Shown one piece after another: positions 1 to 64,000 of a DNA stretch of 64,000 nucleotides. Below the pieces are notes generated by a model. The model had not been told where the DNA came from. It searched no databases and saw only the letters and a list, made by a program, of their open reading frames with translations. Numbering within the stretch: position 1 is the stretch's first letter; every line of letters starts with the position of its first letter. A program made the translations under genes and the position numbers. The DNA is from Chiridota heheva (taxonomy: Eukaryota; Echinodermata; Holothuroidea; Apodida; Chiridotidae): the NCBI GenBank assembly GCA_020152595.1, contig JAIGNY010003176.1, forward strand, positions 238,501 through 302,500, read 5' to 3'.

Positions 1-1340
1 GTATTTTCCCGAAAGCCTATGGACATGCAATTGTGGCTCCCATCATCAAAAAACAATCTTTGGACAAAAATGAACTCAAAAAATACCGCCCAGTCTCAAA
101 CATTGCTACAGTTTCAAAATATATTGAAAAAGTTGTAACCAGTAGACTCACTGAACACATCAACAAACACAAACTTTTTGAGCCACTGCAATCGGCCTAC
201 CGAACTTCACACAGTACTGAGTCTGCCCTACTACATGTGCAAGATTATGTTCTTCAAGCGCTCGACCAGCAGAAAGCTATTTTATTTCTTATGTTGGATC
301 TGTCTGCGCGTTTGATACACTAGACCACCAAATCATGCAGCCGTCGTTTTGAGCATAGCTTTGGCATTTCTGGCAACGCTTTGGATTGGCTATCATCATA
401 TTTTAATTGTCGGACTAACCATGTCCATGTTCCTGAGCTGACTCAACACTGTAAATCTTGAATATGGGACCCCACAAGGCTCTGTTTTAGGACCTTTGTC
501 ATTCACACTTTATACAATCCCAATAGGTGACATATTGCGGAAGCACAAGATCGAGTATCACATATATGCTGATGATATACAGATTTTCTTAGCCTTTAAC
601 CCTAAAGTTCCACTCGATGCTGAATGTGCTTTATTCAAACTGACCTCCTGTGTGCAAGATATCCAACAGTGGATGATTGCAAACAAACTTAAACTTAATG
701 AGGACAAAACAGAGTGTATCATATTCTCTTCATCAAATGCTAGTAAAGCCCTTGAGAACCTCAAGTTTGTTTTTGGCAATACTTGCATCTCACCAGTCAC
801 TTCAGTTAAAAATCTGGGAGTTGCTTTCGATAATAGAATGTCAATGGACAACCATGTGACACAACTTAGTAAAACAATTAATTATCACATTAGAAACATT
901 GGCAAGATTCGTCGGTACATTGACGTTGAAACCTGTCATTATGTTGTTCGATCACTCATCCTATCACGTTTGGACTACTGTAATTCCCTTTTGAATGGTA
1001 TTACCATGAAAAATGTAAATCGCCTACAGAAACTCAACAGTCTGAAACTTTATACACCAGCACGATCCCTTCGCTCCTCTTCTGAAAACTTCCTGACTGA
1101 ACCCAGAACTAACACCAAAGCTGGTTTTAGGGCTTTTTCAGCTGCAGCACCCCATGTTTGGAACTCTTTGCCTTCACACATTCGCCATGCCAGTTCACTT
1201 GGACAGTTCAAAACACGTCTTAAGACTTTTCTTTTTTAATCATGTATTACTTACTGAACTTTGGGGCAGCATTCTGGGCGCTTTGTATCCTATGGAAAAG
1301 GCGCCTACTACAAATGAACATGGATGGATGGATGGATTGT
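1..1340 (+). mobile_element. LINE (CR1/L2/Jockey-like) reverse transcriptase, 5' cut by window edge, degenerate
   Basis: The reverse-transcriptase part of a non-LTR retrotransposon lies in an intron of the spectrin gene. The first block (about 3-323) carries the family signature KYRPVSNI and a Q-S-A-Y-R segment. The frame then breaks near 305-312, where the element should read on into the conserved F-D-T-L-D-H block. A second block, open from about 460 to 1239, has GTPQGSVLGP followed by the YADD catalytic motif (about 565-576) and ends with the usual W-N-S-L-P and F-K-T-R-L-K-T-F-L tail. Around 1035-1050 the text jumps from the RLQKL segment to LYTPARSL, so roughly 80 residues are missing in frame. 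The 3' end finishes in a short ATGG tandem tail (1320-1337), typical of CR1/L2-type elements. It is an inactive copy; the exact clade is uncertain. Confidence 0.88.
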
Positions 1341-1528
1341 AAAATATAGGCAACAACATACATGCTATTTTTGGGGGCAAAAGAAAATTGCTATTGGATG
1401 TGTTGAAAATTTTCTTCAGTAATTATGCCTTGTTTATTGCTAAATGGATTTCATGTTAGAAAACGGGAGGTATTTGCATCAGTAATGCATTAGCATAATC
1501 AACATGTTTGCATAATTTATTTTCTTAG

Positions 1529-4500
1529 GTTGAAGACCTGTTCTGCTGTTCGCCAAGAAGGCATCTGCATTTAACAGCTGGTTTGAGAATGCGGAGGAAG
1601 ATCTGACCGACCCGGTCAGATGCAACTCAGTGGAAGAGATCAAGGTAAGACAAGAGATACCTGAGACCAATGTGGGCATGGTTAACCCCATGGTTCCCCC
1701 TTACCAACCCAAGATAAGTCTTTTATTTGCAACCCGCGACAATTTCTGTCCCCATGGTTGCCATGGCGATGAAAACTTAAATCTTGGGAACCAAAAAATT
1801 CAAAAATGACGATTTTATTAGCCAGAGAAATAACACTTTATGTATCACCTGGCAACCAAAATAAAAGTAAAAAGTGAGAAATGCACTGAAAACATTTCAG
1901 TAGTTTGACCTTTATACTTTACTGCCCCAAAATTACTAGTAATTCAATCCAGATTTTTACTCCGTAACTTTGTCCCCACACTCCCCATGGTGCCGATACA
2001 ATATGTGTGATATCAAGGGTTGTAGTGTATGATGTAAAGTTAAGGAAGTTCCAAAAAATCTCCTGAGAATAAAGTGGAAATAATGTTCGTATTTTATAGC
2101 TATTTTGTGGGAAATGAAGATAAAAGAATTCAACTTGACTAAAAAGGTATTTCTGGATAGTTTTCTTATTTATTTTTCCGAGTACACATTTTTCATACCT
2201 TGTAAAAAATTATGATAATTTTTCTGATGGAAAATTATCGTATATTTGCTTTGTTGATCACAGTCATTACTTTTGATAATTGTTTTGTGCGTTTTTGAAC
2301 TTGAACAGACTTGTCATTAAAGGATAAAGTTAGATTATTCATGTAGTAAAACAGTCGGAGGAAGAAGGGTTTTTGTTCAAAATTAAAATCTAAAACAGGT
2401 TTTTGTACTGGTGAATAACTTAACAATTTTGGTGATCAAAATTTTGGAAATAAGGGAAACATAGTCGCCAGATTTTTCTGAGGTGGCAATCACAAAGCAA
2501 ATGCAATTGTCAAGGGTTTTTTTTATGGAAGAAGGTGGTACAGAACACATTTGAGTTTTCCTAGGATTGACTGTCGCTTTATTCAATTATTCATGGAATC
2601 ACCTCTCAAGGAACTGCATCTCCTTCTTCGCAAGTACTTAGCCCTCGCATTGGTTTCCTCAACCTAGCACAGAACATTGCCTTTTATAATAGGAACTTAA
2701 GACCTCACCAAAATGCATTGTTACTTCAAACTCATCTAGTTCCAGCCTTGAACTTTACGCTCTTTTGAGAACTTCTCTTTTTATAATCTTATTACCATTG
2801 CGATTGGTTCTTACTTCTTTTTCACAGTGGTGTGGTTTTTTTCAGATTACATATAGTGTTCATATCTAACACAATGTGTAAAATGGAAAGTGGTATTGCC
2901 CCTACATACAGGGAGGTAATAAAGCCTTACCCATAACCTAACCAGTTAGGATGAGAATAGTTCTGCTCAAAACCTCCCTGTATGGTGGGCAAAATATACT
3001 TCTCCATGTGAAATATGCAGGAGTAACTGCAAGAACCTATCCTTACAGCGTGATCACAACTTAAATGTTGTATTTGTTGATTATTTTCCTTTGCATTCCA
3101 GGCTTTAAAGGAAGCTCACGAGGCGTTCTGCTCATCCCTGAGCACAGCCCAGAATGACCTGAAACAGCTGGCGGCCCTGGATAAACAGATCAAGAGCTAC
3201 AACGTCAGCAGTAACCCGTAAGTTTTTGTTGTTTGCTCTGAAGAATAGGTAACAAGCTACCTCACGCTGTAGTATCACTAGATGTGCTAAAAACAAGCTA
3301 CCTCACGCTGTAGTATCACTAGAGGTACTAAAAACAAGCTACCTCATGCTGTAGTATCACTAGATGTACTAAGAACAACTACCTCATGCTGTAGTATCAC
3401 TAGATGTACTAAAAACAAGCTACCTCACGCTGTAGTATCACTAGATGTACTAAAAACAAGCTACCTCACGCTGTAGTATCACTAGATGTGCTAAAAACAA
3501 GCTACCTCACGCTGTAGTATCACTAGATGTGCTAAAAACAAATTAAAGCATTGTACTGAGCTTACTGTGTAACTACAAGTGAGATGCTTGTCTGCAAAAC
3601 TGCCCTGTCTTAGGCATAACAAATGATAATTGCACTCCAATCTTCAATGCTGGTGAAAGTTATGAACAATTTTGTATGTCCTGCCAAAATTAGTGTTTAT
3701 TCATGTTGGACAATTGTCAATCCTGTTGACAAATTGGTCTGGGGGTTGGGGGTTAAGCATCCAATATATTATAGTTTTTAAAATACTGAGATGAAAAAAT
3801 ATATAAAAATAGTGAAGTGCTCGAACAGTTTGATCTAAGATTAAACAACTAGACAGAGATGTGCTGAAAGACTTAATAGTATCTCAATTCATTGTGTTTT
3901 TGTTATATGATTTTGTTGTAGGTACACCTGGGCCAAATTAATATTATTATTATTATTGTTGTTGTTTTTATTTTTGTTGTTGTTCTTGTTATCATTATTA
4001 TGTGTTTTCATTATGTTTGTGTTATAGGTACACTTGATTCAAATCATTATTATGTGTTTTCATTATGTTTCTGTGTTATAGGTACACCTGGTTCACCATG
4101 GAAGCACTGGAGGAGACATGGCGTAACCTCCAGAAGATCATCAAGGAACGAGAGGTTGAGCTGAGCAAAGAGGCTGAGCGTCAAGATGAGAACGATCGTC
4201 TCCGCAAGCAGTTTGCTCAACAGGCAAATAGTTTCTACCAATGGCTCACCGAGACAAGGTAAGGCTGTCCCTAAATCTTGATACTTCCTGTGCAAGTCAC
4301 TTTTACATACCCTATATCTACAAAGAGAAAGATCTGCTGTATACAAAAAGACAGTTTTGCTCAAATGGGCGGAATGTATGTTTTGAATAAATTGTATTTT
4401 TGAAGTTAATACATTATATGTTTTAAAATACATTTGTATATTCAATCCATCGTGGAAAAGCATTGCATGCTAACAATCTGCAGAATGCATTTAATGTATA

Positions 4501-7500
4501 TTTTTAAATTGATTTTAAATTTCAAATATCTTTATTTATTTTTGATACACCCCTCCCCCCTTCCCCCCCCCCCCTCTCATAGAGGAGGGTGACTTAGCAT
4601 TAAATACAGACAAAATCATTGAAGTGCTCCAACAGATATGTTTAGAATTAAAGAAGGCTAAACAGAGGCTGGTAGAGAGGCCCTATACATCATCTCAAAA
4701 GGTTTATTTTTTGTGTTACATGTTTCTGTGTTATAGGTACAATCGGTCCAGCAGGAAAGCACATACCGTATTTTCTCTAATAAACGCCTCCCCCTCTAAT
4801 ACACGTTCCCTCGTCATTTTTCATACTTTCAGGATGTAACAACTTACCGAATGTGACTTGAAAAGGCTGTAAGTCGAACGTAACCAAGTGGAAAATATGC
4901 AAAGAGTATATTCCATTAATAATCCATGCACAATAATGCTAAAAACACAAAAATCGCTTAAAGAAACTAATATCATAGGCTTAAAAGAAATTGCCGTTCT
5001 TTTGTAAGTTACATTTTTTTTTCATACTTTACCCTCGAATAAACGCCCCCCTGTTTTCCAAATGCAACGCTCCGGGGGCGTTTATTAGAGAAAATACGGT
5101 ATGCAAGTGTAATGTTTTTATTTCTGTAATTAATTTTTCTGTAAAAGAAGCTATTAAACTATGTAGAACTGAAATGAAGAGTCTTATTCAATTTGACTAT
5201 TAAAACCTATTTTTCTGAAGTTTGCAGTCATTGTATATGTAGATATTTCTGAAAGTATAGTTGTTGATGTCTTCTGTGTTCTATAAATTATTTCCATGTC
5301 TGACATTCTTTGTTCATTTTCTCTCCCTTCATATGATGAAATCGACGTTGAATTCATTCTCTTTCGTCTGACCTCCAGAGACGTGATTTCCAAGGCCCAT
5401 TTCTCGTACTATTCTTTTCCATTTTCTTCAGCTCGTTTGGCATCTTTCTGCATAACTTAGCTTAATTTTTTGTTTTGTTTTATGATTTGAGCATTGGAAT
5501 GTTGAATTGATTTGACCACTGAATTAACCTCTCTGAGTTAGATGATTGACAGCTTTTTCAACCAATCACCACACGAATCTGCCTAGCACAAAATTATGCG
5601 TAACTAAGTGGGGCAAAAAACCTATGTGGTAGTTGCGCGTGCTCATACATTCAATGCAATCTACTGCACAAAACAAATTTCTGCACACACAGACTGAGTG
5701 ATGACAAAATGGTGAACAAAAATTGTGCCTACGGGCCCACTACGGACTTTGTAAATTCGATTTCTGTTACCCAAAATGGTTAGCTACCGGAATTTTGCCT
5801 ATTCCTTTTGCTAAAATCTCTAAAAGATCCACAGAAGTACCATGATTGGATTAAAACTTGCGGCAGTCCACGTAAACATCTAAATGTCATTGTATTGGTC
5901 ATGCATGATTGCGGATTCCAGGTTTGTTTGCCCCACCTAGTTACAGTGTTGCTATGATGGGTGTAATTTTTTCTGTACTTTGAGAGGTTGAATTGATTTG
6001 ATCACTGAAATGTTTCCTCCCCACCTGTTGTAATGTTAATCCTGGCTCTCTACCCCCTACAAACCACTTGTACTAAATTTGTACCGCATTCCACCAATTT
6101 AATAGACGCTTTTACACTCTCCGTCTCATTCGGTTTGCACCTTCACTTTCCATAGTTTTTAGTTTTAAAACCTCTCTGAGACCATGGTTGGTATGAAAGG
6201 TCAACCGATCACTTCAACAAGATGAACTTTGATTTGGTTTCATGACAGAATTGAATTGATTTACCAGAGGTGCAGTGGTTAAGGAGTCATGCTCGTATTA
6301 GAAAGGTACCGGGTTTGATTCCTGTCGTGAGCACTGCATTGTGTCCTTGAGCAAGACATTACTCTACTTTTGTTTTAAAATGAGTACCAGCATTGCTGAG
6401 AAGTTAATCTGTGATGAGCTGGCGTCCCATCCAGGGGAGTCATGTACTCTCATCCGCTTGTGCCATTGAAACCAGGAATAAGCACCGGCCTTATAACTCA
6501 AATGGATTTAGCTTTTGAATTGTTTGCTTAAGTGATTTGTTCATTTAGTTCATCTGAATAATAACATTGATGTGCATGATTCAATTGTTTGGTCCATTTA
6601 ATTAACTTGACAGAAATGATGTGACTGCTGAATTGGCTTGACCACTGTTAATTTAATTAGTAGTTTACATGCGTAATTGTTCTGACCATTGAATCGACTT
6701 GATGACAGATATGAATTGATGGATGAATTAGTTTGACCACTGATTTGATTTGATCACTAATCTAATTTGCCTGCATAGTTGTTCTGACCATTGATTCAAC
6801 TTGATGACAGATTTGAATTGACTGCTGAATTGATTTGACCACTGTTAATTTGACCTCTAATTTAATTTGCCTGCTTAATTGTTCTGGCCATCTAATTGAC
6901 TTGATTACAGAATTGAATTTATTTGACCACTGAGTTGATTTGACCTCTAATTTGATTTTCCTGCATAATTGTTCTGACCATTGAATCGATTCAATGACAG
7001 ATATGAATTGACTGCTGAATTGATTTGCCCACTGTTAATTTGATTACTAATTGAATCTGTCTGCTTAATTTATTCTGACCATGGAATCGACTTGATGACT
7101 GAATTGATTTGACTGCTAAATTGATTTGACTGCTGAATTTATTTGACTGCTGAATTTATTTGACCACTAATATAACTGGCATAATTGTTCTGACCATTGA
7201 ATCAGTTACCTAACCCGAGAGAACTAACATTATTTTTTAGTTTTTGCAAGCCCGCCTCTTGCAGATTAACATTAATATTTTCTTGCAGATTTGGACAAGT
7301 TTTGACTGTCGCTTCCTCCAGCATGTATAACATGACCTTGATATGTCTCTACTGACACGCATGGTGTGGTGCATGGATGAAAAAGAAATTAAATGTTTGC
7401 TTTTGATCACATTTTGCCTTATTTTATTTTTCCAGGGCTGCCATGGTTGAAGAATCCGGAAACTTGGAAAATCAACTGGAAACACTCAAAGTGAGTAAAA

Positions 7501-10500
7501 TTTTATTTTGTCATGTTTACTTTTATTTTGCTGGATGGAGGTTATGTTTTCTCCTGCATGTGTGTGTGTGTTGACATTCCTATACATTTGAGGACTCAAA
7601 CCTGTCAATTGAGGACTTGAATGACGATTGGGCATTTCAAATTTGGTCCGCAATCTTAATTGCATGCAAAAGGTCAGATTCATCAAAAGTTTGTATGTGT
7701 GTTGACCTTCCTATACATTTGAGGACTCAAACCTGTCAATTGGGGACTTGAATGACGATTGGGCACTTCAAATTGGGTCCTCAATCTTAATTACTTGCAA
7801 ATGGTCAGATTCATCAAAAGTGTGTATGTGTGTGTTGACCTTCCTATACATTTGAGGACTCAAACCTGTCAATTGGGGACTTGAATGACGATTGGGCATT
7901 TTAAATTTGGTCCTGAATCTTATTTACTTGCAAATGGTCAGATTCATCAAAAGTGTGTGTGTGTGTGTGTGTGTTGACCTTCCTATACATTTGAAGACTT
8001 AAACCTGTCAATTGGGGACTTGAATGACGATTGGGCACTTCAAATTGGGTCCTTAATCTTAATTGCGTGCAAATGGTCAGATTCATCAAAAGTGTGTGTG
8101 TGTGTGTGTGTGTTGACCTTCCTATACATTTGAGGACTCGCACTTGATGAATGAGGACTTGAAGGACGATTGCTGAGCCATGAAAAACAAGTCAGTAAAG
8201 CAAATCCTGAAGTCTTATCTTTCCTTCCTTTCAGCAAAAAATCAACGAAGTCCGCAGCCAGAAGAACCAGCTGAAGAAGATAGAAGATCTGGAGCTAAGA
8301 TGGAGGAGAGGTTGATCCTAGATAACAGGTAAGTGGAACATCAGGAACCTATGGGGTCATGGATGGCGTGTGATTATGTATGTGTGTGTGTATGTTTGTG
8401 ACAGCCAGCTCATAAACGTGACTCTCAAGAACAATACAGTGGATTCATGTCATATGTGGTACACATATTTCTTTTGTGGCGATGTCGTGCATATTAATGA
8501 GTAGGCGGGGTTAATCTTAAAATCTTAAAATGCTCATATTTTAACAAACTCATGTCTGCTTTGTTTGATGTTTGAAAAAAATTATATTGGTAGCAAGTGT
8601 GTATATGTTAATGGGATAAAAATGGTTGATTTTGATTAATTGTGAAATTTATTATTCTTGCAAGTACTGTAAGTTACTTTGTTATCATTGTTATTTTTTT
8701 GCACATGTTGTATAATAAAATTTATTATACAAGAAGTTAGAACTTAAAAATCTGTATTGCGTGTTAAAACATCAAAACATTTGTTTCTGGTTATATCCTG
8801 CTTACTATATTTTCTGAAAATTAAATCTGGAAATTATGAGGTGGGATGGTCTTTAGATTACAAAGATAAGGCGTCTCTGGGTTGTTTCTGGGTTAATTTG
8901 GTGACCTTAGGTCGTGTTGATGGAAGGCCAAGGTCGCATCAGCTTGGTATGATTGGGTCTTGACCATCATCATTTTCATGGCCAAATTTCATTATGGTCC
9001 TTGGTTAACTTAGCTTGTAAAGCTTAGGCAAAGTCCTGGTTGCTGAAGTTCATATCCAAGCAGCATTTGACGAGAGAGCACTGGGTAGTGAAATACCAAA
9101 TTGACACAAATTTTGAACAAAAAGTTTGTCTTTCTTTGCTCTTCTATGAAATAGCTTGTTATTGTGGCTTCCAGGGACAAATGGAACCTGTTAATATTGG
9201 CATTAATGAAGATGACTCTCTCTCATTAATTGATATAATTTTTGTCTTGATAGATACACAGAGCATTCAACGGTTGGCATAGCTCAACAGTGGGATCAGC
9301 TAGACCAACTCGGCATGAGGATGATGCACAACCTCGAACAACAGATACAGGCCCGGTAAAAACACCTTCCATATTAATTTTGAAAAATTGGGATATATAT
9401 GAAATTTCCCTCGTACAGATTTTAAGCGATTACAGCATCAGCTTGGCAAGATAGAGGTCACTGGTTCAATCAATCCCTGGAGGACTTTCATTCACCAGTG
9501 CTTCACAACTGGTTTATCAAACGGCTGTGGATATCTCTTATAATTTTAGCTGTTGAGATGTAAAGTAACTAAACTGCCTACCCTCATACAGCAATTCTGA
9601 TTGAACATAGTAATGCTGTATTGCAAAAAGGGTTTAGATATCTTTGCTTGTGAAATCAATCCGAGCCATTGGGCCCATAAGGCTGGGGCTCATCTCTGGT
9701 TTTAAAGCTGTTAAAAGCATATGACTCCCCCTGGAGGGGTCCCCAGTCCATTACAAGTCAACTCCCCAGCCCATCACAGGTCAACTTCCCAGTCCATCAC
9801 AGGTCAAGTCCTCAGTCCATCACAGGTCAACTCCCCAGTCATCACAGGTCAACTCCCCAGTCCATCACAGGTCAACTCCCTAATCCATCACAGGTCAACT
9901 CCCCAGTCCATCACAGGTCAACTCCCTAATCCATCACAGGTCAACTCCCCAGTCCATCACAGGTCAACTCCCTAATCCATCACAGGTCAACTCCCCAGTC
10001 CATCACAGGTCAGCTCCCCACTCCATCACAGGTCAACTCCCCAGTCCATCACAGGTCAACTCCCAGTCCATCACAGGTCAACTCCCCAATCCATCACAGG
10101 TCACTCTCCAGTCCATCTCCCCAGTCCATCACAGGTCAACTCCCCAGTCCATCACAGGTCAACTCCCAGTCCATCACAGGTCAACTCCCCAGTCCATCAC
10201 AGGTCAACTCCCCAGTCCATCACAGGTCAACTCCCCAGTCCATCACAGGTCAACTCCCCAGTCCATCACAGGTCAACTCCCCAGTCCATCACAGGTCAAC
10301 TCCCCAGTCCATCACAGGTCAACTCCCCAGTCCATCACAGGTCAACTCCCCAGTCCATCATAGGCCAACTCCCTAGTCCATCACAGGTCAACTCCCCAGT
10401 CCATCACAGGTCTACTCCCAGTCCATCACAGGTCAACTCCCCAGTCCATCACAGGTCAACTCCCAGTCCATCACAGGTCAACTCCCAGTCCATCACAGGT

Positions 10501-13500
10501 CAACTCCCAGTCCATCACAGGTCAACTCCCAGTCCATCACAGGTCAACTCCCAGTCCATCACAGGTCAACTCCCCAGTCTATCATCACAGGTCAACTCCC
10601 CAGTCTATCACAGGTCAACTCCCCAGTCATCACAGGTCAACTCCCCAGTCCATCACAGGTCAACTCCCCAGTCCATCACAGGTCAACTCCCCAGTCCATC
10701 ACAGGTCAACTCCCCAGTCCATCACAGGTCAACTCCCCAGTCCATCACAGGTCAACTCCCCAGTCCATCACAAGTCACTCCCCAGTCCATTACAAGTCAA
10801 CTCTCCAGTCCATCACAGGTCAACTCCCCAGTCCATCACAGGTCAACTCCCCAGTCCATCACAGGTCAACTCCCCAGTCCATCACAGGTCAACTCCCCAG
10901 TCATCACAGGTCAACTCCCCAGTCCATTACAGGTCAACTCCCCAGTCATCACAGGTCAACTCCCCAGTCCATCACAGGTCAACTCCCCAGTCCATCACAG
11001 GCCAACTCCCCAGTCCATCACAGGTCAACTCCCCAGTCCATCACAGGTCAACTCCTCAGTCCATCACAGGTCAACTCCCCAGTCCATCACAGGTCAACTC
11101 CCCAGTCCATCACAGGTCAACTCCCCAGTCCATCACAGGTCTACTCCCCAGTCCATCACAGGTCAACTCCCCAGTCCATCACAGGTCAACTCCCAGTCCA
11201 TCACAGGTCAACTCCCCAGTCCATCACAGGTCAAGTCCATCACAGGTCAACTCAGTCCATCACAGGTCAACTCCCCAGTCCATCACAGGTCAACTCCCCA
11301 GTCCATCACAGGTCAACTCCCCAGTCCATCACAGGTCAACTCCCCAGTCCATCACAGGTCAACTCCCCAGTAGTGTTGGTACTCATTTTAAAGCTGATAA
11401 AAGCTCTTTTAATTTGAATATCATGTTTAAATATTATATTAAAATTGATGAATTTTCTTCTTCTTCTTCCAAAGCAACATGACGGGTGTAAGCGAAGAAT
11501 CTCTCAAGGAGTTCAGCATGATGTTCAAGTAAGGACCCATTTATATTTGTGCATTCTTTTCACATTTAAGGTATATGGAAAGGTAGCAACAACATGAGCG
11601 TAATATACTTTTTAAAACCATGGAAACAGCAAATATTTGCACCAAAATTGGTTTAAAGTTGTCCATTTTAAAGCATTTTAAAACTAGGAGATGTAGAAAA
11701 TTGCTTATGTTAGTAGATTTTGTAGTAGAAAGCAATTTAAAAACCTTTGATATTTAAACTTTAAGGAAAGAATTGCATTAAAGGAATATTCCCATGTTTT
11801 TTCGTAACCTTTCATAAGAAAGAGGAAAATTTTAGAAACAATTTAGCACAAAAATCATTTTGATACGTTTTTCCTACCAGGAGATATTCAAATTTTAATG
11901 TTAACAAAAAATGCCAATAAACGAATACAGAATAGGAAAAGGCTCAGTATGACATCACAACAACACATTCTCCCACAAAGTTTATGTATTTTATTAAAAT
12001 CTATCATCCCTTTAAAAAACAAAACTTGCTAGAAAAAGAAAATGATGAAAGTTCGGTGTTTACATACATTGCCAAATACACTCTACTTTAATAATTTTGG
12101 AAAATTGTTTCTAATCTTACAGAAACAACCAATTAACATTCAAAGAAATACATCTACATTTGCAATGGAATTGTCTCATGACATCATCAAACTTCACGAA
12201 TTCACCATACTGTACAAAAACTTTCAAATGCAATTGGAAAATCTGTAAAAATCCATATGTCCTGAACGGAATATGATATTAACTTGATTTTTGTACCAAA
12301 TTGGCTCTAGAAGTGGCGTTCTTTGAAACAAAATTTTACAAAATTCCATGGGAATATTCCTTTAAAGAATTTTAGCTGTATTAATTTTGATGCATCATTA
12401 CTTTTGCTTATTCTGAAACTTTTTTTACAAACTTCAATTTGTCATAGCTTAAAAACTATAAGTGCTATTGTGTCCATTAAAAGTCTGTTCTGCATATCTA
12501 TTAATGAAACTTTTGTGGAAGGTGGAAAACTGGTGATTAGATTTGAGTGTCTGACATGATTTCAAGTTTAATGTTCTGTTTTTACTAATATATATTGTTT
12601 TCTGTTTAGATAGTTTTTGGATATATTCAAATAATTTGGAAATTCAAAATGTAGTTTTGCTAAAATTGACTCTGAAGTTCAATAAAAAACAGGATTTACA
12701 TAAGACAATGCTGTAGGCACCCAGACATACAACACAAATTTACATTTTTATAATGATGCCTGAAAATTCAAATGGTATAACAGTTTTGAAATTATTTTTG
12801 GCAAACATTTGTGAAAATTCATGATTTTGAAGACATTTAAAAGCTAGTTATTTTATACTTAAGACCATTACAAACATTTCTTTAATAGGTGTGTTCTAGT
12901 GTTCATAGAAACTATTTGATTTCATAACCCAGAGTGCATTTTATTTTTAGCAATTGTCGGCCATTTTTATGATAGTATTTTTCTGAATTTCCTCCTCTTA
13001 GGCACTTTGACAAAGACCACAGTGGAAAGCTGGACCATCAAGAATTCAAATCTTGTCTGCGGTCCCTGGGATACGATCTACCTATGGTGGAAGAAGGCCA
13101 AGACGAACCAGAATTTTTGGCAATCCTCGATGCTGTGGACCCCAACAGGTTTGTAAAACTGTATACATTACGCCAAATCCTTGCTACAAATTTTTACTCC
13201 CGCAAGAACCTCCATTTCGGCAGGTATAACTTTTAGACTCTGCTAGAAGCAATTAAGGAACCCACCACAGATAGTTCAGTGATTTTACGCATCAGTAATT
13301 ACACTCCTAATCATCTATATGCACACAATGGAACTTATTGTGAAGGCCCAGGTATTCTTGTGGATTTGGTTACTGCAGGGCCAAATCATGCATGTAATGT
13401 TGGGCTGAGGATTCATTTAAACTTTGAAAAGGATTGAACACTCTGGTGAGTTTGGATGCATTGGACTGAAAATTTATAGCCAAAGTTATTCATCATTAGA

Positions 13501-16236
13501 AATGTTCTAGCCAGTCCATGTTGCATGTGACATTTTGCTTTTGTAAGTTTAATACTGAAAAATTTTGCTGCAAAATGTTGGATTTGTTGATGCGAGTGTT
13601 TCAAACACTCGCTGGAAGATCTAGTCATCAAATAAGATTCATTACTGACTGCTGTTATCCTCTTGCCAACTTACTTAGTGAAGGGGGTATAGCATCTTTA
13701 CTATCCTTCCGTCCATCCACATGCATTTTTCATTTAGTGGGAACAAGATTTTTGCCCTTGGAAGGGAATTCCAACTATTTTTGTGTCTGGCTTGAAGGAA
13801 ATTTTTATGTAATGGAAACTTGCCTCAAAAGAACTTACAAAATTGCATTTGTGACATGAATAACAATTAAAATATATGTGATTGGCATGAATAAAAAGTC
13901 AACCAATACAGCCTCTCGCTTGGTGCCCATTGTATATATAAAGTTATGTCTCCACGATGTTTCTACACTTGTGGCAAACCTCAAGTGTCACTGATTATCA
14001 ACAGCCACCATTTAACAGGTCTAGTTTGAGCCAAAAGCAAAATGTTTTTTTCACTGCTGCTTTTTAATATTTTCCGGCACCAGTTGTACATTTTTGGCCA
14101 TGGATTCCCTCCGTATGTATCCGCTACTCCCGAATGTTGTTTGTCTGCCGTTGCACATCCCACAACTGATTTCAAAAATAATTTATTTGAAAAGCACATG
14201 CATTTATTCCTTCTTGCAACATTTATTTGGGCTTTCTCAACATATACAGAATAATAAACAATACATTTTTTTTATATTTATATTAATTTTTAAAAAGGGA
14301 GGAAAGCTAGGGGGAACTCATGAAAGTTAGGTAATCTTGTAACGTGAGTTCACCCTTTACAAAGATAATAATTAGCTACCACCAAAAAAAAAATTGAATA
14401 TATGATATATAGGATGAAATAATATAGGACAAAAAAAGGAGTGAAAGAAGGGGCACAACATAAACACACTATTTAGTACAACACAAATCAGAGTAGCGAG
14501 ATGAAGATAAAAAGAGTTTTCAGATTTTGTGCTTTGAATAGAAATAGTGAGAGAATTCCATTGTTTAGGGCCATTGCAAAGAACCGTATATTCCAAAATT
14601 AATATTTGTATATTCCAAAAGTATTTATTATACATGTATTTCAAAATTGATATACGTATATTCCAAAATTATTATACATGTATTCCAGAATTATTATGCG
14701 TATATTCCTTCTTGTTTCCAGAGATGGCTATGTGTCGCTTCAGGAGTACATGGGATTCATGATCAGCAAGGAAACAGAAAACGTCTCCTCCAGAGATGAG
14801 ATCGAGAAAGCATTCCTGGCTCTCTCCGCGGAAGGGAAGCCATTTGTCATACGCCAGGAATTGTATGCGGTAAGTCTTTCTTTTATTTGCATTTTGTTAA
14901 GTCTAGTCTCCTTTTCCCGCGATTATTCTAAGCGGTTTGTTCAATTTTCACACAATCAGAAGAATCATTAATTACTCCTTTTAGGTATGGCAGACAGGAA
15001 TATTTTACCATAGTTTCATTCTGTTTTACATACAATACTGTACTGTTTTATGACTACCTTATCCTTCATGCTAAGTAGTTTATTTTCACTTTGTAAGTCT
15101 AGAAACTCAAGCTTGTCGCTACCTGCCTTTTGCAATTATATTGATTTGATCTTGATGTTGAAAATCACAATGCATCCAGAAATAATGATACCAGACATCT
15201 GAATAAGCTAAAGCATCTTTTGCCCCACTTTGTATTTTCTGTATAATCTCCTTTGTTGTACAAGCGTATATTTTATTATATTGTGATTTGTTATGTTAAC
15301 TTTTAAAGAGAAGTGATCACAGTCTATTATATACGTGTGTATATAATATATATTTGAGAAAACATTAAACGAATATTCCCGTAGATTTTCATTTTTTATA
15401 TATGATAGAGAACATTTGTAGAAACAAAGTGGTGAAAAATCTATGTTAATATCTTATTCTGTTTAAAAGTTCTAACAATTTAAAGAGTAGAAAATTGTTC
15501 TTAACAACACCTCGTACAGTATGTCCTTCAGCTTGGTGATGTCATCAAGGCAATTCCAGCACAGTTATGTAGTTTTTATCAATTTGTTCACACTTTTTTT
15601 ACATGATCGAACAGCATTTCTGGTTCATAATAGAGATAGCTTTAAGACTTTTGTTTTTTTCTTGGTGTACATCACATTTACAATGATAAAAAAATCCAAA
15701 TCATTTTTAAAGAAATACAGAAGACACTTTGTTGAAATTTTTTCTATGACATCACAGATGTTGCCAATCAGTCACTTTTGTCCAGTTCAAATGAAATTTG
15801 TCTCTATCATATATGAAAAAATGAAAATCCATGGGAATATTCCTTTAAACCATTAATCCTTTAAACCATTAACAAAAAAAAAAGGACTGGTTGCTTCAAA
15901 ATGGAATACTGTAGCGTTTTTCATGTGGGTTTTTATGAAAGAGGACAAACACAGAAAAAAATGGTGAAAAAATCATGTTGATATCTTTTTCCATTTAATA
16001 GTTGTCATATTTGAATGCTCTCAATATGATAAGTCAGTTCCCACTGTAGTTCTACGAATTAATATTAGCTATTATTTTTTGAAGCTCTTGAATATTTTGT
16101 CTTTTTTCAGAACATGCCAACAAACCTGGCGGAGTATTGCATCCTCAATATGGTACCCTACAGAGACAGCAAGGGACGAGAGGTCCCGCACGCCCTCGAT
16201 TACGTCGAATTTGTCAACCGTATATTCCAAAATTAA
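1529..16236 (+). CDS. SPTAN1: Alpha-spectrin, non-erythroid type: last ten coding exons (C-terminal spectrin repeats and EF-hand domain)
   Basis: Alpha-spectrin pairs with beta-spectrin to form the submembrane cytoskeletal lattice; this C-terminal end forms the calmodulin-like domain near the actin-binding end of beta. Exons: 1529-1644, 3102-3217, 4082-4258, 7436-7490, 8235-8328, 9254-9355, 11475-11528, 13002-13148, 14722-14869, 16111-16236, all with AG/GT borders and matching phases. Clear landmarks are [52 protein letters not shown] and the stop after RIFQN. Two canonical calcium loops are visible, [12 protein letters not shown] (exon 8) and [12 protein letters not shown] (spanning exons 8-9); the last pair of EF hands is degenerate, as usual. 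The 1529 exon is 116 nt where 117 are expected (one C missing after codon 5), and the 8235 exon is 94 nt where 95 are expected (one G missing at about 8291). Both read cleanly otherwise, so consensus error is more likely than gene death. The 5' part of the gene lies left of the window. Confidence 0.95.
3252..3541. repeat. Minisatellite, 41-bp unit, about 7 copies
   Basis: Seven near-identical units of about 41 bp built on AAGCTACCTCACGCTGTAG and TATCACTAGATGTACTAAAA. The array begins about 35 bp inside the intron that follows the 3102-3217 spectrin exon. Units differ by single substitutions, so it is a young array. Confidence 0.93.
3905..4081 (+). repeat. Duplicated copies of a splice-acceptor segment upstream of a spectrin exon
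   Basis: The real acceptor before the 4082 exon reads ...TGTGTTATAG then GTACACCTGG. Near-copies lie just upstream, at about 3914-3936 (TTGTTGTAGGTACACCTGGG) and about 4018-4035 (TGTTATAGGTACACTTG). The last two sit in a direct repeat of about 55 bp that shares TATGTGTTTTCATTATGTTT. Another copy lies downstream at about 4718-4743. A TTG/TTA-rich microsatellite (3945-4010) separates them. Only the 4082 copy continues into spectrin coding sequence. Confidence 0.7.
4764..5101. mobile_element. Tc1/mariner-type MITE with long perfect terminal inverted repeats
   Basis: The left end CCGTATTTTCTCTAATAAAC (from 4766) is the exact reverse complement of the right end GTTTATTAGAGAAAATACGG (to 5099), followed inside by GCC/GGC. 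The element is flanked by TA on both sides, the target duplication expected for Tc1/mariner-type transposons. It is about 335 bp with no coding capacity. The repeats continue inward as C-rich and G-rich arms, so the two ends can pair. Confidence 0.88.
5534..5965. mobile_element. Non-autonomous DNA transposon-like repeat, copy 1 (second copy at 49795-50230)
   Basis: A stretch of about 430 bp is shared, at a level easily seen by eye, with a PIGK intron at 49795-50230 in the same orientation. Inside it GTAACTAAGTGGGGCAAA (5600-5617) is an inverted repeat of TTTGCCCCACCTAGTTAC (5927-5944). Similarity extends outside these arms on both sides (for example GATGATTGACAGCTTTTTCA), so the real ends lie further out or one element sits in another. 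Confidence 0.75.
6264..6500 (+). mobile_element. tRNA-derived SINE-like repeat
   Basis: The head carries box-A-like GGTGCAGTGGTTAAGG and box-B-like GGGTTTGATTCC about 45 bp apart, as in polymerase III SINEs. The body (GTCCTTGAGCAAGACATTAC and on) is non-coding. The head of a related copy is found reversed at 50945-51035 with the same AGGAGTCATGCTC and GAAAGGTACC segments. Confidence 0.72.
6590..7205. repeat. Degenerate tandem repeat rich in TTGAATTGATTTGACC
   Basis: Imperfect repetition of blocks such as CATAATTGTTCTGACCATTG, GACTTGATGACAG and TTGATTTGACCACTG with a higher-order spacing near 120-130 bp. No coding content. It fills most of the rest of the intron before the 7436 spectrin exon. 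Confidence 0.75.
7555..8175. repeat. Five-copy tandem repeat of 131-139 bp with a (GT)n tract in each unit
   Basis: The anchor CCTATACATTTGAGGACTC occurs at about 7579, 7710, 7843, 7982 and 8121. Spacings are 131, 133, 139 and 139 bp. Much of the length difference comes from the GT tract at the start of each unit, which is longer in the later copies. Confidence 0.9.
9736..11371. repeat. Large minisatellite, 22-bp unit, roughly 70 or more copies
   Basis: A 1.6-kb array of CCCAGTCCATCACAGGTCAA plus CT, with shorter units (20-21 bp) scattered in it and rare variants such as TCATCACAGGTC. It sits inside a spectrin intron about 100 bp before the 11475 exon. Open frames across it are by-products of the repeat. 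Each unit contains AGGTCA. Confidence 0.97.
11782..12361. mobile_element. TTAA-flanked MITE, AGGAATATTCCCATG family, copy 1
   Basis: The left end AGGAATATTCCCATG (11782-11796) is the reverse complement of the right end CATGGGAATATTCCT (12347-12361). Both sides are flanked by TTAA (11778-11781 and 12362-12365). It is 580 bp with no transposase. TTAA duplications are characteristic of piggyBac and Kolobok superfamilies; the AGG terminus looks more like Kolobok, but that is inference. Related copies lie at 15369, 30325, 44375 and 52110. Confidence 0.88.
14380..14600 (-). mobile_element. LINE 3' tail relic
   Basis: On the minus strand the translation contains [13 protein letters not shown] followed by a K-S segment, which matches the conserved W-N-S-L-P end of CR1/L2-type LINE polyproteins. 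Only this tail remains, in the intron between the 13002 and 14722 spectrin exons. Confidence 0.6.
14584..14716. repeat. Imperfect tandem repeat of TATATTCCAAAATTATTATA units
   Basis: Five to six degenerate units of about 20-28 bp run directly up to the acceptor of the 14722 spectrin exon. The first unit shares 22 identical bases with the last codons and stop of the gene at about 16215-16236 (core CCGTATATTCCAAAATTAAT). Confidence 0.8.
15369..15844. mobile_element. TTAA-flanked MITE, AGGAATATTCCCATG family, copy 2
   Basis: The left end ACGAATATTCCCGTAG and right end CATGGGAATATTCCT are flanked by TTAA at 15365-15368 and 15845-15848. It is about 476 bp. The interior shares blocks with copy 1 and with 30325-30660. 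A further fragment of the same family seems to lie at about 15900-16020. Confidence 0.82.
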
Positions 16237-16345
16237 TTTGCGCATATTCGTAATTGTTTGGTGTATCATTGATGTTAAACTAGCTCAACGGTAATGCTGA
16301 TAGTTTATCTATCCTTCAATAATCTTTTAGATATAATTGCTTTCA

Positions 16346-16351
16346 AATAAA
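16346..16351 (+). terminator. Candidate polyadenylation signal (AATAAA) for alpha-spectrin
   Basis: This is the first AATAAA after the spectrin stop codon, about 110 nt downstream. A second AATAAA at 18198-18203 is followed by GT/T-rich sequence and would give a 3' UTR of about 2 kb containing the 90-bp repeat array. Which is used cannot be told from sequence. Confidence 0.4.
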
Positions 16352-16700
16352 AAGCTTCAATTTTAATTACTTAGAGACTGAAAAATCTAATCATTAGAAG
16401 AGTTGAAATCTCTTTAATAATCATCCAGATTAGTAGTTTTTCATTGGTTTGCTGTAAAACCCTTTTTGACACATGTTATTCGTAAAAATGGTGTTTTCTG
16501 GTTTCTGATAATAATAATAAAGACAGAATATAACTCTGATATAGGTTGAGCCATAGCATTACTGATGCTATAGCTTTTGTCCTCTAGTGGACAATATAGT
16601 GAAGGTGAATGTGGGCCATGTTCCTTCTAAATATTTGGTGAGGGTTTTCATGCTTAAGATTATTCACCTCAATAGATTGTTTGCACACTGCCTATGTTAT

Positions 16701-17550
16701 GGTATTTCATGTTCAAAAGAAAGTGTTGAATTCATACATTAATGTTGATTATGTTAGATAATCTTAATATTCTTTACGATCGGTGTTTAAGGTATTTCAC
16801 GTTCAACAGAAAGTGTTGAATTCATACATTAATGTTGATTATGTTAGATAATCTTGATATTCCATATGATCGGTGTTTAAGGTATTTCATGTTCAACAGA
16901 AAGTGTTGAATTCATACATTAATGTTGATAATATTAAATAATCTCGATATTCCTTACGATCAGTGTTTAAGATATTTCATGTTCAACAGAAAGTGTTGAA
17001 TTCATACATTAATGTTGATAATGTTAGATAATCTCGATATTCCTTACGATCGGTGTTTAAGATATTTCATGTTCAACAGAAAGTGTTGAATTCATACATT
17101 TATTTTGTAATTCATTCAAAAATGTTTCAGTATGAATAGAGACACTGCTTTGCTTTTCTTAATTCATCTTAATATTCCACACGACCACTGTTTAAGGTAT
17201 TTCATGTTCAAAAGAAAGTGTTGTATTTATACATCAATGTTGTTCACATTAATGTTGTAATTCAATGAAAATGTTTTCAGTATGAATAGAAACACTGCTT
17301 TGCTTTAGGTAATTCATCTTAATATTCCACATGACCAGTGTTTAAGGTATTTCATGTTCAAAAGAAAGTTGAATTCATACATTAATGTTGTTCACATTAA
17401 TGTTGTAATTCTTTCAAAAAGTTTTCAGTATGAAGAGAAAAATTGCCCTGCTGAGTAGATTGTTTTCATACAGCCGGAGTTTTAGGTATTCCATGTTTAA
17501 AAGAAATCATGTTAAAATTTCACATTAATGTTGTAATTCATTCAAAAGTT
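16701..17550. repeat. Tandem repeat with 90-bp units passing into 135-150-bp units
   Basis: Units starting with GGTATTTCATGTTCAA begin at 16701, 16791, 16881, 16971 and 17061, an exact 90-bp period. From 17061 on, units gain an extra block (GTTTTCAGTATGAATAGA...) and lengthen to about 135-150 bp, then decay by about 17550. The array is in the spectrin 3' flank or long 3' UTR. Confidence 0.92.
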
Positions 17551-18197
17551 TTCATTGTTTCTAGAAAGAATGGTTCATACTGTACCTTCACCTGTTATGA
17601 GGCATTTAGACTTAAACCTTGTTCTGCCGTATTCACTGATTGTTTCCCCGTTTCGAGTTTCAAAAGTTTTATGATTAAACAATAAATGAAGCCAATTGTC
17701 ATTATAAGTAGTCTTATTTGAGATGTTTTGTTCAACTGAATCTAGAAGCTTTGATTAGAATAATTGTAAAGATTACCGAAGATGTATTCACAGATTATTG
17801 TTACTTCCAAGCATGAAGGCATAAGATAAAGCTTTATAAGCCATTAAGAAAAACACACTTGGCAATATCTATGAATATTGGATGAAAATATACCAAATGC
17901 ATCATCATTAGTGATCTGTTGATCTGATGCTCTGGTTAAAAACTAGTAATCATTGCATACAGGAAGTTACTCTTTTGGGTTGTGTCATTTTTTTAAACCT
18001 GGTAATTTTGGTTAAAAATCACATAAACTGATTAATTTTGGCTCCCTTCATGCGTTAGGTGTTTTCAGTAATCATTTTACAACATAATATGTTGTTAATT
18101 TATATACTTGTTTATGGAACTACCTTTCATTAACTTGGTATTCATCAATTTTATTCTGTAATGTATTCCTATAGTACCATTTCTTTGAAGGAAAGTG

Positions 18198-18203
18198 AAT
18201 AAA
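18198..18203 (+). terminator. Distal candidate polyadenylation signal (AATAAA)
   Basis: AATAAA is followed within 20-45 nt by a GTTGCACTGG and T/GT-rich stretch, a better downstream context than the 16346 site. It is an alternative end for the spectrin transcript. Confidence 0.35.
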
Positions 18204-18600
18204 TTGTGTTGCACTGGATAATTGTTATTTGTCTTTCTTGTTTATTACGGGGCAGAGCTGTAATTACAGGATGACTTTGATTCATAATTTTGTATGGTTT
18301 TTCCCTCATTGCAAAACAAGTCTTATCTATGCCACTGCCCCTCCCTCCCCAATCTGGTCATAATCTTGGTCGAATATGATACTGCTTAGACTTCACATCA
18401 CAACATTTACTATTCCCAAATATCCCTTTTGAATTCATGTCGTTGTTATTGATACCACTAGTAGAAAAGAGGCAAAGTTATATATATGTAGTGGTCCTTA
18501 ACACTTTTTTCCTTCTTTTGATGCAAAGTTAAATGAGCCTGACAAATAAACTAAGCCAGAAAGGCACATTTATTCCTCATTTCATCTAAAGTCTGGAGAG

Positions 18601-18800
18601 ACCTCTTTGGCAGGGTGGTAAAGCTTCTGCTTTTCAATTTAATGTCCCTGGTTTAATTCCTGGTGGGTCTCCAACCAGTGCTCCACGACAGTCCGTGGGC
18701 GTCTTGATGTAAATACTCCAATGGAGGTCTGTTGGGATGTTATAAACCTCGGTAAACCAACCAAAGTAAACCCAATTATAACCACGTTATAAACCTGCTA
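18601..18800 (+). mobile_element. tRNA-derived SINE-like repeat
   Basis: Box-A-like TGGCAGGGTGGTAAAGC and box-B-like GGTTTAATTCC are spaced as in polymerase III promoters. They are followed by a non-coding body with GATGTAAATACTCCAATGG and CGGTAAACCAACCAAAGTAA. No cloverleaf typical of a functional tRNA. Confidence 0.65.
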
Positions 18801-18959
18801 ACACATGACCTTTTACAGTTCTACTGGTTTGTGCCCAGATACACCCGGGATAGTCAGAACTATGCGGGGTATTTTGCTTTCACCTCCCCCTCCCCTCACC
18901 CACCCCCCACATTGAAGAAGAATATAATTTAACTGAAGGCAACCTGAGTGGTAGCAAGA

Positions 18960-18986
18960 CTAAGAGCAGAAAGAATGAAGACGAAA
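18960..18986 (+). repeat. 27-bp segment, copy 1 (identical copy at 22782-22808)
   Basis: Twenty-seven bases beginning CTAAGAGCAGAAAGAATG are identical at 18960-18986 and 22782-22808, in the same orientation and 3.8 kb apart. The upstream 15-20 bases are also similar. Confidence 0.8.
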
Positions 18987-19439
18987 ATATGTTGAAGGTA
19001 TCGCCATTTTTCACAAAAACAATTGTATATCTTTTATGGTCATTTTTTGATTTATTTTCGCATGTCCTTGCCAACCTTAGTAGCAGTTGTCAAGATGGGA
19101 TTTTGTCCCACCACACTTATGGGACAAAAAAAAAAAAATTCAATTTAATTGAGTTCTACATTTGATTTCTCAAATGAAAAATATACAGTAGTACTTCAGA
19201 TATTTATCGAAGATATTTAAAAACATTTTTGACCTAATTCTGGACAAGACAAATTTAAATGAATACGAAATATAATTGTACAATACTGCTACATCAAGTA
19301 GGAAAGACTCACTTTCCGTAGCCCTGCAATTTCCAAGGGCCAGACTAATAAGAGTTTTAAAGATTCGGGCAATTTTCATGCCTGAAGTCTGGCAATTTTG
19401 AAACCTCTATTTTGGATAATAGTTGGGTTTTATACAAAC

Positions 19440-22340
19440 TTGTGCAAAACCATATCAATTTACCAAGATGTTAAGCCATTTTGGGTCATCAAAATAAGAA
19501 ATCGCCTGAACTTCTTGGAACTTTGCCCCTGGACTCTGCCATGGCATCATCCTTTGACCCCACTAGGTTTCTTAAGTGTTTGAATTTAATCGTTTTTCGG
19601 GGGAATTTTTCTTCTTCTGCATATTTAGAAATGGTACTCCAATGCTTATCCAAGTCGATATTTGACCTTAGAATCTAAAATGTTCTTCTTTTCATCAATT
19701 AAATTTTTGAACCCCTGCATTTGATTTTAAGCATTTTGGGTGATGATTAAAAATAAGAAATCTTTTAGAGCTTCCAGTGGCTTCGCCTTCTGACCCCCTA
19801 CTGTGGCTTTGCCCTTGGATCCCACTATTGGCCCTTTAGCATTTTTGCCTGAATTTGATTAATTTCTTCTCTGCCTGTCAAGAAACGCCCTTGGACCCCT
19901 ACAATAGCTCTACCGTTGGACCCACTGGAGGCCCCTAAACGGGCCACTGGACCACATGCCGTTATGCCAGCACAGTGCAGGCTACCTTTGATGGCACAAA
20001 TATAGTACTGCCATTTTTCTTATTCGTGCTCTAAAGCAGTGGGGTTAGGGGGAAATTTCCCAATAATTTGACCACAAGTTTTCTTCAATCATCTGATTAT
20101 GTTGATAATTTCCCAATTTTACCTCCTAATTACTGAGAAAGTGAAATCAGTCCCCCTACTTCCCTCTCCCCATCCCGCTTCCTATATACGCCTCTGGATA
20201 CAGCCCTTCTCCGATGCTTCCCTTTTGCCCCCGTTGAATACGCCACTACTCCAACTTGCAAAACCACAATCTATGGCAACCCCATTGGTCCGTACAGGGG
20301 CGTAATTTAAGGAGGGAGGTGTTAAGCCTCCCTAGAAAAAAGTTGTTGGGCAATTCCAACATTAACTGTTTCGTGGGGCAAAAATGGCACAGTATTTAAC
20401 AAAAATTGAAAAACAAGCAGTTATGGTTATACCATTATGTTTTTGCTTCTTTGCAGTCAAAATACTTTTGAAAATGTTCTTGACAATATCATAGTTATTT
20501 TCATGACTGCACAAATATCCCCTACTCGCCCCTCCCCTCCCCCTCCCCCTCTCCCCCTTCCCCCCTCCCCCTCTTTCCCTCCGTAGTAGTTGGTTGGAGA
20601 CTGATCCTAATTGGACAGAGATGTAGAATGTTGGATGTACTTGTATCTTATCTTTGTATCAAGAGTATGTTTAGAGGTGTAGGGAGTAGGGGTAGGGAAA
20701 AACTGCCCCCCTGAGTATATTTCACTTTTACTGTTGCATGCTGTCTACCCAGTTGGGAGTGAAATTGGGAAATTATTCACATAAAATTGAAGCTTGGTAA
20801 AATTATTGCATAATTTGGTACAAATATTATATATTTTGGTTAAATTGGACAAAATTTCCTAAAAACTAGCCAAAAATTCCCGATAATTGGCCAACATTTC
20901 CCAAAAACTGGACAAAAATTCCCGAAAACTGGCCAAGATTTCCAAAAATTAAAGAAATATCAGTAAGAATATATTGTAGGAAACTTATGGATTAGCAGCA
21001 ACTTTTAATGAAAACTTTTTATTTGATCAATTTTAGAGAAAACTTCCTCATGCTTATCTGAGTAGATTTGAAATATGGAATTAAAAATTATTCTCTTTTC
21101 ATCACAATCAAATATTGGAAATTTGTGTTGATTTTAAACCATTTTTCGGGCATCAAAAGCAAGAAATCTTCAGATCACTGGGCTTCGCCTGTTTAGAAAT
21201 GATAACTCTAAATAGATTTTAATATTATAATTTTAAATTGTCCTCTTTTCATCACTTACGTTAGAACTTTACATATTCTTCGGTCATTAAAAATTAAGAA
21301 ATCTTTACAGCTTTTGGGGCTTCAATCCTTTCCCAGAGGGGTCTTTAGGTGGGACTTACTTCTCATGGATACCTATATACCCTTGCTCCGCCCCCCGGAC
21401 ACCACGATTTTTCATTTAGATTTTGAAGCTTTGTGTTGGTTTTAAGCCATTTTGGGGCATCAAAATCCAGGAAAGGGCTTTGCCCATGAATCTGTAAATC
21501 CAACAATTTTGCCCGAATTTTCTCAATTTCAAGGAAATTCTCTTCTTGTCTGTTTAGAAATGATAATCTAAATGCTTATCTGAGTAGTAGAGTTTCACAT
21601 TAAAATTGGCAATTGTCCTATTTTCATACTTACATTTTGGAACTTTGTGTTGAATTTAAACTCTTTTTCTGGCATCAAAAGCAAGAAATCTTCAGAGCTT
21701 TTGGATCTTTGCTTCGCCCCTGGACTCCTTCTAAGAGGCCCTAAAACGGGACTTCTTCTCCTGGATCCCTACCCTTGCTTTGCCCCAGGACACCACAATT
21801 TTTCTTTTACATTTTGGAACTTTGTGTTGATTTTGACAATTTATAAGCCATTTTGGGGCATCAAAGACTAGGAAATTTTCAGGCTAGGGCTTCGCACATG
21901 AACCTGGTGAACCCCACAATTTTGCCCGAATTTTCTCAATTTCAAGGGAAATTTCTCCTCTGTCTGTTTCTGAATGATAATCTTAATACTTATCTTAGTA
22001 GATTTTATCATTAGAATTTAGAATTGTCCTCTTTTCATCACTTAATGTAATCACATTTTGGAATTTTGTGTTGATTTTAAAGCCCTTTTTCGGATATCAA
22101 AAGCAAGGAATCTTCAGAGCTTTTGGGGGTTCACCCCTGAACCCTTTCCAAGAGGCCCTTAAACGGGACTTCTTCTCATGGATCCCTACCCTTGCTTTGC
22201 TCCAGGACACTACAATTTTTCATTTTCATTTTGGAACTTTTTGTTGATTTTAAGCAATTTTTGGACATCAAAAAACATAAAATGTTGAGACTAGGGCTTC
22301 GTCCATGAGCGAATTTTACACGAATTTTCTCAATTTCAAC
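19440..22340. repeat. Degenerate tandem array, ~200-bp subunits in a ~400-bp higher-order unit
   Basis: The anchor GATTTTAAGCCATTTTGGGG-like with CATCAAAA and AAGAAATCTTCAGAGC recurs about nine times (near 19470, 19726, 21143, 21265, 21438, 21652, 21843, 22075, 22243). Alternate units, one with CTTCGCCCCTGGACCCC-type and one with GGGCTTCGCACATGAA-type text, give a spacing of about 400-420 bp. No coding capacity. The array lies between spectrin and the sialyltransferase. Confidence 0.75.
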
Positions 22341-22781
22341 GGAGGAGATTTTCTCGGCGGCCCTGCAAATTTCAAGACCCATACGGTGAGGGGGAATTGA
22401 ACCTCTCCTTGACTAAGGAGGAAATTGGTATGGGTGAGATAAGCTATATATATTTATATAGATGGCAGGAGTAATTTCCCTGCCAACTGGAATTTTGAAG
22501 AAGTAAAAACCATTTTCGATTTGTCTATAGTAACGAAAGAACATTGTAAATAAATTGATAGGGTCTACAAGTCTAGTTAGATGGCCTGGAGATAAACAAA
22601 AAATGGTTGAAGGGCGCCATCGTTGTGGAAGTCTGACCGAACCCAAAACCGAAAAGAATTTGCTTTGATTTTACTTTAGTTTAAACAAGTACAAGTATTT
22701 AAATTGAACGCTAAAGTTCATTTTTTTTTGTAGACTGACGATTGACGCGTATATAAATGAAGGCTTAGTGGGAACAAAACT

Positions 22782-22808
22782 CTAAGAGCAGAAAGAATGA
22801 AGACGAAA
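22782..22808 (+). repeat. 27-bp segment, copy 2
   Basis: Identical to 18960-18986. A TATATAAAT sequence lies 25-32 bp upstream (22750-22758). The segment contains an ATG and is followed by GTAAAA, but no coding exon that joins in frame to the sialyltransferase could be supported here. Confidence 0.75.
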
Positions 22809-22809
22809 T

Positions 22810-24030
22810 GGTAAAAAGTATTGCAACTTATCGCGGAACCAGTTAGCCTATTACTTCTTAGCTTGCACTAACTTAAATAGGACTAACGTACGCTCAGGCT
22901 ACAGTAAATTTCCATGCTAGCCCATGCAAGTCTATACTCTTTTTCTTCTTCCGAATGAGTACCTTGCAGTACCAACTTTTAATACTGAAGTCTATCTTTA
23001 GGCCTAGCTTATTCGTTAGCCCTATTATTTCCAGAGATGTTTGAAAGACAAAGCAAAACAGCTCAGTTGACTTTAGAAGTTGAAGATTCCAATCTTGGAG
23101 CAATTATTTATAACGCTGAGTGAGGAAATAAGGAAGGTCATAGGCTTGGATTTGTTTGTTTCTCGAGTATCTTATTTGATATTTAACCGGAATTTGGGTC
23201 AGTTGCTGAACTGTGAGGTCCCAAATTAAATGGCACTCTTCCTCTTCAAAAGTTTAATGTATTGATAATGAAGCATTGAATTTCAATTAATTTTTTATCA
23301 GTATAAAGAAGGAATCATTTTGAAATGAATTTTTTTCAACTTCTATGAAAATGATTGAGATTAAGTTCTTATGGATGAAATGCGGATCTACCAATGCATG
23401 CCCATAGCCATGGGGAAGAGGGGGAGGTGGGGGTGGGGTTCGAGCAAAAACGAACCTTCTTTTGTTGAGAAGTGCCCTTTTAGCCCTTTGAAATCCAAAA
23501 GAATAATAAGCACCTGAAACTTCAAAGTTTGTTGCCCTTTTATATGAAAAAAAATGAACCTCTTCAAATTCCTGTCTACGGGTATGCAGTGCCACGTACA
23601 ACTGAAAATTGTGTTGCATGTAGTGCAATGGAGTGTGGATGATGTTCTAGATGGCTATGCAAAGGTGCACATTTTTTCTATGATAAAGTAGACTGGACCA
23701 GGTCAGGACAAATTTTTGGAGTGGATAAAAATGGTATATTAAATGTGCAAATGTATGATTGGTATCTTCAAGTGTGTGTGTACTTTTAGATTTGTAAAGT
23801 ATTATAACTTTAGATATGAAAAGAACTTCCAGATACTTTGATGAGAATAATCTTCCAAATTATATGACTTCTACTTCTATAATATACAGTACATCGACAC
23901 AATCACACATGACTTAAATTATACGGGTGGTTAAAGAATTAGAGAAAGGTAACAAAGTGAATAGGATAGGAGAAAAGAAACAGAATAAGATGAGCAGAAG
24001 AAATAAGACTCATCCAGCCACTTTTTTGTG
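22810..24030. other. Intergenic, no feature recognised
   Basis: AT-rich single-copy-looking sequence with one G-rich tract at about 23415-23440. Open frames here have no recognisable family features. Confidence 0.5.
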
Positions 24031-24035
24031 TTCCT

Positions 24036-24260
24036 TCATACCCAAGAGTCTCTGGTAACGGTGACTGCGGCTGGTACAGCCTTAGCAATCACAAGGTCTT
24101 TGTGGCTGGGCTGGCTACTAGATTCAAAAGAGAGGTTGGTGATCCCCTTCTTGAAAGATACTAAGTGTAAGTTTGGAACTTCAGCTATTGATGTTGGTAG
24201 CTTGTTCCATGTTGTAATGGTACGGGAAAGAAACTGTTCATGTAATATGTTCATGTAATA
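24036..24260 (-). mobile_element. LINE 3' tail relic
   Basis: The minus-strand frame reads F-L-S-R-T-I-T-T-W-N-K-L-P followed by an F-K-K-G-I segment, the standard C-terminal end of LINE reverse-transcriptase proteins. It abuts a plus-strand LINE fragment, so the two are separate insertions placed head to head. Confidence 0.7.
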
Positions 24261-24270
24261 TAATGTAGAA

Positions 24271-25230
24271 TGGACCCAGGCAGCATCCTGGGTCCATTAC
24301 TCTTTGTTATTTATATTGATAATCTGCCCGACATAATTAACTAAAGTGTTTATCTTTTTGCGGATGACACCAAGCTTTATAAATGTGTTAATTCAACGTA
24401 TGACCGTGATATTCTTGAAGAGGATTTTGATAGTTTGAGTAGATGGTCTTCTGACTGGCTATTGAAGTACCACCCAGACAAATGTAAAGTCCTTGACATC
24501 TTAAGGCACAACAATCCAATGTTTACCTGTATTCTATGCTAAACCATACTTTGGATTTTGTCTCCACTGAGAAAGATCTTGGTGTAATCTTTTAATCCTT
24601 CGATGCACGTATTAATGAGAAAGTCAACAAAGCAAGCAAAATATTAGGACTTTTCAGGAGAGCGTTTACCTTTCTTGATGATAAATCACTCATACAACTA
24701 AGGCCTTTGTCAGGCCACACATTAAATTTTCAAACTGTATTTGGTCTCCACACATGAAAAAGCATATCGACATGATTGAGAGCGTTCAGAGGGGAGAATG
24801 ACTAAATTAATTCCATCATTATCGCATCCTATCATATCCAGAGCGACTTGCTAAGCTAAACCTACCAACATTGATATATAGGAGGGCCAGGGGTGATATG
24901 AATAAAGTATATAAGATCATTTTCAACATCTATGATCCAGCTGTGACCAAGTTCTTTGTTTTCAGGCATAATACTTTAAGTAGAGGTTCAAAATCCCAAA
25001 AGATTTTACAACCATATTGTCGCACAAGTGTTGGTCACAATTTCTTTTCTAACTGTGTTTGTAAACTTTAGAACTCTACCAGTTGTCGTGATGGATGTTA
25101 ATAACCTGAACATTTTCAAAAACAGACTGGATAAGCATTGGTGCAAGCGAGCTTTCCCCTTTCATTACGATAGTGACACAAATGAGCTCAGATTTACTAC
25201 AATCTGGAGTTTTAGGCAGCAAGTCTTTCA
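24271..25230 (+). mobile_element. Degenerate LINE reverse transcriptase fragment
   Basis: Plus-strand text includes GSILGPLLFVIYIDNLPD, a stop codon, then VYLFADDTKLY (the F-A-D-D variant of the catalytic motif, about 24352-24380), E-K-D-L-G-V-I, R-L-A-K-L-N-L-P-T-L and the tail F-K-N-R-L-D-K-H-W (about 25115-25142). Several stops and frameshifts make it inactive. It appears to be a different family from the element at 1-1340. Confidence 0.85.
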
Positions 25231-25289
25231 TCCAGAATTCATCATAGGTTTCATAGGTAGAAGCAGAGACGTCTCTACCAGGGGGGTGT

Positions 25290-26167
25290 CTTACCCCCCA
25301 AAACTGGACGCCAGTTGAAAAAATGAACATGACAGTTGGAAATTAAACACCTTTACGAATCCACCTAGTTGGAATTTGATACAGTTACATTCCCCCCCAC
25401 CTTCCCCTCCAATATAAGAAGACCGTAGCGACATCCCTTTGTAGAAGTAGACAACTTTTGGAATTTCTGAGCTAATGTGGTGTTGCTGGAGATGAGGTTT
25501 AATATTGCTGGCTGGGATTTCCACTTTGTTGTTGACAACCTCGAAAACATGGTGAATTATGCTTTTGTCCTCCTTGACTCCAAGGATTCCCACTGCAGGT
25601 GGTCTAGCATGGATGTTTAACACTGCTAGTGTTATGATGATATCTGTTGGTGACATTTCTGCAGCCCTTCTCTGTCCCATCTCCAACTTGTAAGTTGGTT
25701 TATTGTCATATGAGTTCCAGAACTTCCAGGCATTGCAACAGTACTCCAGGTTTGGAGTATTGTACTACTATGACCAAGGAAAAGTAGTCTGCGCTTTTTC
25801 ACTTCTTCAATGTTGATATCTAGGTTGCGTTGAAGGAAGCGTAGCATGCTGCTGCCTTTCATGGCCATCCTATGGGTGTGGGCATTCCACGACATAGTTT
25901 AGCACAGGTCCACTCGAAGGTATTTATCTGAGGTCACTCTTTCCATGGTCCTTCAGGGAGTACTCTTGGATGATGGGTTTTCTATATCTTTGAACAGAGA
26001 GTATGTTCTGGGTGAAAGACATTTCTCACAGTTTCCTTCACTTGCAGACACTGTCCAGGTCCTTCTGTAGGATGTGAGTGTCCGACAAGAAGGATATCTC
26101 CCAGTCAATGATGCAGTCAACATCTGCAAACTACAGTATTTTTGAACTGATGTTGAGGGGAAGGTCA
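25290..26167 (-). mobile_element. Degenerate LINE reverse transcriptase fragment
   Basis: Read from 26167 down to 25290, shifting frames, the minus strand gives FADVDCI (decayed F/Y-A-D-D), L-Q-K-D-L-D-S-V, the block MLRFLQRNLDINIEEVKKR, K-L-E-M-G-Q-R-R-A-A and V-V-N-N-K-V-E-I-P-A. These are the order and spacing of the thumb and C-terminal part of a LINE polymerase. It is heavily frameshifted. The 5' end is at the border of a DNA transposon. Confidence 0.82.
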
Positions 26168-26629
26168 CAGACTCCTAGCTTGATTTAAAAAGGGGCAGGG
26201 TGCTAGACTTGCTGGGGGGCACATTAAGGCACTCGTAAAGCGCTGTTTTTTGGGGGGCATGGAATTCAGGGGCCTCCTTAAGGCTCAATCCCATGATGAA
26301 GAAGCTCTGGGATTTTAGCTATAATTATACCTCAGAATGGAACTATTCTGACTAATATTGATATGGACCATTCATGAGCCAAACAGGACAGTTGCTTACT
26401 ATTCTATCATTCTGTATTCTGTATCCATGTAAGGTATTTAATTTCTGAGGGTAATTAAGATTAACTTTTAAAAAAAAACAATATCTAAAAAAAAATTAAC
26501 AAAATTAAATCTAAAAATAGATAAATAACATTTTGTTCTCATGAGGGGCAGGGCGGGCCCCAGGAGGCAGGGCGGGCCCACGGAGGTGTGGGGCGGGCAC
26601 TCCTGTAAAACAGCAAAGCTAGGAGTCTG
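26168..26629. mobile_element. Non-autonomous DNA transposon, 14-bp perfect TIRs and 5-bp target duplication
   Basis: The left end CAGACTCCTAGCTT (26168-26181) is the exact reverse complement of the right end AAGCTAGGAGTCTG (26616-26629). GGTCA flanks both sides (26163-26167 and 26630-26634). It is 462 bp and has no transposase. The right part holds a GC-rich triplicated block, GGGCAGGGCGGGCCC-like, at about 26545-26600. A 5-bp duplication fits hAT5- or Transib-like groups, but the superfamily is not established. Confidence 0.88.
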
Positions 26630-26781
26630 GGTCATCTATAATGATACTGTGATAAAAGTCCCCTGCGCACTATTTTGTTTTCCTATTTTGCACTTTAGCT
26701 TCAATCTTTGAAATCTTTGCAGTGTTTCATTTGCATAGGCCTACATGTAACATGTTTTCACATTTCTTTCTCAATTTCCAG

Positions 26782-29700
26782 AGCATCGTACGGGTTGCTT
26801 CATGGAGTTTTCTTGCTCTCGTTGTTATTGTCGTTCTCATGATCAGCACAGAATACCTCAGCCTGAATATATCGTTTAAAATCATAGAAACTCAACCTGG
26901 AGACCTTCACGTTCAGCTGATATCGCAGCAGTTTGAGAGAAACAAGGAGTATAACTTGCGAAGAGCTATGCTAGAAAAAGAACAGATAAACTTACAGAAT
27001 GAATCAAAAGATGTCATAGATGCTCTGTCAGATATTCATCATGTGTACGTAAAGCGTGTAAGACAACCCGAGAAGAGCTCCAGTGATTTATCCCGAAAGT
27101 TATTTGTAGATAAAGCCAAGACCAAGATGGACGGAGATAGCCATGGGGGCGACAAACAACGGTTTGCTGCAGAGATGGTGGCTCAACCAAGATGGAACCT
27201 GACAGGGTACCGGTCCGTTTTGGATCCTAGTAAGGTATGGCAAAAGCAGGGGTCAGAGTGTTCCTATATTTCCTATATTTTCCTGTATTTTTTGAAACCT
27301 CAAATATTTTCCTATATTCATAAAAATTTCCTATATTTTTACCCTTTTGAAAAAAAATATGTTTTTTTCATGCATAATGCAGAAACTACAAATAAAATTA
27401 TGTTTTAACCATCAAAATTCAAAATTATTTATTATGAAAACTTAAAAATAAAGTAACATTTTAAGTTATTGTTGAAATACAATTGAATTTATTTTAGCGT
27501 TCCCTCTTTCAAGTGCAACCAATTGAACAAAAACAAATGAAAATCAGGCAAAATAGTACTTAAAATGAAATTTATATCATTCATTTTCATTTTAAAAACA
27601 AGCAATGAAGACCTTTGGACACTACACATATAATTTACATTTCAATATATCGATGAACCTTTTATTTTCCTATATTTTTTATTTAAAACCTCCTATATTC
27701 TCCTATATTTTGTGAAAAAAGACCCTATATTTTTTCCTATATTTTTGTCGATGGCCACTGTGACCCCTGCAAAAGCTGCTTGTGGTTTGTCCATTTTGTA
27801 AAGCTGAAATACAGTAACTGGTGTCATGGTGAATGGAATGTTTAGTGCAATGCACACAATGTCCATCAGTATGAAGGGCAGGGATGGCAACTTTACTGAC
27901 ATGAAAACCTGTAAACTAGAATTTCAGCCTTCTGTAGAGGACATACTTCTGCCCTCAGTTCATTTCCTATCCTTGACCCACCATTTTTATCCCCAAAACA
28001 TCCTTTTTTCACGTTTGATCTGTAGTGACCATTTGCATTCTGAACACTTTAGTATATTACCTTTTGACTGATTTCTTTAAGGCCATAGCATTGTTTTCAG
28101 TTTTATTCAGGCTATGCATCCATTGTTTGAGTTCTTTTCAGGGAAGATTTACATTCCATTATTTTCCATTCATGACAGAAATCAATTGTTTTGATATATT
28201 TGATACCAGAGACCCTGTAACTTGATTTTCTTTTGAGTCCAGAAAGTTGATTGTATGGATGTTCTTTACTGGCATGAATTAATTAATCAGCACATTCTAT
28301 TGGAAAGTTTCAACTTGGTCTTGATATCCCCACCCCTGCATTTCTGCCCTCCCCCTGTTTTCATATGTCCTTAAATTCAATCACTTCTTCCTTAAGCAGT
28401 TACAAAACCTCACAGCAAATTTAATCAAAATCCAATCATCAGTTATTGAGATAAACGTAACCTACATCCAACTTTGTTGGCTGAAGGTAACAGAGGTAAA
28501 GAAAAAGTTGGCAAGAAAGTACAAATAAATCTTGCATCGTTTTAAGGTCCTTGGACATGTACTGTGTTAATGTTGTCAAAAGCATTTAATTTGAGTATTC
28601 GGTCATCCAGGCATTTTTTCAAAGTTATATTTTTTACTCATGCTATGCTAACCAATAAGGATTGCTGATTTTGTTATAATTTATGCAGTTATTTCCTCTT
28701 ATCCAGGTGAATCAAATATTCTGAAAATTTGGCACATGTTGATCTTGATATTCTTTATAACATTAGGTGAAACTTTACTTCCATTGGCAGCTAGGAAATA
28801 AAGAATATTCTTGCCCAAAGTTGCCCATTTTACATTAATAGAAAGTAAGGTTTGTTTTCATCCAACAACTCAATTGCGACATCAGACCCAATACTTAAAT
28901 TCTAAGAGTAAGTTTTGAAACTAACATAATACATAATTATGCAGTTTGGGGATTGGGGCTGATGAAAGTTTTAGTGGTAGTAATGAAACAATCCTGATGC
29001 CCTATGGATTTGACATAAAGCTGTATTGCTGATAGACTCTGAGAAATACCATTTTAAAGAGAGAGACTCACCTCAGTGAAATTGTGTGATGAGAACATAT
29101 TTGTCGCTTCTGGTTGTGGTACCCACAAGATCCCTGTCTGTTTGTACAGTCAGACAGTGGCACATAATGTGTGTGTGTGAAGTTTCATGCACAGTGCATA
29201 AGGTTATAAGATTACGAGAAACTTTTTTTAGCGTGTTTGTCGGAAAAAAAGTTAAAAGGGAAATATTAGTAAGTCAATACTACAATAGTTATCACCAGAC
29301 ACAAAAAAAGATTTAAAAACCAAAATAAGTGATTCTACTGGGGCTCGAACTCACAACTCTTGGTCTAAAAAAGAACCAAGGTCTTATCACCCAAACTGCC
29401 TCTGCTATAACATGTGTTACTTTGAAAAAGAACCAAGGTCTTATCACCCAAACTGCCTCTGCTATAACATGTGTTACTTAGTACAGGCTTTTTGTTTAAT
29501 ATACTGTATACCATGAAATAAGAGCCAATGAATTATTCAGCAATTGGTTGAAATTTAGACCAATCAAACAATTTTGATTAAATTCTAAACATTGTGTCCA
29601 TATGACGATTTTGCCTTTTAAAGGATTAGTTTAGTGGTCCAGAAAGTCCATTTCATATGAAATATGACTTAAAGAGAAACAAAATGGTGAAGTATGCATT

Positions 29701-32700
29701 CAAAGATCTTATTCCGAGATAATTAAAGTTGAAAGGATTAGTTCAGGGGTCAAGCAAGTCCATCTCATATGAAAGAAGACTTTAAGAGAAGCAAAATGGT
29801 GAAGAAAGCATTCAAAGATCTTATTTGTTAAGAGATATTTAAGTTTAAAGTTTGGTATCATTTCTGTTGAAATGACTGAATTTAGACTAGTTGTGATATC
29901 ACAGCCTCAGACTCCTCAAAAACTTTATGCATTCTATCATTTTTTTGTCCCTGCGATTTTGTGGCTGAAAAACCTTTGGTTATGTCAGAAAAGTAGTAAA
30001 ACAAAATCTAGTAAGGGTAATTATATTTTACCACCTGAAGAAATTTGGAGGAAAAATAATTCAAATAGTAAAAAAGTTAAATAAATTTTCTTTAAAATAC
30101 ATTAACATTTGTTAAGAATTTGAGGATAAGGGTGCCAACCTTCCATAGTAGACTTACTACATTAGTCATATTAGTTTTTATACATTAGTCATTTCTAGAT
30201 TAGACAAAACTTTATACTTGAATATTTCCTTAACAGAATAAGATTTTTGTTTTTTCACTATTTTGTTTTTTTGAAGTCCTTTTCATATAAGATGGAACTT
30301 TCTTGACCACTGAACTAATCCGGTAATGGAATATTCCCATGATTTTTCATACAAATTTTTATGAAAGGCAATTAAAGAAATAAAATGGTAAAAAAACCTC
30401 GTCTATATCCCACAGTGTGTTGAAAAGTTATGTGCAGTAGTCTTTTTCAACAGTGTGATGTCATTGATGTACTTTCAAGACAATGTTTAGGTATTTCTTT
30501 GAAAATTAATGACCTCGTTTATAATAATAATAAGAAACATTTGTATTTAATTATTGAGAGGGGTATAACATGCACTTTGCATGAACATACTGTACCCATT
30601 TGTTTATGGATATGATATTTGTAATAAGAGAAAATTAAAAAGTTTTTTATGAAAATACAAAACACAAATTTGAAAGTTCATTGGGTGGCGAGGTATGCAT
30701 TTTGCAGAGGGCTTTGTAAATCTGATGAGGTTTCCCTGGGAGAGAGGGGGAGGGGTCACTTCATACAAAAGTGGTAGGGGTGTACTGCCCACCAACCTAA
30801 AAACATACCCTCAGTATGACATATTTTTGGTAAATGCAGTATGAAATTATACAATTTTAATGAAAAAGTCAATTTTGATACCTGCAGTATGAGTATTCAA
30901 CGATAATATTGTAAAAATGGACCAGCAGTACAAAATGAAGAGAGTACTAAAAGTGGTAGGGGTGTGCAGCCCACCAACTGAAAAACATACCCTCAGTATG
31001 ACATTTTTGGTAACTGCAGTATGTAATTACACAATTTTGATACCCGCAGTATAAAAGAAGTCCATTTTAATACCTGCAGTTTGAGTATTCAACGATAATA
31101 TTGTAAAAAATGGACCAGCAGTACAAAATGAAGAGAGCAAAACCTCATTTTTTGGGGACCTGCACTACGAAAATGATGAAAATACTTATGATATAGCTGT
31201 ATGTATATATTAATGTATATCAGATAGCGAAATAATTTTGGAGTTAAATCACATAGTGACACATCTGTCTGTACCTGTCAGCATTGTTGCCTTAATAATC
31301 ACATAACATTGCATGTACGGTACATCTGATTATTGCTGAAATAACAACATGTCCAACTTTTGTCTTTGCCAACGCCTTTAAATCTGCTTTGGCGATGATA
31401 TTTCTCACCGCGAATGTTGCAAACTGCAGATTGCTTGTCCACTAACGCTTCTTTGACTTTCGTCTTTGCTAATGCCCTGAAATCAGCTTTTTGCCAATGA
31501 GCGCTTTTTTACTGAGCCAGTGAGAAAATTGTCGTTTTCTGGGTGCTTCATCATTGATGGGATGCAACGTTTTTGGCTCATGCAGATGGATCAACCTTCT
31601 TTATTATCTTCTCATGATTTGTCTTCCTCCCATCCGTGGTGTAACGGGGATGAGGGGAGGACCATTGGAGCCCGAAAAAAGAAAAGCAATATAATTTTTT
31701 TTAGTTTTTGCTCTAAAAGTAACTGAAAAATGTCTGTTATACCACTGCTCCCTGTCCTTAATCAAACCATGTACAAAGGTTCTAACAAAATCTTGATAAT
31801 GATGTGTACTCATAATTATAATAATTTTTTGAATAAAACTGGAATTACATATTTTAGTTTGGCTTGCAAATAATCAATATTTACTTTGATGTGAACCTTT
31901 AATCTGTGATGCTCAGAAAGAAATACCTTAACAATCCCTTCCTAATACTTCCTGCAAAAACTAACCAAGAAAGCAAAATAACTTAATGTGATCCAAGGAC
32001 ACAAATAAAGATTGGCAAAACTGAGCTCTTTCCTACACTTTATTTTACATAGTATTTGGACTTGCAATGCAAGAATTGCTCCCTCGTTAGCAGTTCAGGG
32101 CATTTGCGCAGGTCCCACCTGGAGAGAAAATACACAATGCGGAATGTATCTTTCGCATGAACGATGCCCCAACACGTGGCTATTCAAACGACGTTGGGTT
32201 TTGGACCACGGTGCGGATGATTAGTTTCCAATCCGTCTTTGCAGTCAATGAAAAGCAAGCGTCTTTATTGGAGGGATTATCCAGGCCTAAGTATGTGGTG
32301 ATGTGGGTACCGAGTAGCGAACACACACCATCAGAATTCGATAGAAGCTCGGCGATTGGCAATTTGAAGGCATTGGCAAAGAGGTTCCGGAAGGACGGAA
32401 TAGGTTTTTTTCTGATGGCAGAACGGGAAATGGCATTGTGTGATGAAATTTATCAATATGAGACGGGATTGAATAGGTGGGTGTTTTACTTCCATCAAAT
32501 GATAACAATTGCAGATCTACCATAATAGTAATGCCTACAGACACCATTATTGGTTGGAACAATGTATAGAAATTCATGAAGAAAAAAAATGAAAATAAAA
32601 TAAATTAAGAATTTAAATTTCTTTCAGGGCTGTATCTTGAATCAATTTTGGGTGTTTTTGAAGTATTTTGCAGTAATTTTGCTTCTTCGTCTGCACATGT

Positions 32701-35700
32701 CCCTTTGGCAGGGGTACCAGCCAAGGCGCATGCAATTTCCCCTTTCCTCTGCCCCTTTTGATGGGGCTCATGTTTTCTTCAGCTGTTCAAGGCATACAGT
32801 TCTTCTAATGGCTTTGATGTAAATGTTGGTAGGTACTGCCTCAAGCTAGGGAGTTACATGGTAAACTTTGATTTAAATGACATTCAAGATGTGGGTTAAT
32901 TTGGAATTCAATTCCATCTCTGTGTGTGTAAGCATTACATTCAATGTTGGCTTGCTGTAATACAACTTGCCCGAAAAAGTTTGGTGGTTGGTAGAAAGGC
33001 AGTATCTTTTTTAAACAAGACAAATATTTTCTGTATATCTTTTAAACACACAAAAAGTAAAACTCTAGAATTTTAGACTATGTAAAGAAAATTAAGTATG
33101 TTGATTTTGTTGGGTCCATAAGGGTGCATCATTAAGAATTTTAGGCCCTTAGACCCCTCCAACCCGACACCCTCGATTTTCTAAAAATCAGGGGTAATCC
33201 ACACCATTCAACCCGAGAGACTTCACAATTCATTGACTAGCAACCAGCTTTTGTTACAACATACACAACACAGGGGAAATCTATACCTTCTTAACTGACA
33301 GCATCTCCATAGTCTATTCACAGTTCACTTGTTAGTAACCAGATACTGTTACTCTACACAATAGGTCATTCATCTGGGGCTCAAGCCACATAACTGCTGT
33401 TCAGTAAAGCGTATCAGATTATTCCTTGGCTGAGCCTAAATATCAGTATACATTATATGCTTGGGAGGACTTTGTACAAAACCCATAAATGTTTGATGGA
33501 CCATTTCTCCTAAAGATGGTTATTTCTCTGTCAGACAAACAATTTTTAAGGGTGACTTTGCAAATTATTTGACCTGTTAATTGTACTAATCCTGTCAAGT
33601 CATAATAAATTCATCCCTTTCTTGAAAGTGGCTGGACCTTGTTTGCCGAAGATGCGCCATTATCACTAGCTCTGGTCAGCTCCTGCGGTCTGGTTTAGGA
33701 GAAGAGATTGACACCAACAATGAGTGCATTTTAAGAATGAATGCTGCCCCTCTTTGCAGTACGAGAACGATATTGGCGAAAGGACAACAGTGCGAATGAT
33801 TTCATTTGTGGCGCTGTCTTATATCATTAAAAGTGAAAAGGAATTTTTAAGAGAAAACCGCACGCCATCTGTCATGATCGCCTGGTTACCAAAGAAATTA
33901 TCAGACCCTGATGGGAAATACATTCGAAAAGAATGGCTCAGCTTGCCAAGGAATATCCCAAAATAAAATGGCACTTTGTCAACGAGGAACAGATGAAGTT
34001 TGCGGATACGTTGTTTAAGCAGGAGACTGGTTTCTCTAGGTAGGTGTCAAGTTGCGGATGTGTCTGCTGCCATCATCTGTGCTCACTGTTCGTTAGCCAT
34101 CATCATCGTTCACTGTCTTCAGCTCTCATTCCAATTGACTGCCACTGTTAGTTCCATCATCAGCATTTACGTGTTAACCATGTCAGTAAAAGGTAGTACG
34201 TAACTCTTTCATCCTCATTAACTTTCATACATGCCCCAAGTAAAAAAAAAAATCCTGTGTGCCGACTTGTCCTCCTGGCAGAAAACTTGACTGGCGGTGT
34301 GCAACAAAATGTTGTGGTGCTGTCTTATGTCATTAAAAATGAAAATAAATTCTTTAGAGAAAACCTCACACCATCTGTCATGATTGTCTGGTTACCAAAG
34401 AAATTGTCGACCCTTGATGGGAAATACATCCGAAGGATGGATCAGCTTGCCAAGGAATATCCCAAAATAAAATGTTACTTTGTCAGTGAGGAACAGATGA
34501 AGTTTGCGGATACGTTGTTTAAGCAGGAGACTGGTTTCTCTAGGTACGTGTCAAGTTGCAGATGTGTCTGCTGCCATCATCTGTGCTCACTGTTCGTTCG
34601 CCATCATCATCGTTCACTGTCTTCAGCTCTCATTCCAATTAACTGCCACTGTTAGTTCCATCATCAGCACTTACGTGTTAACCATGTCAGTAAAATGTAA
34701 TACTTAACTCTTTCATCCTCATCAAATTTCTTACATTTCTCAAATTTTTAAAATAATTAATATTCCTGTGCACTGACTTCTTCTGCTGGCAGAGAACTTT
34801 GACTGTCGGCGTGCAACAATATTTCAGTGTGAGGTGTACTTTATAAGAACAAAGTCATACCCTATCATATTTTGTGTATCGTGGAGCCCAATGTGCTGAA
34901 CACCATGCTTGTAATTCACATTAAGGATGTTTTGATGGGTGTCAGAACTGGGAGGTTTAAGGGGACAATGTCCCCTCCCAAATTTTTTGTTGAAAAAGGT
35001 GTCTTATTTTCAGTGATGAAAAGAGCCCGTTCAAATATATACTGAGAAAGTTTCCCCTTTTAGGGAAAATTACTGAAAAGGGGTACAGAAATAACCATAT
35101 AAAAATATTTCTTGTTATTGTAGCAAAATGCCATCAGAGGCCCTATATTGTGACTTAATACCTTAGTAATGAAGCTCTCTTTTCTCTTCTCTTTACCTAC
35201 AGTAATTTAAATTCTTATTAGTAATAAAAACTGTAAGGAACTTTAGTACCTTACTACACAGAGTTGAAATTAATTGTAAAATTTCCCACGGTTCTAAATT
35301 AAGATGTCAAAAATCTTTCCACGAAAAAATGGTTGACCACACATGTTCCCTCTTTCACTATTCATCTCACAATAGCGTGGTGGGGACATGCTAAGAGCAA
35401 TGAGCCCAACCAATAACATGGCAGGGACATGCTAGGAGCAATGAGCCCAACCAATAACGTGGCAGGGACATGCTAAGAACAATGAGCTCAACCAATAACG
35501 TGGCAGGGACATGCTAAGAGCAATAAGCCCAACCAATAACATGGCAGGGATATGCTAAGAGCAATGAGCCTAACCAATAATGTGGCAGGGACATGCTAAG
35601 AGCAATGAGCCCAACCAATAACGTGGATGGGACATGCTAAGAGCTATGAGCCTAACCAATAACATGGCGGGGACATGCTTAGAGCAATGAGCCCAACCAA

Positions 35701-38700
35701 TAACATGGTGGGGACATGCTAAGAACAATGAGCCTAACCAATAACGTGGCGGGGACATGCTAAGAGCAATGAGCCCAACAATTAACGTGGCAGGGACATG
35801 CCAAGAGCAATGATCCCAGCCAATAACGTGGTGGGGACATGCTAGGAGCAATGAGCCCAACCAATAACGTGGCAGGGACATGCTAAGAGCAATGAGCCCA
35901 ACCAATAACGTGGTGGGGACATGCTAAGAGCAATGAACCCAACCAATAATGTGGCGGGAACATTCTTAGAGTAATGAGCCCAACATATTGTGGCCGAAAC
36001 CTTAAGCTTTTACCACATACTGCTGCTTACTCAAAAAATCGAACAAAATAAAAATCATTTACTCATTAATTTTTATATGAATTTTTTTTTTTCCCTCCAG
36101 CAAATTTCCATTTTTCCTGCAGTTAAAACTGTCGGAACTGAAGTAGTATTGTAGCTGCATGGTTTTAATTATTAGGGAAAAAAAATCCCCAAATGTTATG
36201 ACATCTGCAGTCATCAGTTGGTAGATCAAGAGGATTTCTCGGAGCACATTGGAAATAAGCTACTTACCCTTAGGTGTCGTAACATGCAGACACACTGTAT
36301 GGAACATGGGCAAGCTCCCCCTCTACTATTTCAGTATATGAAATTTGATTTCAGTATATGAAATTTGTTTTCAATATATGAATTTTTATTTCAGTGTATG
36401 AATTTTTTTACAGATAGTGCCACTCTGATGTAGTTTTTGGAAAGTTAATTGTCTTGTATCAGTATTCCACATAATACTGTTCACATTAAGGTGTGGGATT
36501 CCTGCACATATTTTGAAATTCTTGCTAATAAATAATTAAGGGGGAATTCCTGCAAAATCAAAATTTCAATAAAATGCCAAAAAATACCAAATCAAAGGCC
36601 AAAATTCCCCCTAAAGTCTCTTTTGGTATTTCTGTTAATTTTCCAAAAAGAATCTCCTCTTTTCATACTTCAAAATCCACTCCTCCCCCCGAAAAAAATT
36701 AAAATTACACAATGGGGTAAATCCCATCCAAATTTTGAACCTTTGTGTGAACACTGCCCCATACATGATCTTTCAAATTGTAAGTGTAGGGAAACTTGAG
36801 GCAATGTGAAGGGGGAGGGGGTGAGAGAATGACAAGAGGACATATCCCCCAAATTTTTGTTCAAAGGTAAGAATATGATCATGTCCTCTCCCAATATTTT
36901 CCTTCAAAAGTGAATTTGTACATTACTGTAAAGCATAAACATGTTAATGTCTGGAAAACAAGGAAATGTGCTATTAGCTACGTTCTGCTTGAGATTAAGA
37001 GACCGGCTGCAACAACTGATGAAGGACTCTTTCTCACTAGGAAAATGGCATCTCCCTCTTGTGAAACTTGTGGAAGCTAGCAGTGTAATAGCTGAAGTAG
37101 TTGATTTCCGTTAGGAATTTTCCCTCTTACCATTTCTATAAAACTCAGGATTTGTACTTTAAAGGAGTAGGCCTACCTAGACTGAAATGTGAGTGCGTAT
37201 TATTCTTGAGTCTCTAAAATATTCAAACCAGACTTGTAGTGTGTATGTTTCCATGAGTATAAGTACAATTGAAAATTAATGAGTACGAGTACGATTACAA
37301 GTCATTTTCACGAGTACAAGCAATTGAAGTTTGCATTGTACACTGAAGAAAAGTGTGAGTACATGGTCTTACTCTCATGAGTGCATGGTCTTACTCTCAT
37401 GAGTGCATGGTCTTACTCTCATGAGTGCATGGTCTTACTCTCACGAGTACATGGTCTTACTCTCATGAGTACATGGTCTTACTCTCATGAGTACATGGTC
37501 TTACTCTCATGAGTACATGGTCTTACTCTCATGAGTACATGGTCTTACTCTCATAATTACATGGTTTTACTCTCATGAGTACATGGTCTTACTCTCATGA
37601 GTACATGGTTTTACTCTCATGAGTACATGGTCTTACTCTCATGAGTACATGGTCTTACTCTCATGAGTACATGGTCTTACTCTCATGAGCACATGGTCTT
37701 ACTCTCATGAGTACATGGTCTTACTCTCATGAGTAGATGGTCTTACTCTCAGGAGTACATGGTCTTACTCTCATGAGTAAATGGTCTTACTCTCATGGGT
37801 ACAAATTCAAAATTGTGCTGAGTACAAAAATTGTACTGACACTACAAGTCTGATTCAAGCACACTTGTTTGATAAACTTTGAAGTGAATGTTCAGATCAA
37901 CCATACTATCATTTCTAATGAAAACAAGTATCAAACATTAGATCTGTATAATTTTCAACCGAAAGCGCCTTTAAGAATCTTTAAACCAGTATGATAATGG
38001 AGGCAACTGTGGAACCCTTGTTAAAACAATGTTTTTTTTGTCAGGAAGATTGGGGAGGGGTGCGGGGGTGGGATGCAGGGCATGGGGTGCAGGGTGTGGA
38101 GTGCAGGGGCGGGGTGCAGGTGGGTGGGTGACAGGGTGTGCCATATGTTCAATTTGAAATGTATTGTCTCATTTGAAATATACAGTACAATACCAATACC
38201 AAAAGATCCTAGAGATCATAAATTTGGAATTGAACAGGCTTCAATGGTCATTGTATTATTGTTTATTGCACCCAGGAAGGAGTCCGGTAGCTGGCTGACC
38301 ACAGGATGGTTCACCATGATACTGGCCCGAGCGGTCTGTGATGAAATTCATGTGTACGGTATGGTGGATGAAGAGTACTGCAGGTGAGTGGAAACATATG
38401 CATTGGTGGGGGAATTTGCCGCTGCTTGTAATAGTTAAAGCTCCATGTAAGATGCATGGTATATACATGTAAGATGCATGGGAATTTTCCTCCCCATCTC
38501 CCCCCATAATAGTTAAGCTCCATGTAAGATGTATGGTATACACACCTGGGAATGTTATGGATGACTGGTAGTGTCCATTTTGGGCGAGGATAGTAATGTG
38601 TCAATTTTGGGCAATATACCATTTCCCCATCAAAGTGGGAGAGGGAGGTGGGAAGGGGAGGTAGGGGAGGGAGATGGTGGGGAAAGGGAGGTGGGGAGGA

Positions 38701-40207
38701 GAAGTTTAGGGAGTTATTGCCCAAGGTTTCAATTACAGGACAAAGTTTTCAATAGCAAAAACATGGTAATCAAATTTTGTAGTTTTACATGTTTGTTTTT
38801 GTTGTGTATCAAGAGAGAGTAATTAATTACCATGGCATGGCCTTTTGACCTCACATTTTGTGCCATGATGCTAAATAATTGTATTAATTAGTCTTATACA
38901 TTTAGATGGGCTTTGAAGTATTCATAGATGGGCTTAGTCTATAGGGTATAATAATGTATACTGTAGAACTATGTATAAAATACTGTATAATTATATATTA
39001 ATTGTATACTTTACAATACCTTAGGGTATTAAAATACATAATTCAAGCTACATGACATACAAAATATTTGGTAAAGGCAGCTGTTTTTCTGGAGGGGAAA
39101 ATTTGTTAAATTTTGTGTATGATTTGTACTGTTTGCAGATTTTCCCTCCTGTAAACTTCCATCACATTTTAATTTGTACAAATCATAATGCATCTCATCA
39201 TTTTCCAAAAATGATCTAACAGTTTCTAATAATGGTAAGTATGATGTAGCTGTTGAAGTTTGTTCTTATTTCCTTTGAATTTGCCATCAAAATGGGACAA
39301 CAAATTTCAAAAAAAGTTTGTAAAAAATTGTAACAAGTTTGATTAAAAAAGTACTATGTATCAAAATCTGAGCAGATCAGTTTTTGAATTATGAAATAGC
39401 ACCTTTAGTTTTTGAACTATAGCTGATCAAAGCTTGATCAGTTTATAGCTGATCAAAGTTTGATCAGTTTTTAATTCATGCAAAATGTGTGATGTATGAC
39501 TGGGCAAATAATTCAAAATCTTTATATACTTCTTTAAATTTCTTTCCTAATTCTTAGTCACTAAAAAGAATGAAAAAGTATTCCTGCAAGAATCTTATTG
39601 GGGGGTATAGTAAAGAATCAAAAACATTGGGTCAGATTTTAGAGAGCTCTGATAGACAAAAAAAAAAAGCAAAGGTTTTACAAAAGGTTGCCCTGTAATA
39701 CATCACAAAATTTGCATAAAGTATTAAGATTAATGCCTGAGATTGAAAAAGTCTCTAAAATGGTCAACGTTGAACTGATTTTGAGGACATTTCTTGCTAC
39801 TATGATAGTTTGTAGTGGAGTTTGAAGAATTTAGTGTGTCTCCGCACAAGCATATAACTTGTAATGAAGATCTGTATTTTTAAATATCTGGCAGGGGAGG
39901 GGTGAGGGGGAGGAACTTTTCCCTCCTGCAAAGTTCTACAATATTGATTAAAGCTTAATCAAATACCATTTTATAAAACAATGTTTTGCCTTCATTTTGG
40001 CAGACACGGACATCCGAAAGCTGCTCCCTATCACTACTACGAGCCGGGAATAAGAGAGAGTGCGATTATTACAAATACAATGAGGGCGCCGTTAATGGGG
40101 GTCATCGATTTATGACGGAGAAGGCTGTATTTGCAAGGTGGGCCACACTAAAACCACAGATATATTTTCATCAGCCAGAGTGGGGATTGAACTACACAAC
40201 CAACTGA
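26782..40207 (+). CDS. ST6GALNAC-type alpha-2,6-sialyltransferase (GalNAc/ganglioside type), type II Golgi enzyme
   Basis: It transfers sialic acid from CMP-sialic acid in the Golgi, in this family to GalNAc of glycoproteins or gangliosides. Supported exons: 26782-27234 (anchor and stem), 32053-32476 (sialylmotif L), 38276-38383 (motif S), 40004-40207 (motifs III and VS). Phases 0, 2, 2 match. The first 25 codons form one hydrophobic helix (SIVRVASWSFLALVVIVVLM); the stem has N-glycosylation sequons NIS, NES and NLT. Motif L contains CKNCSLVSSSGHL and FRMNDAPTRGY; motif S contains SWLTTGWFTM and HVYGM; the last exon has PYHYYEPG and GHRFMTEKAVFARWA. Implied length is about 396 residues, longer than human members through the stem. 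One base is missing at about 32121 and one at about 40046-40048. The start codon is unresolved: ATG 26752 reads through in frame, but a strong acceptor precedes 26782, so an upstream first exon is likely. ST6GALNAC3, 5 and 6 are the nearest families I recognise. Confidence 0.9.
27248..27768. mobile_element. hAT-like MITE inserted just inside a splice donor
   Basis: Terminal repeats AGGGGTCAGAGTG (27248-27260) and CACTGTGACCCCT (27756-27768) differ at one position. Both are flanked by the 8-bp duplication GCAAAAGC (27240-27247 and 27769-27776), the length expected for hAT elements. The interior is AT-rich with many CCTATATTTT repeats. Insertion lies only 5 bases after the GT of the sialyltransferase stem exon. 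Confidence 0.88.
27777..29330. other. Sialyltransferase intron, nothing recognised
   Basis: AT-rich intron sequence without recognisable coding, RNA or repeat structure beyond short low-complexity tracts. Confidence 0.5.
29330..29485 (-). repeat. tRNA-like SINE head with a 57-bp tandem duplication
   Basis: On the minus strand the segment reads GTTTGGGTGATAAGACC then GTGAGTTCGAGCCCC, box-A- and box-B-like as in tRNA-derived SINEs. A 57-bp unit containing AAGAACCAAGGTCTTATCAC is present twice in tandem (about 29371-29427 and 29428-29484). Confidence 0.65.
29621..30322. mobile_element. Foldback MITE, GGATTAGTTCAGGGGTCAAG family, copy 1
   Basis: The left arm begins AAAGGATTAGTTTAGTGG and is partly repeated at about 29734. 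The right arm ends CACTGAACTAATCC (to 30322). The arms pair over about 150 bp, including CATATGAAA and AAATGGTGAA blocks. It has no coding capacity. The sequence ATTTCCTTAACAGAATAAG at about 30223-30242 corresponds to the TTAA site that is occupied by another transposon in the copy at 45339. Confidence 0.8.
30325..30660. mobile_element. AGGAATATTCCCATG-family MITE, right end truncated
   Basis: Begins GGAATATTCCCATGATTTTTCAT and shares interior blocks (AATAAAATGGTAAAAA, GTGTGATGTCATTGATG, GTATAACATGCACTTTGCATG) with the element at 44375-44899. The right inverted repeat is not seen. Confidence 0.7.
30767..31140. repeat. Direct repeat of 182 bp, two copies
   Basis: AAAAGTGGTAGGGGTGT starts at 30767 and again at 30949. 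Both copies continue through AAAACATACCCTCAGTATGA, ATACCTGCAGT, GTATTCAACGATAATATTGT and GGACCAGCAGTACAAAATGA. Confidence 0.88.
31375..31520. repeat. Short degenerate tandem duplication
   Basis: Two related blocks of about 75 bp contain TTTGTCTTTGCCAACGCC / TTCGTCTTTGCTAATGCC and AAATCTGCTTTGGCGATGA / AAATCAGCTTTTTGCCAATGA. No coding meaning seen. Confidence 0.5.
33629..34039 (+). CDS. Second, diverged sialylmotif-L exon of the sialyltransferase (possible mutually exclusive exon)
   Basis: This exon encodes the same part of the enzyme as 32053-32476. It has an acceptor at 33627-33628 and donor GTAGGT at 34040. It reads LDLVCRRCAIITSSGQLL, GLGEEIDTNNECILRMNAAP, YENDIGERTTVRMISF, then the second half ending LFKQETGFSR. 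It starts in phase 0 and ends in phase 2, exactly like 32053-32476, so either could be spliced between the stem exon and the motif-S exon. The two are clearly diverged, so the duplication is old. MNDAP is MNAAP here; human ST6GALNAC3 has MNNAP and a YEEDVG-like block, so this copy looks more ST6GALNAC3-like, while 32053-32476 is more ST6GALNAC5-like. Two single-base deletions are apparent (33759/33760 and about 33930). It could also be a dying exon. Confidence 0.75.
33808..34815 (+). repeat. Tandem segmental duplication, 504-bp period, two copies
   Basis: The 3' half of the second motif-L exon plus about 270 bp of following intron (about 33808-34311) is repeated at about 34312-34815. The exon ends fall at 34039 and 34543, and matching intron text (TGTCTGCTGCCATCATCTGT, GTTCACTGTCTTCAGCTCTC) follows each. 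Few differences, so it is recent compared with the exon duplication. Confidence 0.9.
34313..34543 (+). pseudogene. Truncated third copy of the sialylmotif-L exon (3' half only)
   Basis: Generated by the 504-bp tandem duplication. It encodes VVLSYVIKNENKFFRENL... down to LFKQETGFSR and keeps an open frame and donor GTACGT, but lacks the CxxC/motif-L half. The only acceptor-like site upstream (CCTCCTGGCAG at about 34283) would give the wrong phase for joining to either preceding exon. It is unlikely to be used in a functional message. Confidence 0.8.
35373..35990. repeat. Minisatellite, 41-bp unit, about 15 copies
   Basis: Units read GTGGCAGGGACATGCTAAGA, GCAATGAGCCCAACCAATAAC with few substitutions. 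It lies in the sialyltransferase intron before the motif-S exon. Long open frames on the minus strand are by-products. Confidence 0.95.
36331..36405. repeat. Short tandem repeat of TTTCAGTATATGAAATTTG
   Basis: Four imperfect copies of a 20-bp unit; each unit is itself partly self-complementary (TTTCAGTATATGAAA). Confidence 0.75.
37352..37802. repeat. Minisatellite, 22-bp unit, about 20 copies
   Basis: Units of GTACATGGTCTTACTCTCAT plus GA, very homogeneous, with a GTGCATGG variant confined to the first few copies. It is in the sialyltransferase intron about 470 bp before the motif-S exon. Confidence 0.95.
38045..38135 (+). repeat. G-rich repeat (GGGGTGCAGGG-like)
   Basis: G-rich runs (GGGGTGCGGGGGTGGG, GGGGTGCAGGGTG) about 150-230 bp upstream of the motif-S exon acceptor, on the sense strand. 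Several tracts of three or more G could fold as a quadruplex. A second purine/G-rich block follows the exon at 38637-38705. Confidence 0.6.
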
Positions 40208-41084
40208 AGATGATGATACGTTTGTGAAATAGAAAGGAAGTGGAGGTTAGGGATGGGGGTTAGGGGGTTGGGGAATTGTTTAAATTTTTTCATATAAAAA
40301 TTTGAGGGAGGTGAAACTATTTTACTGATATTGGTTATAGGTGTTTGTGAGATGTAATTTCTTGTTAGGCAACGCAATTGGCTAACAATAACTGTTTGTC
40401 TAGTTGGATTCTACTCAATTGCAAAACATATCGAGGGGAAGTGGCCACCCCCGTGGCTCACTCAAGGTAATTTTGTGCCAGTCTTTATATTAGGAACCTT
40501 TTCACCCTCAATATTTTGATGTCTTTGAACATGTATAGGAGGTTTATTGTCAGTTTTTACCAAATTTTGTTGTTAGCTACATTTTCAACATTTTGAGTGT
40601 TGAGGGTGGCCACTATTTGTTACATCACTTGAATTGAGGACGGCAACCTCATGATGAACGATATTGTTGAACATGGTTACATGCAGTGGAGGTGATTTTT
40701 ATTAACATTGGGGGGATGAATCCAGACAGTGGTGTAGTCAGCCATATAGGCTTTATATAAGGCTTCATTTTTTGGGGACATAATGATATCTATTCCCCAA
40801 CATAATTACTGAGGGGGACATGTTCCCCCCCCCAAAAAATAAAAAAAAAATTAGGTGCTACAGTTAAAATGAAATGTATGTCCAATATCCAGCCAAATGA
40901 AGGGTGCTTTAATCAATGCAATAATTTCATTTTTATTCTAGAATTATTTATTTACTTATGATTATATTGTTTAAATTCTATTAAAAGTTTTTTTATTGTC
41001 AAGTTCCACTGCAATACTTATAGAATAATTGTATAGTTGAACTCTTTATTAGTAGTCACTCAGACCACATAAAAAACCAGAAGA
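40208..41084. other. 3' flank of the sialyltransferase
   Basis: No convincing AATAAA within the first few hundred bases; an AATAAA lies in an A-rich tract at about 40835-40845. GGGGACATGTTCCCCCCCCC at about 40813 is typical of dispersed repeats and is not assigned to a family. Confidence 0.4.
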
Positions 41085-41320
41085 CCTGATTTAGCTCAAT
41101 TGGTAGAACACTCACTTTTCAGCTGGAAGGTTGTGGGTTAAATCCCTGGTCCAAGTCATCTCAACTCTCTTGTTAATATTGGAGAGTGAGGAATCTAGTG
41201 TCTCTTTCCAGTTTCTCAATCCAAACCATACCATTGGCTAAAAACTTGGCACCTGCTGCCCTCTCACTTGGTGCTCAGCATAAGGGATCAGGTAATCATG
41301 GTATAGGCCATTTTTTTGGC
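41085..41320 (+). mobile_element. tRNA-derived SINE
   Basis: Box A TAGCTCAATTGG and box B GGGTTAAATCCC are spaced as in a tRNA, with a tRNA-like head (GATTTAGCTCAATTGGTAGA). A non-coding body follows (TTGGAGAGTGAGGAATCTAG, TTGGTGCTCAGCATAAGGGA). It is not a functional tRNA, since stems do not pair well. Confidence 0.75.
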
Positions 41321-41659
41321 AGCCACCTATTCTATTATTTTAAGTGCTTTAAGCATACAATTTGCATGGATATGCAGCGCCAGGGGTCAAAATTAAAAAA
41401 AAATTATACTGTTACACGGAACAGTACTCTTTTAAATAATACTGTTCAGGATTAGATTTCCTTGTTCCAACTTTTTTGCCGATAACAGGACAAATCGCCT
41501 TCTTCAAAACAGGCTTTATTTCAAACTACTTTTTTGGTTAAAATGTGTGTGTTGGTTATTAGTATTTACATGATATAGCATACCATTGCAGAAAGTCGTA
41601 TGTACACGTGCAGTCAGCTTTGCATATGTGTATTCATGATTAATTGTGCTGACAATTGC

Positions 41660-41850
41660 AGGCAAGGTGGGAAAAACCTCGTTTACTGAGATAAATTATT
41701 TTTATGATAATTTTCCTTGACAACATTTTTTTGAGCAGTGCTCAAGTTATTGATCATATCTACCACATGCTTGTGAAAAGAACAATGTTCCACAGGAACA
41801 ATGATGTTTGAAAATTACTGTTACAGTTTCTTATCTAAAAAGCACTTCTG
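41660..41850 (+). repeat. Dispersed repeat, inverted partner at 49630-49780
   Basis: TGTGAAAAGAACAATGTTCC and neighbouring CCACATGC and TTGATCAT blocks reappear as the reverse complement near 49680-49740 (ACAGTGTTCTTTTCACAAAC). Family unknown. Confidence 0.55.
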
Positions 41851-44374
41851 GCATTTTTAGTGAACAGCAGGAAATTAACTGTAATCCTGGCATTGTTTGA
41901 GCGCTATGTAAGAACACAGTGTTAGGCCTAAAAAAATTGTCTGTATGCCCTTTCTTGTAGAAAATTGTAAGGGAGAGGCGGGCGGAAAAAAAGTTGTTAC
42001 ATTTTTTTGGACCTTTGTAACGATACTGTCTTCATCAACGAAAATGAAGAAGTTAATAGCAACCGCGTGACACAAGAACGGTGCTTTTTCTGGTCTTTAA
42101 AGACCGCTATCACACTGATGACCAACATCTTTTCTCTTGATTGAATCCAGGCCGGCTGCACATTGAAAAGTTTGAAGCACATGGAGCAGCACGGGGACAG
42201 AGCGATCACATGATCGAAAAAATTGTATCACGTGGCTTGTGTTTGTCAAAACAGTTTCCTACACGTAGGGTATTAATATGTGATATTGCAACGGAAAAGT
42301 GGTTGCCATGCTATTTTTTATGAAGCGTAGAAATTTGTGAAAAAAATATAAAATACTTTTTTTTTTAAACGCCACCCCTATTTTTTGGCTAGTTAGTGGC
42401 AGTGAAGGAGAGCAAAAAAACAACTTCTTTTTAGGCCTTATTATTATTATTATTGTTGTTATTATTACCATTATTATTATTATTGTTTGAAACAAGGGAT
42501 CATGTGACAACAATTTTAGCGAGTCTTGAACACAAGGATGATAAAGATCAAGCAAGCAATTGCGATTCATGGTTGAAAAACAATTCAATATTTAATTCAA
42601 TAATTCAAAAGAAGATGTAAGCCAGTTCATAGGTAAAATAGCTGTATAATGGTCAATTTCTAATTGAATGTGAATGGTATTTCTGCTATGTTCATTAAAA
42701 CAAGTTGGCTTAATTTGCCAAACTATTTATACATTCCTGTATAATTTTAGTTCTGTATTTTGTAACTTGACTTGACCCCTAGGGCAAGAAGAGGATGCTT
42801 TTTTAGGTATAGGCAGTGGTGGCGCCAGGATTTTACACATGGCAGGGGAGGGGGCAAGAGAGAGACATTTTTGTCTTATGGGAGGGGGGAGACAGCCTAT
42901 AAATCGGACAAAATATGTCACTGTATAAATGCTCTTCCATAGTGCCACTAATGGGTATAGAAAACCGAATTTGCAAGATACTTTCTTCAATTTCATCAGC
43001 ACAAATTCTTGTCTGGAAAAATTTTGTAGATTTTCAAATAAATTACTCACAACAACAGCCTTATAACCTTAAATAGCAAATGCAATTTGTGTGATTTCTA
43101 TCAAAAGCCTTATTCCTTAGAATTATAATCTAAATGTTCACTACTTCAAACAAAGAAACAAAAACATGATAATACTTAACGCTGCATAATTTTAAAAGTT
43201 TAAATTTTGTTATTGTGCTTGAATCTCTTAATTGGGAGATCTGATAATCAGAAGAGTGGACCAGACTGCTGAATAAGGATGAAAAGGTGAAAGGTCAGTC
43301 AGACTTAAATTTGTCGTTTGAAATTTGTTTTTAAGGTAAGAGAGATGAAGAACTGTCATTTAGTGATCAACCTGTCATTTTTATTCATGAATTTATCCCT
43401 TTCAATATACCAACATTAACAACATCTGATAAAATTTGTTTTTCACAATTGCTTTTGTTATTTTATAAACCTAAAATTTACAGCTGAAAATAATAAATCA
43501 TGTCTTGTTGATATGAGTGCTTGCATACAGGTGCATTAGTAGACCATTTTGAGATGAAAGAGAGGGGGGGGGGGGAAATATACGAATTAACGACAGGAAA
43601 AAAAAAAAAAAACTTGCCTCCCTGTAAAAAAGTTAATTATAAAAAATCAGTATTTTTACCGACCTGATACCAGAATTACTGACTAATCTTAAATTGTTAT
43701 CGACAGTCCCAAAACATTTTTGGGGGGCTTGGGGGTGTGTGACACCCCTCCACAACCACAGTATTTATGCCCCTCCATGCATATTTATATTTTGTGAAAA
43801 TCAAGCTTCACGCTGCTGAGGCTGGGTGATTTTTTTCTTTTATATTTTCCTCTTAAGAACAAATAACAAAACTTTACGGAGGCTCACAAAACATAAGCCA
43901 TGGTTTTACATACATGTCAAAAAATAAGATAGTTGAAATTATAACATGTTTACAACATGTTTGCAACATGTTTGCTTCTTAATTACATGAAATAGGAATT
44001 AACAGAATATCTGGCTCCCGTTAAGAATGAAAGTATATGATATTGTAAATCTAAGACTAAATGCAAAAGATTATACCATGGGAGCTAGTAGTTTTCCCCT
44101 TTATCAGATGACATATTACTTGCATACAAGTCAGTAAATGAAATCATCTTTTAAAAAACAATTCATCCCGTTGCAGGATTTAATACCAAGATCTTGATAT
44201 TTTTTCTTTCAAGAGTGTTTTTTAGATATATCCAGCAGGGTGTAATAAAAGAACTTCAAAATAAATGGTTAATAGATTCCCTATAGATTGCACAAAAGGA
44301 TAAGAGGCGGGGTGACTTGATAAGTCTCATTAAAGTTTCATCAAGCAGCTGAGCTCCGTCAGAATATAGTGGCA
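41851..44374. other. Intergenic, only low-complexity sequence recognised
   Basis: Contains an (ATT)n microsatellite at 42439-42485, a repeat-like G-rich block at 42820-42890 (GGTGGCGCCAGGATTTTACA), and homopolymer G and A runs at 43565-43612. No gene recognised. Confidence 0.5.
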
Positions 44375-44899
44375 AGGAATATTCCCTTGAATTACATTAT
44401 ATCATTAAACTATATTGAACTTTCATATATATGATAAAGGACTATTAAAGAAACAATTTGGTGTAAAAATCATGCTCATATCTTTTCCCATTCAGGAGTT
44501 TTTGTATTTCAAAAAATGTGCGAGTGTGGGAAAAATTGGTCCAGTGAACAGTGTGATGTTATAAAGGAGAATCCAAGAAACATTTTGTGTATTTTGAAAA
44601 TTAATTGCCTCCTCCTAAATTACTGGAAGCATATTTTGTTTATTTGTTGAGAGAGGGTATATCATACACTTTATATGAACTTTATTTGCCCATGTGCTCA
44701 TGAACCTTATACTTGTAAGTATACAAAAAATTGCTTTTGTTTTTAAGAAATACATAATTGTCTTGAATCTGCCTTTAAGACACCACATTTTACACTGCGG
44801 GGTCACTTATCAACACACGCAATCTTTGAAATACAATAAATCATAAATGAAAAAGTTATCAACATGGTATTAACACCAAATTGTCATGGGAATCTTTCT
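44375..44899. mobile_element. AGGAATATTCCCATG-family MITE, near full length
   Basis: The left end AGGAATATTCCC pairs with the decayed right end CATGGGAATCTTTCT followed by TTAA (44900-44903). The left TTAA is lost or mutated. The interior resembles 30325-30660. Confidence 0.75.
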
Positions 44900-45338
44900 T
44901 TAACAATAATGGATTCACATACAACATTAGACTGCTATTCATCTGATAACATCATAAATTTGCTTATTTGCATATTTAGGCCTTGAAATTGGAAAAGCTG
45001 TAATATGGACAAATTTTCAACTAATATTGGTGGGACTAATTTTTAAGACAATTTCCATTTAAGATGGGAGAACTTAAAAGCAAAAGACATTACATAAGAA
45101 AATACCAAGATTTCCCAGGTACAGTACACATCACAAAGTAGCATAAAAATGTACATTTGTGTTGCTCAAATAAAAAAATAAAAAACTGTTATATGGTCAA
45201 ATACCGATTATGATAAAAACATTTGCTACATGAGTGTTTTTTTATTAGATTTTTTACATTTCCACAGACCTATTAAAAGTTATTTTTCCAACTCGCTTTT
45301 CTTGATGCTTGTATTCATAGTTTGTTTTATTTCTATAA

Positions 45339-46797
45339 AGGATTAGTTCAGGGGTCAAGCAAAAGAAACACTATGGTGAAGAAAGCATTGAAAAATCGTA
45401 TTCGTTAAAGAGATATTTAAGTTTAAAGTTTGGTATCATTTGTGTAGAAACGACTGAAATCAGACTAAGTTGTGACATCATCGCCTCAAGATTCCTCAAA
45501 ATCTTTATGTATTTTATTATATTTTGCCCTGTGATTTTGTGCCTTGCAAACCATTAAATATGTCAGGAAAGTAGTAAAACACAATCGAGTAAAAAGTAAT
45601 TTACCAACTGAAGAAAGTTTTAGGAAAAATAAATTTTTTAATAGTAAAAAAGTTGAATAAATTTTCTTTAAAATACATTAACAACTGTTAAGCATGTGAG
45701 GACAATTGTTAAGAATGTGAGGATGAGGGTGCCAACCTTTCATAGTAGACTTACCACACCAGTCATATCTATACAGACAAGACAGAGCTTTGAACCTAAA
45801 TATCTCCTTAACCCTTACTCTACCAGGGCTTTAAAAATAGCGACCCCAATTTTCGTAAGTTTTTTTTCATATGCATTTTTGACAACTTTCCTTTCATTTT
45901 CTTTCGTTACAAGTTTGGTTGGAATAGATGCTAAGATATTTATCTTTTGAGTAATTAAAACCAATTTAGGAAATATTGGACAAAATTATGCAAATTAAGC
46001 AATTTTTGGCTAAATTTGGTCAACAAATGGTCAATCTTTGCAGAAGTATAACTTCTTGTCAGTATTGAAAACAGAGAGTTGTGTTACATATTTAGATTGT
46101 TTTTGAAATTTCCTTTCCAATGATACTAATCTATAATTTTTAGAAAGAAAGAAAAGATGAAAACACATCAAAAATGATAAAAGTCAAACGTCCCCTGAAA
46201 GCTGCAGCAGAAAAATAATTACGCAGTGGTCACGGCGTGTCTCGAACCCGTTTTTAAAAAAAAAACGGGTCAAAAATGGCAGAAATTCATGAAATTTTGA
46301 AGAAATTTCTCCAAAACAAAAGATTGGACGTAGGGATTATAAAAATTATACCAGAAACCAATACTATCAGGTCTTAGGACTTTGCGTGTTTGATTTTGAA
46401 GCAAAAATGTGATCTTGAAATTATCATAAGATGTAAAAGAGAAAAAATGTTTTTTTTTTTTTTTTTTTTTTTAGCAATTATTGAGTTTTACCATTTTTCG
46501 ATGTATTTTTTCTAAAAATTATATAATATGACCCCTATAAAAAAATTTCATTTCGTGAAAGAAATATCCGAGTACTTTAAAATCACACCAAGATTACTCT
46601 TATAGGACTGTGGTAAAGTCCAGATTTTATTTTTAGAAAAAGGTGGTTTGAAAACGGCGATACTATCGCCGCGTGGTAGAGTAAGGGTTAACGGAATAAG
46701 CTATTTGAATGCTTTCTTCACCAATTTGTTTCCTTGAAAGTCCTCTTTCAGCTAAGATAACCTTGTTTGACCCCTGAACTAAACTTTTAAAAAATGC
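45339..46797. mobile_element. Foldback MITE, GGATTAGTTCAGGGGTCAAG family, copy 2, interrupted by a nested element
   Basis: The left arm AAAGGATTAGTTCAGGGGTC (45339) and right arm GACCCCTGAACTAAACTTTT (to about 46797) are inverted repeats. Without the 45812-46687 insert the element is about 580 bp. The interior (GAAACGACTGAAATCAGACT, AAATCTTTATGTATTTT) matches the copies at 29621 and 47938. Confidence 0.85.
45812..46687. mobile_element. piggyBac-like non-autonomous transposon with TTAA target duplication, nested in a MITE
   Basis: The left end CCCTTACTCTACCA (45812-45825) is the exact reverse complement of TGGTAGAGTAAGGG (46674-46687). TTAA flanks both sides (45808-45811 and 46688-46691). TTAA duplications with a CCC terminus are characteristic of piggyBac. 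It is 876 bp with no transposase frame. It contains a T-run (46450-46472) and a box-B-like GGGTTCGAGAC on the minus strand at about 46232-46252. Related MITE copies carry the empty site with one TTAA. Confidence 0.9.
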
Positions 46798-46849
46798 AGC
46801 AAGAAATTTCTGTCGGTGCTATTTTCTTTTACCTGCACATTCATTTTTA

Positions 46850-47410
46850 GTTTGTAAATTGCTATATTAATAATTTAAATTTATAACGCGCTTTTCATAT
46901 TTTCATACAATCCCAAAGCCTGTACATAAGGTAAAATAAGTTTTAAACTTGTGACTTGATAAAGATAGCAAATGTGATGAGCGAATCTCAGCCAGCAATG
47001 AATTCCACTTATCAGGAGAAATAACTGAAGGAACGAGCACCAAGGTTTTTTTATTAAAACTGCCTTTGGATAAGGCGTAACTCCTGCGAGTGGTGTTTAA
47101 GCTGGTGTGTAAAATAAGCTGATCCTCCAGGAGATATAGCTCTCTCCTGAAAAATCATGTCAGAAAAACCAAAGGGGGCATTGCCATTTAGGAATTTATA
47201 CACAAGTATTAAACTTTAAATTGAATACGTGCTTTGACTGGAACCCAATTAAGTTCTCTGAGAACAGGTGTAATGTGATCATCTTCCAAGTGTGAGTAAC
47301 TAAACGAGCAGTGACATTCTGAATGCGCTGCAATCGCAAGATGAGTTGATCATTTATGCCATACAGTAAACTTGTTACAATAATCAAGCTGTGAGGTAAC
47401 AAAGGCATGA
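46850..47410 (-). mobile_element. LINE (L2/CR1-like) 3' fragment
   Basis: The minus-strand frame 47408-47196 reads S-L-L-Y-G-I-N-D-Q-L-I, R-L-Q-R-I-Q-N-V-T-A-R-L-V-T and onward, the conserved C-terminal region of LINE polymerases. The 3' end on the minus strand runs into AAAAGCGCGTTATAAATTTA (about 46895-46875), a common L2-type tail. Confidence 0.75.
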
Positions 47411-47435
47411 ATTAGTTTTTCAGCACTAGAGCTTT

Positions 47436-47636
47436 CACATGACATGAAATTTCACATGACATGAAATTTCACATGACATGAAATTTCACATGAAATGAAA
47501 TTTCACATGACATGACATTTCACATGACATGACACATGACATGACATTTCACATGACATGACATTTCACATGACATGACATTTCACATGACATGACATTT
47601 CACATGACATGAAATTTTACATAACATGAAATTTCA
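47436..47636. repeat. Tandem repeat of TTTCACATGACATGAAA-type units
   Basis: About twelve units of 16-17 bp (CACATGACATGAAATTT or CACATGACATGACATTT). ACATGA/TCATGT makes the array partly self-complementary. Confidence 0.92.
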
Positions 47637-47937
47637 CCGGTCTAAAAGTTGACAAATTTACCAATGCGATACAAGGAGTAATAGTAGGTAGTAGAATTTA
47701 TTTTGAATTTTTCTGAAATTTTTCTATTCTGACGATGTTTTCCTTTTTTCATCAATGGATCTTATTACATTTCTGATGCATTTCACAGATATTATTTATA
47801 ACACATTGTAAATGAGTGGTTTTTGTATTGAAATCTTAGCAAGTTAGATATTTGAGAAATAAAAAGTTTAGACAATTATCCTTTACCCTGTTTCTTACTT
47901 TTATGCATAAAATGCATAAGTTTATAATAACCATATT

Positions 47938-48645
47938 AAAGGATTAGTCACCATCTTTTATTGGTCAAGTCATGTCCATCTTATATGAAAGCTGTGAAAG
48001 AGGTGCATTAAAACAAAAACAAAGTAAAGAGGGGAGTGGAAGAGAGAATTAAATATGGTTGTAGAGGGGAAAGAAATTTTATCCATATTTTTCTGAACGA
48101 ATCGGCAATTGACTTGAAGAAAGCATTGCAAAATCTTATTCCATTAGGAGGTGGGAGGAGATATTTAAGTTTAAAGTTTGGTGAAGAAAGCATTAACATT
48201 TCTGATATTTAAGTTTAAAGAAATGACTGAGATCAGACTAGTTGTGATGTCATAGCCTCAGATTCCTCAAAATCTTTATGTATTTAAAAAAAAAAATATT
48301 TGATTTTATCACTATTTGAACTATTTTTCCTCAAACTTTCTTCAGGTGGTATATTATAAATACCCTTCCTAGATTCAGTTTTACTACTTTTTTCCCCATG
48401 GTTTTTAAGCCACAAAAATGCAGGACAAAATATGACAGAATACATAAAAACTTTGAATAATCTGAGGCTATGACATCACAACTAGTCAGATTTCAGTCTT
48501 TTCTACACAAATGATACCAAACTTTAAACTGAATATCTCCTTAATGGAATAAGATTTTCTAATGCTTTCTTTAAAAATTTAGTTTCCTTTGAATTCCTCT
48601 TTCATATGAGACCAACATGCTTGATTACTGAACTAATCCTTAAAG
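47938..48645. mobile_element. Foldback MITE, GGATTAGT family, copy 3
   Basis: The left half from AAAGGATTAGT (47938) and the right half to ACTAATCCTT (about 48645) are inverted over most of their length. For example GACTAGTTGTGATGTCATAG with CTCAGATTCCTCAAAATC in the left arm pairs with CTATGACATCACAACTAGTC in the right. CTCCTTAATGGAATAAG at about 48536-48552 is the unoccupied form of the TTAA site used at 45808. Confidence 0.88.
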
Positions 48646-48649
48646 TTTT

Positions 48650-49312
48650 CCTGCACAAATAAAATTCAAAATAGCATTTTAATTTGACTATAAAATGTCT
48701 TCAATATCAAATGGATTTATTTATGTTAAATTCTACTGGCAATTATTAAATAGCCAAAAATTCATCGAAACTGCTTAAAATTAGTCATTCTTCCACATTT
48801 AATAAGTTTTTGAGTATTCAATAAAGGTATTCAAATGTTTAATGTCTTCAATGGTTATGCCACATTTGTTTAGATTTTGCTGAATGTGCAAAAAGATTTC
48901 TTAAAACTTTGCAATAACCAATTTTTACCTGCAGAGGTAGACATAAAAGATAGGAGCTATTTTGTATATACATCTGCCAAACATTGTGTGTTTGCGGAGA
49001 GGAACTTGCCCGCTGCCTCCAATGCTTATGGACATTTTGTCAGTATTTAGTGATCAAATTTGAAGACCAAAACCCTTTGAATTATGGGGTCTAATTGCAA
49101 CAGACTCCACTTGTGCCACAGATAGATATTATAATTCTACTGTTATGTCTTCCCTGAATGATTTTTAAAAGCTTATAAATCTGCCATATTTTTAACCTAG
49201 TTTAATACTTTTGAAAGAAATATTGAAATAATTGATGAAGTAAGGTTTTAAATCCCACTAAACAAATACTATCATAGTCTTGCATAAAAATAACAGCAGT
49301 CCTCTTGAACTG
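48650..49312. other. 3' flank of PIGK, no gene seen
   Basis: AT-rich. On the minus strand an ATTAAA (49206-49201) lies about 110 nt after the PIGK stop and is the nearest polyadenylation-signal candidate. Confidence 0.4.
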
Positions 49313-52300
49313 TCAGCTCCCCAGTCCAGAAACAAGAACAATTCCAGCAACGGCAAGAAATATTCCACTTGTAATTATAAACTGAGGTGACAGAGCTTGA
49401 GGTTTTTCTGACTCCTAAAAAGAAAAAAGAGACGATAAAATGATCTGATACAGCTGAAAAAGGCAGATAATTATTTCGGAGAATCTCATCACAATATGTT
49501 TTATAGATGGGAGATTGTTAATCTTGCATGTTGTTTTTGTCCATACTGACGGTTGTATTAATTTACAGGTCTATGGACATGCATGAATTTCTATATTGAT
49601 AGATAAAATATCACGGGTCAAATTTCCCGCTGTTCTGAGAACAGTACTTTTTATAAAGGAACAGTGAATTTTCAAATATTACTGTTCCAGTGAAACAGTG
49701 TTCTTTTCACAAACATGTGGCATCAATGATCAAAATTTCTTCCATAAAAATATTTTTTCTCTCACCTTGTAGCATGGTGCAATTAGCCTGTCTGAGTTTA
49801 GATGATTGACAGCTTTTTCAACCAGTCACTGCATGAGTTTGCCTAGCAACAAAATCTGCGTAACTAAGTGAGGCAAACATCCTATGCAGTACTGGTACAG
49901 TGTAGCTAGCTAGCGGTGCGCTCATGTAGTCAATGAAATTTACTGCACAAAACAATTTTCTGAGCACACAGACTGAGTGACGGCAAAATGGTGAACAAAA
50001 AGTGCGCTTACGGGTCCACTGCAGGCTTTGTCAATCTGATTGCTGTTACCCAGAACAGTTAGCAAACTGAATTTTGTTTATCCCTTTTGCTAAAAACTCT
50101 GAAGATCAGGAGAAGTGCCATAAATGAATCAAAGCTTGTGGCAGGCCTTGCGAACATCTAAATGTCAATGCATTGGTCATGCATGATTGCGGATTTGAGG
50201 TTTGTTTTCCCCACCTAGTTACCTGCTATGGTGGGTGTGGCCTATTTCGTAACTTGAAAAGGCTATAAAGGACACAAAATGTATTGCGAGGTTTAGACTA
50301 AATGTGAATCAATCCTTTAAGTAAGTAAAGTGATAACAATATCTGAAAAATGTGAACTAACTTACTTTAAGAGCTTGGATTTTCTCTACTGATGGGAACT
50401 GCTCCTCAAAACTAAATTTCTGCTTTTTCTGAGACACAACAATCTCTTCCATTTTTCTGTCATGCCTTTGTGCTACTTCAGGGAGATTTAATTTCTCAGT
50501 TGATATTTCTACATTACGAACACCTCCAAAGAAATCCGTTACCAGAACCTTGTCGATGTTACGCCTGAAGAGATCCGTTCTCACACCAGGAGTAGAGCGA
50601 CACAGATGCTTTGGACACACCTGAAACTGTAGCAAAAAAAATGTTAAAGCTCTTTCTGGTGAATATACAATCTGTAGCTGTCCATTGATACAGGTATCAA
50701 TGATATTCAATTGTGTATTTTGCAGGTTGGTTCAAAAGGCAGAATCAGTAACATTCAGAAGAGTGATGACCAGATCAGATGATGATATGATGATGACGAT
50801 GATGATGATGATGACGATGATAATGATGATGATATGATGATGAAAATGATGATGGAAATGATGATGGAAATGATGATAATGAGCCACCTTAGGGAAAAGC
50901 GCATATTAAATGCTTGTTATTATTATTATTAATATTATCAATACAGTGCTCACGACGGACGAGAATCGAATTCGGTACCTTTCGAATATGAGCATGACTC
51001 CTTAACCACTGGGCCACTGCACCTCAAAGCATATTAGTGATATATAAACAAGACAACTCAATAATACTCCATGTACTTCTGTGGCTGTAAAATACTCACA
51101 AATTCTGCAATAGTCTTCTGACTCGATGGAGTCAACCGCTCCAGAAATTCCAAAGCATAGTAAGTATACCTGTCAATGATGTATACACCAATGGATGAAT
51201 CTACATGATGCTGCATTAGAAAACAAAGAAAGACAATTGATTATAATCTGGGACAAATTCTACAATAATTGTGTTTAAAACCAGAACCAAAAGGTTTTGT
51301 GGTTTCGATGCTTTTTTTCGTATGCTGATTGATTTGTTAATTTTGTACTGTCATATCATTGTGTCATGAAATTAAAAACAATGTCGACAACATTAGCATG
51401 CATGCACACAATAATTAATAACATTATCATAACAAGTGTGGTGCAAAACAATTTCTCATTTATCCTGTTTCAAGAATTTGCATATTAATGACATCTGTTG
51501 ATGATTACATAAGCATGGTTGTACACAACCAACAAGTTTATCATGGCAAGTATTATGCGATACGGACTCATGTATCACTTCGTCAAAATGTTCACATTAA
51601 GCCCCACCCACTCATTAGTATGCATTACATCACCACCACAAACAATAGAGCACATCTACAGACCATGGGCTGTATGTGTACTACATTTGACATGAATCTA
51701 GTTTATCGTTCTTGAGATATCGTGATTACAAGCTCTGTTAAGCAAAATCATATTAATCCCCAATACACATATTAATGAAATTCAATGTTTTTATACAATG
51801 AACACGTACACACTAGCTAACACCATAGCTATACCAAATATGAAGCAAAACAGAAATGTGATTGCTAACATATGAGCATTTCAAGATTTTTACATTAAGC
51901 CCCACCTACTCATTGATATGCACGATATGCAATAGGGCACATCTACGGACCATAGGATATCTGTGTACCACATATGACATAAATCCAGGGTACAGTTCTT
52001 GAAATATACAATTACGAGCTAGGCATCACACGCATACAGCCATACGTACATATATACACACACACACCATCATGATCACATAGATTTCTAATGCTATCGC
52101 ATTGGAACCACAAAGGAATATTCCTGTGAATTTTAATTTTCATAAATATTATAGTGGACTATTATAGGAACAATTTGGTGTAAAAACCATGTTGATATCT
52201 TATTCCATTTTGGGAGTTATTACATTTCAAAGATTTTAGTGGTGTGTTGAAAAGTGACATCGCACTATACAGTGCTACTATTCAAAGCAAACTTGAATAT

Positions 52301-55300
52301 TCAAAGACTGGAATCTTAAAAAAAACTTAAATATTCAAAGCAAATTTGAATAATCAAAGAAACTAGAATCTTAAAAGAAACTTGAATATTTAAAGTAAAT
52401 TTGAATATTCAAAGCAAATTGGAATCTTAAAAGAAACTCGAATATTCAAAGTAATTTGAATATTCAAAGAACTGAAATATTCAAAGTTAACTTGAATATT
52501 CAAAACAAGCTTGAATATTCAAAACAAACTTGAATATTCAAAAGACATGAATATTCAAAGTTAAGTTGAAGAACTTACTGACAATGAATCCTCTCCTATT
52601 TGACTACTCCCAACACCCAGGATATTCGGTGAGTAGAATTTCTGAAACATCGACACTGCCTGGCATGTATCAACAATAAATAGAATCTCGTTGTACCTTT
52701 AGAATGAGGAGACATATGATTGAATAGCTGGAAGTAATTCATCATCTAAATCAATCATCTATGTAAAAGATATTGTTATTTGTGGGTTCATGGACAAAGC
52801 AGCTCTCCCTACCGTCCTTTTTGCCCTGGGATAATTATGATGAATACTGTTGAATACTGGTGGAAAGGCCGTAGATACCTGCAGGTGCGATCTGGATATG
52901 TTGCTTAAAAGCAGACTTTTTAGTGTCATAACAATATTAAAAGCAAAACGCTGGCTTACAGTTTGTTTTTAATTATATTTAAGCTGCCAGCATCCATAAC
53001 ATCACTTGGTAGAGAATTGCAGAGTTTACAAACTCAATGTGAAAAAATGTTGCCACGAATACTGGTAGAGCAATGGGGTTGAGGAATATGTTTAGAATTG
53101 GTGATCATTAATGATGTAATAATGGACAGGACACAAGGTAAATTTACAATGTAAATTAGGGGTGGTACCCTCTCATCCAATCACATTGCAGAAAATAAAC
53201 CTAGATGATAGTACTACTAGATGAGCATGAATCTTATTTAGTGAAATTACGTTCAAATCATCATTGATTGCATTTATTATCAGCACCATATCCGCTTGTG
53301 GAACCATGTGGGAAGAAAGACTCGCTGACCTCCCACTACCTGTAACAATGGAATTGACGGCAATGAAGAGCTTCCAATTGGTGCAGACTCAACCTAGGCC
53401 GAGTGGAAATGCTCTAACCGCTGAAAAATGGGAGCAGGTCGTGCCAAGGTCACCCTGAATAAATGTGGATATACATATACATCCAAGCCAGTCGAATGTG
53501 ACTTTGGCAGAGAATGGAGTGATGATTAATGGCTTGTAACAAAATGTCTCAAATGTCACATACTTTGGGGCACCTTTTGCACAGAATGTCACATCAGTTT
53601 TGCCGTTGTCACATTTGATTGGCATAAATTTACACATGACCAGTTCACCGGTGATAATCATAGAAATTATCATTTGGTTATGTCTGTTTCATGAAAAATG
53701 GAATCCACCACTCAAATGCAACAACAAATTACCAATGAGTGTGAGTGAAGGGGTAAAACATGTCACAAAATGTCAGACAAAATTTTAATACATCTGTTTA
53801 TGTTTATTTTGTCACAAAATTTCTCAAAATGTCACAGATTTTTGGACAATGAAATTTTGTCACAAAAAGTCACGAACGCTTCATTCTCTGAGCGACAAAC
53901 AATGGAGCACCCATTGAGATGTCTCTTATTGGAGCAAACATGCACTGCAGCTGACCTTGCAGGATATAATGACAATGTACAGCAATGTGTTCAGCTGTGG
54001 CTGAACCAAATATAGCTGTTGTGACGTGGACTCCATAAGAAAAAAAGACCATATTTGGAAACCTTCACATTTATTTTCACTTATCGCTGTTACAGAAAAA
54101 GAACCAATTGAATACCTAAGTGAAACCATTCAAAACAATTTTATTCACACCAGCAGCATTCAGACTAGCATTACAAAATTACCTTCGTTTTTGCCACATT
54201 TGACCAAAGGCATCTGCCAGCTCGACATTACTGATCTCTTCCGCATCCTGAAATTTCAGGAATCCATCTCCGCCATGCCCGGTCATGTACACCAAGATGT
54301 TGCTGCGGTCATCCGTAAGAAGCCGTTTGGAACGTGGAGTACTAGCGGGTAACCTTCCTGTTAGAACTCTGATAAAATTCTCAACAGTAACCTGTACAGA
54401 ACGACACATACAAGTAGTACGTAGTTAATCTTCACAGTAAAGCATGTTGGCAAACTTTAGGTATACGGCTGTGTGGAGGCAATTTAGCTATGAGACAAGA
54501 TGCAAAACAGCAAGAAAAAGCAAAAACATTTCAACAAAATAGGTTAGAAATTGACTATTTTACAACCTTTTGAAATCTGAAACATTATGCAAATTTTCAT
54601 GTAAATCTGTGATGTATTACAGGGTGACCATGGCATTTTCTTTGGTAAATCTTTGTTTTTTTAAATGCCTATCAAAATTGGAACAAACTATGCAGCAAAT
54701 TCTGACCAAAAGAAGTTTTGACCCTGTACCCATACCCCCAGTCAAATTCTAGCAAGAATAGAAGTTCCTTTCAATTTCATTGGCTGATATTTTGGAAAGA
54801 ATTACAAAAATTACTACAACTTTTGTTTTAAAACTTTCCATAGTCTCCTCAACCATTTTGTCTCATGTATACATTCTGGTTGAAATATTGTCTTAATGAA
54901 AATATTAAAAAAGATATAGAGTTGTCTGCCAAAATAAATGATCAAAATTTCTTCAACCAAAAAACAAACATGCTTTTTCAAAATTCAAAATCTGATCTGT
55001 TAAGATTTTAAAACTCTAATATAGAAATTACTAAATTTGAGCTGCTCAGGTTTTAGTACTCCAATGTAGAAATTACTATATATGAGCTTCTCAGGTTTTA
55101 GTACTACAATATATAAATTACAGGTTTTAGTACTCAATAAACCTGAGCTGTTCTGGTTTTGCAATATAGAAATTACTATAGGTCAGGTTTAGTACTCCAA
55201 TATAGAAATTACTATATCTGAGCTGTTCAGGTTTTAGTACTCCAATATAGAAATTACTATATCTGAGCTGCTCAGGTTTTAGTACTCCAATATAGAAATT

Positions 55301-58300
55301 ACTATATCTGAGCTGCTTAGGTTTTAGTACTCCAATACAGAAATTACTATATATAAGCTATTCAGGTTTAAGTACTCCATTGCAAAAATTGCTACATGTC
55401 CATTAACCTTTAAGAATTATAGCCATAATGAGGATAAGTAATACGATGGTTGCACAGATACCATTACACATTAAAGGACTATGGACATCTTGCAGATTTA
55501 AGATATGTGAAAGAGCATGGAATTCTGAGTAGAATAGTTTTTAAAATTTGTAAAAAGCTTATTTAGTTTTCAATTTATGACTAAACAGACTTTCATTATT
55601 TGTTAATTTGTTCAGAATTTTGTGATATACTAAGAGGAACACATCTCAAAATCCTTAAATAATTTTTTAAATTCTGTTCTTCAAATTCAGCTACTTGTGA
55701 ATTTCAGAATGTCTTTTCTAGATACATGATGATACGGAGCGTGACAAAGTTCCATCAAATTTTGCCCAAAGTCTAATTCTATATTTCAGACAACATTGAC
55801 AGAGTAATAAAAAACTTAAGGTTTTACAAAAGGTAATGAAAGATCCTTCCCCCATTGATGTCACACATTATTGCGCAATAACAGCAAAAATTAAAAAAGC
55901 TGTAAATTTGTCAATTTTTAACTAATTTTAATGAAATATTTTGCTGTTTTTAATGGCTTAGATCCTAGATCATATTTTAAACCAATTAAGCCCATGTTGC
56001 CTCTAGATGTCCATAGTCCTTTAAAGTGCGATAATTGTCAGTGTTGGAAAAAAATAATAATACCTTCTTTCATTCTCTTCAGCAACCTCTAATGGCTACT
56101 ATTTTTGTCACTTACATGTATAAAAGTTCAATATGGAATTACATACGGGTACTTTTTAACTTTTTGATGTAAGCCTAAAAATGCCTTCATAGAGTCTTAA
56201 GCAAACAATCTTACTTATCCAAAATACCACCTCCATGAAGACTATTGAAATTTGAGCAATATTTTCCTCATCCAAACTGTCACCTGCATGAAAAAATCAG
56301 GTATTTTAAAATATATCAAATTACTTCAATTCTTGAAAGTGTAACTGTACTGTTTCAATCCCACCCTCATACTGCAGTTCTTATACCATGAAGAACAACA
56401 AAACAGTTAGTGCTGTCATAAAATGTCGATTATTACGATATCGTGATATCTCTTTTCCCACAACATGAAATATGCCTTTCGCGACATATTACAATACCAA
56501 AAACTAATACTCAACTAAGAAATTTTCGCGCAACTAGCCAGGCTACTTTGTACATTACAATTCTAACGTTACAGTATTAAAACTAAAAGTCAAGTTTAGG
56601 CCATTAAAAATATGCAAAAATAGCGTGAAACATAAAAAAAAAACTAATACAAAAATTGTGCTCCATCACCCACACTGGCACGTTTCGATGTAAGTTGGCA
56701 AAAAGAACGAAAAACTGGCCCAGAACATGCCTCCGGGGCTTTCACTTCCATGAATCATGGTCAAGTTGGCTGAATTACCAAACACATGCATGATGCGTGA
56801 TGAACGTAATAGTCACGCGATCAGGTCATCTGCTAGATCTGCAAATCATTTTTTCTTGCGTTCATCATAAAAGAAGTAATGTTAGTGATAATAGCAATTT
56901 GTGTTGCGAGTCAGTTTTCTTGAAAAGTATCGCGATATTCCAATATATCGCGATATTTATTGATACGTAATAGAGCCATGTCATGACAGCACTAAAACAG
57001 TACCTCATAACCTCGTAATAGAGCCATGTCATGACAGCACTAAAACAGTACCTCATAACCTCGTAATAGAACCATGTCATGACAGCACTAAAACAGTACC
57101 TCATAACCTCGTAACAGAGCCATGTCATGACAGCACTAAAACAGTACCTCATAACCTCGTAACAGAGCCATGTCATGACAGCACTAAAACATACCTCATA
57201 ACCTCGTAATAGAGCCATGTCATGACAGCACTAAAACAGTACCTCATAACCTCGTAACAGAGCCATGTCATGACAGCACTAAAACATACCTCATAACCTC
57301 GTAATAGAACCATGTCATGACAGCACTAAAACAGTACCTCATAACCTCGTAATAGAGCCATGTCATGACAGCACTAAAACATACCTCATAACCTCGTAAT
57401 AGAGCCATGTCATGACAGCACTAAAACAGTACCTCATAACCTCGTAACAGAGCCATGTCATGACAGCACTAAAACAGTACCTCATAACCTCGTAATAGAG
57501 CCATGTCATGACAGCACTAAAACAGTACCTCATAACCTCGTAACAGAGCCATGTCATGACAGCACTAAAACATACCTCATAACCTCGTAATAGAGCCATG
57601 TCATGACAGCACTAAAACATACCTCATAACCTCGTAATAGAGCCATGTCATGACAGCACTAAAACAGTACCTCATAACCTCGTAACAGAGCCATGTCATG
57701 ACAGCACTAAAACAGTACCTTATAACCTCGTAATAGAGCCATGTCATGACAGCACTAAAACAGTACCTCATAACCTCGTAATAGAGCCATGTCATGACAG
57801 CACTAAAACAGTACCTCATAACCTCGTAATAGAACCATGTCATGACAACACTAAAACAGTACCTCATAACCTCTGTAGTCCACCTCCACATCGTCTCCGT
57901 AAACATTAATGTGCTGGAGGGCGTTGTTGAACACAGTAGCTACAGTAAGAAAGAAAAGTAAGATCACACCATCTCAATAAAACATTTACAGCATCCATTT
58001 TGCAGGATAAAGTTCAGTGGTGGTACTAAAGCATAATGTAGCAGTCAGTGAGCAGAACCATGAAAAAGCTTTGTTCAGTCTTTGAAATGTATGCATAGAA
58101 TTCAGTGCTCTGCACATTTAATGAGCTGAGAACATACTTTTTTTAAACTGTGATATCTTAATGATTGTAACACATACGGATACTATCTATCTTGCCCACT
58201 CTTAATAAAAGATTGGATTTTCAGAAAATAATAACACACTGTAAATTTGTTAAGAACAAAAAAGAGAAGAATGAACTTATGGGAGAATTAAAAAAAACCA

Positions 58301-61300
58301 GAAAAATACAGGCCCACATTTTTGAAGCCTATATATATTCAAAAATATTTTATTTGCAACAGTATGAAAATCTCAGAAAAGATGAAAAATATGTTTGCCC
58401 CACAAATTCAATACTGTCTTGCATTAATATTTGTCGGCCGAGTCAAGAACACGGTACGGCAATTTCATATAGTTGCAACACTTCCCAGAGGTTTTCTGTG
58501 CTCTCACCGGCTGTTATTATTTACAGATCTTATTCTTAAATATACATATTCATATTTGGACTTCGATATGATAGCTGATCTGCATGTATAACAGGTTTGG
58601 TAGGATATAAAATGATTTATAGGACTTAAACTTGAATATTAAAAAAAAAATGAATATTCAAAGTTTGGATATTGAAAGCAAACTTGAATATTCTAAACAA
58701 AGTTGAATATTTAAAATTACTTGAATATTTAAAGTAAACTTGAATATTCAAAACAAACTTGAATATTCAAAGTAAACTTGAATATTCAAAGTAAACTTGA
58801 ATATTCAAAGAACTTGAGTAGTCAAAACAAACTTTAATATTCAAAGTACCTTGAATATTAAAAAAACCCTTGAATATTTAAAGCAAACTTAAATATGTCA
58901 CTGACATAAAAAAAACTTGAAAAAAAAAAACCCTCGACAACTTTAGAAGTGCTTTTGTCTGGGAGGGAGGGGGAGGGGGGGGGGGGTGTTAGCAAAGGGA
59001 GCACTTTATATAGGTCCAGAATATCCAGGGGGAAATTACTTCCTGCACTCCTCTCCACAACTAGCTTTATCTACATACCTGGTCTAGGGTTTCTTGCATT
59101 ACATGCCATATCATCAGCAACCATCAGGATAATTTGGCTGTCTGGTATTCCCAGTCTCTTCACACTTCTGTACATAGAAAGCACATTGGCAACATGACGG
59201 TAGTTGAACCAAAAACGGGATGTACAAACCTAGAAAAACAAATGGTGAGTCATGACAGTGAGTCATATCATTTGAAAAATATATCAAGAATGTAGTCAGC
59301 TTTATGGATTGGAAGGGGGCAGTCTATTAATTGTTAGGTTTGATTTGGTTTGTGGATGTTTAACAACACTGCTATGGTTAGAGTCAAATGTGTGAAGAGG
59401 GTGTTAAAATTTAAGTGTTTGAGTAAGGACAGAGAGGAGAGAGAGGTTGGATAAAGGGAAGAAGGGAGAGAAGATGGATAAGGGAAAGAACTTAAGGTAA
59501 GAAAGGAAGGTAAGGCAGAAAAGGGAAGGAGAGGGAGGTTTATTGTTAGGATGTTAAATTTACATGAATTAAAAGAGCCAAGAAATATAAGAAAAGTTTC
59601 CCCACCTCAAAAACATGTAGGCATGTGCATTATGCATAGCATTCGAACATGTACATGTATGCATGTCCAATTATGCATGGCATTTGATAATGTAAATGTA
59701 TGCATGTACAATTATGCATGGAATTTGAATATGTACATGTATGCATGTCCAATTATGCATGGCATTTGAACATGTTTATGTATGCATGTCCAATTATGCA
59801 TGGCATTTGAACATGTATATGTATGCACGTCCAATTACGCATGGCATTTGAACATGCACATGTATGCATGTCCAAATATTCATGGCATTTGAACATGTAC
59901 ATGTATCAATGTTACTACTTTACAGAATTTGAAACTCATGTTGCTTATGGCACCTCTACATCTACTGTAAGGTCAATAGTGCCAGCAAGGTTTTAACTTA
60001 ACTCTTATACAAATAAGGGTGCAAACGGGGTGAGAGGGACTGAGACACCAAATTTCCTGAACGCAACACCCATAGTTTTTGGCCAAGAAAACAAGTTCTC
60101 ATAGGGTCTATCTATGAAGAAGTTATCCTGTACATCTATCTTCGGATACCTTCATGTTCAAATGCATGAGAAGATCAGATGGCCATATGTTGTTTCAAAT
60201 GATGAATTACTGAGATTTCCTAAGCAAAGGAGAATAAGCAATGAAGTCAAAATGAGAAGATGGAGGTGGATTGGGCATGTATTAAGAATGAAAGAGGACA
60301 GCCACTGTATGACAGCATTGACATGGAAGCCAGAAGGAAAGTAGGATGCCCAAGTACAACATGGAGAAGAATGGTAGTGAAGGAAAGACAGGAGCTAGGG
60401 TGGAATTCTAGGAATGAAGCTAGACACGTTGCCAGAGATGAGATATACTGGAGAGAGTACACTGCAGCCTTATGGGGTACATGGCCTGAGGAGGACAGTG
60501 AGTGAGTACATTTATCTATGAACCCTTTTCACACTCTATGGATGTCTACTGCACATCTACTATAAATCTATTTGGAAATTGAAACTTAACAAATTAAACA
60601 AAAAAATATCAGCTATGGCTTATCATCAGAATTTGAGTTTTTTCACATATGAAACACACTGTGCTAATGTGTTTTTTAATTAATATGGTTGAGATGTTGA
60701 TAGTGGTGGTGCAGGGAGGGGGAAGGGAGGGGGATGGGAAGGGAGGGGGATGGGAAGGAGGGGAAGGGAAGGGAGGGGTTGCATTCAAAACAACTGGAAT
60801 TAGATTGCAATGCTCACCCCAGCACCAAAAATTGTAACAACATTTACATATACAGTAATATGCAACTTTGGCTACTTTTTAATCAATTTTGATTGACTAC
60901 AAGTGTTGCATCCTCTCATTCATCAATCTTCAAGAAGTTGAATGCCTAAAGAATTTGAATGTACTTACCAATACAGCCCAGTTGTTGGTGTGACCACTTT
61001 TAAAGAAAGTTTCAACATCCTGCTGAAAATAACAAAAAGGCTATTACTCTGTGAAAAGATCACTTTGATCATGTGATTTCAAACACCACAATTCAATCCA
61101 GTTATGCCTTCAGACATTGGAAATAGTGCCAACTTTTTCCTCATAATAAATAGAAAAACTGTGAGTAGAAAAATCTTAATTAACAAAAAAAAAAAAAAAA
61201 AAGGACTGTTTCCATTTTGTTTCTTAAAACTTTTTATGACTAGAGATAATTTCAAGAGAGATGCAAAAATCAATATAGATGTAATTTGATGATATGACAC

Positions 61301-63907
61301 TTTTATTTTTCTACTCAAATATCACACTTCTTTTTAAAGAATTCATGAAATTAAATAAATTCCTCCAAAATTTATTTCCTGCAAAAAGTATTTTGCTCAC
61401 TAGGACTTTAGCCTAGGAACAAAAAAGCAGCCTTTGGGGCAAGTTTGGCCTACATCAAAATCATTGCCAATGACATGAATAACTATTTTTTTAAATTAAT
61501 AAATATCAATATTGCTTTTTTTAAAGTTTTTTTCAACCTCAGTTTAAGATCTTACCTACTGTACTGTAGCACCAGAGAAGTAAGCAACCATATACTTAAA
61601 GTGGTCCTGCCATGCCTTCTAAAAAAATTGAGATTGAACCTGATATAGGTTTTTCATATCCCTAAATTCAATAATCTGTCAAGAAATCCTGGTTCTAAGT
61701 CCATTTTCATAATGAAAAGGACTTAGAAATTGATCATTAATTGCTTGCTCCGAAAAGAAAAAAAAAAGTTGAAAGGGATTTGTGACGTCATAACAGTTTG
61801 CTACAGTACATCATTTCCGGGACTGCTGATAGTAAAACAATGCATCACACACATACTAAACATGTACAAATAGTGTCTGATTATGGAAGCTTTTCGAGCT
61901 GTTCAGATCTTAATATGCCATTTTCAAGTTTAAGCTATGATAAAAATGATTTGGAAATGAATGAAGAACATTTTCATAATGAAGGGGATGTCATTTCTTT
62001 TGAATTTGAACTGCTTGCAGACAAGAAAGCAGTATCAGGCTTACAACCCTTTACACGGTCCTACAGTACAAAGCCTATGAAGTCGCCATGAAATTCTTAC
62101 CGTTTCGCAAGTATTATTTTGTTAAACATAATCAAATTGAAGTGTTTTGCAACAACATCTCCTTTTTTTTTATAGGTCTAATAAAAATAAAAAGTTTTAT
62201 TCATCAATGTTCATGTCTCTGTCACTTGACATTTAGTCAACAGGCCTACATGAACAGAATAGTTAATTCACACAATTCCTAATTTATCAATTTTTCTTCT
62301 TTCGATAATAATCCATATAAAATAAACCAAACAATGTTTTTTTAACAGATTAGTAGCCCAGTCAATTACGGCTCCATCTTTTTCGCGAGAGACTACGAGT
62401 TCCAATCTCACCGAGTCTTATTCTTATTTTTTTTTCTTCCTCTGTTTCTCTCATTTAAACTTTTATTATTCGTGAAACAGTAAAATTTTCAATTCAGAGA
62501 CGATGATGGGGTCCAGCTACTATTTGAATCGAACAGAACAGGGGTAGCAATCTGGCATGAGCTTAATATGACGCTGTACCGGTAAGACCCAGTGGCATTT
62601 ATAAAAAAATATTTGCTTGAAAAATGTAATATTTTAGAAGAACAAACAGAGATGTTATCGATATTAGTTGTGAAATTTCAATGGCGGCCACACGTTATAC
62701 GTGGCATCGATGCATTGTTTACATAGTCATTCCCAAAATGACGTCATTGTGTACTGAAGCTTAATCTAGGTTTTTGTGTCAAGGTGACGAAAAATGTGTT
62801 TTTCTTTTGCAATTTTCTCGCAACTGATGGGGTTTTGTGCAGAAAAAGTTATATTTTTGCAAATCAAATAATCCAAATAACATATTTAACGTAAGATCGG
62901 ACCCACATCGCAAGACCACTTTAATTGACTAACAGTCAAGTCAAATTTGTAGTACAGTTAATTCTTTACCAGCTTCACTCTAAAAAGTTTGCTGATTTAG
63001 GTATAGGAAATCAGCCGTTAGAAAATTTAAACGCGAGTTGCATATAATTTGTTTGGGATTATGTTGAAAATTGGTAAATAAAATACAATTTTGACCCATT
63101 TTGTTTCCGCGTACATTTGAAAATGGTAAGATACACAGAAACGCATCTTCAAGAATGTGCACGATCGATCGAGCGGGCGATTTTAAATGATTGACACCTG
63201 ATTTTAAATAATGTAAGGACACCTGCAATGAGCCGGAATCGTGCTTGCATATTTTTTCTGGTACGCAAGCTTGGAGAAAAGACAAAAACTAACGTCAAGG
63301 TATAAAAAATGCACAAATGTTGAGCAAATAAAGATTCTTTGAAATAGCCGGCGGATCTGTATGCTCAACTTACTCTTCAATTACATGTGTAATGCTCGCG
63401 TCAATCATACATATGATTAGTCTGATTACACGATTTTCATGCTGTTCAACATATTTGAGTCAATTTCATCAAAAAACCTTGCTTTTTTCTACAATTTCAC
63501 TTAGTTCACCAGGCTACCACAGCCTGTACCAGGTTAAGGAACATTCTAGCTACCACTTTCTGTAACATTCAGAGATTAAAGCCAGGGTAAATAAATACAA
63601 AAAATGAGATTTCGAGTAGTTTGTACAGAGAAGTCAACGCAGATTTTCCCGTCTAATCAACATGTAGCTTTATAATAATATCGCGCAATCGCTACGTTTA
63701 AATACCTTAAGTGAAATCAAGTGGTGTATATTTTAAGCAAAAGTGTTAAAATTAACAACATATTGAATCTATCAAATTGCTAGTAAAATAAAAATATATA
63801 CTTACTTCAGATTTTGGAGTAGAAAGTACTACAGGTGTAAGCAACAATATGAAAGCTAAGCAAATCGAAATTGGACATTTTTTCGATAGTGTGAAGGAGG
63901 CCGCCAT
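49313..63907 (-). CDS. PIGK: GPI-anchor transamidase catalytic subunit (PIGK/GPI8), complete, nine exons
   Basis: PIGK is the cysteine-protease subunit (family C13) of the endoplasmic-reticulum complex that cleaves the C-terminal signal of precursor proteins and attaches the GPI anchor. Exons on the minus strand: 63907-63806, 61022-60969, 59229-59079, 57939-57863, 54391-54183, 52696-52579, 51210-51100, 50626-50366, 49414-49313. All have AG/GT borders and compatible phases, and give 394 residues; the human protein is about the same length. Residues 1-30 are a signal peptide ([15 protein letters not shown]). Family text follows: [40 protein letters not shown]. The catalytic histidine lies in [10 protein letters not shown] (about H167) and the cysteine in FIVDTCQ (about C209). 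Residues 373-392 are a membrane helix ([20 protein letters not shown]). No frameshift or stop is seen. The start ATG is followed at once by the signal peptide. The gene is tail-to-tail with the sialyltransferase. Confidence 0.97.
49795..50230. mobile_element. Non-autonomous DNA transposon-like repeat, copy 2 (partner of 5534-5965)
   Basis: Inverted arms GTAACTAAGTGAGGCAAA (49860-49877) and CCCCACCTAGTTAC (to 50222). The body matches the spectrin-intron copy (CTACTGCACAAAACAA, GGTCATGCATGATTGCGGAT). In the PIGK intron between 50366 and 49414. Confidence 0.75.
50765..50882. repeat. (GATGAT)n microsatellite
   Basis: Compound GAT/ATG tract with interruptions, followed by GGAAAAGCGCATATTAAATG and (TTA)n at 50895-50940, an L2/SINE-type tail. 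Confidence 0.9.
50945..51035 (-). mobile_element. tRNA-derived SINE head
   Basis: The minus strand reads GGTGCAGTGGCCCAGTGGTT then GAATTCGATTCTCG, with box A and box B spaced like a tRNA. Same family as 6264-6500. Confidence 0.7.
52110..52262. mobile_element. AGGAATATTCCCATG-family MITE fragment
   Basis: AAAGGAATATTCCTGTGAATT at the left, then GGAACAATTTGGTGTAAAAA and ATGTTGATATCTTATTCCAT shared with the 44375 copy. It is cut off at the start of the adjacent AATATTCAAAG array. Confidence 0.7.
52275..52570. repeat. Tandem repeat of CTTGAATATTCAAAG-type units, array 1
   Basis: About fifteen loose units of 18-20 bp around the palindrome TTGAATATTCAA. It stops right at the donor of PIGK exon 6 (52578). 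A second array of the same motif is at 58630-58890. Confidence 0.88.
52955..53115 (-). mobile_element. LINE 3' tail relic
   Basis: The minus strand, with one or two breaks, gives [25 protein letters not shown], matching the L-W-N-S-L-P ... S-L-N-x-F-K-N-K-L end of LINE polymerases. Confidence 0.6.
53116..54182. other. PIGK intron, weak repeats only
   Basis: Contains a possible tRNA-like SINE head on the minus strand (about 53375-53430) and scattered TGTCACAAAATGTC-type repeats (53540-53880). No coding content supported. Confidence 0.4.
55010..55392. repeat. Minisatellite, ~45-bp unit, about 8 copies
   Basis: Units of AGAAATTACTATATCTGAGC, TGCTCAGGTTTTAGTACTCC, AATAT with deletions in some copies. 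Confidence 0.88.
55393..56966. other. PIGK intron, nothing recognised
   Basis: AT-rich sequence without recognisable features, apart from TATCGCGATA-type palindromes (56440-56450 and 56930-56965). Confidence 0.45.
56967..57875 (-). repeat. PIGK: Minisatellite of 46-48-bp units, 19 copies, derived from the PIGK exon 4 splice donor
   Basis: Read on the PIGK strand each unit is GAGGTTATGAGGTACTGTTT, TAGTGCTGTCATGACATGGC, TCTATTAC. The text GAGGTTATGAG then GTACTG is the last 11 bases of exon 4 and its splice donor. The array starts at the exon and runs about 900 bp into the intron. Units with GTACTG are 48 bp; those lacking two bases (GTATG) are 46 bp. Long repetitive frames ([15 protein letters not shown]) are by-products. 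Confidence 0.95.
58630..58890. repeat. Tandem repeat of CTTGAATATTCAAAG-type units, array 2
   Basis: About thirteen units of 18-20 bp (AACTTGAATATTCAAAGTAA). Same motif and orientation as 52275-52570, both in PIGK introns about 6 kb apart. Confidence 0.88.
58960..58990. repeat. G-rich homopolymer block
   Basis: GGGAGGGAGGGGGAGGGGGG-type run about 90 bp downstream of PIGK exon 3 in gene orientation, where it is C-rich. Confidence 0.6.
59606..59915. repeat. Minisatellite, ~42-bp unit, about 7 copies
   Basis: Units of CATTTGAACATGTACATGTA, TGCATGTCCAATTATGCATG, GC. Alternating purine-pyrimidine ACATGTACATGTATGCATG is prominent. Confidence 0.93.
60110..60510 (+). mobile_element. LINE endonuclease/reverse-transcriptase C-terminal fragment
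   Basis: The plus strand gives [21 protein letters not shown], then after a one-base shift at about 60340 [27 protein letters not shown]. This order is the hallmark C-terminus of an abundant LINE group. It is antisense to PIGK, in the intron between exons 2 and 3, and broken. Confidence 0.85.
60710..60778. repeat. GGGAAGGGAGGGGGATG-type G-rich repeat
   Basis: Four to five short G-rich units in a row, with at least eight runs of three or more G. Confidence 0.8.
61600..62920. mobile_element. TTAA-flanked DNA transposon-like element, 1.3 kb
   Basis: The left terminus AGTGGTCCTGC (61600-61610) matches the reverse complement of the right terminus GCAAGACCACT (62910-62920) at 10 of 11 positions. 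TTAA lies outside on both sides (61596-61599 and 62921-62924). It contains a small open frame, a tRNA-like segment (about 62350-62415, CAGTCAATTACGG then GAGTTCCAATCTCACC) and a second box-B-like segment on the minus strand at about 62520-62590. It sits in the first PIGK intron. TTAA suggests a piggyBac or Kolobok relative; assignment is open. Confidence 0.72.
61840..62091 (+). CDS. Small open frame inside the 61600-62920 transposon-like element (unknown)
   Basis: The 83-codon frame starts at ATG 61840 and ends with K-S-P and stop TGA. It is acidic in the middle ([15 protein letters not shown]) and contains [12 protein letters not shown] and GLQPF. I do not recognise the family. Its position within the inverted-repeat element suggests a transposon-encoded exon rather than a host gene. 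The frame upstream is open back to 61798 but has no ATG. Confidence 0.35.
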   Translation: MHHTHTKHVQIVSDYGSFSSCSDLNMPFSSLSYDKNDLEMNEEHFHNEGDVISFEFELLADKKAVSGLQPFTRSYSTKPMKSP

Positions 63908-64000
63908 ATTGCTTATGAATATGCAAATTTTCTTTCAAACTACTTTTATTTGCTTAAGTTTCTTAAACTCCGCCTTCTACAAAATTTCTTGCATGTATAA

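Follow-up and report, generated by a model that had tools for sequence, protein, structure and literature searches.

The 64-kb window (the whole stretch of DNA analysed, from an assembly of 1.1 Gb in 3744 contigs whose genes point to an animal) carries one GT29 sialyltransferase gene on the + strand, downstream of the last exons of alpha-spectrin. This gene contains a real pair of motif-L exons, and we consider it rather probable that it is decaying; a working two-enzyme switch is possible but unsupported. The exon for motif L, the CMP-sialic-acid-binding part, is present twice, as exons A and B, together with a truncated third copy, B′; both L exons are old and formerly functional, in a locus that is probably now decaying. 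B, with its two frameshifts followed by B′, is most likely dead, B and B′ having presumably been lost first, and if any enzyme is made, the A-form would be the likelier. A transcript passing through either A or B shifts frame inside that exon and so yields no full enzyme as assembled. The exons, their splice signals, the frameshifts of the assembly, the B′ duplication and the absence of stops in the true frames are observed, whereas we infer that the lesions are genuine and not artefacts of assembly, and that B goes unused.

Structure of the gene and its family

The coding parts of the gene lie in order along the + strand. A possible first coding exon (22797–22810), read by eye, consists of an ATG, three more codons and two bases, followed by gtaaaa; joined to position 26784, it would possibly bring a transmembrane segment beside the start. 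The stem exon (26784–27234, or from 26782) encodes this transmembrane segment and the stem in an open frame, ending in phase 0 at the donor AAG/gtatgg (slash, exon boundary; splice ends of this exon read by eye). Motif-L exon A (32053–32476) has one frameshift near 32119–32121, reading in a first frame over 32053–32118 and in another over 32121–32477, and is bounded by the acceptor acatag/TATTTG and the donor AATAG/gtgggt. Motif-L exon B (33629–34039) has two frameshifts, near 33752–33759 and 33928–33932, and lies between the acceptor tgaaag/TGGCTG and the donor TCTAG/gtaggt. It is followed by B′ (34312–34543), a tandem duplicate that is truncated to the 3′ half of that exon and has an open frame and the donor TCTAG/gtacgt. 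The motif-S exon (38277–38384) is open, its acceptor placing the exon start at 38276, and the last exon (approximately 40001–40207), with HYYEP and GGHRFMTEK, contains one frameshift near 40055–40061.

The two L exons had been proposed in an earlier note at these same positions, and Pfam GT29 matches together with GT/AG junctions at both exons bear this out. A, the pieces of B, B′, the stem and the S exon were scanned with PF00777, which has a curated cut-off of 23 bits. The main piece of A (32121–32477) scored 38.0 bits (E = 1.6e-9), the first piece of B (33629–33751) 35.9 bits (E = 7e-9) and the motif-S exon 24.3 bits, above the cut-off; the second piece of B (33760–33927) reached 13.5 bits, below it, and the Pfam scan gave no PF00777 match to B′ alone or to the stem exon. 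These E-values rule out a chance resemblance of the L exons to GT29. All four GT29 motifs are present. Pfam identifies L and S, and visual inspection of the last exon shows HYYEP and GGHRFMTEK, which we take to be motifs III and VS; this region aligns with nine paralogs from the same genome. The gene probably belongs to the ST6GalNAc III–VI group. Its L, S and last exons are as at the nine other loci, and it differs from that group in having two L exons plus a truncated third, and in the frame lesions of both full L exons and of the last exon. Among solved structures, ST6Gal1 was the best match to the A piece and ST8Sia3 the best to the S/III part. The former agrees with the trees in PMC5811610, where ST6GalNAc3/4/5/6 sit beside ST6Gal.

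The stem and S exons are single, as had been claimed: tblastn of each against the window returned no second copy, and a second stem, S or last exon was absent at E up to 5 apart from short weak matches (E 0.4–5). Nor was a separate stem exon, which would have made B part of another gene, seen between A and B by tblastn or among the open frames inspected by eye. Splice signals and phases would indeed allow either L exon to sit between the common stem exon and the common S exon in a transcript. The phase match on which the earlier proposal relied (phase 0 in, phase 2 out) is true of both A and B, but it is no sign of alternative use, since seven paralogous L exons have the same phases at both ends.

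Both motif-L exons are old and were long under constraint

A and B share 37.8% identity across 143 alignment columns, and the pair is thus old, as the earlier note had held. When the few bases at the frameshifts are excluded, the 140 codons of A and the 132 of B that were examined are free of stops in their true frames. Simulated neutral drift of 0.5–1.5 changes per site produced 5.5–8 stops on average, and in no setting did more than 2 of 1000 runs end with none. Both exons therefore had a function through most of their past, and any loss is recent; this is true for a one-gene and a two-gene origin alike. The examined parts of A, B and B′ are free of nonsense changes, which we counted against decay, as any inactivation must then be recent; the pattern fits sequence errors as well as very recent loss.

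The origin of B′ is a tandem duplication in which 33806–34232 is repeated at 34312–34738, with 394 of 428 alignment columns identical. B′ keeps the 3′ half of the exon only, and it lacks the second of the frameshifts of B. B and B′ are 91.8% identical in the exon and 94.3% in the intron, such that the exon differs at least as much as the intron, which we counted toward decay. The B/B′ dN/dS of 0.38 is not significant (p = 0.064) and lies in the direction of constraint, which we counted against decay.

Frameshifts probably exceed the background of the assembly

The earlier note had allowed that B might be frameshifted, but it had overlooked the frameshift in A, the fact that B has two, the frameshift in the last exon, and B′. 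In all, the gene carries four frameshifts in 1601 bp of coding sequence (one in A, two in B, one in the last exon), whereas control genes from the same assembly have five in coding sequence of about 16.8 kb (lengths rounded). This rate is approximately eightfold that of the controls; over all five exons it gives P = 0.0015 at the point estimate of the control rate and P = 0.027 at the upper 97.5% limit of that rate. The A-form by itself (stem, A, S and last exon) has two frameshifts in 1190 bp, for which the corresponding P values are 0.05 and 0.20.

The controls comprised three long HSC70-like exons (about 4.9 kb together, with one frameshift, on C2902); ten actin last exons of about 520 bp each, seven unbroken and three broken; four alpha-spectrin exons of the window, with zero frameshifts; and the L, S and last exons of the nine paralogs, with one frameshift, in the locus C2015c. 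One of the seven unbroken actin exons has a TAA, which was taken as sitting at the match edge. Two of the broken actins (C3559:1565776 and C1667:214k) have a single frameshift in otherwise good sequence, and the third (C3559:1581k) was judged from split matches only. We left out an HSP70 match on C2410 that has many stops and is pseudogene-like, two orphan L exons on C2015, short HSP70-family exons, and actins that were merely actin-related or had an intron-split last part. A search of the assembly for a second haplotype copy on which to test the frameshifts found none for A, and none for B except B′.

The intact alpha-spectrin gene in the same window, over four exons, was counted toward decay, and the isolated indels in well conserved genes of the assembly (the HSC70-like C2902 and two actins) against it. 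Together the lesions appear to exceed the background, with those of B weighing most; those of the A-form may be assembly errors, and this form is not confidently dead. A locally poor consensus may be a source of the frameshifts.

Related exons elsewhere in the genome

Searching the genome with exon B gave, among the best candidates scored, at least 21 matches: 5 at this locus, 5 that probably belong to other GT29 groups, to judge by their placement and lower scores, and 11 L exons related to B. S exons gave ten matches (one here, nine elsewhere) and last exons eleven (two pieces here, nine elsewhere), and by contig, strand and order the nine S and nine last-exon loci are the same loci. Eight of the 11 related L exons are unbroken and three are frameshifted, the latter all on C2015; for two of these three (1294 kb and 1369 kb), neither an S nor a last exon could be found. 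Relics of L exons thus do occur in this genome, which we counted toward decay. C261, one of the eight unbroken, was considered as a further broken relative and set aside, its L exon reading as split by an extra GT–AG intron. Among the best candidates scored, searches with A (at least eight matches) or with B brought up no second L exon at the nine paralogous loci.

Readings of the locus

The earlier proposal of a working choice between two enzymes, through mutually exclusive use of the two L exons, finds no support in these results. Neither form is open as assembled, B carrying two lesions and being followed by a truncated duplicate, and among the best candidates scored the paralogs that have S and last exons show no second L exon. 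For A and B to be a working mutually exclusive pair producing two enzymes, all four frameshifts would have to be assembly errors or rare alleles, a scenario that the evidence does not support and that we regard as improbable. What speaks for it are true frames free of stops where several would be expected, GT/AG ends on both exons, six residues exclusive to A and B among 13 rows (second only to the 13 of the close sister pair C1822a/b), and the isolated indels known elsewhere in the assembly. Against it stand the presence of four lesions in a single gene, with B bearing two, the truncated B′, and the absence of a second L exon from the paralogs among the best candidates scored. The broader claim that the gene works, or did so recently, with interchangeable motif-L exons providing two donor/acceptor pockets, and with frameshifts that are errors or recent loss, strikes us as quite unlikely. 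The locus might also be an ordinary gene with one L exon, in which A works, errors of assembly account for the frameshifts in A and the last exon, and B and B′ persist as inert relics within an intron. The marginal excess of lesions in the A-form and the open frames of the stem and S exon favor this possibility, but it requires two independent errors in one gene, and A carries a W at a site in the G.RTT stretch of motif L that is R or K in all 12 others of the 13 full L rows. We hold this possibility to be unlikely. A as a clean copy is in any case out, being frameshifted.

How the pair arose is a matter of origin, and overlaps with the readings above. A and B could be what is left of two neighbouring genes that merged, the first having lost its S and last exons and the second its stem, with B a relic of the second; we think this doubtful, if a credible minority reading. 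Consistent with a merger, the two exons fall into separate groups when only one of them is present in the tree (without B′, C2015a and C2015b): A groups with C915, C261 and C1822a/b (support 98/98) and B with C618, C996, C1867, C2156 and C2015c (99/99). A free tree also placed A nearer C261/C915/C1822 and B nearer C618/C996, and no S or last exon was found for the two orphan L exons of C2015 (1294 kb and 1369 kb). Against a merger, AU tests did not reject trees in which A and B are constrained together (p-AU 0.36 and 0.42), nor those placing A in the other group (0.255) or B in the other group (0.263); the S and last exons with either group were not rejected either. Furthermore, A and B are mutual best BLAST matches in the family, B′ aside, and their six exclusive residues, counted without B′ and without columns having more than four gaps, exceed the five of the next pair after C1822a/b, though column identity is tied at 41% for A–C261, B–C618 and A–B. 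Between A and B, no remnant of an S exon or stem was seen. Exon duplication and gene merger would both be compatible with the trees.

Relation to known exon arrangements

Mutually exclusive exon pairs can arise from tandem exon duplication, and the arrangement here resembles them in its homologous side-by-side exons of equal phase between constant exons, a phase that is the family default. It differs in that both exons are frame-broken as assembled, leaving each product not open. GCNT2 and UGT1A are glycosyltransferase genes with alternative first exons; as in those genes, the binding part would be swapped onto shared exons, whereas the pair here is internal. The locus shares several frameshifts and a truncated tandem copy with decaying pseudogenes, but no nonsense change was seen and the splice sites are kept, such that the decay could be very recent or polymorphic.

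In the open-access literature searched, we found no sialyltransferase with mutually exclusive or duplicated exons, and no relevant case of a glycosyltransferase with mutually exclusive exons tied to substrate specificity. The portions available of two reviews (PMC10225777 and PMC5811610) contain no mention of such an exon pair, and alternative exons go unmentioned in the corresponding portion of PMC6105653. An internal exon switch over the donor-binding motif would, if true, represent a new route to wider sialylation from one gene. In its assembled state, the locus serves better as an example of exon duplication (or gene merger) and then, probably, decay, in a family with further broken and orphan copies in the genome, and it cautions against reading alternative splicing from matching phases and conserved motifs alone.

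Other sequences in the window

Inspection by eye of the open frames between A and B revealed nothing convincing as a further exon, and an Rfam scan of the window gave zero matches at the gathering score. One frame in this interval, at 32604–32822, holds a single hydrophobic stretch. A similarity search also located there a copy of a dispersed repeat of approximately 400 bp (33128–33526, + strand), which has at least 41 other matches at 84–92% identity, with 40 of 2974 first-look candidates scored.

Paralogous motif-L exons and isolated frameshifts

Among the GT29 paralogs in the same genome assembly, contig C2015 carries two frameshifted motif-L exons, at 1294 kb and 1369 kb, which lie ~150 and 225 kb from a related gene on the same strand. 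That gene has motif-L, motif-S and last exons, all three; genome searches found no motif-S or last exon for the two orphan exons. On contig C261, the paralogous motif-L exon (~575.2 kb to 569.5 kb) reads as interrupted by an additional GT-AG intron of ~5.8 kb, an apparent intron gain.

An HSC70-like sequence (C2902:695272-696914) and two actin sequences (C3559:1565776-1566192 and C1667:213837-214356) are well conserved apart from a single frameshift each, which hints at indel errors in this assembly.

Neighboring gene and repeats

Upstream of the sialyltransferase gene lie the final exons of an alpha-spectrin gene, which encode its EF-hand region (window 11481-16238, + strand) and are unbroken. 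At 442-1236 (+ strand), a 265-aa open frame matches the Pfam reverse transcriptase family RVT_1 and presumably belongs to a transposable element. The dispersed repeat copy at 33128-33526 belongs to an abundant ~400-bp repeat, with 2974 first-look candidates in the genome search, preliminary matches of which 40 were scored. Long tandem arrays occupy 9740-11371 (46-bp unit), 35370-35984 (41 bp), 37356-37803 (22 bp) and 56966-57873 (48 bp).
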